A DNA stretch of 64,000 bases from Pythium myriotylum. Taxonomy: Eukaryota > Oomycota > Peronosporomycetes > Pythiales > Pythiaceae. The notes beneath the pieces were generated by a model. The model saw only the letters and a list, made by a program, of their open reading frames with translations. It was not told the origin of the DNA and did not search any database. Positions 1 through 64,000 of this stretch are shown piece after piece (the stretch's first letter is position 1; every line of letters starts with the position of its first letter). Where the stretch lies: NCBI GenBank assembly GCA_023091665.1, contig JALJCQ010000017.1, positions 496,001 to 560,000 on the forward strand, written 5' to 3'. A program made the translations under genes and the position numbers.

Positions 1-2
1 TG

Positions 3-836
3 CAAGCGGAGCGCAAGATCATGTTAATGAAAGCAATGGTCGGCAAGCAGGACAAACCCGTCAACTACACGTTTACACTCACGCCTACAGCCTTTTTGGA
101 CAACTACAAGAAGATCCAGAGATACAATTGGGAGACGGGTCTCGCCAAAGTGGGGAAACTAGTCGACCGCTCGTTGTGGAATGGGTCTCCGGGAGTTGTG
201 AACGCCGAGTACAATTGGCAAGAGAACAAGTTCCTCATCTTCACCGGTTACGTGCAGCTCCCATACTTCAGTCCATCGTATCACCCTGGTCGTAACTTCG
301 GCGCGCTCGGTTCGACTATCGGGCATGAGATTACCCATGGCTTTGATGATCAAGGACGAGAGTACGATGCTCTTGGTGTCAGGTCCAACTGGTGGACGGA
401 CGACGACCGGAAGGAGTACGACGAGAGGGCCCAGTGCATGCGCGAGCAGTACAGCCAGTACGTCGTCAAGGGGATGAAAGGCAATGTCATTGGCAACATT
501 GATGGGAACCTCACGCTCGGCGAGAACATTGCGGACAACGGCGGCCTCAAGCTCGCGTTTGAAGGGCTTCGAGACTGGCTCCAGCAAAACCCTGACACAT
601 CGTCTGAAGGCATGACGCGTGAAGAGATCGACAAACTCTTCTTCGTCTCAGCCGGTCAGGAGTGGTGCGCAAAGGCCACTGATGCGTGGATTCGGGATCG
701 TCTGCAGACAGACCCGCACTCGATCTTCACTGCTAGGGTGAATGTTGTCATGAGCAACAGTGCTGACTTTGCGAAGACATTCCAGTGCAAGGTAGGCAGC
801 AAGATGAATCCCGCGAAGAAGTGCGTCGTCTGGTAG
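3..836 (+). CDS. M13 family zinc metallopeptidase (neprilysin/endothelin-converting-enzyme-like), C-terminal part
   Basis: Partial gene: the frame is already open at base 3 and runs to a TAG at 834-836, so the N-terminus lies outside the window. The visible 278 codons hold the catalytic half of an M13 peptidase. The zinc-binding HEITH motif is at 324-338, followed by the family's GENIADNGG block near 520-546, which supplies the third zinc ligand (Glu) and a catalytic Asp. The chain ends in a Cys-x-x-Trp tail (CVVW), as in neprilysins, where the cysteine forms a conserved disulfide. Family members are type II membrane or secreted enzymes that cleave peptides on the amino side of hydrophobic residues. 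Membrane anchoring cannot be judged here because the N-terminus is missing. It converges on the sedoheptulokinase-like gene that follows. Confidence 0.93.
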   Translation, partial: QAERKIMLMKAMVGKQDKPVNYTFTLTPTAFLDNYKKIQRYNWETGLAKVGKLVDRSLWNGSPGVVNAEYNWQENKFLIFTGYVQLPYFSPSYHPGRNFGALGSTIGHEITHGFDDQGREYDALGVRSNWWTDDDRKEYDERAQCMREQYSQYVVKGMKGNVIGNIDGNLTLGENIADNGGLKLAFEGLRDWLQQNPDTSSEGMTREEIDKLFFVSAGQEWCAKATDAWIRDRLQTDPHSIFTARVNVVMSNSADFAKTFQCKVGSKMNPAKKCVVW

Positions 837-1213
837 ATCCAGACGACAGTGAAAGCGGGGATGGCCGAAGATGAGAAGCTAAGCAGATAGTTAATACTAT
901 GGTCGAGAGTTCCATCGGAACGGCTTGATTCAAAACTGCATTCACAAGTGCATTACGTATCAATATCTGTTCCAAGATCACGCAGTTGGCTTTGACATTG
1001 ACGATCAAAGTCGCATGGCAACGTCTACCTCAAGACGCGTAGGTCCTGAGAATGCAATTTCTGGAAATGAACCTTTCCGCTTTCACGGCGGTAAAGTCTA
1101 ACCTGGTGCAAGTAACTAGCGATAAGACTGTCATTTACTTAAAAGTACACTGATCAGAAACGACAAGCTAAACGACGGATTACATGCCATGCTGAGGCGA
1201 CAAGTTGTCACCA
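837..1213. other. Intergenic, convergent 3' ends
   Basis: Short spacer between two convergent genes. I see no coding frame, repeat or RNA gene in it; it presumably holds both 3' UTRs. Confidence 0.5.
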
Positions 1214-2973
1214 CTAGTTGGCAGCGTGGGCGGTTAGTGCGGCTCCTATAGCGGCGTCTGCTGCGTCTTGAAGAATAAGCTCACTTTGACTTCCCAACTC
1301 TCGTACGAGGAAGTGCTGCAGTAATGGGTTTCGAACCAGCGCATTTCCCGTTCCGATTATTCTAGTTCGAAAGACACAAATAAATCAATAGTATCACGTG
1401 GTATGGCAAAGATAATACAGCTTACTCTACCTGCTCGCTTGAAGGTGGCCTCGCAGATTCTGAGGAACCATTCCGACAAGATTTTGAATGAGATTACGGC
1501 AAAGAGAGGCACTGAGGTCCCCAAGTGAGCCGTTATTGAGTCGCAAGACGTCGATTCTTCCAAACTGATGCGGGTTCGCCCGTTCGCCGTTCAATGTTGG
1601 AAGAAACTCGACTTCTGTCTCGGTATTTTGGAGTCCAAGTCGAATGAGCTTCTCATATACCATGGATTCGTCGATCTCCGTAGTACCCATGAGGTCTAAT
1701 ATCCACTCCATGCAGCGGCGGACAAACCAAGCGAATATATTCCCTCTTCACAAAGAGAGGATAAACTCTGTCATGTCAGTGGAAAATGATAGCTAGGTAA
1801 CGTACCCGGACAAGGCGGCCGCAACGCCAAGCACTTGATCGTCTCTGACATGCGGACGGACTTCGAAACTGCGGCTATCGTCAAAGTTGAAGGTCATATC
1901 TCTCGGGAGAATCATCGCGAGCTGCGCCGAAGTGCCGATATTTACCACTAGAGGAGAGAGGAATGAGAAAAAAATCCATCCAACATTCAGATGAACAAAA
2001 CGCACGCGAGAGTTGAGTTTCGGACATGTCTTGGTCAATCGAGGCAGCGACTACTGAGCACGGGTGGTCACCCATGGGGACGAACACAATCCTTCCTGAG
2101 GGGATGCCGAAGACTGACGTTTTCGTGTCGCCAATGATGGATCCTGACGCCTTCACCGTAGGTAGTATTTCTCGAGGAACTCCAAGCACATCGACACTGG
2201 TACCGAACATGTTAGTGACACATGTTGGGACTAGAGGACACCGTTCTGTACCTGTTCCAGTTCCATTGGTTCTGCGTAATGTCGAATGCGCCCCAACTAC
2301 ACGCGTTCGTCGTGTCGATTGTCGCAGCTTCTGAAGTATCATGACCGCATAAAATAAACGCCAACAGATCGTGGATTGTGCCACATGCGTCAAATCCTTC
2401 AACCGCTTCGTGGCTACTTTCCAGAGTGTGCGCGTAGGTTGCTAGACCGTAGCCAGTGGCCAAGCGAGACGAGCATCCAACAGAATTTCCAGATGCGAGA
2501 CGTGCTTCCTCGACTCTGCTCTCCAGCTTCGCGAGAAACTCCTGCGAGCAGCGCTGGTCCTCCCACGTGACCAATCGACTCCACGCAGGTCTCTCCACTG
2601 AACCTCCGGAGAGAACGGTCTCCGCTGCTTGAACAACGTCCGCCGCCCGCCACCACACAATCCCGTGCATCTAAAAAAAAGCTTCACTCAGGCCACGGAA
2701 TTCACAATTCGCATTAGTTCTATCAAGAGAACACACCTGTCCGCAGATGCCGACGGACGAGACCTGCGCGAGCCCATGCTGTGGCAGCGATGCGATGACG
2801 CGCGTGACCGCCCCGAGGATCGCTTCCACGCGCTGTTCGAAGCGTCCGATGCCCGCGTCTGCATACGCGTTGGTGGGCTCGCTGCTGCTGGCGACAAGGC
2901 GACGCGTTGCTGCGTCCACGAGCGCGCCCTTGACGGCCGTCGTGCCCACGTCGAGCCCCAACAAGATCGTCAT
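1214..2973 (-). CDS. Sedoheptulokinase-like FGGY carbohydrate kinase, six exons
   Basis: Exons that close in phase on the minus strand are 2973-2737, 2670-2252, 2196-2006, 1947-1806, 1745-1431 and 1361-1214. They sum to 484 codons (483 aa), close to the animal sedoheptulokinase length. The first ATG gives an N-terminal GLDVGTTAVKG, the FGGY phosphate-binding loop. Exon 2 begins with MHGIVWW directly after GICGQ, the substrate-site block of SHPK-type kinases. Later exons carry a NIGTSAQL loop, a GGNIFAWF segment and a C-terminal GTGNAL adenosine-binding motif followed by a DAADAAIGAAL helix. Family knowledge: ATP-dependent phosphorylation of sedoheptulose to sedoheptulose-7-phosphate, feeding the pentose phosphate pathway in the cytosol. 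Other FGGY substrates cannot be excluded. Introns are 52-81 nt with GT...AG ends. No disabling changes were seen. Confidence 0.88.
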
Positions 2974-3236
2974 TTCTGCAATGTCGGACGCGTCAGGAGC
3001 TCAGGTCGTGGTCTCACCAGCTGGCTCAGATGAAGGTATGGGACACAGTGTGGGATATGGATACACTTCAACTGTAGCCATGTTAACATCCACTGATGCT
3101 ATGGTCCAATCGAATGAAATCAACTCGTTCATTAGACGCTTCTACTCGACTAGTGGCTTTCACGGTTCGCGAAGACTCTAGCACCGACTATCGGTATTCA
3201 GCACCTTCTCCGATACTCCACAAGAACACCTTCGTT

Positions 3237-3869
3237 TTAGACTTCGATCAACGTCGTTTGCGAGACGACACCCGAGTCGATGCCGTTGTCGTCCGTGGTT
3301 CTGCCCGTGGGCGAGTTGTCCTTGAGCCAGCACGTGCCACCGTTGTAGTTGGACCACGTGTAGTATGTGCAGCCGGGGACTTGGAGACACTGGTCGAAGC
3401 ACTGGTAGACGTCGCGTCCGGGAAGGTTCTTGATATCACCTCCGGAGATGTCGCTGTTCCGCCAGATGACGCGGATCTTTGGGCAGTCGGTGCGCTTCAT
3501 CGCGAAGTAGCTAGTCGCGTAAGAGTCAAGCTTGGCCTCCATGTCGCCCGACTTGAGCCAGCACGTGCCGCCGTTGTAGTTGGTCCACGTGAAGGATTTG
3601 CAGACGGGGTGTTCTGCGCAGCGTCGGAGACACGACTCCGGCTCGGGGCCAAACGCCGTGCCGACGTCGCCGCCGACAAAGTCGGAGTAGCTGAAGCGTT
3701 TGATGCACATCTTGTAGGTCTGCGCGAGGTGTCGGTTGCCGTTGGCAGTGGAGTTGGTACCGTTAGTGGCAGGGAAGTCGAGTTGGTCCGTCGTGGGTAG
3801 GGGGACCGTTTTCTTCGAGGCAGCCGTCGTGGCGAGCACAGAAGCGAGGATGAGAGCGAGGACGTTCAT
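3237..3869 (-). CDS. Secreted protein with two PAN/Apple-like domains (copy 1a)
   Basis: A 210-residue secreted protein. The ATG at 3869 is chosen because it opens a classic signal peptide (MNVLALILASVLATTA) and lies about 75-90 bp downstream of an Inr-like start. Two cysteine-rich PAN/Apple-like modules follow (about residues 55-127 and 129-208), each ending in a near-identical W-x-NYNGGTCWLK block with conserved Cys, Trp and Gly. Potential N-glycosylation sites (NGT, NST) sit in the linker after the signal peptide. PAN domains bind carbohydrates or proteins; in oomycetes they occur with a cellulose-binding module in CBEL-type wall proteins, but no such module is present here. The partner and substrate are unknown. 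It is an exact mirror copy of the gene at 5121-5753 on the plus strand. Confidence 0.85.
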   Translation of the reverse strand: MNVLALILASVLATTAASKKTVPLPTTDQLDFPATNGTNSTANGNRHLAQTYKMCIKRFSYSDFVGGDVGTAFGPEPESCLRRCAEHPVCKSFTWTNYNGGTCWLKSGDMEAKLDSYATSYFAMKRTDCPKIRVIWRNSDISGGDIKNLPGRDVYQCFDQCLQVPGCTYYTWSNYNGGTCWLKDNSPTGRTTDDNGIDSGVVSQTTLIEV

Positions 3870-3939
3870 AGCGTTCTGGGCAGGGGATTTTGGTCTTGGT
3901 CTTGGCCGAGAGGCGGGAGGCGGGAGGTTGGCAGTTGTT

Positions 3940-3957
3940 GGCAAAAGTGAGAATGAG
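3940..3957 (-). promoter_or_regulatory. Oomycete Inr/FPR-like core promoter of PAN copy 1a
   Basis: Mirror image of the site at 5033-5050: CTCATTCTCACTTTTGCC read on the minus strand, about 70-90 bp upstream of the ATG. It resembles the Inr (YTCATTYY) plus FPR elements described for oomycete promoters. It lies inside the palindrome arm, so both PAN copies carry the same promoter. Confidence 0.5.
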
Positions 3958-5032
3958 GTGGAAGCGCGGCGCTGTGTTCAACCTTTGGTTGGTAGGCAGC
4001 CAAGCAAATAGCGGTGTTATGCTGTATCGTCACGATGCGAGATGAGTGGAATCCTCCGTGCTCAGTGGTTTCCATTATCCTTAGGATGTGTGTCCACTAC
4101 TATAGTGAAGACACGAGAGAAGACATTAGTGGAGATTGTTCGTGGGTAGATGACCCACCCTGGAGGATCCACTGGATCCCTTAGTACGCCGATCTAACCA
4201 TTCCGAGTACTGTCTCAACCATTTTGCGGGCATCGGGGTCACTGTGAATCTGAGAATAAATCTCATATCCTGTGCTCAATAAATACAGCATGTGAGATTT
4301 TTTTTTCACTTGAAGTTTTCAGATTAGTTGTTGAAGGGTGGATGCGGGTTTTTTTTCACTTGAAGTTTTCAGAATAAAACAACTACTGAAAGGATCCAAA
4401 TCTGTGATAGGGTATCCACCTGTCACGACTGGTAGACCGAGTTGTAACGACAAATCGTCATAACTTCATTGGTGGCACATTTCCAACGGCTGTCCTTGGG
4501 AACGTGTTGTTTTCCTCGTCGGGGATTGAAAATAAAACGGAACAGTATGGGGCATACTGTGACGACGAGATTAGGTGGATAGGGTATGTCGTTGGTGGTG
4601 GGTGGGTGCACACAGTTGTCCACCTGTCATGACGGGTGGATACCGCATCCACCCTTCAACAACTAATCTGAAAACTTCAAGTGAAAAAAAAATCTCACAT
4701 GCTGTATTTATTGAGCACAGGATATGAGATTTATTCTCAGATTCACAGTGACCCCGATGCCCGCAAAATGGTTGAGACAGTACTCGGAATGGTTAGATCG
4801 GCGTACTAAGGGATCCAGTGGATCCTCCAGGGTGGGTCATCTACCCACGAACAATCTCCACTAATGTCTTCTCTCGTGTCTTCACTATAGTAGTGGACAC
4901 ACATCCTAAGGATAATGGAAACCACTGAGCACGGAGGATTCCACTCATCTCGCATCGTGACGATACAGCATAACACCGCTATTTGCTTGGCTGCCTACCA
5001 ACCAAAGGTTGAACACAGCGCCGCGCTTCCAC

Positions 5033-5050
5033 CTCATTCTCACTTTTGCC
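5033..5050 (+). promoter_or_regulatory. Oomycete Inr/FPR-like core promoter of PAN copy 1b
   Basis: CTCATTCTCACTTTTGCC lies about 70-90 bp upstream of the ATG at 5121, at a plausible transcription start. It matches the Inr plus FPR pattern of oomycete genes, and it supports the ATG at 5121 over upstream in-frame non-ATG codons. Confidence 0.5.
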
Positions 5051-5120
5051 AACAACTGCCAACCTCCCGCCTCCCGCCTCTCGGCCAAGACCAAGACCAA
5101 AATCCCCTGCCCAGAACGCT

Positions 5121-5753
5121 ATGAACGTCCTCGCTCTCATCCTCGCTTCTGTGCTCGCCACGACGGCTGCCTCGAAGAAAACGGTCCCCCTACCCACGAC
5201 GGACCAACTCGACTTCCCTGCCACTAACGGTACCAACTCCACTGCCAACGGCAACCGACACCTCGCGCAGACCTACAAGATGTGCATCAAACGCTTCAGC
5301 TACTCCGACTTTGTCGGCGGCGACGTCGGCACGGCGTTTGGCCCCGAGCCGGAGTCGTGTCTCCGACGCTGCGCAGAACACCCCGTCTGCAAATCCTTCA
5401 CGTGGACCAACTACAACGGCGGCACGTGCTGGCTCAAGTCGGGCGACATGGAGGCCAAGCTTGACTCTTACGCGACTAGCTACTTCGCGATGAAGCGCAC
5501 CGACTGCCCAAAGATCCGCGTCATCTGGCGGAACAGCGACATCTCCGGAGGTGATATCAAGAACCTTCCCGGACGCGACGTCTACCAGTGCTTCGACCAG
5601 TGTCTCCAAGTCCCCGGCTGCACATACTACACGTGGTCCAACTACAACGGTGGCACGTGCTGGCTCAAGGACAACTCGCCCACGGGCAGAACCACGGACG
5701 ACAACGGCATCGACTCGGGTGTCGTCTCGCAAACGACGTTGATCGAAGTCTAA
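5121..5753 (+). CDS. Secreted protein with two PAN/Apple-like domains (copy 1b)
   Basis: The 210-residue product is identical to that of the minus-strand copy at 3237-3869. It has a signal peptide, a Thr/Asn-rich linker, and two PAN/Apple-like modules with the paired NYNGGTCWLK signatures. The two genes are divergently transcribed from the palindrome centre. Complete identity between the arms, against clear divergence from the second PAN pair (9.5-11.8 kb), suggests either a very recent inverted duplication or continuing gene conversion. Function is inferred only from the domain: extracellular carbohydrate or protein binding, possibly at the cell wall or host interface. Downstream the arm ends and a long poly-C run follows. 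Confidence 0.85.
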   Translation: MNVLALILASVLATTAASKKTVPLPTTDQLDFPATNGTNSTANGNRHLAQTYKMCIKRFSYSDFVGGDVGTAFGPEPESCLRRCAEHPVCKSFTWTNYNGGTCWLKSGDMEAKLDSYATSYFAMKRTDCPKIRVIWRNSDISGGDIKNLPGRDVYQCFDQCLQVPGCTYYTWSNYNGGTCWLKDNSPTGRTTDDNGIDSGVVSQTTLIEV

Positions 5754-5828
5754 AACGAAGGTTTTCGTTTGGAGTATCGGAGAAGGTACTGACTGACAAC
5801 CGATAGCCAGCGCCAGAAAAGGTTGCGA

Positions 5829-5851
5829 CCCCCCCCCCCCCCCCCCCCCCC
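5829..5851. repeat. Poly-C homopolymer (C23)
   Basis: An uninterrupted run of 23 C followed by TCCCCTC, just beyond the end of the right palindrome arm. It is a low-complexity tract, prone to slippage and to sequencing error. Confidence 0.9.
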
Positions 5852-6145
5852 TCCCCTCACGCACACATACAAAAACGAGAGAAAGCTAATGGATTTGTGA
5901 CTTGATAGTGCATCGCCGAACCATAGTAAGCATATCCCACATCCAAATATTAAGTGATCCGCCTCTTTTTGTTGTTCGATTATACTAGCATTCAGTTATG
6001 ATCGTGACAGAATTCATTTTCGATTTTTAACGCTGAAGGCTGTGCTGATATGTGCTTGTTGGGAGAGAAAAATGGCATTCGTCCCTAGAAATCTCCGGAG
6101 TGATAAGAGTCGGAATAGAACAGAACGTGTCGCTACCTCAGAGCC
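5852..6145. other. Intergenic
   Basis: Stretch between palindrome 1 and the convergent 3' end of the subtilase. I see no gene or repeat here besides the poly-C tract that precedes it. Confidence 0.5.
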
Positions 6146-7813
6146 TCAGGAACGAGTGGACGGCGCAGGAGTGAGAGCAGGTTCTTGTGTAGGAATCGCA
6201 GTTGGGTCTTCAGCTGGTGGATCTGTCGCCCCTGTTGATGAACCGGAGCTCGAACTCGAGGAAGGTGGGGCAAGCTCGCATTCATCCGACTCTCCCCACC
6301 AGCAAATTGGTTTGTCCCAGCATTCGTCGTATTCGAGTCCTTCGCATACTGTCGGCGGTGGCGTTGGCACAGGTGTAGCGTTCGCGTTTGCCGCAAGATT
6401 ATAGGCCTTGAGGGCATTTATGCGACCGTAACCGTATTGGTTATTTGGGAACGTCGTGTCCGAGGTGTTTCCACACGCGAAGCCAGAGTCCGCGAGGTTA
6501 GCCGTGTCTGTAGTAGAGATGAGGATCTGTCGGACGTCGTCATACTTGAGCGTTGGCTTGGCGGAGAGCAAGAGCGCGATGACTCCAGACACAAACGGAG
6601 CCGCTAGTGAGGTACCCGTGGACGTCATGTAGTTGTTGTTGCCGGGAAAAGGGAAGGAGGATCGCACTCCCGATCCCGGCGCCGAGATATCAGGCTTGAT
6701 GACGCCAGCGAGAGTTGGGCCTCTGCTTGATCCAGGGTCTAGTCCATCGTGTCGGTTAGTCATCCCAACGGAGATGACGTCCGGTCGCTCGGCAGGATAG
6801 TAGGTTAGACTACAGGTAGTGCCATTGTTCCCATTGGCGAAAACGGGGATGATGTCCACGGCGCGCCACATCTCAATAACGGTGTCGTAGTAGGTTTGCC
6901 CGGCGGTGCCTCCCAGTGATACGCTGACTAGTGCCGGCGCCTTGGAGCAGTCTCGGTTGTTCCCGGCCGTGTCTGTTGGGCATGTCATAAACTCACCGCA
7001 CGTCAGCATGTAGGACTCAAGGCAGCCATCCTGCGCTGAGCATGCACGACACGACATCCACTTGGCTCCAGGGGCCGCACCAATGCCATGCGAGCCCGTG
7101 ATTAGACCGAGGGTCATGGTGCCGTGATACATATCGCCATACGGTTCCGAAGTATTCGCAGCCGGGTCAAACCAGCCATATTCTCCGCGGAAACTGCTTT
7201 GTAGCGCCTCATGGGTGAAGTGAACACCTGTGTCGATGTGACCAACGACAACGCCTTGACCATTGTACCCTGCAGCCCATACATCCGATGCCTGCATTTT
7301 CGTAACCCCCTATTGGTTCTTGACAGCATTGGTGTCCACCTCAGCAGTCGAAGTGGACAGTAGTTTAATATCCGGAGGTGGGAGGACGACTTGCTCACGA
7401 ATCTCCTGGATCGACGGCAAGACACTCAGCTTCTCCACAAGTTCGAACGACGCGTCTTGGAAACTGATTTGGTTCGAGATCCAGTGACTCTTGGCACTCG
7501 AAAACAGCGGTGCCGCCGATCCGGCCTCTTGTGAGATCGTCTTCGTCACCTCCGCCTGGCTTGTCTCAGCGAGCTTCTTGAGTCGGTTCACGAGTGCCTC
7601 GATCTTGGCACCTCGCGTGGGATGGTCGGCCTCTTGGACAGAGTTGACAATGGGCTTGGTGCTGTCCTTGAGCGTAACCATGAGGTTGACGCTAGCCTGG
7701 CGACGCAAAGCGCGATGGACACCTGGATGGACGCGCGGAGCTGCGTCGACGGTCGAGAGAGCCGCGACGGCTGTAGAGAGCGCAACCAACTGAGCGTACT
7801 TGAGCGAAACCAT
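6146..7813 (-). pseudogene. Secreted subtilisin-family serine protease with an in-frame amber stop
   Basis: The ATG at 7813 opens a signal peptide (MVSLKYAQLVALSTAVAAL) and an I9-type propeptide. The mature domain has the S8 catalytic residues: Asp in HIDTGV, His in HGTMTLG, Ser in GTSLAAPF, plus the oxyanion Asn in FANGNNG. A Cys-rich segment and a Ser/Thr/Pro-rich tail follow. The frame is continuous except for a TAG at 7312-7310, placed where subtilases normally have Trp in the propeptide/catalytic junction (after KNQ, before GVTK); TGG to TAG is one base change. No intron fits there. It is either a very young pseudogene, a null allele or a sequencing error: the rest of the frame is intact. 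S8 proteases secreted by oomycetes degrade extracellular protein. Confidence 0.85.
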
Positions 7814-8892
7814 GTAGGTGAGGGGGTTGCTTGAGCGCCAGTTGACCAGTTGGAAAATGGAAGCCTCAGGAGGCTGGATAGAGTTCATACTCATCGACGA
7901 CGGCCGAGTTTGTTCACCCACATCAATGTTTACGGAACCGCGCGTGCGCGTTCTTTGCACGCATGCAGTCAGTGTTATCAGTTTGCAATCCCACGGCTGT
8001 GATTGGTGATGTCACGCTCGATCAAACAGGTGGCCCTGAGTTGAACCAAAGCGAACTCCAGCCAATCTTCATGACCGTCAAAACATGTCCAAATTTTCAT
8101 ACATTGCGTACGGAATCTTGGTTTGTCCAATCACAGAATGGCGATTAAATATACTGAGTACTATAAAACCAGCCCGTTGGTGAGCTCTCTCCTGGCCAGT
8201 GATAGACGCCACGCTATTGCGTATGTGGTGGATTACGAAAGATGTCTTTCTTCTCTCCAGTGTCCAACAATCATACGGACGAAGAGGAAGAAATACTCAG
8301 TCCCACTACGAGTGTGGCCAAGTCATCTTCCTCGGAATTGTTGAGTACCAGATATACTGATCATCTTTAGGTCAGTAGTGATTAGTACTGTCATGGTTGA
8401 CTCGACAAGCTCTCGTGCTTCACGAAGCTAGCTGATGATGATGAAAGTTGGACTCTATTGCGTTACGTCTGTGCGAACAGCTATAGCTAGTTCACGAAGC
8501 TAGCTGCCTGCGCATGCTTCAAACCCTCGACAGGCGCTTCGCCAGTCAAACTACAAGTCACCTTTCAGCGCCTGCCGACTTCCAGGTTGACACTCCCTAG
8601 AATTCGAGGTCATGCCCTCTTCTTTGAGGGCAGATAGCGCGGCGGTTGTGGTGGAGCAGGGGCGAATCCAGTCACTTGGTGGAGATCCCAATATTTGCAG
8701 AGTGCGGACATTGGCCATGCCTCACGAAACGCCACAAGTAATCAAGCTGAGAATGCGATGCCCCGTCGAGGGACTCGGGCTAGCTCACGCATTGAAGGTG
8801 TTGTTCGCTCCGAAAGAAACCCAAGGCATTCCTGTCACTTCAAATTGGTCTCGAGGAATCACAAAAAGCTAACATACGTCTTCGACACCGTG
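7814..8892. other. Intergenic, 5' side of the subtilase, with diverged repeat traces
   Basis: No convincing gene. At 8441-8490 there is a segment (GAAAGTTGGACTCTATTGCG onward) resembling 14518-14565, and ACGAAGCTAGCTG occurs twice within about 70 bp. These look like remnants of a dispersed repeat. The subtilase promoter should lie in the first few hundred bases. Confidence 0.4.
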
Positions 8893-8919
8893 TAATGCCA
8901 AGCTTCGACCGGCAGCCTA

Positions 8920-9273
8920 TTGGGGAACTCAACACAGTCAATCTCGACGCTACCAGTGGGCTTCACGGGCCAGTCGTCGAGTGCGGAGATCCAGACGTCC
9001 GAGGACGGGAACTTCCTCTATTCATCCAACCGTGGCCACGACAGCATCGCCATCTTCAAGATTGGTAGCAATGGCCAGCTCACGGCGCTTGGTCATGAGC
9101 CGACTCGTGGCCAGGTACCCCGAAGCTTTCTCGTCTACAAGAACTTCCTACTTGTCGCCAACCAGAACTCGAACAACATCCAGGTCTTCACCATCAACCC
9201 GACCACGGGCCTGCTCACGTACACGGGCAAGTCCGCGCAGTGCGGCACTCCCGTGAGCCTTCTCATCCCTTAG
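8920..9273 (+). pseudogene. Truncated 3' copy of the beta-propeller lactonase gene
   Basis: Codes for about the last 117 residues of the lactonase encoded in full at 12060-13268. It begins at the palindrome arm end and has no ATG of its own at the homologous position (the codon is TTG). The stop codon and 3' flank match the complete gene. One residue differs (Gly for Asp, in the TAL-x-HEPTRG segment). With no start codon, signal peptide or promoter it is presumably inactive: a by-product of the inverted duplication. Confidence 0.9.
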
Positions 9274-9505
9274 AAGGTCACGGGCTAGAGAGGAGTAGAC
9301 CGCTGGAAAGATGAACACGCATCAAACGTAACACAACATGTCATTGTCTACTCTGCTGTAATAGTTCCCAAAATCGCTTGGTCAGGAAGTGGAATTCGTG
9401 GATTTGCAGTCCGGCGCTGATGGAAAGCAGTAGTTGATCACCCCTGGCCGGAATCCTGCGCGGAACCCTTAGCCCACGGAAGGTTCTAAATCGTATACGT
9501 ACGTA

Positions 9506-10135
9506 CTAGACCTCAATGAGCACGGTCTGCGAGACGACACCCGAGTCGATGCCTTTGTCGTCGAGCGTCATACCCTTGGCGGTGTTGTCCTTGAGCCAGC
9601 ACGTACCACCGTTGTAGTTGGACCACGTGTAGTACTTGCAGTTGGGGACTTGGAGACACTGATCGAAGCACTGGTAGACGTCGCGTCCGGGAAGGTTCTT
9701 GATGTCGCCTCCGGGCGTATCACTGTTGCGCCAGACGACGCGGATCTTTGGGCAGTCGGTGCGCTTCATCGCGAAGTAGCTGGTCGCGTACGAGTTGAGC
9801 TTGGCCTCCATGTCGCCCGACTTGAGCCAGCACGTGCCGCCGTTGTAGTTGGTCCACGTGAAGGATTTGCAGACGGGGTGTTCGGCACAGCGTCGGAGAC
9901 ACGCCTGCGGGTCAGCACCCGAGGCGGTGCCGACATCTCCACCGATGAAATCGGCGTAGGTGAAACGTTGGACACACATCTTGTAGGTCTGCGCCAGCTG
10001 TCGGTCTCCGTTCGCAGTGGAGTTGGCGGTGTCGACGGGGAGCTCGAAGAGTTCGAGGGCGTTGGTGTCAATTTGGTCTGCGGAGACCGCAGCCGTGGCG
10101 AGCGACGATGCCAAGATGAGAGCGAGGATGTTCAT
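9506..10135 (-). CDS. Secreted protein with two PAN/Apple-like domains (copy 2a)
   Basis: A 209-residue paralogue of the PAN proteins in palindrome 1. The ATG at 10135 opens the signal peptide MNILALILASSLATAAVS. Two PAN/Apple-like modules follow with the same NYNGGTCWLK signatures and the same cysteine spacing; the linker after the signal peptide is different (LELFELP in place of the palindrome 1 linker). It differs from its mirror copy at 11198-11827 by one residue (Asp versus Gly before the TPGGD segment). The four PAN genes within 9 kb form two self-similar pairs. Extracellular binding is inferred from the domain; the ligand is unknown. Confidence 0.85.
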   Translation of the reverse strand: MNILALILASSLATAAVSADQIDTNALELFELPVDTANSTANGDRQLAQTYKMCVQRFTYADFIGGDVGTASGADPQACLRRCAEHPVCKSFTWTNYNGGTCWLKSGDMEAKLNSYATSYFAMKRTDCPKIRVVWRNSDTPGGDIKNLPGRDVYQCFDQCLQVPNCKYYTWSNYNGGTCWLKDNTAKGMTLDDKGIDSGVVSQTVLIEV

Positions 10136-10204
10136 GGCGTTCTTGGTGGGTGGTCTTGGTCTTGGTTTTGACCCTGGCCCAGAGTTGGAGGGTTGGTAGT
10201 TGTT

Positions 10205-10222
10205 GGCGAATGTGCGAATGAG
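10205..10222 (-). promoter_or_regulatory. Inr/FPR-like core promoter of PAN copy 2a
   Basis: Mirror of 11111-11128: CTCATTCGCACATTCGCC on the minus strand, about 70-85 bp upstream of the ATG. Confidence 0.45.
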
Positions 10223-10620
10223 GAGGAGGTGTGGCCACTGGCATGGTGGACTGTTGGGTGGCAGGTCCATGCGCTGCCAGACGCTATGAGGGTCCACACT
10301 TGCAAGGCATTGGGGACCGCAAAACCACTCATTTGAATGTTTGTAGTGGCGTTTCCCATCGTTGGGATCGACTCGTGCGGTGTGATGTATTGTGTGCGTC
10401 TAGGTTTGGGTTGAGGATCATCGATAAATCTTGCGAGTGCGTGTACTATCTGCTACTATTCGTTGGAATTGCGGGCATCGAAACCACTCTTACAAATATC
10501 ACCGCTTAATTAAGCGCAGCCAGTTGAGTGGACGACTGGATACTTTGCGTGATACGGCTTTTTTCTGTTTCTATTGCCTGCTGACATGCCTGGGTGTGGC
10601 ATTTGCGAGGAACGTAACTG

Positions 10621-10713
10621 GCGGCTAAGGCAACGGCGGAACTGCCTAGCCGAAAAATATCACACCCAGTCGAGTAATGTGGATGAATTACTCAACTGGG
10701 TGTGATATTTTTC
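10621..10713. repeat. Two small hairpins at the centre of palindrome 2
   Basis: Hairpin A spans about 10622-10652: CGGCTAAGGCA and TGCCTAGCCG pair around a short loop. Hairpin B spans 10652-10713: GAAAAATATCACACCCAGT pairs with its complement around a roughly 24-nt loop. Hairpin B is centred about 16 bp away from the symmetry axis of the main palindrome, so the centre is asymmetric, a pattern often left by centre-breaking deletion or template switching. Confidence 0.85.
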
Positions 10714-11110
10714 AGTTACGTTCCTCGCAAATGCCACACCCAGGCATGTCAGCAGGCAATAGAAACAGAAAAAAGCCGTATCACGCAAAGTATCCAGTCG
10801 TCCACTCAACTGGCTGCGCTTAATTAAGCGGTGATATTTGTAAGAGTGGTTTCGATGCCCGCAATTCCAACGAATAGTAGCAGATAGTACACGCACTCGC
10901 AAGATTTATCGATGATCCTCAACCCAAACCTAGACGCACACAATACATCACACCGCACGAGTCGATCCCAACGATGGGAAACGCCACTACAAACATTCAA
11001 ATGAGTGGTTTTGCGGTCCCCAATGCCTTGCAAGTGTGGACCCTCATAGCGTCTGGCAGCGCATGGACCTGCCACCCAACAGTCCACCATGCCAGTGGCC
11101 ACACCTCCTC

Positions 11111-11128
11111 CTCATTCGCACATTCGCC
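11111..11128 (+). promoter_or_regulatory. Inr/FPR-like core promoter of PAN copy 2b
   Basis: CTCATTCGCACATTCGCC about 70-85 bp upstream of the ATG at 11198, at the same relative position as in the palindrome 1 genes. Confidence 0.45.
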
Positions 11129-11197
11129 AACAACTACCAACCCTCCAACTCTGGGCCAGGGTCAAAACCAAGACCAAGACCACCCACCAAGAACGCC

Positions 11198-11827
11198 ATG
11201 AACATCCTCGCTCTCATCTTGGCATCGTCGCTCGCCACGGCTGCGGTCTCCGCAGACCAAATTGACACCAACGCCCTCGAACTCTTCGAGCTCCCCGTCG
11301 ACACCGCCAACTCCACTGCGAACGGAGACCGACAGCTGGCGCAGACCTACAAGATGTGTGTCCAACGTTTCACCTACGCCGATTTCATCGGTGGAGATGT
11401 CGGCACCGCCTCGGGTGCTGACCCGCAGGCGTGTCTCCGACGCTGTGCCGAACACCCCGTCTGCAAATCCTTCACGTGGACCAACTACAACGGCGGCACG
11501 TGCTGGCTCAAGTCGGGCGACATGGAGGCCAAGCTCAACTCGTACGCGACCAGCTACTTCGCGATGAAGCGCACCGACTGCCCAAAGATCCGCGTCGTCT
11601 GGCGCAACAGTGGTACGCCCGGAGGCGACATCAAGAACCTTCCCGGACGCGACGTCTACCAGTGCTTCGATCAGTGTCTCCAAGTCCCCAACTGCAAGTA
11701 CTACACGTGGTCCAACTACAACGGTGGTACGTGCTGGCTCAAGGACAACACCGCCAAGGGTATGACGCTCGACGACAAAGGCATCGACTCGGGTGTCGTC
11801 TCGCAGACCGTGCTCATTGAGGTCTAG
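11198..11827 (+). CDS. Secreted protein with two PAN/Apple-like domains (copy 2b)
   Basis: Mirror copy of the gene at 9506-10135: 209 residues, same signal peptide and two PAN/Apple-like modules, with one Asp-to-Gly difference. It ends about 230 bp before the convergent 3' end of the complete lactonase gene. That same convergent arrangement is preserved in the left arm with the truncated lactonase, which shows that the duplicated unit included both 3' ends. Confidence 0.85.
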   Translation: MNILALILASSLATAAVSADQIDTNALELFELPVDTANSTANGDRQLAQTYKMCVQRFTYADFIGGDVGTASGADPQACLRRCAEHPVCKSFTWTNYNGGTCWLKSGDMEAKLNSYATSYFAMKRTDCPKIRVVWRNSGTPGGDIKNLPGRDVYQCFDQCLQVPNCKYYTWSNYNGGTCWLKDNTAKGMTLDDKGIDSGVVSQTVLIEV

Positions 11828-12059
11828 TACGTACGTATACGATTTAGAACCTTCCGTGGGCTAAGGGTTCCGCGCAGGATTCCGGCCAGGGGTGATCAAC
11901 TACTGCTTTCCATCAGCGCCGGACTGCAAATCCACGAATTCCACTTCCTGACCAAGCGATTTTGGGAACTATTACAGCAGAGTAGACAATGACATGTTGT
12001 GTTACGTTTGATGCGTGTTCATCTTTCCAGCGGTCTACTCCTCTCTAGCCCGTGACCTT

Positions 12060-13268
12060 CTAAGGGATGAGAAGGCTCACGGGAGTGCCGCACTGCGCGG
12101 ACTTGCCCGTGTACGTGAGCAGGCCCGTGGTCGGGTTGATGGTGAAGACCTGGATGTTGTTCGAGTTCTGGTTGGCGACAAGTAGGAAGTTCTTGTAGAC
12201 GAGAAAGCTTCGGGGTACCTGGCCACGAGTCGGCTCATGATCAAGCGCCGTGAGCTGGCCATTGCTACCAATCTTGAAGATGGCGATGCTGTCGTGGCCA
12301 CGGTTGGATGAATAGAGGAAGTTCCCGTCCTCGGACGTCTGGATCTCCGCACTCGACGACTGGCCTGTGAAGCCCACTGGTAGCGTCGAGATTGACTGTG
12401 TTGAGTTCCCCAATAGGCTGCCGGTTGAAGCTTCGACATTATACACACCAATGGTATTGCTGATCTCGCCAAGCACGTAAGCATACTTCTTGGTCGGATG
12501 GATCGCAATATGGCGAGGACCTGAGTTGTAGGGGCGTGAGATGAACGGAGTCTTCGCGTTTGGCACGAGCTTGCCGGACTTGGCATCTAGATTGTACTGT
12601 GCGACGCGGTCGCTTCCGAGATCCGCAGCCAGTACGCCTGTCGATCCTTTCCCGATCCAGTTCACGCTATGCATGTGCGGCACGTCGCGTCCAACTTTCA
12701 CATACTGGTGGAAGTCCGACGCGGCACCGAGGGAGCCGTTGGGTTTGACTGGGAAGATGCTGACACTGCCGCCGTTGTAGTTGGAGACGGTGGCAAAGTT
12801 TTCGTCCGGACTAACTGAAACATGAGCCGTGCCGTCACCGCCTGCCTCAACGTGGTTGATCTCGGTGAGAGTGCCCGATGCGTCATAGCTGATTGCGTAG
12901 ACCCACCCGGTGGCCGTTCCTGGCTTGAGCACCGACGGATCCGACACTTCGTTGACGGCGTAGATGACGCGCTTGCTCTTCAATCCCGCCAAAAACGTGG
13001 GGTTGAAGCCAAACGCCTTGGCGCCTACAGCAGTGAGCGAACCGTCGTTGGGGTTAAACTGGAACACATGGATGCCCTTGCCCGTGCCATTGACCCAGCC
13101 TTCGTCGCGCGAGTACGTGCCGGCGAAGAGAAGAACATTGCTTTGAACGGCGGTTGGTGCTAGCATCTTCCCAGAATTGGCGAGGACATCTTCGGTAGCA
13201 GCATCTTGTGACACAGCGGAGCGCACTGCAGCACCAGCGATCGCGAGAGCGAGGGTGATTAGCCTCAT
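12060..13268 (-). CDS. Secreted seven-bladed beta-propeller lactonase (6-phosphogluconolactonase-like fold)
   Basis: A 402-residue protein. The ATG at 13268 is chosen because it opens a signal peptide (MRLITLALAIAGAAVRSAVS) and lies just downstream of an Inr/FPR-like site. The body has the repeated blades of the PF10282 lactonase family: FAGTYSRDEG near the start, the HVSVSPDENFATVSNYNGGS blade, the PHMHSVNW and GPRHIAIHPTKKYAYVLGE segments, and SSAEIQTSEDGNFLYSSNRG near the end. Family members include bacterial 6-phosphogluconolactonase (Pgl) and fungal carboxy-cis,cis-muconate cyclase. A signal peptide argues against a cytosolic pentose phosphate role here, so the substrate is open. Its last third is duplicated at 8920-9273 in the left palindrome arm. 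Confidence 0.85.
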   Translation of the reverse strand: MRLITLALAIAGAAVRSAVSQDAATEDVLANSGKMLAPTAVQSNVLLFAGTYSRDEGWVNGTGKGIHVFQFNPNDGSLTAVGAKAFGFNPTFLAGLKSKRVIYAVNEVSDPSVLKPGTATGWVYAISYDASGTLTEINHVEAGGDGTAHVSVSPDENFATVSNYNGGSVSIFPVKPNGSLGAASDFHQYVKVGRDVPHMHSVNWIGKGSTGVLAADLGSDRVAQYNLDAKSGKLVPNAKTPFISRPYNSGPRHIAIHPTKKYAYVLGEISNTIGVYNVEASTGSLLGNSTQSISTLPVGFTGQSSSAEIQTSEDGNFLYSSNRGHDSIAIFKIGSNGQLTALDHEPTRGQVPRSFLVYKNFLLVANQNSNNIQVFTINPTTGLLTYTGKSAQCGTPVSLLIP

Positions 13269-13301
13269 TGGCAAAGGAGCGCGGAGATGGTGAGTGGAGC
13301 A

Positions 13302-13321
13302 GGTCGAAAATTGCAAAGTGA
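13302..13321 (-). promoter_or_regulatory. Inr/FPR-like core promoter of the lactonase gene
   Basis: TCACTTTGCAATTTTCGACC on the minus strand, about 35-50 bp upstream of the ATG at 13268; it resembles the oomycete Inr plus CAWTTT-type FPR. Confidence 0.4.
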
Positions 13322-14756
13322 CTCGCTCTCCGCGTTGTCAAACGATCGTGTGAGAGGCGGCGCAGAAGTCAACCACTCATCCGTTTACGAGGCGTCCAGA
13401 ATTACGACAGGCGGTTGATCTGAAAGAAATTTGAAGATTGCTGAGAAACGAGAAATATCGGATCGGCACTCGATCCATCTCGAAAACATTTAGTGATGGG
13501 GATTTGTAGGCCGGAGTGCAAGCATTTGCAGACCTACTTGGTGCCAGTATTCGATGGTACAAATCACTGATTGCACACACTCTCTGTCGAGGATTTGAAC
13601 CTGCATCGATGGGGAGATCTCCTAAAAGGACAAAGCACTCAAATGATGTTGTCTCCTAGCTTTGCGACAGTGGCGACATCATGGTGAAACAAATAAACAC
13701 ATTGTAATAAGCTGCGACGACAAAGTTCCGAAGACAACGGTATTCGGGGAAATGACTGGTATACTCGCCAAGGATTCCTTGACCGCCATAGGAACCAAAA
13801 AGATTTGACGACCATAGGAATCGAGAGAGGAATGCAGAACCAGCTGCCAACAACTGAGCGGGTCCCCCACATCCATTACAATTCTTCGAGAAGACTTCAA
13901 GGTTGTCATCATCATTACTCTTCGCGATCAAACTGTCGTACACCACCGAAGCCACACGCAATGCGGAACTTGATCTGCCGATCATAAGTCTAGGGTGGTA
14001 TCGATTGCATGACTTCCCATCACAACCTGGCTTCCAAGACCGCCACAAATCGTCACGAACAATACTTTCTCGTATCGTGGATAGCCGTGGTGTCAAATCT
14101 TCCCACTGACTCTCCGATAGTCATGCAAGTTGCTACGGATGACGTTACGAGTCGAACCAACGCGTTTACGCAGATTCAATGCAGGCATTTCCATCCAAGC
14201 TGTGATCGCCAAATTCTCTGCATGCTCCCGCGGGAGGATCGGTCGAGCGGCTACCGTTCAATGAGTATTTATCCATGGGAGGTACATGAAAAGTTCGCTT
14301 CTGCTGAATGTATCGTGTTGCAGTCATCCTTGCTCTCACACGCAGGCTCGGAAGACACGCAGCGCAAGTTCCATGGCCTCACGAAAGTCTAGTCAGCACA
14401 AGTATTGTACTATGTTTCTCCATATGGATGAGTCGAAAGTTCTGGGGATTGGTAGATACGACTTGAGTTCTCGTTTCATGGCTGCGACCGACTCCTCGTT
14501 CGATGCACAATACGTTTTGAAAGTTGGAGTCTTGCGTTACGTCGATACTAACAGCTAAAGCTAAAAATGCATGTGGGCACTAACTGTGCCTTGACGAACG
14601 AGGAGTGACTACACCAATGATCCGATGGGCAGACGAACTATAATAGCGATGGATTCGTCCATGTGCAATAGTGAGTGTGCTGTCCGACGAACACAGTCAC
14701 ACATACGGTTCGGACGCAAGGAGGAGGGTGCCGCTGTTACTGGTACGGTGAAGCCG
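13322..14756. other. Intergenic, no supported gene
   Basis: About 1.4 kb without a convincing coding frame. It contains a B-box-like GGTTCAAATCC on the minus strand near 13600 that does not fold as a tRNA, and a diverged copy (14518-14565) of a repeat also seen near 8441. Confidence 0.4.
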
Positions 14757-15396
14757 TCAGTAGTTAGATTGGGCGCGTTGATGAGATATAATCTCGTGAG
14801 CTAGATCAATATTGTCTGCAAAAAGGAATCGATCGAGCATCAGTGCGACTGTGTACACCGCCAGACAACTTCCATGCCGTCTGCTTCCTGGCTGACGACT
14901 CTGGAATTCTTCGATAGCTGCTCGTACGAGCCCTTCAGCCGTTTCACTAGCGTTGTCAACCGACCGAAAAACGTTGATAGACATCGCCATGCGAATACTG
15001 CCGAAGAGCAGAAGTGATTGATACTCGTTGCAGAATCGGCAATACTGTGTGTGAGATTGTTCGACAGTCACGTCAACGATAGCTCTCTGTACATTTACAA
15101 ACTCCGACAAGGTGCGGCGAACAACGCAGTCGGGTTCAGTGCGAGTGGGTTTGACCAACTTGATCCGCTCTCGTTTCAATTTTGTCTCATTGTGAACTCC
15201 TGAGACGTGGAAACGGCGTTGCTTGTCATTGGTGAAAACGATCAGATTGTAGCGAATCTCGCCATCAGCGTTGCTTTTGAGAGCGTCGGTAATCTCGATC
15301 CACTCAATCTGATCGATTCGTTGCGCGGACTTGACACCTTTTCGGAGATGAACTGGTACCATTGGTGTTGGTTTCAGTGTCGCAGAGAGATGTGAC
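14757..15396 (-). pseudogene. 3' part of a small gene split by the Copia element (possible PX-like domain)
   Basis: The minus-strand frame is open from the retrotransposon edge to a stop at 14757, about 213 codons. The protein has basic, charged beta-strand-like segments and a short R-x-LSEF block, with a C-x2-C pair followed by LLLFGSI. This recalls PX-domain-like oomycete proteins, but I cannot assign a family firmly. The 5' part lies beyond the element at 20905-20972. Removing the element and one 5-bp target copy joins the two in a single frame of 236 codons from an ATG at 20972 to the stop. An ATG at 15362 could still start a 201-residue product downstream of the insertion. Confidence 0.6.
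15392..15396. repeat. Target-site duplication, left (GTGAC)
   Basis: GTGAC directly before the left LTR. The same five bases directly follow the right LTR at 20900-20904. Confidence 0.95.
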
Positions 15397-16007
15397 TGAT
15401 GAGCTGAAGTTGTGCGGCCGAGGCTAATTGGAAAGTGAGTGAATTCGAGACGGTTATTCTAAGCCCTAGAATCCTCTTTCTACGAGTCCTTAGTTCGCCG
15501 TCCTTCCGTGTTGTCGTGGAGAGCCGCTGGAGACGCTGTGCTGGCTCTCCTTCTTGTTCTTGGTCTCTTTGTAGCAGCGCGCCGCTCATCGGCCCCGCTG
15601 TTGTTTCTTGTTGATGATGCATGCAGTGCTGATGATGCTCCTTGCCACTAGCGTAATGTAGATGACGCCACATGGCGTCTGTGTAATGCAGATGATGGCA
15701 GACAGCGTCAGCGTAATATAGATCTTGATATCAATGCACTTGGTCAAGTCGAGAAGACGCTCCTACTCGAGGGCGTCATCGTGACCGCTCAAGATGATGC
15801 TGTTGTTCCTTGAGCGTCAGCCTGATGATGCCCTTGTTCCTTGAGCGTCAACCTGATGATGCCCTTGGTCATGGGCGTCATCGGACACCGTGGATGAATA
15901 TGCAAACGTAGATGCGTACACAGATGGGATGATGGTGATCGATCATGTCAGTTCAATCACCAAGATGTGGGTCACACTGTCGCAGATCTTAGCGTGCCCT
16001 TTCAACA
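15397..16007 (-). repeat. 3' LTR of the Copia element
   Basis: 611 bp. On the element's strand it runs from TGTTGAAAGG to GAGCTCATCA. Internally it contains a short tandem repeat of the TGAGCGTCA-x-CCTGATGATGCCCTT type (near 15813-15875). It differs from the other LTR at two positions near its element-5' end (T for C and C for A on the plus strand, about 15990-15998). Confidence 0.97.
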
Positions 16008-16018
16008 CTCCCACTCAC
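16008..16018 (-). promoter_or_regulatory. Polypurine tract of the Copia element
   Basis: GTGAGTGGGAG on the element strand, directly upstream of the 3' LTR, where plus-strand DNA synthesis is primed in LTR retrotransposons. Confidence 0.75.
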
Positions 16019-16020
16019 GC

Positions 16021-19000
16021 TTAATTCGTGCGAGCGGATCGTTCGAGACCCACGGAGTCGCGTAGTGTGGTGAAACGTGTCGTGCTGAGCGCCTTGGTGA
16101 GGATGTCAGCGAGTTGCTCGGCGGTGGGGATGTACTGAAGCTCAATGTCACCAGAGTCAATGCGTTCGCACACAAAGTGATGTCGAATATCTATGTGCTT
16201 AGATCGGGCGTGATAACCAACGTTGCGGGCTAGCGCGATCGCGCCTTGATTATCCTCATAGATCACGGTTGGTTCCAGTTCACGTGCGCCTAGGTCACGA
16301 ATAAGTTGTCGAGCCCATACGACTTCTTGGGTGCACAGGCTTAGTGCCATATACTCGGCTTCAGCTGAGCGGAGTGCAACAGTTTTCCGGTACTTGGATC
16401 TGAAGATCACCGGAGAACCAGCGAGGAACACCATCACTCCTGAAACCGACCTGCGGTCATCGACGTTGCTGCCCAGTCGGCATCGCTATAGGCACAAAGA
16501 CCTATTGACCTTCCCGACCTCCCACTGAAGGTCAAAGCCATGTCCTTTGTCGAGTGTAGATACCGTAGAACACGTATCCCAGCCTTCCAGTGTCCTTGTC
16601 CAGGCACATCAAGGAACCTGCTCAGATGGCATACCGCATAGCACACGTCTGGTCCCGTTGTCATGGCAATGTAGAGAAGACATCCAACCAATGAGCGATA
16701 CGGTCGCTTTTCCATAGTAGCAGTGTCGTCAGGGGTTGAAGGTGAATCTTTGCGACTCAGCTTCATGCCACTTTCGCATGGGTTATCGACACGCTTTGCG
16801 TCAGCTTGGTTGAAACGACTGGTCATGTCACTAATGCACTGCGCCTGTGATAGGGTGAGCACTCGAGCCTTGTCGTCATGTTGCAGCTCCATGCCCAGAA
16901 TGAATCGTACTCGACCGAGGTCCTTCAGTCGGAACCGCTCGGCAATGCAGGCTTTGATCTCGTTCACTTCATCGACAGTCTGTGCTGCCACTAGCATGTC
17001 GTCGACGTAAAGGCAGATGTAGACCGTCGAGCCATCACGAGTTCGAATGTAGACACACGGGTCAGCCGCAGATGGTTGGAACCCGACTTCTATCAGTACG
17101 GCATTGATGGTTTTGTTCCACACGTGCGCTGCCTGCTTTAGGCCGTATAGTGACTTGTTCAGTCGTAGCACCATGTTGTTGTCACACTCGATCCCATCCG
17201 GAATTTCCATGAACACTACTTCATCCAGAACGCCATAGAGAAATGCTGTGTCAACGTCGAACTGGTAGATCACGAATCCACGAGCACAGCAAGTGTGATC
17301 CGAATCGAGTTCATGTTTACGACGGGGGCATACGTCTCAAAGAAGTTCACGCCAAAACGCTGTCGAAACCCTTGTGCCACGAGGGGAGCTTTGTACCTGG
17401 CCACGTTGCCCTGCTCATTCTTCTTTATATTGAAGACCCATTTGGCACAGACCGTCTTCGTATCGGCTCCGCGAGCCACGATATCCCATGTCTGGTTGCG
17501 CACGAGAGAGTCAATCTCTTCTTGAATAGCTCGGCTCCACTCGTGATTGTTTGCTCCAGTTGTTGCTTCGTGATACGTGCTCGGAATACTAACATCGACG
17601 GCGTGCACGGCGGCCGCAAATGACCACTCTTCCCCCTCCTCGCCGCCCACGCGTTGATACTTCGTAGGCGGTTCTTCGTCTGAGTCGGTCTTACTTTCGT
17701 CATCGCCAGCGTTGTGGCCGTGAACAACAACTTGTCGATTGTTTGGATCATTTTCTGTGTCGTTGTGCAGCAACCGCCTAGCGTCCGTCGGCAAACTGTT
17801 CGGTAGGATACGTGTTCGTGACGATGTCGGTATCCGACGTTGAGGTGCCGGATGAAACACAATAACATCGTTCCTGTTCGTCGATGATGTTTCTGGGACC
17901 GGCCGGCCAATCGGACTGATGAGTTGTCCATTATCGTTGTGTGCATCAACGTCAGGTTCCGGAGCCACCAGGGGCATAGCCGCATCATCTTCATGGCTTA
18001 TCTCACCCTCATCCATTACAACATCGTCAACATGCTGCTGCGTGGGCATCGTCGACGATCTGGTAACGTTGTCCTGGACCAGCATTTGTTGGTGGAAGAA
18101 GGCATCTGACACGTCGGGTACATTTGACAACACGTTGATACCGCCGAGCTCCCGCTCGTATAAAACGACAGTCCTGGTCACCTTGACTTTGTTCTGCTCA
18201 AGATCGAGTACCAGGTAGCCTTTCCCATCTTCCGCGTACCCGAGGAGCAAACACTTGTATGCCTTGGGGTCAAGCTTAGTACGAAGCGCGGCGTCGATGT
18301 AAGCGAAACCTTCGCTACCAAAAACGCGGGTGTGCTCGAATGTGGGGACAATTCCGTAGGAGATCTCGATGGGTGTAGTGTCTGGATTAGCTGTGCTTGT
18401 CATTCGGTTGAGCAGGTATTCAGCACACTTCACCGCATATCCCCACCAGACTGTGTCAACTTCACGGTACATCATCATGCTTCGCGCCATTTCCATGATG
18501 GTTCTGTTGGTGCGTTCAGCGAGGCCGTTTTGCTGTGGAGTATATGGTACAGTACGTTGATGTACGATCCCGCCGTCGTAGCAGATCTTGGCAAACTTTT
18601 TGTTGACGAACTCCCCTCCATTGTCGGATCGAATGAAACGGATCCTAGCACCAAGCCGTCGCTCCATCATCTCTTTGTACTCTCTGAACTTTGTTGGTAC
18701 CGCACTCTTTGCCTTCAGCAGGTACAAGGTGATCAAGCGCGAGAAATCGTCGATGAAGCGTAGGATATACTTCGCACCGCCTTTAGACTTAGTCTTCATG
18801 GGCCCCATGAGGTCCGTGTGAACAAGCTCGAGTACACGTGTAGACTTAACGATTCCTCGAAATGGAGCCTTTCGGAATGGCGAGGCCGATTGCTTACCCC
18901 TCGCACATCCACCACAGACATCTTCACCCCGTTGAAGATCTTGAGGTAGGCCGTCACTTGCACATAGGAGTCGTCTGTAGTTGTCGTGGCTGACGTGTCC

Positions 19001-20284
19001 AAGTCGTGCGTGCCACAGGTTCCAAACACTCTCATGATGATGTTGTGCAACTTGTGCTTCCTGCACGACGACGTCGAAGTTGTACGTATTGTCCGTCTGC
19101 TTGATTTTGAGAACCACTTCACCATCCCTAATAATTCTGCAATGAGTCTGGCCAAAGAACACTTCGAACCCGCGCTGTACGAGCTTCGCCACTGACATCA
19201 GGCGTCTATCCAACCCTGGGATGTGGAGTACGTCTGATACGAGCGCTGTTGTATCGTTGGGGAGAACAAGTCGGACGTTCCCCATTCCGACTGCTGTGAG
19301 CGACTCCCCGTCTGCAATCTTTACTTCAACACTCTGGCGCAACGGCGTGTAGGTCTCAAAGTCCAACCGTGACGGACTCATGTGTGAGGAGGCACCACTG
19401 TCCAGGAGCCAGCCACTTCCATGAGTTCGCGTACTCGCCATGAACAGAACTTCACCACCACCGGTCTTGCCATTCTTCAGTCGCGGGCAATCTACCTTCT
19501 TGTGACCAACTTGATTGCAGTTGTAGCACCGTCCACTAAATGACTTACTTTCTGTCGGGTGGTGCCGACGACCACCACCATTTCCCTTGCGGAGATTCCT
19601 TCCACCCTTCTTGCGCGGCTGCATCTTGAATCGGGCTTTGAATGCCGCCTCTTCAGTCTTTTCAGCGTTCTCCAACTTTTTGTGCTCTTTCAGTAGTTTC
19701 TCCTTGACCTCAATGCGGGTCACCGTCTCCATGTTCTCAATGATCGAGACTAGCATGTCGTAGGTGCTCGGAAGACTACCGAGTAGGATGACGAGTTGCC
19801 GACGCTATTGCATCACCGACGCCATTGCATCACCGACAGCTTCCATCGCGACCACGAGTTCATCAAACCGGTCGAGGTGCGCGGCCATGTCCGATCCGTC
19901 ATCCATCTTGAAATCGTGGAGCTTACGCGTGAGCGCCACTGGGTTGTGTACGTTCGCACGGTTATAGTAGTCGCTGAGTGTCACCCACGCTTGTATTGCC
20001 GTTGTTGCACTGCGGATCTTGCCCTGGTGTTCCACCGCGATTCCCATCGCGATGATCGCGAGTGCCTTCATGTCGTTCTCCTGCCACTCCGCCGTCATCT
20101 CTTGCTCGGCCTTGACTACCACGATGTGGCTCAGTAGACCTTTTCTGGCCAACAGCATCCTCATATTGAACGACCAGTGGAAGTAATTGTCGCTTCCCAG
20201 AAGATCCTTCGATGACTTCATCGTTCTTGACTTGCTTTGACTTTCCGACCGTGTGTAGACTTGCAGGTGTAAGCTTGGGCTCAT
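16021..20284 (-). pseudogene. Copia gag-pol polyprotein, interrupted
   Basis: Read on the minus strand. Gag begins near 20284 (or at a later ATG, MKSSKDLLGS, near 20224). A TAG at 19807-19805 interrupts Gag before the ILLGSLPSTYD segment, but the same frame continues through the zinc knuckle (C-x2-C-x4-H-x4-C), protease, integrase and the start of reverse transcriptase to a stop near 17270. A frame change there leads to the main RT frame (17273-16434), and a second one near 16436 leads to the RNase H frame (16437-16021). The amber sits in a 16-bp tandem duplication (GCGTCGGTGATGCAAT twice). Catalytic motifs for all four enzymes are still readable. The closest family is Ty1/copia; no envelope-like gene is present. 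Confidence 0.93.
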
Positions 20285-20288
20285 AACC
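20277..20288 (-). promoter_or_regulatory. Primer-binding site, half-tRNA-iMet type
   Basis: GGTTATGAGCCC directly follows the 5' LTR on the element strand. It is complementary to GGGCTCATAACC, the anticodon stem-loop sequence of an initiator tRNA (CAT anticodon) rather than a tRNA 3' end. This matches the known Drosophila copia mechanism, in which a cleaved 5' half of initiator tRNA-Met is the primer. The ATG at 20284 lies inside this site and so may not be the true gag start. Confidence 0.7.
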
Positions 20289-20899
20289 TGATGAGCTGAA
20301 GTTGTGCGGCCGAGGCTAATTGGAAAGTGAGTGAATTCGAGACGGTTATTCTAAGCCCTAGAATCCTCTTTCTACGAGTCCTTAGTTCGCCGTCCTTCCG
20401 TGTTGTCGTGGAGAGCCGCTGGAGACGCTGTGCTGGCTCTCCTTCTTGTTCTTGGTCTCTTTGTAGCAGCGCGCCGCTCATCGGCCCCGCTGTTGTTTCT
20501 TGTTGATGATGCATGCAGTGCTGATGATGCTCCTTGCCACTAGCGTAATGTAGATGACGCCACATGGCGTCTGTGTAATGCAGATGATGGCAGACAGCGT
20601 CAGCGTAATATAGATCTTGATATCAATGCACTTGGTCAAGTCGAGAAGACGCTCCTACTCGAGGGCGTCATCGTGACCGCTCAAGATGATGCTGTTGTTC
20701 CTTGAGCGTCAGCCTGATGATGCCCTTGTTCCTTGAGCGTCAACCTGATGATGCCCTTGGTCATGGGCGTCATCGGACACCGTGGATGAATATGCAAACG
20801 TAGATGCGTACACAGATGGGATGATGGTGATCGATCATGTCAGTTCAATCACCAAGATGTGGGTCACACTGTCGCAGATCTCAGCGTGACCTTTCAACA
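20289..20899 (-). repeat. 5' LTR of the Copia element
   Basis: 611 bp, offset exactly 4892 bp from the other LTR at both ends, with two base differences found by eye. It carries the element's promoter by analogy with other LTR elements. Confidence 0.97.
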
Positions 20900-20904
20900 G
20901 TGAC
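20900..20904. repeat. Target-site duplication, right (GTGAC)
   Basis: Matches GTGAC at 15392-15396. Copia integrases typically leave 5-bp duplications. Confidence 0.95.
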
Positions 20905-20972
20905 GGAGGGTTCAAAGACACGGCATGCATGTTCTGATGTGTTGAAGAATTACCATCAGCCCTAGACTCCAT
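20905..20972 (-). pseudogene. 5' end of the gene split by the Copia element
   Basis: ATG at 20972 (a second in-frame ATG at 20930) followed by an open frame to the element edge, in the same phase as the 3' part at 14757-15396 once the element and one target copy are removed. The frame stays open a further 130 bp upstream of the ATG, to a TGA near 21104, so the coding region could start earlier or an upstream exon could exist. Confidence 0.55.
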
Positions 20973-21614
20973 TGTAGTGAGGTCGTTGGGCGAGTGGTCA
21001 GGTTCAATAGTGCACGATAATTCCCGGTATGCTCGCAGTCCATGCGCAGTAATCGCGGGGCTGTTGTCCCTGCTTAGCGACGAGTGTAGGTCTCGACAAC
21101 GTCAAGGCATTTATTCATGTTGTTCACGGCAAAATCACGGCTACAAGGCAACGATGAAGCTCTTCAATCCGGCCAGGATCAACCGGCTTGATGACCATCT
21201 TTTGTATAGATCCCTTCCAGAAATGCTAGCAATTTGTTTCGTAAACAAATCTCAATCATCACCTAAGAAATCATATCCTTTCTATAGAGACGGAAGTAAG
21301 CTTATCTTCAATTTGTGTATCGCATTTGACACATCAAGAGGAACGAACAAAATTTGCGTTGTGCAGTTTGTCTTTGCATCATCTACAGGCAGATAGAACT
21401 CCCTGTTTACGCCGAGCTTCAACGTCGACAGACAACTTCACACTGTGGGCGCTGGTTGACGAAAATGAGCCTCGTTGAATCAGCCAATCCAAAGACGGTA
21501 TCGATTCATAATCATGGAAGGAGACGAGGTTGATGTTGATGATCACTGTAACCAATAGATGGCCTCCTGTTCAGCACCGTCCACTGTCTCTCTATATGGA
21601 CCAAAGTCACGCCA
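20973..21614. other. Intergenic between the split gene and the acetyltransferase
   Basis: The left 130 bp continue the open minus frame of the split gene and may be its 5' UTR or extra coding sequence. The rest shows no gene; it is the divergent promoter region for the two genes. Confidence 0.4.
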
Positions 21615-21632
21615 TTCATTCCCCAATTCTCC
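21615..21632 (+). promoter_or_regulatory. Inr/FPR-like core promoter of the acetyltransferase
   Basis: TTCATTCCCCAATTCTCC, 20-37 bp before the ATG at 21652. It places transcription start downstream of the earlier in-frame ATG at 21559 and so decides the start codon. Confidence 0.5.
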
Positions 21633-21651
21633 AGCTTCACCTTCAGCAGCC

Positions 21652-22218
21652 ATGGCAACCGAGATGCAAAAAATGCTCCGCGGCGAGCTCTATCGCGTCG
21701 ACGACGAAATCATCAGCGAGCTTGTCAAGTCACGTGCGTTGGTCAAGAAGCTCAACGAGACGCCGAGTTACTCGACCGAGGCCACGGCAGTCTACAAGGA
21801 GCTCTTTGGTGCAGTAGGCGATGGCGTGGTCATCGAGCCTCCCTTCCGCTGTGACTACGGCTCTCAGATCTTTCTGGGTGACCGTGTCTTCATGAACTTC
21901 AATTGCGTGGTGCTTGATGTTAATGAAGTCCGCATCGGAGCAAGAACGCTCTTCGGTCCAGGCGTGCAGCTCTACACAGCTACCCACCCGTTGGACCCGA
22001 AAGTTCGCGCAAGCGGTCTTGAGTTCGCCAAGCCAATCACCATCGGAGAAGATGTTTGGGTCGGCGGCAACGCTATCATCCTTCCTGGTGTGACAATTGG
22101 CGACGGAGCTGTGATCGGAGCTGGAAGTGTCGTGACTAAGGACGTGCCACCCATGACCGTGTACGCGGGCAATCCGGCGAAGTTCATCAAGAAGATCGAG
22201 TCGGAGGACAACGCTTAA
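21652..22218 (+). CDS. Maltose/galactoside O-acetyltransferase-like protein (hexapeptide-repeat family)
   Basis: 188 residues from the ATG at 21652, close to the bacterial Maa/LacA/NodL length. The N-terminal [17 protein letters not shown] segment is the Mac domain; a left-handed beta-helix of hexapeptide repeats follows, with the [18 protein letters not shown] and TATHPLDP blocks (catalytic His region) and the C-terminal [19 protein letters not shown] and [12 protein letters not shown] repeats. Family reaction: transfer of acetyl from acetyl-CoA to a sugar hydroxyl, in the cytosol. An in-frame ATG at 21559 would add 31 residues without resemblance to the family, and an Inr-like site lies between the two ATGs. 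The single-exon, bacterial-type sequence suggests transfer from bacteria, but this needs a phylogeny. Confidence 0.9.
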
Positions 22219-22692
22219 CCACCAAATCGAGGACTCGAACAGATTGGCTTCTTCAAGTACATTTATCCACAAGCTTCTTAGGCTCGCGTTTGAACGGCCT
22301 CATGTTTTTGCCGTGGACCGGAACGCGATCCTCTGGGTCAACAGATCTGAAAGAATAATAATATCAAATAGAAAAGGCTATTCTTTTTGAACGAATAGAA
22401 TGTACTGTATTAATGCGCTTTGCGGCGCACGTCACAGATTCAATGTAAAGACTTCGCTTCGCACTTGCCGTTCACATGTTTCAACATTGAAAGGCAAACT
22501 CAGACGAGTTCACGGGCTTGACCTATTGTAATAGTTGATAATGATAGAAATTAGCCTGTTATCATGATGGGTTCGGTGGCGAAAATGCATTTTGAATTTT
22601 ATTTGTGAGTTGAGCGGTTCGTTAATATGGTTCCCGATGTAAGCTCCGACGGGAACGAACTGCTTGAAGTTCGAGTTGTCGCCGGGATTTGA
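22219..22692. other. Intergenic, convergent 3' ends
   Basis: AT-richer spacer between the acetyltransferase and the MIF homologue. No gene or notable repeat seen. Confidence 0.5.
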
Positions 22693-23049
22693 TCAGATTG
22701 GCACAACCTTGCCGTTGACCGCCCAGTTGTGCTTCTCGACGTCCTCAACGACGACGAAAACGCGGCTGGGGGCGACACCAAGATGCTTGGTCACAACTCC
22801 AGTGATGTCCGCGAAAATCTTGCCGTTTTTCTCTGGCGAGAAGCTGCCAATGCTGACCACATGCACAAAAGCGGTTGGCTCGGTGGATCCATTATTGAAG
22901 ATGACGTGCTGGTCAAGCTCCAGTTGGGCCATCACAGCCAGCTCAGTGATCTTGAGCGTCGCGGAAGTCGTCGCAGAGATCGCGGCGATTGCACCAGCCT
23001 TGTCGACCGTGGAGCTCGCAACGTTGGATGTGACCTTGACGAACGGCAT
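22693..23049 (-). CDS. Macrophage migration inhibitory factor (MIF)/tautomerase homologue
   Basis: 118 residues, the typical MIF length (about 115-120). The start MPFVKV puts Pro at position 2, which becomes the catalytic N-terminal proline after Met removal. The C-terminal half has the family's PSRVFVVVEDVEKHNWAVNG segment, and SIGSFSPEKNGK aligns with the SIGKIGG region of animal MIF. Family members form trimers with keto-enol (phenylpyruvate/dopachrome) tautomerase activity. In animals they are cytokines, and several parasites secrete homologues without a classical signal peptide; none is visible here either. Role in this organism unknown. Single exon with an Inr/FPR-like start 29-46 bp upstream. 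Confidence 0.88.
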   Translation of the reverse strand: MPFVKVTSNVASSTVDKAGAIAAISATTSATLKITELAVMAQLELDQHVIFNNGSTEPTAFVHVVSIGSFSPEKNGKIFADITGVVTKHLGVAPSRVFVVVEDVEKHNWAVNGKVVPI

Positions 23050-23077
23050 AGCGAGCTGGTTTGAGTTGTCAATGCTT

Positions 23078-23095
23078 GGGAAAGTCGACGAATGA
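23078..23095 (-). promoter_or_regulatory. Inr/FPR-like core promoter of the MIF homologue
   Basis: CTCATTCGTCGACTTTCC on the minus strand, 29-46 bp before the ATG at 23049. Confidence 0.5.
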
Positions 23096-23542
23096 GCACT
23101 TGCGGTGCGAGCCTTGCGGTTGTTGTGGCGAGCATTAATAAACCGTCATTTCCTCCTGATTACTCAGTAGGTCTCGGAGTGAAGGTGCAAGCATTGATCG
23201 TGAGTTGTATTCCTCTGGTTGAAAAGCTGAGAACCAGAAAGATAGATTACGTCCTTCCGTGCGCGTGAGAATTTCAAGCGCAGGGGAGGAAGCAGGTTCC
23301 TGCTGGTGTTGGCTATTCGACTTGTTGACATTTGTGTGCAAACCGTCACTCTGTCCGTGGAAAAGAGTGTTTGTTCGTGTGTTTTCGCGACGTTTTGACT
23401 GATAATCGATTTCGCGGACTCCCCCACGGATGATCGCACCAACACGGTCCCGAAAGCTTCCTTCGGACCTCTCCATGAAGATGCTGTGTACAGCATCGCG
23501 ATAAGGCACGGATCATTTTGTGATTGACTTGAACCGAGCGTC
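23096..23542. other. Divergent promoter region
   Basis: About 450 bp between the MIF homologue (minus) and the leucine-rich gene (plus). Overlapping minus-strand frames here have no recognisable content. Confidence 0.4.
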
Positions 23543-25243
23543 ATGACTACGAAACTGTCCTTTCTCGCTCCATGGCTCACACTGCTGAAGTCGTGCATAT
23601 CCATCTCAAACACCGTCGTCACAGTTCAGGTTTACGACTACCTTCACCCGGTGCCCCGTGACATCTCCCTGGCAACGTTTGAGCAACTTCGTCGACTCCG
23701 AGAAGCTCTCGATCTCTTCTATGTGGCCATCAACACTGCGTCAAGCTCTGATCAGAAGAGACTATTGAAGATGTATCAACTCCCAGAGTCAACACACTCG
23801 ATCTCAGCCATCGCGCTTGCCTTCCAAGCAGGGCCGTGTGGTGACGTACACACTGCTCTCAATCTGCTGCAGGCTTTGCTTGACCCTCTCGACCATATCG
23901 AGCTCTCAGATGCGTTCCAAGCAGCGCATGCTGTCTTGATCGAACGCGCCAATAGGGATGGAGTTCTTCGAAATCTCTGCCCGACATACTCGATTCGCCT
24001 GAAGCCTCCGATTAAAGTTGGATTGAACCCCATATCGATCGCACTTATTACTCCTAGTCGTGCCGACACCATTGCCTACTACACCGATGTGCTCTCCACA
24101 CTGGAAACAGTTTCGCAACGCGAGAGAGAAGTCAACATTGGCACTATCGAACTCGATCTCGGCCATCTTATTACGCCACCCGAAGCACTACAAACTTTGC
24201 GCCAGATCCTTGCCTTGCCGCTTTGCATCACAGCTCTAATGATAAAAGTGGGCGTAGATTGGAGTGACTCAGACCGAGAATGTTTCGTCAAAGCACTCAA
24301 CCAACGGCGAAGTTACAGCGTCAAACTCCTCAAACTCCAAATACTCGATACAAAGTCTGGGGACAACTTCATCGGTGCACTTCCATATATCTCGGTGCTC
24401 AGAGGTATCCAATGCATCGAATTGGATCAAATTTACGAGAGTCTCTTACCCGGTTCGATTTCCGCGCCAGTCCCAAGCTCTGCACACACGAGGGTGTCGA
24501 AGAAGCCCGCTCATCAAGTCGCCACAATCAACGAAGCCAATATCCAGCATACACTTTCCTCAACAAGTCGGCTGTCCCCCTCACGACCGACTTCTCTCAC
24601 TATCAGCCTCTCTGGTCGAAATGTGCGAGCGTTTCTGCGCGAACTACCACATTTGGGTTCGGAATTACGATCTCTCGAGATTTTCGTTAGCGACATCAAC
24701 AACTGCGTTGTCCATGTTGGCTCGATTGCACGTGAATGCCCTCGCTTGCGCTCGTTAAACGTTCACGGCTCAGATGTTGTTGGCGTCGACGACTTGTGTG
24801 ACTGGATTGAACGTGGTGAAGCCGAGATCATGTCGATAATTCCTTATGACGTGGTGGTATACGACCGAGAGCCGCTGAAGTTGCTGGCTCGAAGGCTGAG
24901 CGACCCGCGTTCGGTGTTGGCCAGAAAACTGCAGGTGCTTGAGTTTGTCCAGCGGGAGCCCCTAGCTAGTGATGAAATTACCAATTTCGAGCTGGTGCTG
25001 AAACTCAACAAACGCCTCGAATTGCTCACGTTGGGAGGCGTCGCAGCGTTGACTACAGCGCTACTTCGATTTGACTCCGAGCCGTTGCATTCACTCAAGT
25101 GCGCATTTTTAAGCAGTGTAAGCTCACGGATAGGTTCGAACTCTGCTATGAGCCGACTCGATATGTGGTGCGCGTCTGAGATCATGCAGTTTGCTGGTTT
25201 GTCACGGCACCGACATGTCCGCGTGATATCAACAAACCACTGA
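23543..25243 (+). CDS. Leucine-rich hypothetical protein (LRR/F-box-like oomycete type)
   Basis: 566 residues in one exon from ATG 23543. It is not recognised as a named family. The sequence is leucine-rich with irregular LRR-like repeats in the second half (for example LRSLEIFVSDINNCV and CPRLRSLNVHGSDV), and phrases such as LRRLREALDLFY near the N-terminus. Overall style and size resemble the gene at 40783-42556 and the large oomycete class of LRR/F-box-like proteins, but no F-box is evident. Irregular LRRs usually serve protein binding; no signal peptide or membrane span is clear, although residues 5-20 are hydrophobic. The function is unknown. Confidence 0.6.
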   Translation: MTTKLSFLAPWLTLLKSCISISNTVVTVQVYDYLHPVPRDISLATFEQLRRLREALDLFYVAINTASSSDQKRLLKMYQLPESTHSISAIALAFQAGPCGDVHTALNLLQALLDPLDHIELSDAFQAAHAVLIERANRDGVLRNLCPTYSIRLKPPIKVGLNPISIALITPSRADTIAYYTDVLSTLETVSQREREVNIGTIELDLGHLITPPEALQTLRQILALPLCITALMIKVGVDWSDSDRECFVKALNQRRSYSVKLLKLQILDTKSGDNFIGALPYISVLRGIQCIELDQIYESLLPGSISAPVPSSAHTRVSKKPAHQVATINEANIQHTLSSTSRLSPSRPTSLTISLSGRNVRAFLRELPHLGSELRSLEIFVSDINNCVVHVGSIARECPRLRSLNVHGSDVVGVDDLCDWIERGEAEIMSIIPYDVVVYDREPLKLLARRLSDPRSVLARKLQVLEFVQREPLASDEITNFELVLKLNKRLELLTLGGVAALTTALLRFDSEPLHSLKCAFLSSVSSRIGSNSAMSRLDMWCASEIMQFAGLSRHRHVRVISTNH

Positions 25244-25589
25244 TTCCCGCTCGTCTGTGTATATTGTTTTCAATCGTTGTCACCTCGCAAAAGGGTCAGA
25301 TTGACTCAATATCTTCATGTCAATGCAGGTAAAGCTTCGCGTAGTCTGGCAGAATTTGGAATACCATCGTTACGTCACTCCATGGCTTCGGACTTGAGTA
25401 AATGTTTCACAGTAGTTCACATTAACCAAAGACATCACACCCCAGCGCTTGCGTTCGTCGATGGGATGATAAAGATGAACTCGCCCTTCGGTAGTCCAGC
25501 ATTTCCAGCAACAATGGAGTTACCTCAATGAATGCTCTTGACGGACGACACTGCACGTGGTGTGTTGCGGCCGATCCTGAGGCTGCAAC
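25244..25589. other. Intergenic
   Basis: 3' flank of the leucine-rich gene. No gene recognised; a plus-strand frame from 25532 has low-complexity basic composition and is probably chance. Confidence 0.4.
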
Positions 25590-26200
25590 TACACCCGCCT
25601 AACCGCAAAAGTTCCTTTTCCTCTGTTGACTGCCTCAGCCGCGCGAGCACATCGTCGACCCTCAGGCCGTGTCGTCTCAACTCGCATAGTCATGCGATCC
25701 AGCAGCTCCCACGCATTGTCGGGTACCTGAGGTGCCGAACAGCGCGTCGATCGACCGATCCGTCAGGGCCCCGCAGATACACACGCCGAGCTAGAACTGG
25801 TCCGTCATATTCAGCGTTGCGTCGTAAGACGAGAGCTGCCAGTGAAGCTGTTGAGAGGCTTCTTCGTTCGCCTCTGCAGTGTCAGTATCCAACCAACGTC
25901 TCCGTCGACGAGTCACGGTACAGTATTCGCTGGGTACGTGGAGGATGTCGTGGTACGGTACAGTACTTCGAAGTAGACACCAAGCAGCCCGTGCGCATCT
26001 CTGTGACGAAGCGTTTCTCAGAGGTCATGGAACAGCAAGCCCAGCGCGGCACGGTCTGGTTGGTGACTGACGACCTCGATTGTGTGCACGGCGACAGCGT
26101 AGCACAAGCCCCGAAGCCGCGATAGAAGTTCCCCGAGACACACAGTCGGCTCGAACGAACGCGAGTCCAGCGCGACGTGCTCGCGCGGGAAGATCGCCAT
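25590..26200 (-). pseudogene. Decayed unidentified protein-coding gene
   Basis: Several minus-strand stretches look like real protein but lie in different frames or are separated by stops. The first is a 60-residue block starting MAIFPREHVALDSRS at 26200 and ending with a stop at 26018. The others are an acidic block including EANEEASQQLHWQLSSYD near 25880-25795, a block including GALTDRSIDALFGTSG near 25790-25740, and an amphipathic block including VDDVLARLRQSTEEKELL near 25680-25600. Short introns explain some but not obviously all of the breaks. I do not recognise the family. It is most likely a degraded gene; a badly spliced intact gene is the alternative. Confidence 0.35.
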
Positions 26201-26574
26201 GGTAGCACAAGTCGCAGAAGCCGAATCTGGGAAGAAGCTACCATTTTACTGGCCCGGTGATTTCCCTCAAGAGGGAAGCTTCCATGGGATCGGAACCTTG
26301 CAAGGCTGGGATTTTTTTTTTTTCTCACGGAAGCCTCAAGCTCCACGAGCCCTGGCTCCATGGAGCTGGGGTACGCCAGCTCGGTTCGCCCATCGGTTCT
26401 TTGTACCTGGATGAGATCCGTTCGAAAGGTACATGAAACATCGAGACAGTTCGACTGGATGGAATCTTGGCGCTATAAACACGGCGAGTGTGGTGGCGTC
26501 GGGTCTCTTGCAGGCCTTGACACGGACGCGTTCGTCTTCAGTTGCTGAAATCCCGTGAACACCTGAGACCGACG
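26201..26574. other. Intergenic, 5' side of a pseudokinase gene
   Basis: Holds a T13 run near 26312-26324 and presumably the promoter of the gene starting at 26575. No gene seen. Confidence 0.4.
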
Positions 26575-27933
26575 ATGGACCTTCGCACTGTGCTCAAGAC
26601 GCGTCTCCAGCTCGTGCAAGACTTGTGTGAATGGAGTGAATTAACGACTCCCCTCGATCTCCTCAACAGACTGGAACGCCTCCTCGACCGACTATCTTTA
26701 TCCACATCCAGCCAGGTTCTCGCAACGACCAGTGGGGCAGTGGCTGCGATCGAGTATCACCTCGCGCAGTTCCGTGACGCGAGTCTCGTCGAGCAACTGC
26801 TGACCCACGCGTCGTTCTGGGCAGCGATGCGATCGATTGGGGAAGATATCGATGGCTTGCACGAGGCACTCGGTCTGGACCCGTTTGAGTGGGAAGACAC
26901 GTGGGAGAATGACCGACGCAGCGCGTTGGAGAGACTGGAAGAGCAGCTGAAAGACGAGAGTGCATTGCGAGAGGACGTCCAGGGCACCGAGAAGGCGCGA
27001 GACGTAAGGATGCTTCTAAGTGCTGAGCAAGCCAACGTCAAAGCGAGCCGGTCGACGCTTCGGAAGGAGTCTCAGCTCGCTATCGAGAATGCAGATGAGA
27101 TCCTGAGTCGTCTGTACTGGACTGCTGACTTTGCTGTTCCGCTGTGGCTTGTGTCGCCAGCTGATGTCGTGATGGAAACGCGTCCGATCCACACGTGCTC
27201 GAGCGGTCTCATCTATCGCGCGCAAATGCACGATGAGACGCCCGTCGTCGTCAAAGTGCTGGATGCTGAATTCAAAAAGAACGATAGGCTTGCGAATACT
27301 GACGCCAAGAAGTCTGTGCTTGTGCAAGTGAATCTCTTGCGGAGGCTTCGCCATCGGAACGTCGTCCGATTCATCGGCGCCTGCCACGTATCCGCGCGTC
27401 CGTTCATCGTCAGCGAACGAGCTGCGATGGGGACCATGGCACAATATCTTGAGGCCACCAAGCCCGACAAGAAGAAGATCTGGCGACTCTTCTGCGAAGC
27501 TGCGAGGGGTCTGAAGTATCTTCATGACTGGGGCTTTGTGTGCGGTGACCTGACACTCGACAAGCTTCTCATTGGTGCTGATGGCCATGTGCGGGTATCC
27601 AACTTTGGGTTGCAGCGGTTGCCGGTCAACACAAAATCAAATAGCCCGATAGGAGCTTGCTTTATGGCCTCCGGGTGTGTTGACGACGTTTTGACTCCAT
27701 CATCCGACGTGTATTCATTGGGGATATTGCTGATTGAGGCTCTGAGTGGAGGTTCTCACAGCACAGATGCAGATTTGAGTTCAGGCAAGCGAAATATGGG
27801 GAGCTCCAAGCGGCCGGTCGAGTTATCTGAGAGCGAGTGGCGTCTGGTGGAGACTATGACGGCAGGTGACCCGTCGGAACGAGCCAGGCTCGGTGAGGTT
27901 ATCGAAGAACTGATAGCGTTGACGGCTAACTGA
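26575..27933 (+). CDS. TKL-type pseudokinase
   Basis: 452 residues from the ATG at 26575. The N-terminal 190 residues are helical and charged, possibly coiled coil, with no named domain. A protein-kinase-like domain follows (about residues 190-450): VVVKVL keeps the beta-3 lysine, RRLRHRNVVRFIGACH is the typical TKL alphaC/beta-4 region, and SDVYSLGILLIEAL is the alphaF Asp region. The catalytic loop reads CGDLTLDKLLI, without Arg of HRD and without the metal-binding Asn, and DFG is replaced by NFG. Catalysis is therefore unlikely (family rule); a scaffold or allosteric role is inferred. It is the first of three pseudokinase genes within 6 kb; the other two have different changes and share a zinc ribbon that this one lacks. 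Confidence 0.82.
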   Translation: MDLRTVLKTRLQLVQDLCEWSELTTPLDLLNRLERLLDRLSLSTSSQVLATTSGAVAAIEYHLAQFRDASLVEQLLTHASFWAAMRSIGEDIDGLHEALGLDPFEWEDTWENDRRSALERLEEQLKDESALREDVQGTEKARDVRMLLSAEQANVKASRSTLRKESQLAIENADEILSRLYWTADFAVPLWLVSPADVVMETRPIHTCSSGLIYRAQMHDETPVVVKVLDAEFKKNDRLANTDAKKSVLVQVNLLRRLRHRNVVRFIGACHVSARPFIVSERAAMGTMAQYLEATKPDKKKIWRLFCEAARGLKYLHDWGFVCGDLTLDKLLIGADGHVRVSNFGLQRLPVNTKSNSPIGACFMASGCVDDVLTPSSDVYSLGILLIEALSGGSHSTDADLSSGKRNMGSSKRPVELSESEWRLVETMTAGDPSERARLGEVIEELIALTAN

Positions 27934-28314
27934 GGGCAAAAGCTGACACCAGAAATTAGCGATGTCGGCGATGGGGTCTACTAAATAAGCCTTCCTTATG
28001 GTATTTGCTCGTACGGAAAACCCATGTTCGAGTATGCCTTTGCAATATGTAAATTGCAGTGCTTTTCCGCTTTTCCAACAGCAAATGCACTCCTCCGTAC
28101 GGAATCCAGATGCAGACCACAACCAAATAGCACACATACACAGGCACCCCATTACTACTAAACAGACTTCTTCGTCTGTAGGGTTTGCTCCGAACCAGAG
28201 AGCCACCGCAGAGCCGATTGTAGTGACTGCAATAGCAAAAACTCGCAATGTGTTGATCCACTTCCTACAGTCTGAATGAGTTTGTTCTGTCAAGAACAAT
28301 CACCAACACACAAG
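27934..28314. other. Spacer downstream of a pseudokinase
   Basis: A minus-strand frame here has two hydrophobic stretches (near 28200-28260) but overlaps the kinase gene and lacks family features. Not called as a gene. Confidence 0.35.
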
Positions 28315-28523
28315 CTAACGCTTATACTGGAAAACTTCCTTCGGGTCCTCCGGCAACTCCACGAGCACATGGATATCTTCTTCAGCTGGCTTCCAGTTCT
28401 TGGCATCATGTTGGGCTTCTTCTCCTTAACCTGTTTCTTGAAATGACCGATCGTTTGCGTGACGTCAATGTCCACAGGAAAGACACTTCCCGGCCCAACT
28501 ACAACGCAGAAGATGGTGACCAT
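28315..28523 (-). pseudogene. Truncated and frameshifted Crinkler (CRN) N-terminal module
   Basis: The ATG at 28523 begins MVTIFCVVVG, followed by FPVDIDVTQTIGHFKKQVKEKK, the hallmark start of the CRN N-terminal (ubiquitin-like, LFLAK) translocation domain. Near 28410 the frame shifts. The remaining codons in the new frame read NWKPAEEDIHVLVELPED to a stop at 28315, which resembles the end of the CRN header. The central LQLFLAK part is missing and no C-terminal effector domain follows. CRN proteins are oomycete effectors that act inside host cells. This copy is a broken N-terminal remnant and unlikely to function as an effector. Confidence 0.65.
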
Positions 28524-28782
28524 GTTGCTTCAAACGAAAAGTTTGACAAAGAGAAAAAAACAATAACAATTCATTTTGCAATCCACTCCAGCCTCACCTA
28601 ATGGAGATAACGGTGATGCCATGAGAAATGCAGTGAATTACTGAAGATTCTTCACTGACGAGAAAAACGATGAATTGGTTACTCGGTTGGGCCAGCTGTG
28701 GTGCAGCTAAGCATTCTCAAGCAGAGAGCAACACACAATCGATACAAACCATGAATCGAAGGCTGTTTCTCTCGCAGTTTCT

Positions 28783-30741
28783 CTACTGCTCATTCCGCAG
28801 CTGCGACAGAAACTGCTCCGCTCGTGATCGAACCCCTGAATCTTGAAGCTCACCACCAAGCAGCTTGCTGAGAATTTCGTCAGTACCAGCAAACTTGGCC
28901 ATTTGAGCGAGCTGAGGTTTGGTCACGAGTTTACCCAAAATCAGTATTGCATGGCGGAGAAGCTTCGGGGTTGCCGACTCGAGCTGAAGTTCTCCGACAA
29001 AGAGCGACACTCCGCCGCGCGAAGCCACAGCAGACAGCGCATACTGGTCAGTCTCAACCATATGCGCTAGCGTCTCGATCGCCAACTCCTTTTCTTCCAG
29101 CTCTCCGTCTTGAATTATATCGATCAGTTCCCGAATGTTCGCAGACTGATCACCCAAAGGAATCCGTACACCTCGACTCGCAAGTACGCTTAATAGATAC
29201 ACAGCATCGCGTTTCACCTTGTCATCTCGGTTATGCAGCGTTTCCGCAATCGGTTGTTCAAGGTTGAACGTCACTATGTAACTTTGAATCTCGGGATTAT
29301 CAGCAGCCAAAGCTGCCAGCGCTGACACGGCCGGTGCACTCGACTTGTCGTCTCCGTAAAGCTGAGCTGCGAGTTCCTCAACAACTCCAGCATGCCGCAA
29401 ACGGACCTGTGACGCTTGGCCAACGGATGCGAGCAGCGAAATCAAGCTGGCTGCAAGCACTTTGGCCTGTCGTTCGCCCGTCCTGATAAGCTCGCGAATT
29501 TCGTTGACAATGGATGGCTCGACCTTGATGACCTCGTTTCGCGCCGATTGCAGCGAGTCATCGTTTGTCTCACCAAAACGTGTGTGAAGGCCGTAAATCA
29601 CGGCATAAATGTAAAGTACGCATACCGCAGGATTGTCGGGATTCATCGCTGCATTAATCAACTTGTTGACTCCGTCATGCTCGCGGAGATCATTCCGAAT
29701 GCGTTCGTCCGCCAGTTTCGAGAGCAGTACCTTGACTGCCTCAGTTCTCTTCTCCAAGTCGGGATGGTCGCTCAAGTCACCGAGCAATGTGAGGACGAGA
29801 GTTTGGTCGTACTGGCCATATCTAGAACCTCTATCGCTCACTTGAACACCACATTTGGAACAAAAGATGGCCTTCGGCTTGAGACCGGCATAGCAGCGAT
29901 CACAGACACCCAATGCCGCTGCTACTGCCTCTCGCTCGCGGTCGGCAAAGCGTTTGAGCGTTGTAACAACGGTGGCGAGATCGAGACGTTCCTGAGGGTT
30001 GAGTCGAGCCATTTGCCTCACCAATTCCCAGCCTTCATCTGGCATGTTCGCTGGCTGCGGCGGTAGCTTACCATCCGAGATAAGACTCAACGCGTCTCGG
30101 GCGGCGCCCCTGTACGGGGGCTCACGAGTGAATGCCTCAATGATACACATTGCAAGAGAGTACACGTCTGAGGCAAAGTTCGCTTGGTACTCGAAGCACT
30201 CGGGCGCTTGCCAGTTCAAGGAGCCGAGCATGAACCAGCTCTGTTCGAGCGATTTGATCTCGTCCGAGCTAGTGATCTTGCGGCTGAGTCCAAACCCTGT
30301 GAGCTTGGCCGAACCGTCACCGGCAATCAGCACGTTGGCGAGTTGAAGGTTCCCATGAACGATCTGCTTGCTGTGGAGGTAGAGTAGTGCTTGGGCCGTT
30401 TCGAAGAGGAGCCGCCAAACGTTCTGCGCGTTTGCCGGCGACTTGTTCAGGTACTCGAGAAAGCGCCCGTTGGGAGCATCCTCACAGACCATGAACGGCG
30501 GCTGCACGGTGTGGCACGCGCCGTAGAGCGCCAGCACGTGCGGGTGGTGGAGCTGCGACCAGAGCTCCGCCTGTGGCACGAACTCGTTGTCGATCTGGTC
30601 GCCTTCGAGCTGTAGCGTGCGTACGACGACGTTCGTGGTGCCGAGCCATTTCCCGCGGTGGATGCCGCCGAAGATGCCGCGCGCGAACGGCCGCGCCGCG
30701 AACGTCACCTGCTCCGGCGCGAGGAACCACGGCGGCGCCAT
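28783..30741 (-). CDS. TKL-type pseudokinase with zinc ribbon and ARM-like repeats
   Basis: 652 residues in one exon from the ATG at 30741. Residues about 5-270 form a TKL kinase-like domain with three losses: the beta-3 lysine is Arg (VVVRTL), the catalytic loop is HGNLQLANVL in place of HRD, and DFG is GFG. The alphaF segment SDVYSLAMCIIEAF is retained. At about residues 285-305 there is a C-x2-C-x10-C-x2-C zinc ribbon (CDRC ... CSKC). The remaining 340 residues are helical ARM/HEAT-like repeats. The order and the same substitutions recur in the N-terminal part of the Roco gene that diverges from it, so the two are paralogues. A signalling scaffold role is inferred. In-frame codons upstream of 30741 are not ATG. 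Confidence 0.85.
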   Translation of the reverse strand: MAPPWFLAPEQVTFAARPFARGIFGGIHRGKWLGTTNVVVRTLQLEGDQIDNEFVPQAELWSQLHHPHVLALYGACHTVQPPFMVCEDAPNGRFLEYLNKSPANAQNVWRLLFETAQALLYLHSKQIVHGNLQLANVLIAGDGSAKLTGFGLSRKITSSDEIKSLEQSWFMLGSLNWQAPECFEYQANFASDVYSLAMCIIEAFTREPPYRGAARDALSLISDGKLPPQPANMPDEGWELVRQMARLNPQERLDLATVVTTLKRFADREREAVAAALGVCDRCYAGLKPKAIFCSKCGVQVSDRGSRYGQYDQTLVLTLLGDLSDHPDLEKRTEAVKVLLSKLADERIRNDLREHDGVNKLINAAMNPDNPAVCVLYIYAVIYGLHTRFGETNDDSLQSARNEVIKVEPSIVNEIRELIRTGERQAKVLAASLISLLASVGQASQVRLRHAGVVEELAAQLYGDDKSSAPAVSALAALAADNPEIQSYIVTFNLEQPIAETLHNRDDKVKRDAVYLLSVLASRGVRIPLGDQSANIRELIDIIQDGELEEKELAIETLAHMVETDQYALSAVASRGGVSLFVGELQLESATPKLLRHAILILGKLVTKPQLAQMAKFAGTDEILSKLLGGELQDSGVRSRAEQFLSQLRNEQ

Positions 30742-30969
30742 GATCAGCGAGACCGCCAACGCTGGCTGAATGGACCCCTGTCAACAAGTTGACCAGCTGC
30801 AGTTCACAAAACAAGGTTCATTCACAGTCATTTCAGTACACAAAGTTACTTTGAAAGTACCTAGCTATCGATCTTTCTATCTCCGTATCACCTCATTTTG
30901 GTAACTTACCAATCATTGTGCACCCAAATCTCGCTCCCCCTTCCATCTTCCGCTGTCCTTCGTCGTGCC
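30742..30969. promoter_or_regulatory. Shared divergent promoter of two paralogous pseudokinase genes
   Basis: 228 bp between divergent ATGs. CATTCACAG and TCATTTCAG near 30820-30833 and CTTCCATCTTCCGCTG near 30939-30955 could serve as starts. The head-to-head layout suggests co-expression. Confidence 0.4.
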
Positions 30970-33900
30970 ATGGACGGCGACGGCGTGGCCGCGCAGCCGC
31001 CATGGTTTGTGCCGCGCGAGCACCTCACCGTGAGCGACCTCATGTTCGCGCCTGGCCTCTTCGGCGGAGTCTACCGCGGCCGGTGGCTCCACACGACCAA
31101 GGTCGTGGTGCGCAAGCTCGAGCCGAACGACGACGACCCCAATCGCGACGAGATCGAGCGCCAGTTTCTGCGGCAGATCGAGCTCTGGGCGACGTTCCAC
31201 CACCCGAACATCCTCCAGATGTACGGCGCCTGCCACATCGGCACTCCCAAGTTCATGTTCTGTGAAGACGCTGTGCTGCGCGACATGGGCGTTTACTTGG
31301 CGAGATCGGCGATCCACCGGCAGCGCCTCTGGCGACTGCTTCACCAGGTCGCGCAAGGACTGCGGTACCTCCACAGCATCAATGTTGTGCACGGAAATCT
31401 AAACTTGAGCAGTGTTCTCATCGGTGGAGATAAATGCGCGCGTATTACGGGCTTTGGGCTGAGTCGGAAGGTGAAGACGAACGATCGTGTCAACGAGCTC
31501 GACGAAAGCTCGACGCAGGAGTTGTCGTTGAGTAAATTCGTGCCGGCGAGTATCGTGTACGGATCGACTTTTGAGTCAGACATTTATGCGTTGGCCATCT
31601 GCATTCTCGAAGCCTCCACTGGGCAGTCCCCATTCTCCAACCTCGCGCCTGATGAGATCCAGGATCTGGTTAGACGTAGAGAGTTACCAGAACGACCAAA
31701 AGACGCCCCAGACGATGCGTGGGAGCTTGTTGTCGACATGACCAAGGCGGATCCCGATGAACGGCTCAGCCTTGACGATGCGTTAGCTCAACTCAAGCGG
31801 TTGGCTGATCTGGAGGAGCTCCTGAATGACAAAGTGTGCGGCTGTGGGCTCGACCTAGATCCTGAATCAAAGTTCTGTCTGCAGTGCGGTGCTGAACAAG
31901 ATGAAGACCTCTCGATCCACTCACGTGAGGATATCAAAAGGTGTGTGCAGATGCTCGAAACGGCAAGTGAAGTTAGACGGATCAACGCGGCGAAGGCACT
32001 CGCCAACTACGCTTTTGACTCCTTAGATCGTCAGCAGAATGTTGCGGCAGCGAGTGGGATCACTCGATTGATTAAGTTGTTGAGGCATTCGAATGATGAA
32101 GTCAAAATACGAGCCGCACAGGCACTTGGTGCAGTTGTCTGCTTGAACGAGTCGCTTCAAGTTACAGCCGCGGACGAAGGTGCAGTGCAGGCGCTCCTCA
32201 AGACTCTGCGCACAGGCTCGAGGGTCGTTCAACAGCGTGTGGTCTGGGTTCTGTGCCTGGTCATCGACTCTGATGCGGTTGATCAACGCACAGCGCGGAC
32301 ACTACTTCAAGAAATGACGGAGTCAGGGGATCGCAGTAGCCTCCAAAACCCCATTCAGTCAAAGATGGCACCCACAGGACAAAGTCGATTCCATGTCGCT
32401 TGCTCCCAGGTCCTTCGCCTTCTTGAGATATCCAATCGAGAAGAGTTTTCATCAACAAAGTTCACAGACTTGGGTGCCTTGTTGTCATCTACCATTGAAG
32501 ATGGAGATGGAGGTCTGCTACGTTACCTCGTAGCGAAAGGTGCTAGACTCCGAGACTTCGACGATGTAAGTGTTACAACAGCAACTAGGATGTGGGGTGC
32601 CCATTTAACCGCTGGTTTATGTTCAATAGTTGTCGATACCACTTCACCACATCGCTTTGCGCCAGCGAAACTTCAAAGTTCTCTCTTTTCTCATCAAAAA
32701 TGGTGTTTCAGTGAATGCTGTTGGAGTGGTGGGTGAGGTGTTGTTCGCTTGGGATCGACCCAAAGATTGACGTGGCTCTTTGCCGTACCTAGGGAAAAGA
32801 CACGGCTCTACAACTTGCCATAAAACAAGGGGACAAATTGGTCGTCGAATTTCTTCTTCAGCACGGCGCAGACGTGTTCATCGTCGATGAGGTTTGTTTT
32901 GAATCACTTGGTTTTTCTGAAACCCATCGTTGAAATATTCGAATCTGTAGAATGAGTATTCTCCACTCTGCAATGCAATCTTCTCGGACGAAGCTGCCAA
33001 TCGAGGCGCTGAGAGAGCATACGATATTGTTCGATTGCTGTGTGAGCACGGAGCGAAATGGGATTCAAGCTGTAAGCAGCAGCGCCGAGAAGTCACCATT
33101 CGAAGACATGCTGGTGCGTCTTTAGCAGCCTGGCAACTGGGACTATCAATGTGCTCAATTTTCTGGTCGCGTGGGACGAAAATGGATGTCCCGGTGGAGG
33201 TCGTAAAACGAGGAGAAGATTCTGTCAAGACTTTCCTCGCGGAACGCCTGGCTACAAAAAATGATGAACTGGTTTATCGGCGAAAGATCTGCGTTGTTGG
33301 CCCGAGTATGTGGGGCAAGTCCAGCTTGGTTCGCTCACTTGTGACTGGAAGACCAAGTCTCGTCAACTTGAGCGACCGAACAATCGGTATAGATTTGTAT
33401 CCAATGGCATTCACCGAGGAAGACGACGGACATACCATCAAGCATGAGGCCACGATGTGGGACTTTGCAGGGCAGGACGTGTATCAAGTGGCCCATTCAG
33501 TGTTCTTCTCAGAGCGCACACTGTATCTGCTGTGCATAGACCTCGCTGCATACGCACGAGCAATTGAAGAGGCTAATCAAGAACATGACCAACGGATAGC
33601 CGAGGCAAAGTTATACCGTTTCACGATGGACCACATTTGCAACTGGGTGCGGCTAATTCTTGTTCGTCAACCTGATGCCGAGTTCTTTGTCGTCGGTACC
33701 AAGGCGGACAAGCTCACAGATGATCAGGTCAAGCGAGTGAAGCTGGAGCTACGGATTTGCCTGGGTGAGTTCCTGCGGGAGCTCGAGCGAGAGTCGAGTA
33801 CGACCATGCGGCCTGCGCCACAGCACGATGAGCATACTGTAGTCGTCGAGAAACGGTTTGCTCAGCTACGACGAAGTTTCAGCGAGTGCCTCGTCGTCTC

Positions 33901-36314
33901 TTGTGCGACGGTAGACGCGGTGACCGAGATTCAAGCCGCTGTCAAAGCTGCTCTCATCGCCAAACGAGGCTTCGAGATGCCTAAAACTTACACAAGCGTT
34001 CTCGAAGAGGTGCGCAATTTGCAACGCGATGCATCAAAACTCCGGTCGCCTGAGATGCGCAATAAGGCGCTAATCACGACCATGCGAACATTGTGTTCCA
34101 CTCTTGTTCGTAAGATCCCCAGCCTCACGTACGACCAGTGCATCAATATTTTGCGAACTCTTCACGACCTCGGAGACGTTCTCGTCTATGAGCAGATCCA
34201 CTCGGGCGTAGATTTCGTAATTCTTGACCCGACCGTGCTGATCGATTTCGTACGCGAGGTCGTAGATCACAACCACCAAGAAAGCGGACAGTACGACGAA
34301 CTGCGAAGTGAAGGCCTCCTAAGGCACTCGCAGCTGAAGAAATTTCCGCTGTGGAGCACACTGGATGACGATGAAGTCATTTATCTGATGAAGCTCTTGT
34401 TGCAGCAGAACCAGCTGGCGTACCCCGCAGATAATCAGTCGATGGATGCAACATCTGACCTCATCGTGCCGTCCTATTGGAAGGCCAAGGCAGAGATTGA
34501 GTCCGGAGAAGGCCCACATGCTGTGACTCGACTATCAAGTACAGCGTTTGAAGTCGGCTGGCAATACACAGTCCCATCCTCGGTCTCAGAGATCGTGTTT
34601 GATCAGTTTGCAGTTCAGAGTTACACAACGCTGTTTCCTCGATCAGTTGGGCCAACGTGGGTCTTAGTCAGCATCCGCGAAGAGTTCAATGCGACCATCG
34701 TGTTGATTCCTGGGCCTACACGGCATGACATAATTCGTCTTAGTGTGTCCGCGCATGGGAAAACGCGTGCGTGGGAGTGCATCCGCTTTTTCATCATGGC
34801 CATGGAGATTGTGTTGGCCGGGTACCCAGGGTTACATCCATCGCGACACATCATCGATGAAGGCGGCATCCATAGTGTAAGTGACGCAGTTAAGCTCTTC
34901 AAGGATGCCGCTGCGATGGGACGAGACATTACGCAGAGTCCCGAGTGGGCGTGGCTGCCTGCGGAGCTGGACTGGTTCTCTGAGAAGGCGTGGGAAAAGC
35001 CTGGTGTGCTGAAGGAGATTGCCATGCGTGCGAGTGTGCATCAAGTCGCGAAAGCAACAGATACGCTGAAGAATTTGGTTGTTTCCGGAGATAAGCGGAG
35101 GAGATTCCCGGCGTTGTGGACGCTTACCTATGCCGAGAACGCCAGCGTCGTCCAATTGAGAATGCTCAGCGACGAATCAGGAATTTGCTACCACGAACCA
35201 ATTTTGATACAAGTTCCTTCTCGGTTCCTTGCTCTGTATGGAGGCTGGATTCAGGTAAGCGAAGGTTTGAATGCTCGTCAACAAGCTGTGTGTAAAGTCG
35301 CATACGTGTAGACTGGGCTGTCGATCCTATCGACAATTTCCTCCACATTGATACCGATGAACCTAGTTCAAGAAGTCGCGGACCTCGCCAAGTCTGGTAA
35401 GCCTTGTCCTCTTTGATGTTTTTCGGTCATCTCCCTCAAACGATTGGCAATGCAATCACTGTAGCAATCGACGATCCTGTGCTACGTGCGCAGTCCATAC
35501 ACAACATGATCGGTCAGTTGGATCAATCTAGCGACGACTTCCAGCCCGCAAAGGATCGCCAGTGGTTTGAAGGCAGATCTGTGTACATGCTGCGTGAACT
35601 GCTTAAACTCCACAACGCAGAGTTTGATGAGCTCATGATCACAGAGCTCTCGAAACTTCAATGCGCGTTTACGCCCGAGGGATACTACGTTTGGGTTTCG
35701 AAAGACGAAATCAGAAACTCGGATGGACGGCTCACACCGTGTGACCAGGAAGACCTTTGGATCCCATCGTCACCAGGATCTTCCTCTGCTAGCACCATCT
35801 CTACAAGCGAGTCGGTTACTTCAACACGCGTGCAATTATTTGTGTTTGACATTAAAGGGCTCGACAATTGGGACTGGCACAAGGCGTATTGCCGATGGGA
35901 GATCGTGTACGACTCGGGCGCATCGTCCGACTTTGACCGCACAGTTAGCGCATCGAACAATCGCCCTTCGACGTGGAAGGAACCGTTCCGTGTTCGCAAC
36001 GCCAAAACGCTCGGCATGCTCCGAGGCGCGATTTTACGAGTCCAGGCAAAGCGCTCCAGTCGGATGTTTGGACTCATCAAGTACGCAAAGCCTTGGATAT
36101 CTTTCCTCAGACAAGCTAACGATCTTCCTGTTGTAACAGGGAACTTGGCAATGGACAAATTGATCTGAAAGACTATCTAGAAACAAATTACGAAGGAAGC
36201 GGACCGCACGAAGTAAGCTTCTCGATCCCGCTGGAATCGGCCTCTCATCCGCGACTTGCTGTCGAATGTGCAATCACATTCACCCTCCCGGATGAGAGTG
36301 CACCAGGCGCTTGA
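30970..36314 (+). CDS. Roco protein with N-terminal pseudokinase, zinc ribbon, ARM, ankyrin, ROC, COR and C2 domains
   Basis: Exons closing in phase are 30970-32565, 32630-32728, 32793-32891, 32951-33071, 33126-35254, 35312-35396, 35465-36080 and 36140-36314: 1640 codons, 1639 aa. A TKL pseudokinase (VVVRKL, HGNLNLSSVL and GFG in place of the Lys, HRD and DFG motifs) is followed by a zinc ribbon (C-x-C-x10-C-x2-C, about residue 290) and ARM-like helices. Ankyrin repeats span the four small exons (for example TALQLAIKQGDKLVVEFLLQHG). ROC: P-loop GPSMWGKSS at about 697-705, switch II WDFAGQ, G4 TKAD. COR follows, then a C2-like domain from about 1499 (VQLFVFDIKG to the C-terminus). In LRRK-type Rocos the kinase follows COR; here a dead kinase precedes it. 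GTP-dependent signalling is inferred. Confidence 0.87.
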
Positions 36315-36801
36315 GCATTGATGAGTGTTCTGAGATATAAATGCATTATCATCAGCGGCGTCCATGGGTCGAGATAAAATTCAACCGAACAACACCGCGA
36401 GTGGTTCAAACTCTGACTTGTTTTTAGGTTTTCGTTAGATGCAGGCAAAGAACCACAGTAACTTCTCAAGACGAAACTAGACACAGATATTCACAGTGTA
36501 TCGACGTAGGTAAGTCAAAATCTACTCGGGTACAGAATCGGTGCAAGTGATAGGGATGATCACAATGTGCTATCCCATCTCGGTAACCGAGAGGATTTGT
36601 CTGCGCTTGTGGAAGCCTGCCGACGCGGTGAGATCTCATTGGATTGAGGCAGACGCTTATCAGCAATCAAGACAGCGTGGATTCGAACTGAATGAGGTCG
36701 TAAAGATGGTTGGCCACTGCTCGATGCCCAGAAAGAAGGTTGATTGCATTCCAAGACTCTTGGCTTTGGCTAAGCGCTCGCGCAGTGTTCAACCTGAGCA
36801 G
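36315..36801. other. Spacer, probably holding the 5' exon of the BT1 transporter
   Basis: Plus-strand fragments here (for example from ATG 36710 or 36667) could supply the first exon of the next gene, but I could not find a phase-consistent donor. Nothing else is recognisable. Confidence 0.35.
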
Positions 36802-38486
36802 CCACGGACAGTGTCGAAAAGGCGGATCGCACGTCTCTCTCAAGCCTCGGGCATGCCAAGCTTCAAGTGGAGCCGGCCGGCTACAACTCGCTCAAGTCCC
36901 CTTTGGATGAAAACCTCGAAGTGGGTGCGCTGCGCGAAGGTGGCAGGCCGAACATCTACAGTAAGGAACACGTGGGAATCCTTGTCCATTATTTCGGTGC
37001 CGGCATGGTCTACAGCGTCTTCTACAAGCTCGTGTACCCCTTCTTGAACAACTACTTGCGCATGTCAGGCGTCGCGACCTCGTCGGCGAGCGTCTTAATG
37101 TCGCTGCCGTACACGCTACGCGTGATCTTCGGCCTTGTGTCCGATTGTTTCCCGATCGCAGGCTATCGCCGCCGACCGTACATGTTGATTGACTGGGGAC
37201 TCTGCGCTGTGTGCAGTGTAGTGATGGCCTGCCTGTCGATTGGCGAGCCGTATTACCCGGAACGCAAGTATGCAACGATGAATCCGAAGCTTCTCTCGGC
37301 TGACGTGCTGGCGACTTTCAACCGAGATGCTCCAGATTCGGGAACAAAGTTTGTGCTGCTTCTAATTCTCGCGAATCTCGGTGTCGTCATGGCTGGTGCG
37401 GCCAGTGGCGGCGTACTTGTCGAATTATCCCAGCGCGAACCGGAGAACGTGCGAGGTACGCTACAAACCATGATCTGGGTGACGCGAGACCTGGGAAATA
37501 TTGCTGCGTCAGTGCTCGTGGGCTTCGGTCTGAACAGTGGAGACTTTGGCGGGTCCTTCGACGGTTCGATTGGTGTGAATGCTCTCATGGCTATTTGCGC
37601 AGTTGTATCGGCGATTACAGCGGCATCTGCGTGGTTTAACATCACAGAGAGCGGCTTGAACGAGCGTCTCTCTATGTGGAAGGAGATCATGCGCCTCTTT
37701 GACCTCATACAGTACAAGGTCGTGTACTATGTCCTCGCGTTCAAGTTCTTCAAGACGCTGTTCGCGAACACGAGCGTGACCGCCGCAGCGCCGATTCGCA
37801 GTACGTGGGCCAAGGTCGAGCCGCTAAACAGTCAAATCGCGTCGATCTTGAGCTCGACCATTGCGACAATCTCGCTCATGGTCATCAAGCAGTACGGTCT
37901 GAGCTGGAACTGGCGCCTCATTATCATCACGGCACAGATCGCGGTCGTGTTCATCGACGTCTTTCCGACCTTCTTCACGATCTGGAATGTCTACAGAAGT
38001 CAGTGGTTCTGGCTCGGCGTGCCGCTTTTGCAAGAACTTCCGAGTACCTTCAGCTTCATTGTCTCGACCTTTTGCATGGTTGAGATCATGGACAAAGGCA
38101 ACGAAGCCGCGTTTTACGGCCTCGTGTACACGGTCTCGTCCCTTGCATCACCCTTTTCAACAGTCATTTACAAGCAGGTGGATGCGAATTTTGACATTGC
38201 TCTGGCCGACATCCAAGTGGATGACACGCACGTGCGCACACAAGTCACCTACGCATACCTCTTCCAGTACGCCATGCAGCTTTTCTCGCTCGTGTTCGTG
38301 GTCTTCCTGCAGAGGCAGAAGGCCGAGATCCAGCAGATGAAACGCGACGGCAGCAAGAGCTTCGCTGTGGGCGTCATAACCGTTGTGCTACTGGTCTTCG
38401 TATTCGTCTGGTCCGTGATGACTAACCTCATGTCGATCTTCCCGTCAACCTCATGTCTCGTCATAGCCGGTGGTAAAGGTTGCTAG
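36802..38486 (+). CDS. BT1/FBT-family (folate-biopterin transporter type) membrane protein
   Basis: The frame is open from an AG acceptor-like site at 36800-36801 to TAG at 38484-38486, 560 residues plus a split first codon. No in-frame ATG lies at the expected place, so a short 5' exon upstream is assumed and left unresolved. The body is an MFS-like protein with about 11-12 membrane spans, starting with EGGRPNIYSKEHVGILVHYF and VYPFLNNYLRM. The LRVIFGLVSDCFPIAGYRRRPYM motif between TM2 and TM3 is typical of the BT1 family (cf. plastid and trypanosomatid folate/biopterin transporters). In oomycetes the family is expanded; the substrate of this member is unknown. It localises to membranes. Confidence 0.85.
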
Positions 38487-38739
38487 AGCATAGCCGAATA
38501 TCGCACTTTGACAGGAGTCTGTCAGGTGACGTTACTGTATCACTGTGCGAGGGAACGGCAAGACTTTGAAAGTGAACTCGTTCTGCCGACTTCACGTCAA
38601 TGAACGATCACACATCTGGACACAAATCAAGTCAAGTGAGTTTTTTGGTGATGCCTGAGCTAAAAGCGTATTTCCCCTTCGATTGGTACAGACTGACTGA
38701 CTAGAGAAGAATAGCATTCGAGCAATGCCCAATGCGGTC

Positions 38740-40518
38740 CTACCACGTATTCTCGCAGCAAGCCGAGTGCGCTGTTGGCTTCGTCGACTTGCTCTTGATC
38801 TTTCCATTCGTCAGTTCGCACTTCTCAGCAACTGCGCACGGCGGAAGCACGCCCCGCTTCCTCATGTCGGCAACAATCGCATTAATCCGAATGCCCGCAT
38901 TGTACTCGCTCTCACCCCTAGTGTCATTACTGATGCTGCCGAACATGTAATCGACCAGACTCGAGTACCATCCCGAGGGCTGCCCCAAGGCGCCACCTCG
39001 CATACCCGTCCCTGCATGATGTAGCGCAACGACTACGTTGTCTCGCTGGCTAATCACAGGCGAACCAGAGGACCCAGGCGCCGTGTCGGCGTTGTACCAC
39101 ACACTCCCATTCGCGAACGATAAGTCCACGTCCCCCACGATACCGTCACTTGTATCGTCTCTCAAACTCGAATTTGCCATACGAATTGTTGCGGGCTTGC
39201 CATCCTTCACGGATGCAATCGTTTTGGGTTCGCCATTTGGATGCTGTGGGATGTAAATGGCTTCGCCGTCGACTGGGCCGCTCTCACGGAGAGTGAGATA
39301 GCCAAATTTCTTTGCCAGGTCCTCGCTTCGCGAGCTATCTGAGCTGGGGATCAGACGCAGGAGACAGTAATCAAGCGACTCGCTCGCCGCAACAATGGCA
39401 ACTCGCGTTGCGTCGATCTCCCCCGCTCGCTCGCCAGTTGTGCCCGTGACGTTGCAGGTCTTCGACTCGGCCATGAAGTTGACGGTCGCTTGTGTCAGGT
39501 AGGACGCGCCACGGCCATCGCTATCTCCAGAAGTGGATGTTGACTGATCTACAGAAGGCACCGCTGAAGGGATACTACTCGCGTTCGTCAAGTTTTGACG
39601 GCGCAGCATCGAAGCCTGAGCCCGAGGGATGGGCCCGCGAGAGCGGCCTGTCAACTCGAAGAAGCAATGGTAGTTCGTGAGCATGTGATTGCCGCGTCCG
39701 ACGAGCCACCCCGTACAGAACGTCCAAGATCCGGTACCTGCCGGGTTGTCTGACTGCTCATCATGAGCATCTTCACTGCCGACGGTTCCATCACTTCCCG
39801 ACATGCTATCGGGTAGCCGCGGACGATTGAGGGGGCGTTGGATCATAAGTCTTGCGACGCTGCGTGCCTTGCTATACCACTTCGGCTGGCTTGTCTTGTA
39901 GCAAATCGCAGGCTTCATTTCATTCCTCGCTCCAATCGTACTCTCCAGCGGTTCGCTCTCGCCCACGCAGTCAGCACAATCTTCATCGCTTCTTCGAGAC
40001 CGTCGCCATGGGAGGAATCCGTATGTGTATGAGTCCACGACTAGCACCGCGTTATCCATCTGCTTGCGATCGATTGGGAGCACTAAGGTCGTGAGGCTTG
40101 GCCAGTATTCGATCACTACCCGATTTCCAAGCGTAAGAAACGGGTGGTTCCATAGAATGGAGCGTGGGCGCATTTGTCTGGCGACAGATTGGTTACTTGC
40201 AGCGATCGCGACTTGAGTAGAGTTGCTGGGATTTCGGATCACGACTCGATCACCAGGTAGCAAGGCGATCTCACGGATATTCACGGCCATGAGCACTGCT
40301 CCAGGCTGGTAGATCTGGCGAACTTGTGGGACTTGGCGACGAGGAAACACCGTGAACTGTTGACGAGCTTCTTTCTCAGCGTACTCGTGGACGGTGATTT
40401 TGAGGGTGGGGTCATACGGCGTAAGGGGAAGCGACTCTGTGGCACCACGGATTGCACTTTCGCTGATGACGGCTTGCAGCAAGAGAACGAGGGCGACTAC
40501 CACCCAGAGAGATGACAT
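38740..40518 (-). CDS. Secreted PA-clan (trypsin-like) serine protease
   Basis: 592 residues. The ATG at 40518 is preferred over one at 40719 because it opens a signal peptide (MSSLWVVVALVLLLQAVISES). A large N-terminal region of about 240 residues has no named domain. The protease part has the PA-clan triad: His in MLTNYHCFFE, Asp in LDYCLLRL and Ser in TAPGSSGSPVIS, with the glutamyl-endopeptidase/PF13365-like spacing and a YIPQHPNGEPK strand. All three residues are present, so it is predicted active. Many NxS/T sites support an extracellular location. It might act in nutrition or at the host interface. The neighbour on the same strand (40783 onward) is unrelated. Confidence 0.83.
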   Translation of the reverse strand: MSSLWVVVALVLLLQAVISESAIRGATESLPLTPYDPTLKITVHEYAEKEARQQFTVFPRRQVPQVRQIYQPGAVLMAVNIREIALLPGDRVVIRNPSNSTQVAIAASNQSVARQMRPRSILWNHPFLTLGNRVVIEYWPSLTTLVLPIDRKQMDNAVLVVDSYTYGFLPWRRSRRSDEDCADCVGESEPLESTIGARNEMKPAICYKTSQPKWYSKARSVARLMIQRPLNRPRLPDSMSGSDGTVGSEDAHDEQSDNPAGTGSWTFCTGWLVGRGNHMLTNYHCFFELTGRSRGPIPRAQASMLRRQNLTNASSIPSAVPSVDQSTSTSGDSDGRGASYLTQATVNFMAESKTCNVTGTTGERAGEIDATRVAIVAASESLDYCLLRLIPSSDSSRSEDLAKKFGYLTLRESGPVDGEAIYIPQHPNGEPKTIASVKDGKPATIRMANSSLRDDTSDGIVGDVDLSFANGSVWYNADTAPGSSGSPVISQRDNVVVALHHAGTGMRGGALGQPSGWYSSLVDYMFGSISNDTRGESEYNAGIRINAIVADMRKRGVLPPCAVAEKCELTNGKIKSKSTKPTAHSACCENTW

Positions 40519-40782
40519 GCGTACTCGTTTGGACAGATCACAAAGTGAACTTGGAAGGCGATCGACGTCGTCCTCGGACCGATGCCGTTTCCCAGGTGTC
40601 TGAGACGAGGGTCCAACTGCCTGATTTGAAAGTGGTTTTCGAACCGATAGCGACTGGTATGTCTCCGAGTGCAAGATGTAGTCGGATGTACACAGACGAT
40701 CTTTGAGATAAAACAGCATGGACCGAGGAACGTCTTTTGTCTCTGTTGATCGTCGCTGCCTAGTGTTCCTGGTAGTGGAAGG

Positions 40783-42556
40783 CTACCAGGTGCCTTCAAT
40801 TACAACCACTCGATCTTTGGCAGATGCCGCAAATTGGAACACCGATCCAAGTAGCTCAGTGCCCAATTGCGCGATCGCGTGTTCCCTCATGCTCGTGTGC
40901 TGTACAACACTAACAAACGCGATCTTGGAGCTGATGGCCAGTGGGCGGTGGATCCGAAGGGCTTTCGATGAGGCATAAAGGGCTTCTTTCGATGAGGCAT
41001 AAGGTTGCCCGGTTAGGTGCGGATACTCAATTCCAGGAGTTGCGCGCTGCACTAACTCGGCCCAGGCTCGCTCAAGTACTTCCCCGAGCGCATCGATGAC
41101 ATCACACCGCCCGGTTAGGCACAGATACTCAATTCCAGGAGTTGATAGCATCGATAGCATCGCACGCCGCACTAACTCGACCCGTGGGTCAGGTTCGTCT
41201 TCTTCGTCTTCTTCCCAGAAGGTGCCGGTCTCTATCGTTAGTCGCTTCAACGAACTCTTGGCGTGGGAGAATATTTCTATGAGCTGAGTGCACAACTGTG
41301 GCATATTTGGTCCATTGATGTCTACAGTCAGATGATCGATTTTGCTCGCGCCACTTGTTAACGAGTTGACCAGAGGGGTGAAGTCCTCGCAGAAAGAATT
41401 GACGATGTGGAGCTCCACGAGATTTGGGCACAAATCCAGGATACGCTCGAGCAGCTGGCCATCGAGGATGGTCTCGCAATCTTCTACGTGGAGCGACAAA
41501 AGCTGGCGTCCATTGATAGCAAGCAGTTCAAGAAACACGTCGGCGAGTGCACCATCGAATGGGTATGGGTTTAGACCAATGTGCAGCGAAGAAACCGTCG
41601 ATTGAGATTCTCGGTGGAAAAACCCAAACGCGAGCCACGCAAGCGAACCATAACCGTAGGCAACAAATTCGCTCAGCGACAAGTGGACTTCTTGGTGGTG
41701 CTTGAGGTACTGGACACCACTTGCCCCCGCAGTGGCAGCCGTAATGGGAGCTCGTGGGAATGAAAGGGCAGAGTGCGGACCTGCATACCAAGAGCCTGTA
41801 AAGGCTTTCAGAATCTTCCGCTTACTGTCGTTTGATATCTTGGAGTCATCGAACTTGATATCGCATTGGGATTGGCTGCGATTTACGTATTCACTTATCT
41901 TTTCGATAGCAGAGGCAGTAATGGTGGTCGGGTTGACGAAGCAAAGTGAAGATACTTCGATCTGGATACTCATACCTGGAGTGCGGAGACCCACTGCATA
42001 CTGGCGTCGTTGGGCTTTCGTAAAACGTTCCAACACAGACCACAGATCGACGATCACCGACTCCGTCAAATCGCACTGAGAGAGCTGTAGCGATAACTCC
42101 AAGATACGGAGACCATACGACATGTTGAAAAGGTCCCTCACTCCGTCGATTGCCATCTTCCTCCGCTCCTTGCGTCAGTAGTTCCTCAAGCATGGCTGGA
42201 GCGGCGTGCGCGATGCGAAACACGAATTGGGGTATGGTATTCTCGCTCGCCCAGGGCTCCCCGACCAATTCGCTCAGCAAATAATTGGCGTCGACTTGCG
42301 GCAAGGCTGCTAATCGTGTGACAAACTTCATGAGGCGGAGTTCCTGGATCCATACCTGGGTCCAGGAGCCGAATGGATGTGGCGTGTGACGATCTGAAGC
42401 GAGCCACACAATCTGCAACGGCGGCTGCACCCTTCCTGTTGTATCATCGTGCACGACCTGCATAAAGCAGGGAGCTTCGTCTTCCTTCTCTCCGAAGAGT
42501 ATCGTCTCGTACTCTCGCAAGGCGCTGAGTGCGACCTCAGTTGCGCTCCTGGACAT
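40783..42556 (-). CDS. Leucine-rich hypothetical protein with a frame switch (LRR/F-box-like)
   Basis: The ATG at 42556 (MSRSATEVALSALREYETIL) starts a frame that looks coding to about 42165. The protein then continues in another frame (MAIDGVRDLFNMSYGL from 42156) to a stop at 40783. A stop lies six codons before that Met in the second frame, so either a 1-nt frameshift occurred or a 55-nt intron (GTGTTT ... CGCAAG, phase 0, about 42223-42169) is removed. The intron model would discard plausible-looking residues. The second part has LRR-like strands (LSLHVEDCETILDG, LVELHIVNSFCED). Near the C-terminus a short segment is duplicated (TPGIEYLCLTG and TPGIEYPHLTG; YASSK twice). No named family; compare the gene at 23543. 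Confidence 0.5.
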
Positions 42557-42815
42557 GCTTCAGTTGGTTAGCTAGTATGTGGGCACGATCTTCACAGGAG
42601 TCTAAAACTTTCGAAGTGACAAAATTTGTGTAGAGTCAAGCAACATTGAGGTTGCACCATAAACGAAAAGTACTGCAACTACTATGGCACCAAAATGAGT
42701 CATTATTCATATCGCAAATCGCATCCACGACTGCCCTCTCACAGAGTGTAACAGTAACAAGGTGAGGTCTATTGGTTTGCTCTTTTAGAAACCTATAGCC
42801 GGCGTTGCGCCTGGA
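42557..42815. other. Intergenic
   Basis: No gene. CCCTCTCACAGAGTG occurs at about 42735 and again at about 43180 inside the RNase H remnant. Confidence 0.35.
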
Positions 42816-43427
42816 TTACGGGGCGAGTTCACGCCTCCAATATGAGAGATCTCCGTCAAGAAGGTCGGCGATGGCTGAGTGGTCTGCTCTCGTCGTGGGA
42901 TGGAGCGCATGACTGCTTTGGGCGGTGTCCATTGCCAGATTGGCCGCGGCGTCCGCCATGCGATTGGCGGCCCGGGGATGGTGCATCCAGGTGTTGACGC
43001 CAAGTAAGTCTGCGATTCTTCGTGCCCGCGCGTATTTGGTCCGTAGGATCTTGTTGAGAGGAGCTCGGTATGCTTGCATCTGTCGAATGATGAGCATGCT
43101 ATCGCCAACGACCGCGAGGGGGGTCCAATGGTGTTGATGAGCTGCCGTCAGCCCAGCCAGCAGGCCCTCGTATTCAGCTTGCCCTCTCACAGAGTGCAAA
43201 ACGATAGTGATGATCTCCGACTGTGCTCTTGTTGAGTGCTGATAGTGATCGATGTGATCAGCAACTGTTTGCGCGCCAGCTCCCGCAGGGTCCCCCTCCT
43301 CAACGCAGCCTCCGCTCACGAGGCGTCGCTGATAATTGTGAAGCCAGAACTGCGATACTTTTGAAATTCGATGAGAGGATTCAGTACGCTGTACTGCAGA
43401 CGGCAACCTTCGGTTGTGATCGGTCAA
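42816..43427 (-). pseudogene. RNase H domain remnant of a retroelement
   Basis: About 200 codons. The recognisable part is the C-terminal two thirds of an RNase HI fold of the reverse-transcriptase-associated type: the alphaA helix EYEGLLAGL (catalytic Glu), the VVGDSM strand (Asp) and the closing HHPRAANRMADAAANLAM (Asp). The first beta-hairpin with the DGG motif is missing or degraded, and no reverse transcriptase is attached. The 3' flank (43380-43605) carries rearranged repeat sequence. A fossil of a retroelement unrelated to the Copia copy upstream, which has a different RNase H. Confidence 0.7.
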
Positions 43428-43605
43428 TCAGTCCTGCTCCAACGTCGGATGGACATGAAAACGAACCGACTGTTGTGACAGATGTCCACTCAACTTCTGC
43501 ATGTGCAGGACCTGAACATGCAGAAGTTGAGCCCGCAATACCATGAAAGCATCGTCGACACAACAGCTTCTGTCCGATCGTGATGTCGCTGAACTTCTGC
43601 ACTCT
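43391..43605. repeat. Rearranged copy of a dispersed repeat, with a perfect 15-bp inverted repeat
   Basis: Bases 43391-43480 resemble 46187-46275 in the same orientation (shared GTGATCGG and TCGGATGGACATG). Bases 43560-43602 resemble 46381-46430 in the opposite orientation (shared GATCGGACAGAAGCTGTTG). Between them, TCAACTTCTGCATGT and its exact complement flank an 11-nt loop near 43491-43531. The right half of the repeat appears inverted relative to the 46-kb copy. Confidence 0.6.
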
Positions 43606-43976
43606 GTCTTCCCGTTGGCGATACAGTACGTCCCAGTTTGATCAACTCGACGCAATGCGCTCATACAATTCAGCAGATCTGTATTTAGCGCATTGTACAA
43701 CGCAAAGTGGACTAAAAGCTCGTCTGCTCCACTTGAGAATCAATTTGTACGTCGCACGTACATATACACGAAGAAGCGACAAGAAGTTGAACGCTCTTCT
43801 GTTTCCAGTGGACAAGATTCGTGGTTATCTGCATAGTCATTGCTGCGAGGTGGATGATTCCAATGAGAAAACAGTATGAGTCAGAAGCTCTTACTCGTAC
43901 TCTCTTGGTAGGCGCTGTTCTAGACGTTCCAGGTGTCAGACGACCATGACGACCAACCGCTAGACGCGACGAAACT
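43606..43976. other. Intergenic
   Basis: No supported gene between the dispersed repeat and the hairpins. Confidence 0.4.
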
Positions 43977-44060
43977 GACGGTGATGGTGTATCAATGATA
44001 TACCATAACCGTCAGTAGCGGCTGTGGAGCATGATACAATATCATGCTCCACAACGAAAT
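43977..44060. repeat. Two adjacent hairpins
   Basis: Hairpin 1 (about 43977-44015): TGACGGT and ACCGTCA as outer arms with ATGGTGTATC and its near complement inside. Hairpin 2 (about 44028-44057): GTGGAGCATGATA and its exact complement around a 3-nt loop. They lie next to retroelement debris and could be a small foldback element. Confidence 0.75.
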
Positions 44061-44296
44061 CCAAACATGAAGGTGGAATGTGCCAACCGCGAAGTATTAA
44101 TAGCCATCCACTCCACCACTGAGGTCTACGCAACACTTGTGATGAATTGCAACGTGTCTCTGTCATGAATCAAATGTATTGAGAGGATATCAACGATATC
44201 AACTGAGAGATAGAGGTCTAGACTCCGCCCTAGGTTGTGCTGCGAGACACTCGATACCTTGTGTAGTGATCGATCTACGGTCCCAAGCACATCCTC

Positions 44297-45430
44297 TTAG
44301 GCACCAGGGTGGAGGCCGAGCTCGCCGGGGCTCGGCTTGCCCTGCACTTCGCCGAAGTACAACGCGAGCGTCGCCTTCAAGTTCTCCATGCTGGCGCGAT
44401 CCTCCATCCACGACTGAAACTTGAGCGAACCAGCCTGCGGGATCTGCCATGGACGGGGAGAACCCGGCGTCTCGTCCACATCCACGCGCGTGGAGATACC
44501 CTTGTACACAGTGCTCTGCGTCGCCTTGGAGAGAGCCCAGTTGACGAAGAGCTTGGCCGCGGCCGGGCGAGGCGCTTTCTTGAGGATGGCGATGCGCTGG
44601 CCCCACGAGAGGTACGGCGAGCTGGCATTCTTGCCGGTGATGACGCGAATGGTACTACCAGTGGGCTCGCTTCCAGCAATCCCGATCGCTTTCGTCTTCG
44701 CAGCGACAAACTCGCCAGCGCTGTCAGAGCCTCGCTTGAAAAGCAAGTTCTGCTGGCTAAGTTTGCGCACCCAGTCCCAGCCATACTTGTCAATGTACTG
44801 CGCGTAAACGAAGAGCGAGGCGTCGTCGTCGTGCGGGTAAATGGAGGCCATGTGGTTCCTGTAGACCGGGTCGCTGAGGTCCTCGGCGGTCTTGGGGATC
44901 GGCAAGCCAGCCGCCTTCAGTTGCGCCTCGTCATAGAAGTAGCTGAACGTGAACACAACGTGCGCCGCCCAGGCGCCGTCCGGGTCAACGAAGCCCGGAT
45001 AGATCTTGGAGAAGCCCGCCGGCTTGTAGTGGAGCAGCTTGCCTTCTTTCTTCCAACGTGGGTAATCCTGCACTGTCTGCAGAGCGACAACATCTGCCAC
45101 GAGCGAGTTGGTCGCGAGCTGATTGTCGATGCGCACGTTATGGTACTTGGAATAGTCGACGATCATGGTAAGGTTGATCTTGGGGTAAGCGGCACGGAAA
45201 GCCTCGGCAACCCAATCTTGCTGGCTCGATGAGTCTCCGCCGTGGTACACCACGAGCTTCCCTCCCTCCTTGATCGCCTCTTCGTAGAGCTGATCGAGCG
45301 ACTTGGTTTCTTCCTCGATAGAGGTTGTGTTTCCGTCTCTTTGGAGGGCGGTCACGCACTTGGCAGTGGCTGCTTCCGTCGTTGCGGCTAGGATCGCGGC
45401 CAGTGGCGCGAGGAGGGCGAGCACTTGCAT
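44297..45430 (-). CDS. Secreted bacterial-type ABC transporter solute-binding protein (Fe3+/AfuA-FutA-like fold)
   Basis: 377 residues. The ATG at 45430 is chosen for its signal peptide (MQVLALLAPLAAILAATTEA) and an Inr-like start about 50 bp upstream. The mature protein has the type 2 periplasmic-binding fold: GGKLVVYHGGDSSSQQDWVAEAF at the first strand, the hinge region with VADVVALQTVQDY, FTFSYFYDE, and the family C-terminal KLFVNWALSKATQ. In bacteria these proteins deliver ferric iron or other small ligands to an ABC importer. No permease or ATPase gene is nearby, and an oomycete has no periplasm, so this one presumably works outside the cell in binding or scavenging a ligand. The ligand-binding tyrosines cannot be assigned by eye. 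The origin is probably horizontal transfer. Confidence 0.82.
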   Translation of the reverse strand: MQVLALLAPLAAILAATTEAATAKCVTALQRDGNTTSIEEETKSLDQLYEEAIKEGGKLVVYHGGDSSSQQDWVAEAFRAAYPKINLTMIVDYSKYHNVRIDNQLATNSLVADVVALQTVQDYPRWKKEGKLLHYKPAGFSKIYPGFVDPDGAWAAHVVFTFSYFYDEAQLKAAGLPIPKTAEDLSDPVYRNHMASIYPHDDDASLFVYAQYIDKYGWDWVRKLSQQNLLFKRGSDSAGEFVAAKTKAIGIAGSEPTGSTIRVITGKNASSPYLSWGQRIAILKKAPRPAAAKLFVNWALSKATQSTVYKGISTRVDVDETPGSPRPWQIPQAGSLKFQSWMEDRASMENLKATLALYFGEVQGKPSPGELGLHPGA

Positions 45431-45477
45431 CGTTGTTCGGTGTTGGGTGTTGGGTTGTTTGACCTGGCACTGGAGAT

Positions 45478-45494
45478 CGAAGTTTGAGAATGAA
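45478..45494 (-). promoter_or_regulatory. Inr/FPR-like core promoter of the solute-binding protein
   Basis: TTCATTCTCAAACTTCG on the minus strand, about 50-65 bp upstream of the ATG at 45430. Confidence 0.45.
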
Positions 45495-46964
45495 GAGTGA
45501 CTGGCTCCATGCAAGTAGTGGCGCTTTTTCGCGTTACACAGGTGGCTAGTGCTTCTCATTGTATTGTTGGAGGCAGCGACACAACACAATTTGTGACGGG
45601 CCATGTCTCAGACAGATCGAACGCGTTCCACCCACACTTTTGCCAAAACAACTGCTGACCCCACGTGAACCGAGCCACGGTCGACATCATGGGCATTACT
45701 CGAATATGAAGACTATATCATATGGGCTCCTGGAATTTCCGAGCGGATATAGTCTTTGAAGACTGAGCAGCACGATCCGCCCGTGCAGCTTCACTGGAAC
45801 TGTTCTGCTCAATCGTCTGTGCTCGCGATCTAGTAATCGAGCGTCGAAACGTGTCGCGTACAGTTTCTACTTGCCCGAGCCCATCAATACCCTACGTTGA
45901 GTAGATCGTCGCGCGTAACGGTTGGTGCTTTTCGGACATTGGAGCGTAGGAGTGAGAAGACCACTCACGAGTGGTCCTGCTTCGACAACCTCGCTGGAGT
46001 CATGGTGACTCACCAGCGCCATATTATTATGTAGCGGAACACCAATGAGCTGACAGATGCAGGAGTGCTAGTGCGGATCTCTTTGCTCACTTTGCTTTCA
46101 TCAATCGCAATGCCAACTCCTCACAAACACCATATCATGGATTATCACCAAGATCTCCAGTGCGTCTGAATCTAGATGAGGATGCAGCACGCTACTGTAG
46201 AACGGCAGTCTCCGGCTGTGATCGGAATGAATTCGAATCCCTCCTGCTTCTACTTCGGATGGACATGGAAGCCAAGCGACTGCTGCGACATTTGGACATC
46301 TTGTTGCCCACTTTGTGTTGAACACTGCGAACAGTGCATGTCTGCTCAGTTGTGTCGAACTGACACGCACTGTTTTTGCCCACCGGAAGACAGACTGCGG
46401 AAATTCAGCAATAATCTCATGATCGGACAGAAGCTGTTGGGTCATTGAACAAGATACACTACTACGGTTTTTGTGGCAGGTTCCATAGCCAAAACCACTC
46501 GGTGAGTACGAATGGAATATCGCTTCTCTCGTATCACTGTGAAGACAAGAACCGCTTGCTCACAGATACGTTGCATGTCCATGTCCACCCGTGCTTCTCG
46601 CCCACCGACTGCATTAGAGGATATGATCCGCTCTGCAAGGCTCTTTGTGAGACACCATAGCTCATAGACCTAAGTACAATATGCCACGCCGAAAGGATGG
46701 ACAAACACTTCGTCTACAGCGACATGCTGTGGTCAACGTCTGTTTGGTATGACGAAATATGTGACGTGTGTATCACAAGTCGCATAAATCCAGTTACAGT
46801 CAACCATTCGAAATCGAATATCCTTTTCGATTCGATTGCGTACCGTGGCGTATAGTGTCACTCTTTCGAGGGTGCGAGCAGCTCCAAAGGATCGCGTTCC
46901 CATTCCACAGCAAAAACACGCGAGCCCGTCGAGCTCGCCGCCGCCCATTCTCGCTCTGCTCGCC
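45495..46964. other. Intergenic with repeats
   Basis: No supported gene. It contains an 11-bp inverted repeat (AAGACTATATC at 45709-45719, complement at 45746-45756) and, at about 46187-46430, the uninverted copy of the dispersed repeat also found at 43391-43605. The importin alpha promoter should lie in the last 200 bp. Confidence 0.45.
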
Positions 46965-48692
46965 ATGGCCCGCACGCCACGCAGTTCGCTCAAGAAGCAC
47001 GACGTCTCGGCCGACTCGCGCGCGTCCAAGGCGCGTCGCGAGCGCACGACCACGCAGATCCGCAAGGACAAGCGCCGCGAGACCGTGCAGGCCAAGCGTC
47101 GCCGCCTGCTCTCGAGTGACGACGTCGAGCTCTCGGGTCGCGACATTGCGCAGCTCGTGGAGATCCTCAAGGGAAACGGAGAGGCCGACGCGAACCACGC
47201 CGAGCAGTACGACGTGCTCAAGGAGATCCGCGCGCTGCTGGCGGCGAACGAACACGACTACGACGCGGTCGAGCAGGTCATCGAGTCCGGGGTACGTTGG
47301 ACTCGGTGGAATGAAAAGGCTAGCGAGGCGTTCTTTGTTCACGGATAGCTGTGCTAGATCGTCCCGGTGCTTGTCGCGCTGCTCAACTCGGCGTCGCCGT
47401 TGAGCTCGTCGACGCGATCGGGCGGCGAGGTGTACAAAGAGATCCTCTGGTGCCTCACTAACATTGCGAGTGGTCAATACGAGCACACGAAGCTCGTGCT
47501 TCCGGCGGTTCCCCGACTCTTGCAATTCCTCGAAGGTTCGAACTACACGCTTGCAGAGCACGCCGCTTGGGTCTTGGGCAACATCGCTGCCGACTGTGAC
47601 GAGTTCCGTCAACAGCTCATCAAGAATGGCGCGATCGTTCCGCTTACGAAGCAGTTGCTTGCTCGTCAAGAGCCGCAGCTGGCGAAGACTTGCGCATGGG
47701 CGTTGTCAAACATTGCGCGCGGCCACGAAACGTCGGCGAAACCGTTCGTCGATGCTGGAATTATCGCTGTCGTCGTCGGAGGTCTCCAGCAGGGACAACC
47801 AAACTCTTTTGATGAAGGTATCGTGATTGAAGTCGCGTGGTTGCTGAGCTGCCTTACCGCGCGCGAAGAAGAGTATCTGAAACTATGGCTCGAGAGTGGA
47901 TTGATCGAGCTCTTGCTGCCGTACTTCGCGACGTCGGACGAGCTGTTGCTAACTCCGATTCTCCGAGTGTTTGGCAACATTTGCTGTGGATCGTTCGACC
48001 ACCACACGGACGAGTGGCAATTGCCGTACATCGATCGGCTTCTCCAAGGCGACTCAATCTTCTTGCGAAAGCTCTACGAGTTCTTGCAGCCGGATGTCGC
48101 GTCCACGCATGCCCACCTTGCTTCCGAATCCGCGTGGGTCATTTCCAACCTCGCGACCCACGACGTGCGCGTCGTGGATCTGCTCTTACAGGCCGGCTTC
48201 TTGCCTCTTCTCGGTCAACACTTCCACAGTGGCAGCTTCGAAGTTCGTCGTGAAGCTGCGTTCGCATTGACCAACATTGCGCTGACGAGCGTCGCTCATC
48301 TGGACCAAGTGCTCGTGCTCGACGTGCTCAAGGGGTATCTCCAGCTTTTGAGCGCTGCTGATGTTGCCATAGTTGGCAACTCGCTTCGCTTCATTGAATT
48401 CATTCTGCGCGCCACTCCGAACGGTGTCTCTCTTATCGAATCGAACGATGGCATCGAAGCGATCGAGAATGTGCAGTTTCAGTCGGAGGAGACCCACTTG
48501 TCCCAGTGGGCAGAGGCGCTCGTCAACGAGTTCTACGGCGAGAACTACGGCATCAATTCTCCGCCTAGTGTCGGCGCTGTTGGTGGCGCTGTTCCCTCGT
48601 TCAACTTCGAACTCCCACCTCCAGCAGCGACGGAGACGCCAGGCGGCCGCGGCCGTGGCTCCCACATGACCGTACCAGCGTGGAAAAAGTGA
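46965..48692 (+). CDS. Importin subunit alpha
   Basis: Exons 46965-47291 and 47358-48692 (intron 66 nt, phase 0) give 553 residues, close to the usual 520-550. The N-terminus is a basic importin-beta-binding (IBB) domain, including RRERTTTQIRKDKRRE and QAKRRR. About ten ARM repeats follow with the family's Trp/Asn array residues: EILWCLTNIASG, AAWVLGNIA, CAWALSNIARG, VAWLLSCLT, SAWVISNLAT, AAFALTNIAL. The C-terminus holds the acidic GEN-NYGI patch typical of alpha importins. Role: adaptor that binds classical nuclear localisation signals and carries cargo with importin beta through the nuclear pore. No anomalies seen. Confidence 0.95.
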
Positions 48693-48778
48693 GGGCTCTC
48701 TTCATATTAGCAGACAATCGATCGTAGTACAGCGTGTGTGTGGAAGGCATTATATACTCTACAAACTCAGCTAAAGGG

Positions 48779-49243
48779 TTACTTGACTCGGACATCCTTG
48801 TGCGGTTTGAATGCTGGCGACTGCGTGGGCAGCAGTTCGTGGGACAGCACGAGCAGGAAGCGAGCGCACAACATGGCACCAAACACTGCGATCAGCGCGC
48901 CGAAGAGAAACGTGACGCCGCCTTGGATCTCGTTATGCACGAAGAAGAGCACGCCGTACACGACATTGGCGAGCGAGACGGCGAAGAACATGTACCGGTT
49001 GCCGACCACGAGCTTCTCTTTGCAGGCGCACGTGCCGACCGTGAGCAGCACGGCGGCGCCGAGCAGCGCGATCTGGACGAGCATAAAGAAGATGAAGAGA
49101 GGCGTCGGCTTGTCCATGGCGCCGAAGAACGGGTTCGTGCTGCGCGCGAGCATGAAGACGCACTCGAAGATCACGAGCCCGTTGAGCAGCACGATGGCGC
49201 TCGTGTGCTTACACCGCTCGCTGAGCAAATCGGCGGCCGCCAT
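48779..49243 (-). CDS. Small four-pass membrane protein, unknown function
   Basis: 154 residues from the ATG at 49243, which starts directly before the first hydrophobic segment; upstream in-frame residues are low-complexity and lie in a GA-rich stretch. Four predicted membrane spans: IVLLNGLVIFECVFML, LFIFFMLVQIALLGAAVLL, YMFFAVSLANVVYGVLFF and VTFLFGALIAVFGAMLCARF. A CAC-E motif sits in the loop after TM2. The tail is basic (KPHKDVRVK). The overall MARVEL/tetraspan-like layout does not allow a family call. Convergent with importin alpha. Confidence 0.7.
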   Translation of the reverse strand: MAAADLLSERCKHTSAIVLLNGLVIFECVFMLARSTNPFFGAMDKPTPLFIFFMLVQIALLGAAVLLTVGTCACKEKLVVGNRYMFFAVSLANVVYGVLFFVHNEIQGGVTFLFGALIAVFGAMLCARFLLVLSHELLPTQSPAFKPHKDVRVK

Positions 49244-50982
49244 GGTGTCAGGTCGAGTGCGCTCGACTCGCGTTGCGAAGGACTGAGCGAGTGCGCGACT
49301 GTGAGAAACAGAGAGAGAGATAGAGAGCGAGAGACGGCGACCGTCTGGAGGCAGCTCGGGTGGCTGATCGAGCAGGCGACTTGTGGGGCGCCGTGGCGAT
49401 CCGCTTGGCGCCGAAGAAGTGGAGGCCTTTCCCTTCCTTCCCATCTCCCCTGACTCTTCCGATCCGGATTTCTGGCGAGGAGATGGAGCTCTTGGATCAG
49501 ACTCAGAATTTGTTTAAATTGCATTATGATTGGTACATGAGGAGGTATAGGGATGTATGATTGGCTGATTTTAAAAGGGATTAGGGTTCCTAGCCTGAGT
49601 GACAAAACGTGCATATATATACCACAAAACAGACTAACCCAGGGACCATCACTCTGTCGAAGTTTAGACTGGCAAACCCACCAATCAGAAGCCGGGGATG
49701 GCCCCCAGCTGGCGGTCGAAATCGTCCAATCGTCAACGGAGCTCGAGATCAGATGAACCCATCTCGCGGCCACCACTGCCCGAGCTCTCGCTCGCTCTCT
49801 GGCGCGCGATGATCGCGAGTCGCGAGCGCCGCGCGGGCCAAAACGGTCGACGCGATCGCGACAGCGCTGTCGGGCGCGTCGCGGCGCGTCGAACGCGCCC
49901 TCGTTCGAGGAAATTGAGCCACGGGAAGCCCCTCAAATCGCTGACGACGGTGCCACTTCCGCCCTCACAGTGGCACTCGACGAGGCTCTGTGCTCACCAA
50001 GACGTCTTGCGGATCCGACGGATCGAGAGAAAGAGATGGTGGTCGATCTGCCAGGAAGAGAGGGGAGAAAGAAAGGAGCGTGGCTTTTGACCCATCGACG
50101 ATGTGGGGTTCTGCGCACTGAGACCGATTGGGTTCCAAAAACATCTCTGTGATCGTGCCGTCGCTGGACCACCACACAAGAATTTACGCTGCGATGCGAT
50201 GGCTTGGGAAGACTCGGGATTCGCGCCGTGGTCGAGTAAAGATCTCGTCGGAAGATGTGTTTTCGGTGTCTTCTCCTGCATGAGGCACGTTTTGCTTTTT
50301 CGGCCATGCGACTGACGCGAGATCTGTGTCATGGGAGCGTTGGCACGCACTGTCGCATTGGTGGTCCCCATACAGAGAGGATCGGGAGGACTGTCTTATT
50401 TGTGGATCTGTATGGACGGAACGTGGTTCAGTTTCATTGTTGAGACAGGCGAAGTCGCGTCAAGTTGCTTTAGCCCCTGCGAGCAGATTGTTTGCTTGGT
50501 CGAGTTTGGGGCGCTTGACGGAATCACTTGATCGGTCCCTCTGGCGGCCATCATTGGTATATACGTCCATGGGTATATTTCTAGTGTTAGATCAGCTGCA
50601 CTGGCTTCGAACTTCAGAGATCACCGGCGGACAGGAAGGTCGCAACCACGAAGCCGGACAGGGCACCAAACAAGGATAACGGAGAAGAATGGAAACCCAG
50701 CGCTCCTGCTCCCAAGACCGCTGGAAGTTGTTGAGGGATGGCAGCCTAACTTGTTTATCAAGGTCCTCTACATTCAAGAACACTGATCTCTTGGAGGGCT
50801 TTTCTGCAAGTTGATTCACGTCACCTCGGAATCATTTTCAGGTGCCAGTCGCATGAGATTGCAGAGTCACAATCAATACGGCCAAGCTATTTTGGTCAAG
50901 CGAGAAGCTCACTCAAAAGGCCTCGAAATGTTTAGTGGGGCTCCCGGGGTATCTCTCTCAACTTTGCCAACTAGCCACCCAG
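49244..50982. other. Intergenic, no supported gene
   Basis: About 1.7 kb with only short overlapping frames lacking recognisable content. It includes a GAGA-rich run near 49303-49332 next to the membrane protein start. Confidence 0.45.
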
Positions 50983-52824
50983 ATGAGATACCCTCCATTA
51001 CTGGTGTCGCTACTACGACTGTGGGAAGCTGTCCAAGTGGAACTCCATGGCCGATACTCCATCGATCGACTTGAGTCACTCGTTGACTTCAGCAAGACCT
51101 CGACACGTCTTGGGAATATGACTGTGCTCCTTCTTACCCCGATGCCATCGCTGCTATTGGTGCTCTTCTACGATGCACTGCCGTTGCACTCGCCGCATTT
51201 GGGTCTCTCTCAACAAACCGGTTGGCTCTTCGTTCGACTATATTCTATCGCGTCGTTTGCAACGATGACGTTTACGTTGCAGATTCATGAGAGCTCTCCG
51301 ACACTTCCTCTCTCCAGGGCTCGCCTCGCATTCGTATCCTTGACTGCGCCTTTACTGGCTGTCATCGCATTTTGCTTGCTTGGGACATGGTGGGTGTTCC
51401 CGACTCCTTTCGTTTTTCATTTGATTGCGGGCCCGTGGGTTGTGTCGGCTGTTGGATTGGTGTGGTGGGCGTGGCGTCCGTCTCTCCAGTCCAACCGGGA
51501 AGCTGCAGTGAGACTTACACGCTACTTGAGAACTGTTGTCGTCCAAGCCACATTGATGACTGGATACCTTGGATACTACACTGTGTTTACGCTGGTCGGT
51601 AAGCGCTATCAGATGTACGTGTCAATCTGTCTTCCAGCAATGAAGTTGTTCTTCAAGAACGCTGCAAGGAGTGGCCTGGTCTACATGGAAGATCTTGCCC
51701 CCACCACGATCGTGTTCAACGTGGACGCCTTCCACGCCATCTTCGTGTCGACTGTAATGCAGCAAGCTGACGGGCAGTTCACACTCGGTTTCATCCTCCT
51801 CGTGGATCTGGCTCAGTCGATTATTGCACATCACGAAGTCTATTCTATCGTGGTGTCCGTTCGGCTTGCCGCCAAATCCGCTAACAAGAACCTAGAAAGT
51901 AATAAGGACTCGCTCGCGCTGTCACTTCAACAGCCGAAATTCAACACCATCGACCACGCCCTGTATCTGACCAGAACTCATCCACAGATACGCGAGCGCC
52001 TAGCTTTTGTTCCTTCGCACACTCATTTGGAGGCGACGCGGGAATCCAGACGGAACTTCCGACCTGCAGCTTCGATCCCCAGTGCTTTCTTGTCGAAGAC
52101 TCTACATCAACCATCAAAGGTCAGTCCCGAAGAGGTTCGAGTGCCTACGATCACCTCTCGTACTCAATCTGAGAGGACCCTGCAGCACCTACCGAACCCA
52201 ACTAATGCCGCCGAGCATATCAAAATCGAATCTTCTCATCTGCGAAGCGTCTTCAGCGTTCTCCAGATGGCCTACATGATCGAATTCTACGTCCTCATCG
52301 AGTTTGTCGAAGTCGCCGTCGCGACCGTGTATGGTGCGTCAGCAATCATAAGTCATTTTGAAAACCCTTTCTCACCATACCATGGATTCTTGAAGCGCTC
52401 TATGTGCAGACCATGACACTGATGTGCAATCGTGCATACTACAGGCAGTTTGGTAGCCTCACGGACAGCGAGTTGCGAGGGACAGCCAAGTTTCTGATGG
52501 TCTACGCCGCTTTCGAGTTGCTCTCATTCATCTTGTTCTGCATCGCAATCGATCGGCATCTAGCGCACTTTTCGACACTCCAGCAACTCGCATTTGTGCT
52601 ACGAAAGCACTGGAAGATCGTCGTACCGACACTCGCAATGTGGATCGTCGTGGTTCAGCAATATTCCTTTCAGCACTTCGGTGAGTAGTTCCATCGTGGA
52701 GGAACACAATACGCGATTTGTAATCCTCCTCGTGCTCGCAGGTATAGATTACACCTTTCAGTTTGAGTGGGTCCGAGTGAAGAACGCTACACTCCGTGGC
52801 CTTCGCGACAGTATTGAAGGCTAG
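50983..52824 (+). CDS. Multi-pass membrane protein, oomycete-type family (tandem copy 1)
   Basis: Exons 50983-52333, 52396-52680 and 52742-52824, total 572 residues. The ATG at 50983 aligns residue for residue with the start of the paralogue (MRYPPLLVSLLRLWE against MCSWQQLDGFLQVWE), while upstream in-frame codons lack ATG. About eight membrane spans. The conserved core includes VQVELHGRYS, ESSPTLPLS, WWVFPTPF, MKLFFKNAARSGL and EFVEVAVA. A hydrophilic loop of about 120 residues (residues 305-425) differs strongly between the two copies. The second exon encodes ALYVQTM followed by two spans; the short last exon encodes GIDYTFQFEW. No named function. The plasma membrane is the likely site. Confidence 0.8.
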
Positions 52825-52865
52825 CAATCACTCGGAGACACAAACGTTCGTTGTGGTCTCCACGG
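52825..52865. other. Short convergent spacer
   Basis: Spacer between the membrane protein stop and the minus-strand remnant; nothing else seen. Confidence 0.4.
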
Positions 52866-53391
52866 TCAAGGCTGCAAGTCGACAAGGAGTGGTGAGTTAG
52901 TTGGCTTAAAGCATGCTTCAGCGTAGCGTGCACTGTCGATGTCTCCGGCTGTGAAGCTCGTCGTAAACTCTGAGAGTCCAGCTTCCACCGTTTTGGATCC
53001 CTTTCTCCGAAGGTGATCATGATACTCCAGACAATTCTTCTGGAAGGTGACGCTCGGGACGGCACTCAGAAGAGGCTTCGCGGAAGGCACACCACTCGAG
53101 ACGATGCGCTCCTCCTCGTTGAACAGCGCCGAAACCAGGCGTGTGTGGTCCACGTAATCAGGACCATTCCCGGGGGTTGAACTCGACTGGGTTGCTGAAC
53201 GCTCGGATCCATAAGCGCTGGATCAACGCGTAAAATGAATCGCCCAACGTTGACCAATCTCCATCTCTTATCTGTGTAGAGCTATGTTGCAACAGGGCGG
53301 GCGTGCAAGAGTTCGCCCGAGAGGTATATGTGATGTCCGCGGACAGCATCTGCAATTGCTGAAGTCATGAGAGTGATGGTGATAGGTAGTG
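52866..53391 (-). pseudogene. Possible small gene broken by a 1-nt shift in a C5 run
   Basis: Two minus-strand frames look like one protein: an upstream part (to about 53165) including TLGDSFYALIQRLWIRAFSNP, and a downstream part (53153-52866) including HTRLVSALFNEEERIVSSG and ending with a stop at 52866. They meet at a run of five C where loss of one base would join them. No start codon was found with confidence and no family is recognised, so chance frames remain possible. Confidence 0.3.
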
Positions 53392-53841
53392 AGCGCGTTG
53401 GCATTGTGAGCCAAAATTAAATTCACGAGGAGGCTGTTGGAACGATAACTGGATTCGAGCGAAGAGATCATCCGAGCGATTCAATATTGCATTGCGTCAG
53501 CCAGCTCTGGTGGTTTTATCTTTACTCATTCAAATCGCATACGAAATCAGACCAGTACCTGACCTTCCTCAGCTCGATTTATCCTCGCTCTGAGATATTA
53601 ATACATCCCTTCATAGGAGTGCATTCGACTGGCAGCTTCCAATCTGGAGCTGGGTTGCTCAGTGAGCATTGCCATTTTGAATTATCAATTTCGTCATCGC
53701 AATGCATGGATAGGGCTGGTGCAACGGTAAATGTGAAAGCTATTTTTTGTTTTGTGATGAGTCCGCGATCAGAACTACTAGATCTTAGCATCTCACTCTG
53801 ATCGCTTCGGCGTAGACAGTGCGCTTGCTTCATCCTTCAAG
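53392..53841. other. Intergenic, 5' side of the second membrane protein
   Basis: No gene recognised. It should contain the promoter for 53842. Confidence 0.4.
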
Positions 53842-55582
53842 ATGTGTTCCTGGCAACAGCTCGATGGTTTTCTTCAGGTGTGGGAACGCGTCCAGGTCGA
53901 GTTGCATGGGCGCTATTCACTTGAGAGACTGCGCGAATTTGCAGCTCATCGCACATCGTCGTCACGGCTAAAAAACTTAGCGTGGCTTCTGCTCACACCA
54001 CTACCAGCGCTAGCTATCATTCTCGTTTTCGACGCGTTGCCTCTCAAGTCACCGCACATTGCCTTGCCTCATCAGACAGTGTGGCTTTACATTCGCCTGA
54101 GTTTGTTCAGCATGTTGGTAACCTTGATGTTCGTGCATCAGATCCACAACAGCTCTCCGACACTTCCATTGCCGATGCGCTGGCTCTGGAGCGTTGCCCT
54201 TGTTGCTACTGCTGTGGCAGTTACTATCTTCTACGGCCTCGGGGTGTTCTGGGTCTTTCCGACACCGTTCTCGCCGCAGCTCGTGGGCGGCCCCTGGATC
54301 GCGATCGTCGTTTGTTTGGTATGGTGGTTATGGAAACCGATACTCGCGGCAGATGCGACTGCGAAAGCCAAGCTACAGTGCTACCTCAAAACACTCGCAG
54401 TCCAAAACACAATGATGGTTGGGTACCTAGCCTACTACGCGGTGTTCATTTTGGCCGGTGAGCGGTACCAAGTGTACGTATCGTTGGTGCTCCCGTTTAT
54501 GAAGTTGTTTTTCAAAAACAGTGCGAGGAGCGGGCTGTTCTTCATGGAAGACTCAGCCCCAGCGATCATCACATTCAACATTGATGTATTTCATGCCATG
54601 TTCGTCTGTACAGTCACCCAGCAAGTCCGTCAGCTTTCCCCCATGGGTGTTGTCATGCTAGTCGACGTGGTCCAGGCACTGATTGCATGCCACGAGATCA
54701 ACTCAGTGATATCACGCATATATGTCGCGGCTGGTAAAACACCACACGCTATGGAGCTCGCCTCATCTCTCGAGAACCGTGATTTACTACAGTGCGCGCT
54801 AACCCTCGTGGACACCTCTTCTTACGTCCGTGAACACCCATCAATCGCTCTACCACAACACTTGCAACTTGACTACCATCATCGAAGATCACAAATGAAG
54901 ATGTCAAAAATTCATCTTTGGGCTTCGAGCTGGGCAATACATGTTGCACCGCGTGAAATTGTAGCCATCCAACCAGCAAGCGACAAGATCGCTTTGAGCG
55001 AGCCACATCAATCGGGCGTCGAGTGCGTTCAGCTCGTGTTACGATTACTTCACATGGTCGACTTTTACGTTTTGAACGAGTTCGTTGAGGTGGCCGTCGC
55101 TGCTGTGTACAGTACGTCGACTATGCGCTACTCGAGGGTTTCGCCGTGCTCGTCTGACTTGCCTTCATGTAGCTCTGTACGTCCAGGCCATGACGCGGAT
55201 TCCTAACCGTATCTACTACCAACAGTTTAACAAAATATCGGATGATGAGCTCCAAGGAACGGTGGAGAACCTCGGTATATACGCGTTTCTCGAGATGCTT
55301 TCGTTCGTGGCGTTCTGCAACACAGTCAACCGACGACTAGGACGCTTCTCAACTGTCCAGCAGCTTGCTTTCTGCTCTGAAAAGCATTGGGCCGTGGTCA
55401 TCCCGACATTTACCGTGTGGGTCTTTGCAATCGTCCAGTTTTCATTCGAACATTTCGGTGAGCGATAAACAGAGGCTTCGACGAATATCCAGGGGGCTCA
55501 TCTACGTTGTGTTTGGCTCGTACCAGGCATTGACTTCACGTTCCAGTTCAAGTGGGTGCACAACAAGCCAAACTCAGTCTGA
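53842..55582 (+). CDS. Multi-pass membrane protein, oomycete-type family (tandem copy 2)
   Basis: Exons 53842-55111, 55173-55457 and 55527-55582, 536 residues. It has the same exon phases as copy 1, and the middle exon is 285 nt in both. Conserved blocks: VQVELHGRYS, NSSPTLPLP, FWVFPTPF, MKLFFKNSARSGL, EFVEVAVA, LYVQAMT, HFGIDFTFQF. About eight membrane spans. The hydrophilic central loop is shorter than in copy 1 and barely alignable, which suggests relaxed or diversifying change there. Tandem duplication in the same orientation, 1 kb apart. No known function. Confidence 0.8.
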
Positions 55583-55719
55583 GTGAGAACACGGTAACAC
55601 ATACGGTATCTTATCCTGGAAATCTGAATTGATTCGTTGAAAAGGAGAGCGATCTTGAAAGGACGCGGCCTTCTTACGTTGAGACTCGTCACGAAATCAA
55701 TTCCAGGCACACGACATCC

Positions 55720-57387
55720 ATGGACAATGATGAGCGCGCTGACACGGCCATCCAGGTCGATGATAACAATCTCGAGCAGCACGAGGACGAGGACGCGTTG
55801 TCTCCTGAGCTGGATGTTTCGCCTGACAACTCTCGCATGGCTGGCTTTTTCCGTGACGCCAATGGCGCATCGAGCTCCGAAAACCTCGACCCTGCCTCCA
55901 ATGCCAACGAATTTCAACTGTTAGTTGTGCTTCAACCGGACGGCGTGCGCCACCGCGTGCTAGTGACCAAAGACTTTACCGTCCAGGCGATGGCTGACCA
56001 AATCGCTAGCGACCTTCGCTTGAACGCGGAGCTGATCTCGTTCCCCGACCTTGAGCCGGCCCCAGGGCTCATGCAAAGCGAGACGACGCTCGGCGCTATA
56101 GGTATCGACTCGAGCACGACTAAAGAAGGCACTGAGCGCGTGATCTACGCTTCGGTGACGCGTAAGCTCGTGAACAGCGACTATGTGATGCCCGACGTCA
56201 TCCAGGTGCAAGTCTTCGACGAGCAGACGCAGAAATATCGTACGGTAGAGGTCGAGATCGTGAAATTCACTGGTCGGAAGCTATACCTTGGTGGATTCCG
56301 CCACCGTAAGACCCAGCAGATCTTCCACCACGCATCTTCACAAGTAAGCTAAACAATCTTCTGCCACGTCAACGGGCCTCTCACTCTTTTAGCACTGACC
56401 TAATAGACACTCCTGACTCGCGCAAAGCGAAACTACGGGCCTCGCGCGCACCGTGATACCCAAACTCAAGTTCTCGTGACCCGCTCGGCGCAGACCAAGC
56501 GTGAGTCGGGCACGCAGATGGAACGCCGCGACCTTGTGCTCGACAACTCGCGCGACCGCACGATTGCCGCCAAACCGTACTTCGACTCGTACCAGCTCCA
56601 CTGCCTTCAGGAAGACTCGGTCTTACTGATCCAGAGACTCTATCGCGGATACCAAGCACGAGCGTACGTGCATTTTCTGCGCGAGCAGAAACGGAACGCG
56701 ACTGCAAAGACCCAGCGCGAGGCTCACGAGAACGCGCTGCAGGACGCAGACTACCAGAAGCGAGAAATCCACAGACGCATGCATCCAACGACCGTAGGAG
56801 ACTTTGAAGTACTCTACAACGAGCTTGATAAATGGCGGCAAGTCGAGACGCACAAGGTGAATGCGGATAAGACCCTCGCGAATGATCCAGAGGGCAAACA
56901 AGCGGCGCTCGAGGCTATACTCGCCAAGGAGACCAAGTTGCTACAAACGATCGATAGGCTACGACTCACGGCGAATGATAAGAACCGAAAACAGCGAATC
57001 GAGTCGATGCTGCAGTTCATGAGTCGGCCCAAGCAATGGCAGATGAGCGACGGCGGTGTCAAGGAGGTCCACACGCCATTCACGATCCGAGCGAAGGAGC
57101 TCATGGATCTATACCACGGACTCAAGACACCTCTGGCGTCGGTTGATGAGCGTTTGGACGTGCTGCTTCATGTCAAGTGGACGGTCAAAGAGTTTGACTG
57201 CCAGCTTACGCGCGAAATAATTGAGCTTATCGACCGCGAAGCCGATATGCTCAACCGCGGGCGCAAGGAGAAGAGTCTCGAAGGACTGCGTAAGCGACTC
57301 AATAATCTATTTCTGCAGTTTGTTGAGAACCCAGAATTCAACCCCGAGGCCGCGGTCATCCAGCAGCAGCGCAACGCCGGACTGTAG
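55720..57387 (+). CDS. IQUB: IQ and ubiquitin-like domain protein (IQUB orthologue)
   Basis: Exons 55720-56343 and 56407-57387 (intron 63 nt, phase 0), 534 residues; animal IQUB is longer (about 790). An acidic N-terminus is followed by a ubiquitin-like domain (about 65-140). A conserved GGFRHRKTQQIFHHAS block and the RDTQT block that IQUB proteins share come next, then an IQ motif (VLLIQRLYRGYQARAYV, about residue 285) and a long helical C-terminal half. In animals and other flagellates IQUB is an axonemal (radial spoke-associated) protein. Its presence fits an organism with flagellated zoospores, where expression would be expected during sporulation. Confidence 0.88.
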
Positions 57388-58296
57388 AGCAAGTAGCATG
57401 GGATGCGAATCCTCTTTTCCGATTTGCAGTGCTCGATTTCTGGATGCGTAGTTGAAGTTGGGTCCACACTGGTTGTATACAGAACTCGATCCGTAAGGCA
57501 CAAGAAGACATTCTCTCACTTGACGATCGGTGACATTAGATCTGGAAGCTCAATAGTCCAAAAGACAGTGATGTACTATGGGAAAAGCAACAATGCAGGT
57601 GAAGTGGCAGCTGCTTGGGCAGAATCAACGATAAGTGGTTGCATGACTTCACAGAAAGGTGGTGTGCAGGGATTTGATTTGAATGATGAGTATACACTAC
57701 TGTCTTGCGCCTTGTTATGGACACTTCAAGACCGTACAGAAGTTGATACTGCATGCTTAGTCTTCCAAAGCATCTGCGTCTCAGAAACTGAACTGTGTCG
57801 CCGATCCTCCCATCACACTCACCGCATGAGTATTCATCAATTCTGTATCACTAAGTGTCAAGAAATCGAAGTGTATCAGTCCTAAGTGATACGGGATCAG
57901 TTCAGGTTGGAGCCCGAACGTTCTTTGAAAAAAAAGAATGTAACGCAGGTACTTCAACTTGAAGTAACCCTTGAAATACTTAGTATTAGAAGTACCTTAG
58001 CTCACGTGGTGTTTTCCCGACGACACCTCCATGTGTTGTGAGGGCGACACGAAACTGTACGGATCGGCTCGCGGTCCACAAAAAAATACTTGAAGAATGT
58101 TTTCGGTCACTCCTAGTAGAAGAGAACCTTCAAGAAGCAGCACTCAGGCAAGCCGACGGGGCCTTCGATCAACCTGGCTTGATGATGTGTAGTCAACAGC
58201 TGCGGTGGGTGACGCAGCGGTTGGAGTTGCCGGGGAAATGAGCAGTTTACACAAGTGATAATCATAAAACCCAGTAAATCGAAAGTTGGTGGCCTA
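57388..58296. other. Intergenic, no supported gene
   Basis: A plus-strand frame of 160 codons (57403-57885) begins 16 bp after the IQUB stop but has no family features and average composition; not called. Confidence 0.4.
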
Positions 58297-59751
58297 CTAC
58301 GACGACGCGCCTTGCTGGTACTTGTCGACAAAGCCAGCGAGGCGAGGGGCGTCGACGTCGGCGTTGAGAGCTGCCGTGACCACTTTGACATCTAAATCGT
58401 GCGTTAAGAAGTCGTGAGCACACGGGGCAACAACTATACACAAATATATCCAGTCCGAACTCACCTCGGTATCGAGTGGCAAATGTTGTCACGACATCGG
58501 CCGAAGCAGTGACGCAGACGACGCAAACTCGAGATGGCGCGATGCCTCGAGCCTGGAGTGCCTGGATCACAAAGCCCGTCTGATCGGCATCGTCCAGCGC
58601 CACTTGGAACAGCAGCACGTTTGCATCCACAGCATTGTTGGGCAAGTCGAGTCGTCGAAGCGCGAAAGTCTGTTCGATCGCTCGATCGACGTGGACGTAT
58701 CCTCGAAAAGCCGTCGGCTCCATGCTAGCGAACGCATTCAGCAGCGGGCGGCCATCTTCGCCACTTGATAACGCGAACACGGGCCTCGCATATTCTTTAC
58801 CCTCGTAATTCGAACCAAACAGATCTTCAACGCCCACGGCCTTAGTGCCGAAGACGACAAGGGACTCCTCAATCAGCATACTGGATACACACACAAAACA
58901 TCATTAGGCGCATACTGGAAAAGTTGAGTTGAAATCTCGTACCTCATGAGGCGGTCCGCGGTTGATTTGAACGCTGCTGGGGACATGGCGTTGTCGCGGA
59001 GTCGTGTAAGCAGCACAGACACGCTCGGCGTGCGCAGCTCACGCACGCAAGACGTGAAGTGAGGGGAACGCACGTAGTTCTCGATCATTTGCCTATCGTG
59101 AGCAGAAAAAGTCCGTGAGACCTTTTCGTCCATGCTCATCCTCTTGGAGCGTTTCAACTCAATGACGTACCGTCCTTGTGGAGACTTGGCGAGGATATCG
59201 AAGCGTGTGAGGATTTCTTCGCGGTTCTTGTTGATATGGCAGATCGCGGCGCGCGTGACGCCGAATTCACGGGCCAAGTCGGCCTGCTTCTCTCCATTCT
59301 CCAGTCGTTGGATGATCATGCGACGGTCGATGTCACCGAGAAACCGGGGGCGCTTGCGCTTTCCGTCACCTTCAAACTCGCGGGGCGACTGGTTCGACAC
59401 CGACGACGAGGTCTCGGACCACGACGGCGATCGCTCGGGCGGTGGTACACCCGACGGCGTCAGCATGAGCTCCACCGAGTTCTCCCGACGTGGTTCCACC
59501 CGTCGAATAACTTCGTCATCGGAGAGGAACGGTCTCGACGTAGGAGAGAGTCCGACCGTCGAGTGGTCTTGCTGGTTCGTCTGAAGGCGAAGACGTTCCT
59601 GGAGACTCGGGAGCTGGTTCGTCGGCGAGTCGCTACCAGTGCTTGACGTCGTGTTTGTCATCTGGAAACGCATGGATTCGGTGGTCGTCACAGACGCAGA
59701 GGACCCAAAAGCAGCACGGAAAGATGGCAGCGAGACGGTGGCACACGTCAT
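58297..59751 (-). CDS. Helix-turn-helix / degenerate uracil phosphoribosyltransferase fusion (copy A)
   Basis: Exons 59751-58943, 58880-58465 and 58391-58297 close in phase to 440 codons (439 aa). The ATG at 59751 is used; the frame is open further upstream without an ATG. The first 115 residues or so are Ser/Thr/Pro-rich. RKRPRFLGDIDRRMIIQRLENGEKQADLAREFGVTRAAICHINKNR is split here only for description: a CENP-B/Psq/Tc-transposase-type HTH with recognition helix TRAAICHINK. The rest follows the UPRTase fold: LLTRLRDNAMS, the F-x-x-TADRLMR helix, then LIEESLVVFG. At the PRPP-binding strand, the family's D-x-x-x-ATG-type loop reads VALDDADQTG, so catalysis is doubtful. A nuclear, DNA-binding sensor or regulator is inferred. 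Confidence 0.78.
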
Positions 59752-60427
59752 AAAACTTGCGGGGCGTTGGCCTGGGTAGGATGACTCACTCCGAGCCGTG
59801 TAGCCGCGAGATCCCAAGTTGGCGAATGAGCAACCATCCACGATGGCTTCGCGATGGCTTCCCGCTGGCCTCGACACCCTTTCGGTCCATCCTGGTCACC
59901 TCAACATTTTTCAAGTGGCTTCACGACTAGGAACACCAAATAAATGTCCAAATTTCGAACTTTTCACTGACCGTGGAGATGAGCACGGCCTGGGTAGACT
60001 TGGGATTTGTATGCTTTCCCGCCGGTGCGTGCACGAGACCGGGCGGTAAAATTTGGAATCGTACCTAAAATTTTGGCAGACTGGAATGATGGCTAACTTG
60101 GACACGTTAGCGGATCTTGACGAATGTAGCCATTCTGAAAATTTGGGGGGGGCGGGGGGCGGAAGGACAGTTTGCAAATTATTCGCTTATTTTCTTTGAT
60201 CGATTGGTGCTTAGCGACCAGAGATGATCTGTGCCTGTCTCTTGTTGTTCATGAGATGCCGTCTGCGATGGGAAGAAGCACGACTAGTGTCTCGAATTTC
60301 GAATCGATCGGAGGACTATGAATATTTGTGTTTGCTGAAAAAAAAAAGACTGAGACGGCGCAGCTCGAGCTTTTGCGAGAGGCGAAATCGAAATGTATGT
60401 ATTTCATCGATGACGTCGGTGGGATAC
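59752..60427. other. Spacer between the two HTH-UPRTase genes
   Basis: Holds the promoter of copy A and the 3' end of copy B. Contains a G-rich run (GGGGGGGGCGGGGGGCGG at about 60145-60162) that could form a G-quadruplex. No gene seen. Confidence 0.45.
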
Positions 60428-61722
60428 CTAGGGCTCGACATGTGACGCGAAGTATCGCTGGAGAAACTCGTCACCTGAATCTACTGACTCGAGCGGCTGC
60501 TTTTCGAGTGCAGCAGTGATGATGGCAATGTCTACAAGACTATGGTGAGTGGGCTTGGCCGCGATACTGGATTGCTCGTCGTTTTACTCACCTGGATGGT
60601 GGAGAGCCATCTCGCGAGCGGCGTCGACAGTGCACGTGATGCAGACAATGCAGATCGAGGCCGGTGGCACGCCTCGAAGTCTCAGTTCCTGCATCTTACG
60701 ACCATCAGAGATCTCATCCAATGTAATCCAGCACTGGATGGAGAGGAGACCCACCTCGATCGCCGAACACGCAAAGGTCGCAGAAGACAACGCAGGCGTA
60801 ACCAAGAGAGCGCCCGTCGAAGTCACGATCTCAGGAAGATCCACTGTCATAACCTGCCAGGCTGACGAACTCTCGCCCAGTCTCTCTGTGCCGCAGATCG
60901 AACCCGTGCCTGCGTCGGGTTCCATAGATTGGAAGATCTCAACCATGAATGTGCCGTCGCGTCCCAATGCCACACCACACGGCGTCGAGTCAAGCATGAG
61001 CGACTCGGCTGAATCCGGCGAAATGCTCGCCGACCCGAAGCTGACCAATGCCTCTTCGAGCAGCAACCTGTCAAAAGCGAGCTTTTAGTATAGGAGTTGA
61101 GCTACCATCGTCAAACTGAACTTACTTGATGAGGCGGTCCGCAGCCGCTCGGAAACTGCGTGGGAGGGTTGTTTTGTCTTTGATGCGCGTTGTGAGCACC
61201 GTCGCGGCGGTCGTTCGCACCTCCGTGACGTTTTCGAACTCGGTCGAAGGTCGCGAGTAGTTCTCAATGAGAATGCTGCATCGTACACACGGTCCGTGAG
61301 CTTTTTGTCGACGAATGAATGGATGAAGACGAATGATTACCCTACCGTCCATGGGGCGAGCGAGCGAACTCGTCGAACCGCGTGAGCACCTCGTGCTTGT
61401 TCTTGTTGATGTGGCAGATCGCGGCACGCGTGACGCCAAACTCGCGGGCCAAGTCGGCCTGCTTCTCTCCTTTCTCGAGCCGCTGGATGATGATACTGCG
61501 ATCGATGTCCGAGAGGAAACGCGGACGCTTGCGTTCTCGCTGGCGCTTGGGAGCGCCGTCGCTGTCGTTGTCGCTCTCACGTCGATCCATGCCAAAGTGG
61601 AGGCGTAGCTGCGGGAGACGAACGGGAGCCGAGTTGCCTTTTTGGTCGTTCAGGGCGATTGGCGACGAGTGATCGGCGAGTGCGACACGCGACGTGGATG
61701 ACAGGAGCACTGCGTCAGCCAT
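60428..61722 (-). CDS. Helix-turn-helix / degenerate uracil phosphoribosyltransferase fusion (copy B)
   Basis: Exons 61722-61346, 61275-61126, 61067-60592 and 60531-60428 close in phase to 369 codons (368 aa). ATG at 61722. The HTH (GEKQADLAREFGVTRAAICH) is nearly identical to copy A and is preceded by the same basic KRPRFLSDIDR patch. The PRTase part has TTRIKDKTTLPRSFRAAADR followed by LLLEEALVSFG, and ends with IAIITAALEKQP, matching VKVVTAALNAD in copy A. The PRPP loop is more degraded than in copy A (TLDEISDG). The HTH is far better conserved between copies than the enzyme fold, which suggests that DNA binding is the selected function. Tandem with copy A, same strand. Confidence 0.78.
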
Positions 61723-62844
61723 GCCGTCGCGTTACGAGACGCGACAAAGGAGATCGCACGAGCGCGCGGAAGAAAATGTAAGAATGGTTGACGAGAGAAT
61801 TTAGTTCGTCGTCGTGCACGGTTGTGTGGGGCCAGTGGTCCGTCGAGTGGATGGGCGGGGCCTCGGAAGGGCTGCCTCGGTCGTGTGATTCGATGGCACG
61901 GGAAGAGTAGGCTTCTTCGACGTGACCAGGGATAGGATGCTGGAAGTGGGGCCTCGCCTGAAGATCGGAAATGAGATGCGCGATGGCGTCAGTTGACTGG
62001 CCAGCTTCCATGTTTCACTAAACGAGCACGAAAAAGAAACACAGACCGGCTCGCAAAGACGCACTCGTGATGGCTACGGTTCGAACCTGCTTCCCGGACA
62101 GTTCCTGCCCTCGCAACTGTGCCCGGAGAGTAGCGTCTCCCCATCTTGTGTGCCGATCACACCGGAGATCAGATACCGTACACTCGGCTTGAAGTGAGCA
62201 AGCGCCGATGTTGTGACCACCGTACTGTACATTCTGCTGGACGAATGCAATACTTTCAGTCGACGGATGCCTCCTCAACTGTCTCAATCCCAGACTCCAA
62301 CTTGGTGAATGTATAGGGGGGGCTTCCGACAAATGAGATAACACAGAACTTCTGCTCGCTCAAACTGATTCCTGCTCGCCACCGACACGAACGATACGCC
62401 CGCTCCGGCCTGTTGCACTGAACGTCATGGATGTCGTGGCCATGGCCATAGACGCGGCAGCCACGCCGCCAGCAAGTGCCCGCACCAAACGCTTGCACGC
62501 CCTCGAGTCAGTCGGTAAAAATCGTAGAGGTGTGTTATATTTTTTCGAAGACCCTCCTCCATGGTGTTACCAACAACGTATCGATTTGATCAGTGTTTAC
62601 GGTATTTCACAAGACCACCATATCAAAATACCGTATTATATATACTCTCAGAAGTTAATTATATGAAACGATAATATCTGGCTTTTTCAAAATACCGTAA
62701 AAAAGATGATGTATTTAAAATTCGTGAATTGAATTAAAATGTGTCGGCCTCAATACTGGCCGGCCCCTCCGCCACCCACGCCCTCGGTCTCCGCTCACGG
62801 GTGGCGCCGAACCGCCGCCAATTCTCTTCTCCGCCGGCCGCGCC
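61723..62844. other. Divergent intergenic region, AT-rich at the right end
   Basis: No gene found. Bases 62535-62735 are strongly AT-rich and contain the foldback pair TACGGTATTT and AAAATACCGTA, with AAAATACCGTA again at about 62690. It is probably the promoter region for the USP gene. Confidence 0.45.
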
Positions 62845-64000
62845 ATGGCTCCGCTCGGCGCCTCGCCGGCCATGATGGCCACGTCTGCGTCCTCTGCGCC
62901 GTCTGCTTCGTCTTTGCCATCGGGCGGCGTGGCCTTCAAGCTGCAGACCAAGTCGGCGCTCGCGCTGGTGCAGGAGCGCCGCATCGAGTTTGTGCGCGCT
63001 CGCAACGCGCCGACGCGAGTGGCGGTGCACGCGGACGAGTCAAAAGCCAAGAAAGAGCGCGACGTGGTCGTCGCGGTGGGCGAGGTCGAGCGGCTCTTGC
63101 AGTGGCGCCACGCCAAGAAGATCGGCCCCGGGCTCGCGAACCTGGGCAACACGTGCTACCTCAACTCGGTGCTCCAGTGTCTCAGCTACACGCCGAGCTT
63201 CGCGCAGTACTTGCTGCAGAAAGACGTGCTGGCTCGCTTCAATGCGTCCGCGGGTGCGACGGCGACGACGTCGGGGCCAGCGAGTGGCAAGCACTTGGCC
63301 AAGCACGGCGCCAACAGCTCCGGCATGGGCTTTTGCGGCGCGCGCGTGATGGCGAGGCTGCTGCAGAGCGTCCACGGCGGCGCGGCCCGCGTGCTGCAGC
63401 CGAAAGAGCTGGTCATGAACATCCGCCACGTCTCCAAGAACTTCCGCATCGGGCGCCAGGAAGACTCGCACGAGTTTTTCCGCCTGCTGCTGGACGCCAT
63501 GCAGCGCTCGTGTCTGCGCAAGGCCCACATCAAGCAGGAGAACCACCCGGCGGCCGCCACGACGTTCATCCACCGCATGTTTGGCGGCAAGCTCAAGAAC
63601 TCGCTCAAGTGCGCCAAGTGCCAGTTCGTCTCGGAGCGCTGGGACGACTTTCTCGACTTGTCGCTCGAGATCAACAACGGCATCTCGAGCATCAAAGGTG
63701 CGATCAAGCACTTTACAGCGACTGAGACGCTGGACGACAGCAATGCCTGGAAGTGCTCGAGCTGCCACCAGCCGAGCCGCGCCGAGAAAGGCATGACGAT
63801 CGACACGTGCCCGAACGTGCTCGTCGTGCAGCTCAAGCGCTTCGACGGCATGTTTGGCAAGATCAAAAAGCACATTGAGTTTGCCCCGACGCTGGATCTC
63901 TCGATTGGCATGAGCAAGAGCAGCGAGGACCGCAAGCGCGGCCGCAGCCGCTACGAGCTCCACGCTGTGCTCGTCCACGCGGGCTTCTCGACCAACTGCG
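62845..64000 (+). CDS. Ubiquitin-specific protease, USP36/USP42-type (C-terminus beyond the window)
   Basis: ATG at 62845; 385 codons are visible and the frame runs off the window end. The low-complexity Ala/Ser N-terminus is followed by GPGLANLGNTCYLNSVLQCL, the Cys box, with the catalytic Cys at residue 104. A QEDSHEFFRLLLDAM QDAH-like box and two C-x2-C zinc-finger pairs (CAKC, CSSC) come next, then VLVVQLKRF. RYELHAVLVHAGFSTNCG would lead into the GHY box with the catalytic His, which is just past the end. The overall pattern (KIGPGLANLGNTCYLN, GFCGARVM, NIRHVSKNFRIGRQEDSHEF) matches the USP36/42 group, which deubiquitinates nucleolar and nuclear substrates in animals. Predicted active as far as visible. 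Confidence 0.93.
   Translation, partial: MAPLGASPAMMATSASSAPSASSLPSGGVAFKLQTKSALALVQERRIEFVRARNAPTRVAVHADESKAKKERDVVVAVGEVERLLQWRHAKKIGPGLANLGNTCYLNSVLQCLSYTPSFAQYLLQKDVLARFNASAGATATTSGPASGKHLAKHGANSSGMGFCGARVMARLLQSVHGGAARVLQPKELVMNIRHVSKNFRIGRQEDSHEFFRLLLDAMQRSCLRKAHIKQENHPAAATTFIHRMFGGKLKNSLKCAKCQFVSERWDDFLDLSLEINNGISSIKGAIKHFTATETLDDSNAWKCSSCHQPSRAEKGMTIDTCPNVLVVQLKRFDGMFGKIKKHIEFAPTLDLSIGMSKSSEDRKRGRSRYELHAVLVHAGFSTNC

Follow-up and report, generated by a model that had tools for sequence, protein, structure and literature searches.

Rocos have been divided into three groups, and excerpts of one published account describe DAPK1 (Roco group 3) as the sole group with a kinase before RocCOR and as exclusive to metazoa, and LRRK2 as having ARM and ANK ahead of ROC-COR (PMC6337361). 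In the portion of a brown-algal study used here, oomycete Rocos with N-terminal ankyrin repeats were reported, each of several SAR species had no more than four Rocos, and N-terminal kinase domains were mentioned 'in different organisms' (PMC11378527). The P. infestans kinome paper describes catalytically inactive TKL members, and the word Roco is absent from its main text (PMC3019232).

Here, we analysed a window of 64,000 nucleotides of Pythium myriotylum (C17:496001-560000), in which a first-pass annotation had described a Roco gene with an N-terminal dead kinase. It had set this gene against 'LRRK/Roco kinases' with a C-terminal kinase, a contrast that omits DAPK1, whose kinase comes before ROC-COR in the excerpts cited above (PMC6337361). 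It had also named no protein of exactly this domain order, and none was found among the scored candidates of our protein searches or in our paper searches, where no title or abstract among the matches listed, covering few subscription journals, described the architecture.

Gene model and domain content

The gene, called the fusion gene below after its proposed origin, was modelled with the following exons:

30970..32565, + strand: exon 1, TKL-type pseudokinase (aa 15-280), degenerate zinc ribbon (about 288-310), ARM (about 319-490) and first half-ankyrin (about 498-532), based on Pfam, the catalytic-residue table, AF2 and alignment of the ARM and its end
32630..32728, + strand: exon 2, one ankyrin repeat, by frame join and Pfam; an alternative donor gives the end 32725
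32793..32891, + strand: exon 3, a single ankyrin repeat, by frame join and Pfam
32951..33071, + strand: exon 4, ankyrin repeat, by frame join and Pfam
33126..35254, + strand: exon 5, ROC GTPase and COR; large and common to paralogs
35312..35396, + strand: exon 6, beginning of a conserved C-terminal region
35465..36080, + strand: exon 7, conserved C-terminal region and initial portion of a C2-like domain
36140..36314, + strand: exon 8, final portion of the C2-like domain, with the stop codon

All seven introns have GT...AG ends and are 54-68 nt long. Splicing the eight exons in silico gave a single frame that stays open to its terminal stop and encodes 1638 or 1639 residues, the two lengths arising because exon 2 has two usable donors (32725 and 32728); use of a third donor, which would end the exon at 32732, disrupts the frame. 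Thus, the eight exons with matching phases and 1639 codons previously proposed were recovered as a prediction from sequence, and the observation of one joined open frame was confirmed.

In Pfam, the kinase (residues 28-273, E 4.5e-34), HEAT_2/Arm (HEAT_2 at 326-428, E 3.7e-8), ankyrin (several models across 539-636, best E 4.3e-12) and Roc (692-783, E 2.3e-13) scored above cut-off, COR-A (972-1089, E 2.5e-8) fell just under it (34.4 bits against 35.3, i.e. 0.9 bits), and no kinase was matched after COR. The NCBIfam scan gave matches only far under cut-off. The ROC motifs GPSMWGKSS, DFAGQD and TKAD were read directly and are intact, in agreement with the complete P-loop, DFAGQ switch II and TKAD of the first-pass annotation, and G58, G63 and K64 are invariant in the ROC alignment (A2). 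The predicted ROC-COR fold aligns with LRRK2 residues 1305-1922, with COR directly after ROC. By these domains, i.e. ROC with intact GTP motifs and COR next to it, the predicted protein belongs to the Roco GTPase family. A PDB search with the A2 profile was swamped by ankyrin chains because A2 contained whole ANK-Roco proteins.

The two remaining domains are less well defined. The second knuckle of the proposed zinc ribbon is present (CLQC), but the first is shortened (CGC where relatives have CxxC) and the Pfam score is under cut-off (15.4 bits against 25). A C2-like end is suggested by a relative, P. oligandrum P0022, the only one of six C-terminal or whole proteins scanned that matched C2 (E 3.7e-9), and a profile including P0022 weakly matched dysferlin C2 domains (E 0.011-0.036), although the fusion protein itself had no C2 match at E <=1 in the profile scan. 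With a shortened first knuckle and a sub-threshold C2, the earlier suggestion that zinc ribbon and C2 serve membrane or partner docking is weak.

The N-terminal kinase domain and its sister gene

The kinase domain retains none of the five catalytic residues: Arg48 replaces the beta-3 Lys, Gln69 the alpha-C Glu, Asn143 the HRD Asp, Ser148 the catalytic-loop Asn and Gly161 the DFG Asp. The losses at beta-3 Lys, HRD and DFG had been recorded before (as Arg, HGN and GFG) and are borne out by R48, N143 and G161. Among 48 tabulated kinase rows, which represent 47 different sequences of the same genome and of database matches, 33 retain all five residues, and 13 further rows differ at one to three positions or are gapped (one row, P0106). 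By this loss of residues the N-terminal domain is classed as a pseudokinase and is probably inactive. The entire domain lies within one exon of the present model. A splice form restoring the catalytic loop was rejected, the altered residues being read directly in that single exon, and sequencing error was rejected on the four identical replacements in a sister gene.

The search with HMMs and the structure prediction proposed in the first-pass annotation both recovered a kinase. AF2 predicted a confident kinase fold, with a mean pLDDT of 75 that is high in the kinase and ARM and low in 171-188, 453-475 and 487-532, and Foldseek matched the predicted kinase fold to tyrosine kinases (TM about 0.8 by the length of single-domain targets). 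The best Pfam model was PK_Tyr_Ser-Thr, and the best 60 of 2933 PDB matches of the kinase profile (A1) were almost without exception kinases such as Abl, Syk and B-Raf. As judged from the Pfam model and PDB matches, the domain appears to lean away from the CaMK type. The TKL label, taken from the first-pass annotation, agrees with the best Pfam model and with the name 'Tkl protein kinase' of a Globisporangium relative (P0105).

Three further features lie upstream of the gene:

28786..30741, - strand: divergent sister gene of 652 aa, with pseudokinase, zinc ribbon and longer ARM, and without a Roco part
30742..30969, no strand: intergenic gap, 228 bp between two divergent start codons
26521..27930, + strand: third family kinase of the cluster, partly degenerate, with NFG for DFG, Lys at the catalytic-loop Asn and Gln at the alpha-C Glu

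Neither the sister pseudokinase nor the stand-alone kinase-zinc-ribbon-ARM type of gene had figured in the first-pass annotation. The sister is 39% identical to the 5' half of the fusion gene over 368 alignment columns (45% over the kinase domain), and the two pair in the kinase tree with an SH-aLRT support of 99. Of the five catalytic residues the sister retains only the catalytic-loop Asn; at the remaining four positions it has substitutions identical to those of the fusion protein (R, Q, N, G). Since the two genes are sisters with the same four replacements, the catalytic loss is probably older than their split. Both have kept open frames.

These data bear on the possibility that the gene encodes one protein whose N-terminal kinase is a decaying passenger without function, which seems quite unlikely to us. 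Such decay would agree with the long branch of the fusion kinase in the kinase tree and with the lack of an orthologue in other species among scored candidates, but hardly with 532 open codons, a confident predicted kinase fold, four replacements kept in a sister that is 45% identical over the kinase domain, and kinase modules located 5' of Rocos at several loci (see below).

The 228-bp gap is a probable shared promoter region. CTCATTTT, which we take to resemble the oomycete initiator, sits 78 bp upstream of the fusion ATG. Two initiator-like motifs are present on the + strand between 30500 and 36400 (5.9 kb) versus an estimated 1.4 or so expected, i.e. near chance, and the second (33154) is inside coding exon 5.

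Relatives and the predicted join between the two halves

The nearest named proteins were from Pythium oligandrum, Phytophthora citrophthora, Globisporangium splendens and Nothophytophthora. One protein search gave 103 matches among 7988 scored candidates, none spanning more than 69% of the query, and a second gave 50 among 7987, with Roc in none of the Pfam matches listed. No homologue with the full architecture was present among the scored protein candidates, and hence no orthologue backs the join. When 26 matches were mapped domain by domain, a family kinase preceded ROC in none and followed COR in nine P. oligandrum proteins (P0011-P0014 and P0016-P0020); the kinase matches of P0086 also follow its ROC, and P0015 has no kinase. 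The nine proteins have a related ROC-COR and kinase (26-33% identity) in the order ANK-ROC-COR-kinase, which is that of LRRK and unlike that of the fusion protein. All five catalytic positions are kept in eight of them (not in P0018), no zinc ribbon or ARM was matched, and only some have an ankyrin match to the fusion repeats.

The closest ROC-COR sequences (up to 44% identity) belong to kinase-less oomycete ANK-ROC-COR proteins (P0001-P0004 and the paralogs L040-L048 and L054), which share the conserved C-terminal region with the fusion protein. No family kinase was seen in P0001-P0004 in the domain map, nor in the 1.5-kb flanks of the ten paralogs or within 5 kb of them (best 81 of 552 candidates). 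The closest relatives of the 5' half are stand-alone kinase-zinc-ribbon-ARM genes (the sister at 28786-30741 and L011-L013), with the same domain order, an identity of 34-41% that varies with the alignment and no Roco part in frame; L011-L013 retain the five catalytic residues. Phylogenetic trees were reconstructed by quick searches with SH-aLRT support only, and animal DAPK and LRRK sequences were left out. In the ROC-COR tree, the fusion protein grouped with P. citrophthora kinase-less ANK-Rocos (97), the P. oligandrum Rocos with C-terminal kinases formed a third clade (100), and another kinase-Roco frame of this genome, L064, was in a separate part. In the kinase tree, the P. oligandrum kinases formed one clade (100) apart from the fusion kinase and its sister.

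L064 (C14) is an unbroken frame of at least 1059 aa with a kinase at 198-432 (E 1e-28) and Roc at 510-599 (E 4e-13); it runs off the locus at the 5' end, and 1059 of 1122 residues were read. Its COR matches that of the fusion protein (28%, E 1.2e-30), with no Pfam COR at E 0.01, and its kinase retains four of the five catalytic residues (K, E, D and the DFG Asp). L064 is likely an independent fusion, although this is not proven because the trees were quick and its branches are long in both of them.

Searches of the whole genome (58.7 Mb, 55 contigs) scored the best 81 of 552 and the best 63 of 85 candidates, and the counts are therefore bounds. At least 51 merged places, fragments included, match the ROC-COR exon. 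Of 94 matches to the kinase exon, the 74 that are kinase-domain rows were used (19 ARM-only rows and one kinase fragment were dropped). Within 6 kb of Rocos, at least eight same-strand pairs with the kinase upstream were found at six or more loci including the fusion gene, together with one divergent pair (the sister) and no downstream kinase among scored candidates; within 10 kb, the corresponding numbers were ten upstream, one divergent and one downstream. Some of these loci are probably tandem copies. The pattern is suggestive of a tendency of kinase modules to sit 5' of Rocos in this genome.

Exon 1 is a single open frame of 532 codons from the kinase through the first half-ankyrin. Each of exons 2 and 3 encodes a single ankyrin repeat in phase 0, and by visual inspection Roco paralogs show this arrangement as well. 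Fusion residues 283-532 were aligned with six relatives of the 5' half. In three of these relatives (L011-L013, with kinase, zinc ribbon and short ARM), the match stops at about their own residue 428-451 and a stop codon follows 40-54 residues on, which would correspond to about fusion residue 482-491 if there were no indels; the first predicted ankyrin helix of the fusion protein starts at residue 498. Tails are longer in the other three (L017, L020 and L025) and in the sister, so the family has no uniform end point for the 5' half. As far as the alignments suggest, exon 1 resembles a short gene, once stand-alone, whose stop was lost and which ran on into the first exon of an ANK-Roco. AF2 confidence is low around the join.

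The main risk to the fusion model is that two neighbouring genes are present, a stand-alone pseudokinase-zinc-ribbon-ARM gene that runs on into intron 1 before it ends and an ANK-ROC-COR-C2 gene whose start would be an internal ATG close to where the ARM ends, and we consider this arrangement unlikely but worth taking seriously. Stand-alone forms of either half exist. Coding signal is weak over aa 452-505, at -0.05 bits per codon (compared with a median of 0.13 and a minimum of -0.11 for exon 5 windows and -0.24 to -0.64 for introns in the first frame), and the same segment contains an ATG in good context from which a shorter ANK-Roco could be translated. If intron 1 were retained, the frame would close at 32736, giving a protein of 588 aa with the kinase half only. 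A locus on C30 has a kinase frame that stops at 57122 and an ankyrin frame that starts at 57115, and the two are not clearly joined. The initiator-like motif at 33154 lies shortly upstream of an ATG, though inside coding exon 5. On the other hand, there is no stop between the halves and no initiator-like motif in exon 1, the approximately 7-16 codons from the end expected from L011-L013 to the ankyrin helix leave little room for a promoter, and L064 has kinase and Roc in a fused frame.

Proposed independent origin of the kinase-first order and its possible meaning

On balance, we favour the view that a TKL-type pseudokinase-zinc-ribbon-ARM gene was fused to an ANK-ROC-COR-C2 gene, giving one protein that may act as a GTP-switched scaffold, with a DAPK1-like order reached independently. 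The kinase gene, stand-alone until then, would have been joined to the first exon of the ANK-ROC-COR-C2 gene.

DAPK1 and the fusion protein both have an N-terminal kinase before ROC-COR and no LRR, and in DAPK1 ankyrin repeats lie between kinase and ROC. DAPK1 is an animal protein with an active, calmodulin-dependent kinase and a C-terminal death domain, whereas the fusion protein is non-animal, with a TKL-type pseudokinase, a putative zinc ribbon, ARM and a C2-like end. Its kinase lies at the opposite end from that of LRRK1 and LRRK2 and has lost the catalytic residues. It is highly improbable that the fusion protein belongs by descent to the DAPK1 or LRRK subfamily, even though DAPK1 has its kinase before ROC-COR and LRRK2 has ARM and ANK before it (PMC6337361, excerpts): Pfam matched no Death, LRR or WD40 domain in the fusion protein at E <=1, and in trees without animal sequences the kinase is closest to that of the neighbouring gene and the ROC-COR groups with kinase-less oomycete ANK-Rocos. 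Descent from LRRK in particular was rejected on kinase position and on these trees, which lack animal DAPK and LRRK. We infer that the fusion protein is an orthologue of neither and that the DAPK1-like order arose independently.

In the fusion protein as favoured here, ROC-COR would shift its conformation or oligomeric state with GTP, and the state of ROC would govern exposure of the pseudokinase. The latter would have no phosphorylating role and would instead present a surface for docking or allosteric control, its partners most likely being active members of its own large kinase family, and might engage these relatives by analogy with the pseudokinase HER3, which engages HER2 (PMC3019232, in the part consulted). 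ARM and ankyrin repeats may bind partners, and the C2-like end may position the complex. The idea of the first-pass annotation that regulation takes a different direction in this protein is speculative.

A bolder proposal, which we regard as tentative and rather doubtful, is that this genome has a class of Rocos with a 5' kinase module, assembled repeatedly and independently of DAPK1 and LRRK, in which the pseudokinase described here would be a GTP-controlled allosteric partner of sister kinases. If true, this would be a non-animal Roco whose GTPase commands a kinase in trans via a dead copy. If the fusion is real, the kinase-first order is not confined to metazoa, contrary to what the excerpts of the account cited above state (PMC6337361). 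Crosstalk between the state of the ROC GTPase and the kinase is an open problem for LRRK2, and the family, with a kinase that is N-terminal and dead (the fusion protein), N-terminal with four of five residues (L064), C-terminal (P. oligandrum) or not found (close paralogs), would offer a naturally occurring set of domain swaps with which to ask what a kinase must supply to the ROC-COR switch.

A possible splice form of the main gene and the third kinase of its cluster

If intron 1 of the main gene were kept, the frame would run on through 32566-32736 and yield a 588-residue form containing kinase, zinc ribbon and ARM. It is possible, judging from sequence, that retention of this intron acts as a splice switch between kinase-only and fused proteins. 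The cluster also contains a third family kinase, identified by the motif table and Pfam:

26521-27930, plus strand, third family kinase

Here, DFG is replaced by NFG and the catalytic-loop Asn by lysine, and the frame stops directly after the kinase domain.

Other frames in the window

Pfam matches and a retrotransposon piece were distributed as follows:

6149-7309, minus strand, subtilase (Pfam)
12063-13337, minus strand, 7-bladed lactonase (Pfam)
17273-19804, minus strand, Copia-type retrotransposon polyprotein piece
36798-38483, plus strand, BT1 family (Pfam)
38743-40782, minus strand, trypsin-like peptidase (Pfam)

The open frames at 9473-10399 and 10934-11860 mirror each other and match in length, with 232 and 297 aa, which suggests an inverted duplication. 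PAN domains were detected by Pfam in 9509-10399 (minus strand), the one frame of this pair tested.

Kinase-Roco neighbours and Roco numbers in the genome

Two further loci have a kinase near Roco-like parts:

C30:57115-58118 (L019), ankyrin frames and a degenerate ROC starting at the end of the kinase frame
C24:1006900-1009900 (L069), by eye a kinase, then a segment resembling the main gene's post-COR region and a C2-like stretch

The L019 ROC has GANCTSSI at the P-loop position and might be a pseudo-GTPase adjoining a kinase whose residues are intact in the catalytic-residue table. Further along L069, a Cys/His-containing repeated unit and ankyrins were recognized by eye directly before a double ROC-COR frame.

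With the best 63 of 85 candidates scored, ROC-COR matches occupied at least 51 merged places in this genome, including fragments, mainly on contigs C12 (3.6-4.14 Mb), C14, C17, C24 and C29. The protein search listed at least 16 named Roc-COR proteins of P. oligandrum among its matches. Compared with the four Rocos at most in each of several SAR species, as given in a brown-algal study (PMC11378527), the P. myriotylum genome has a large Roco expansion.
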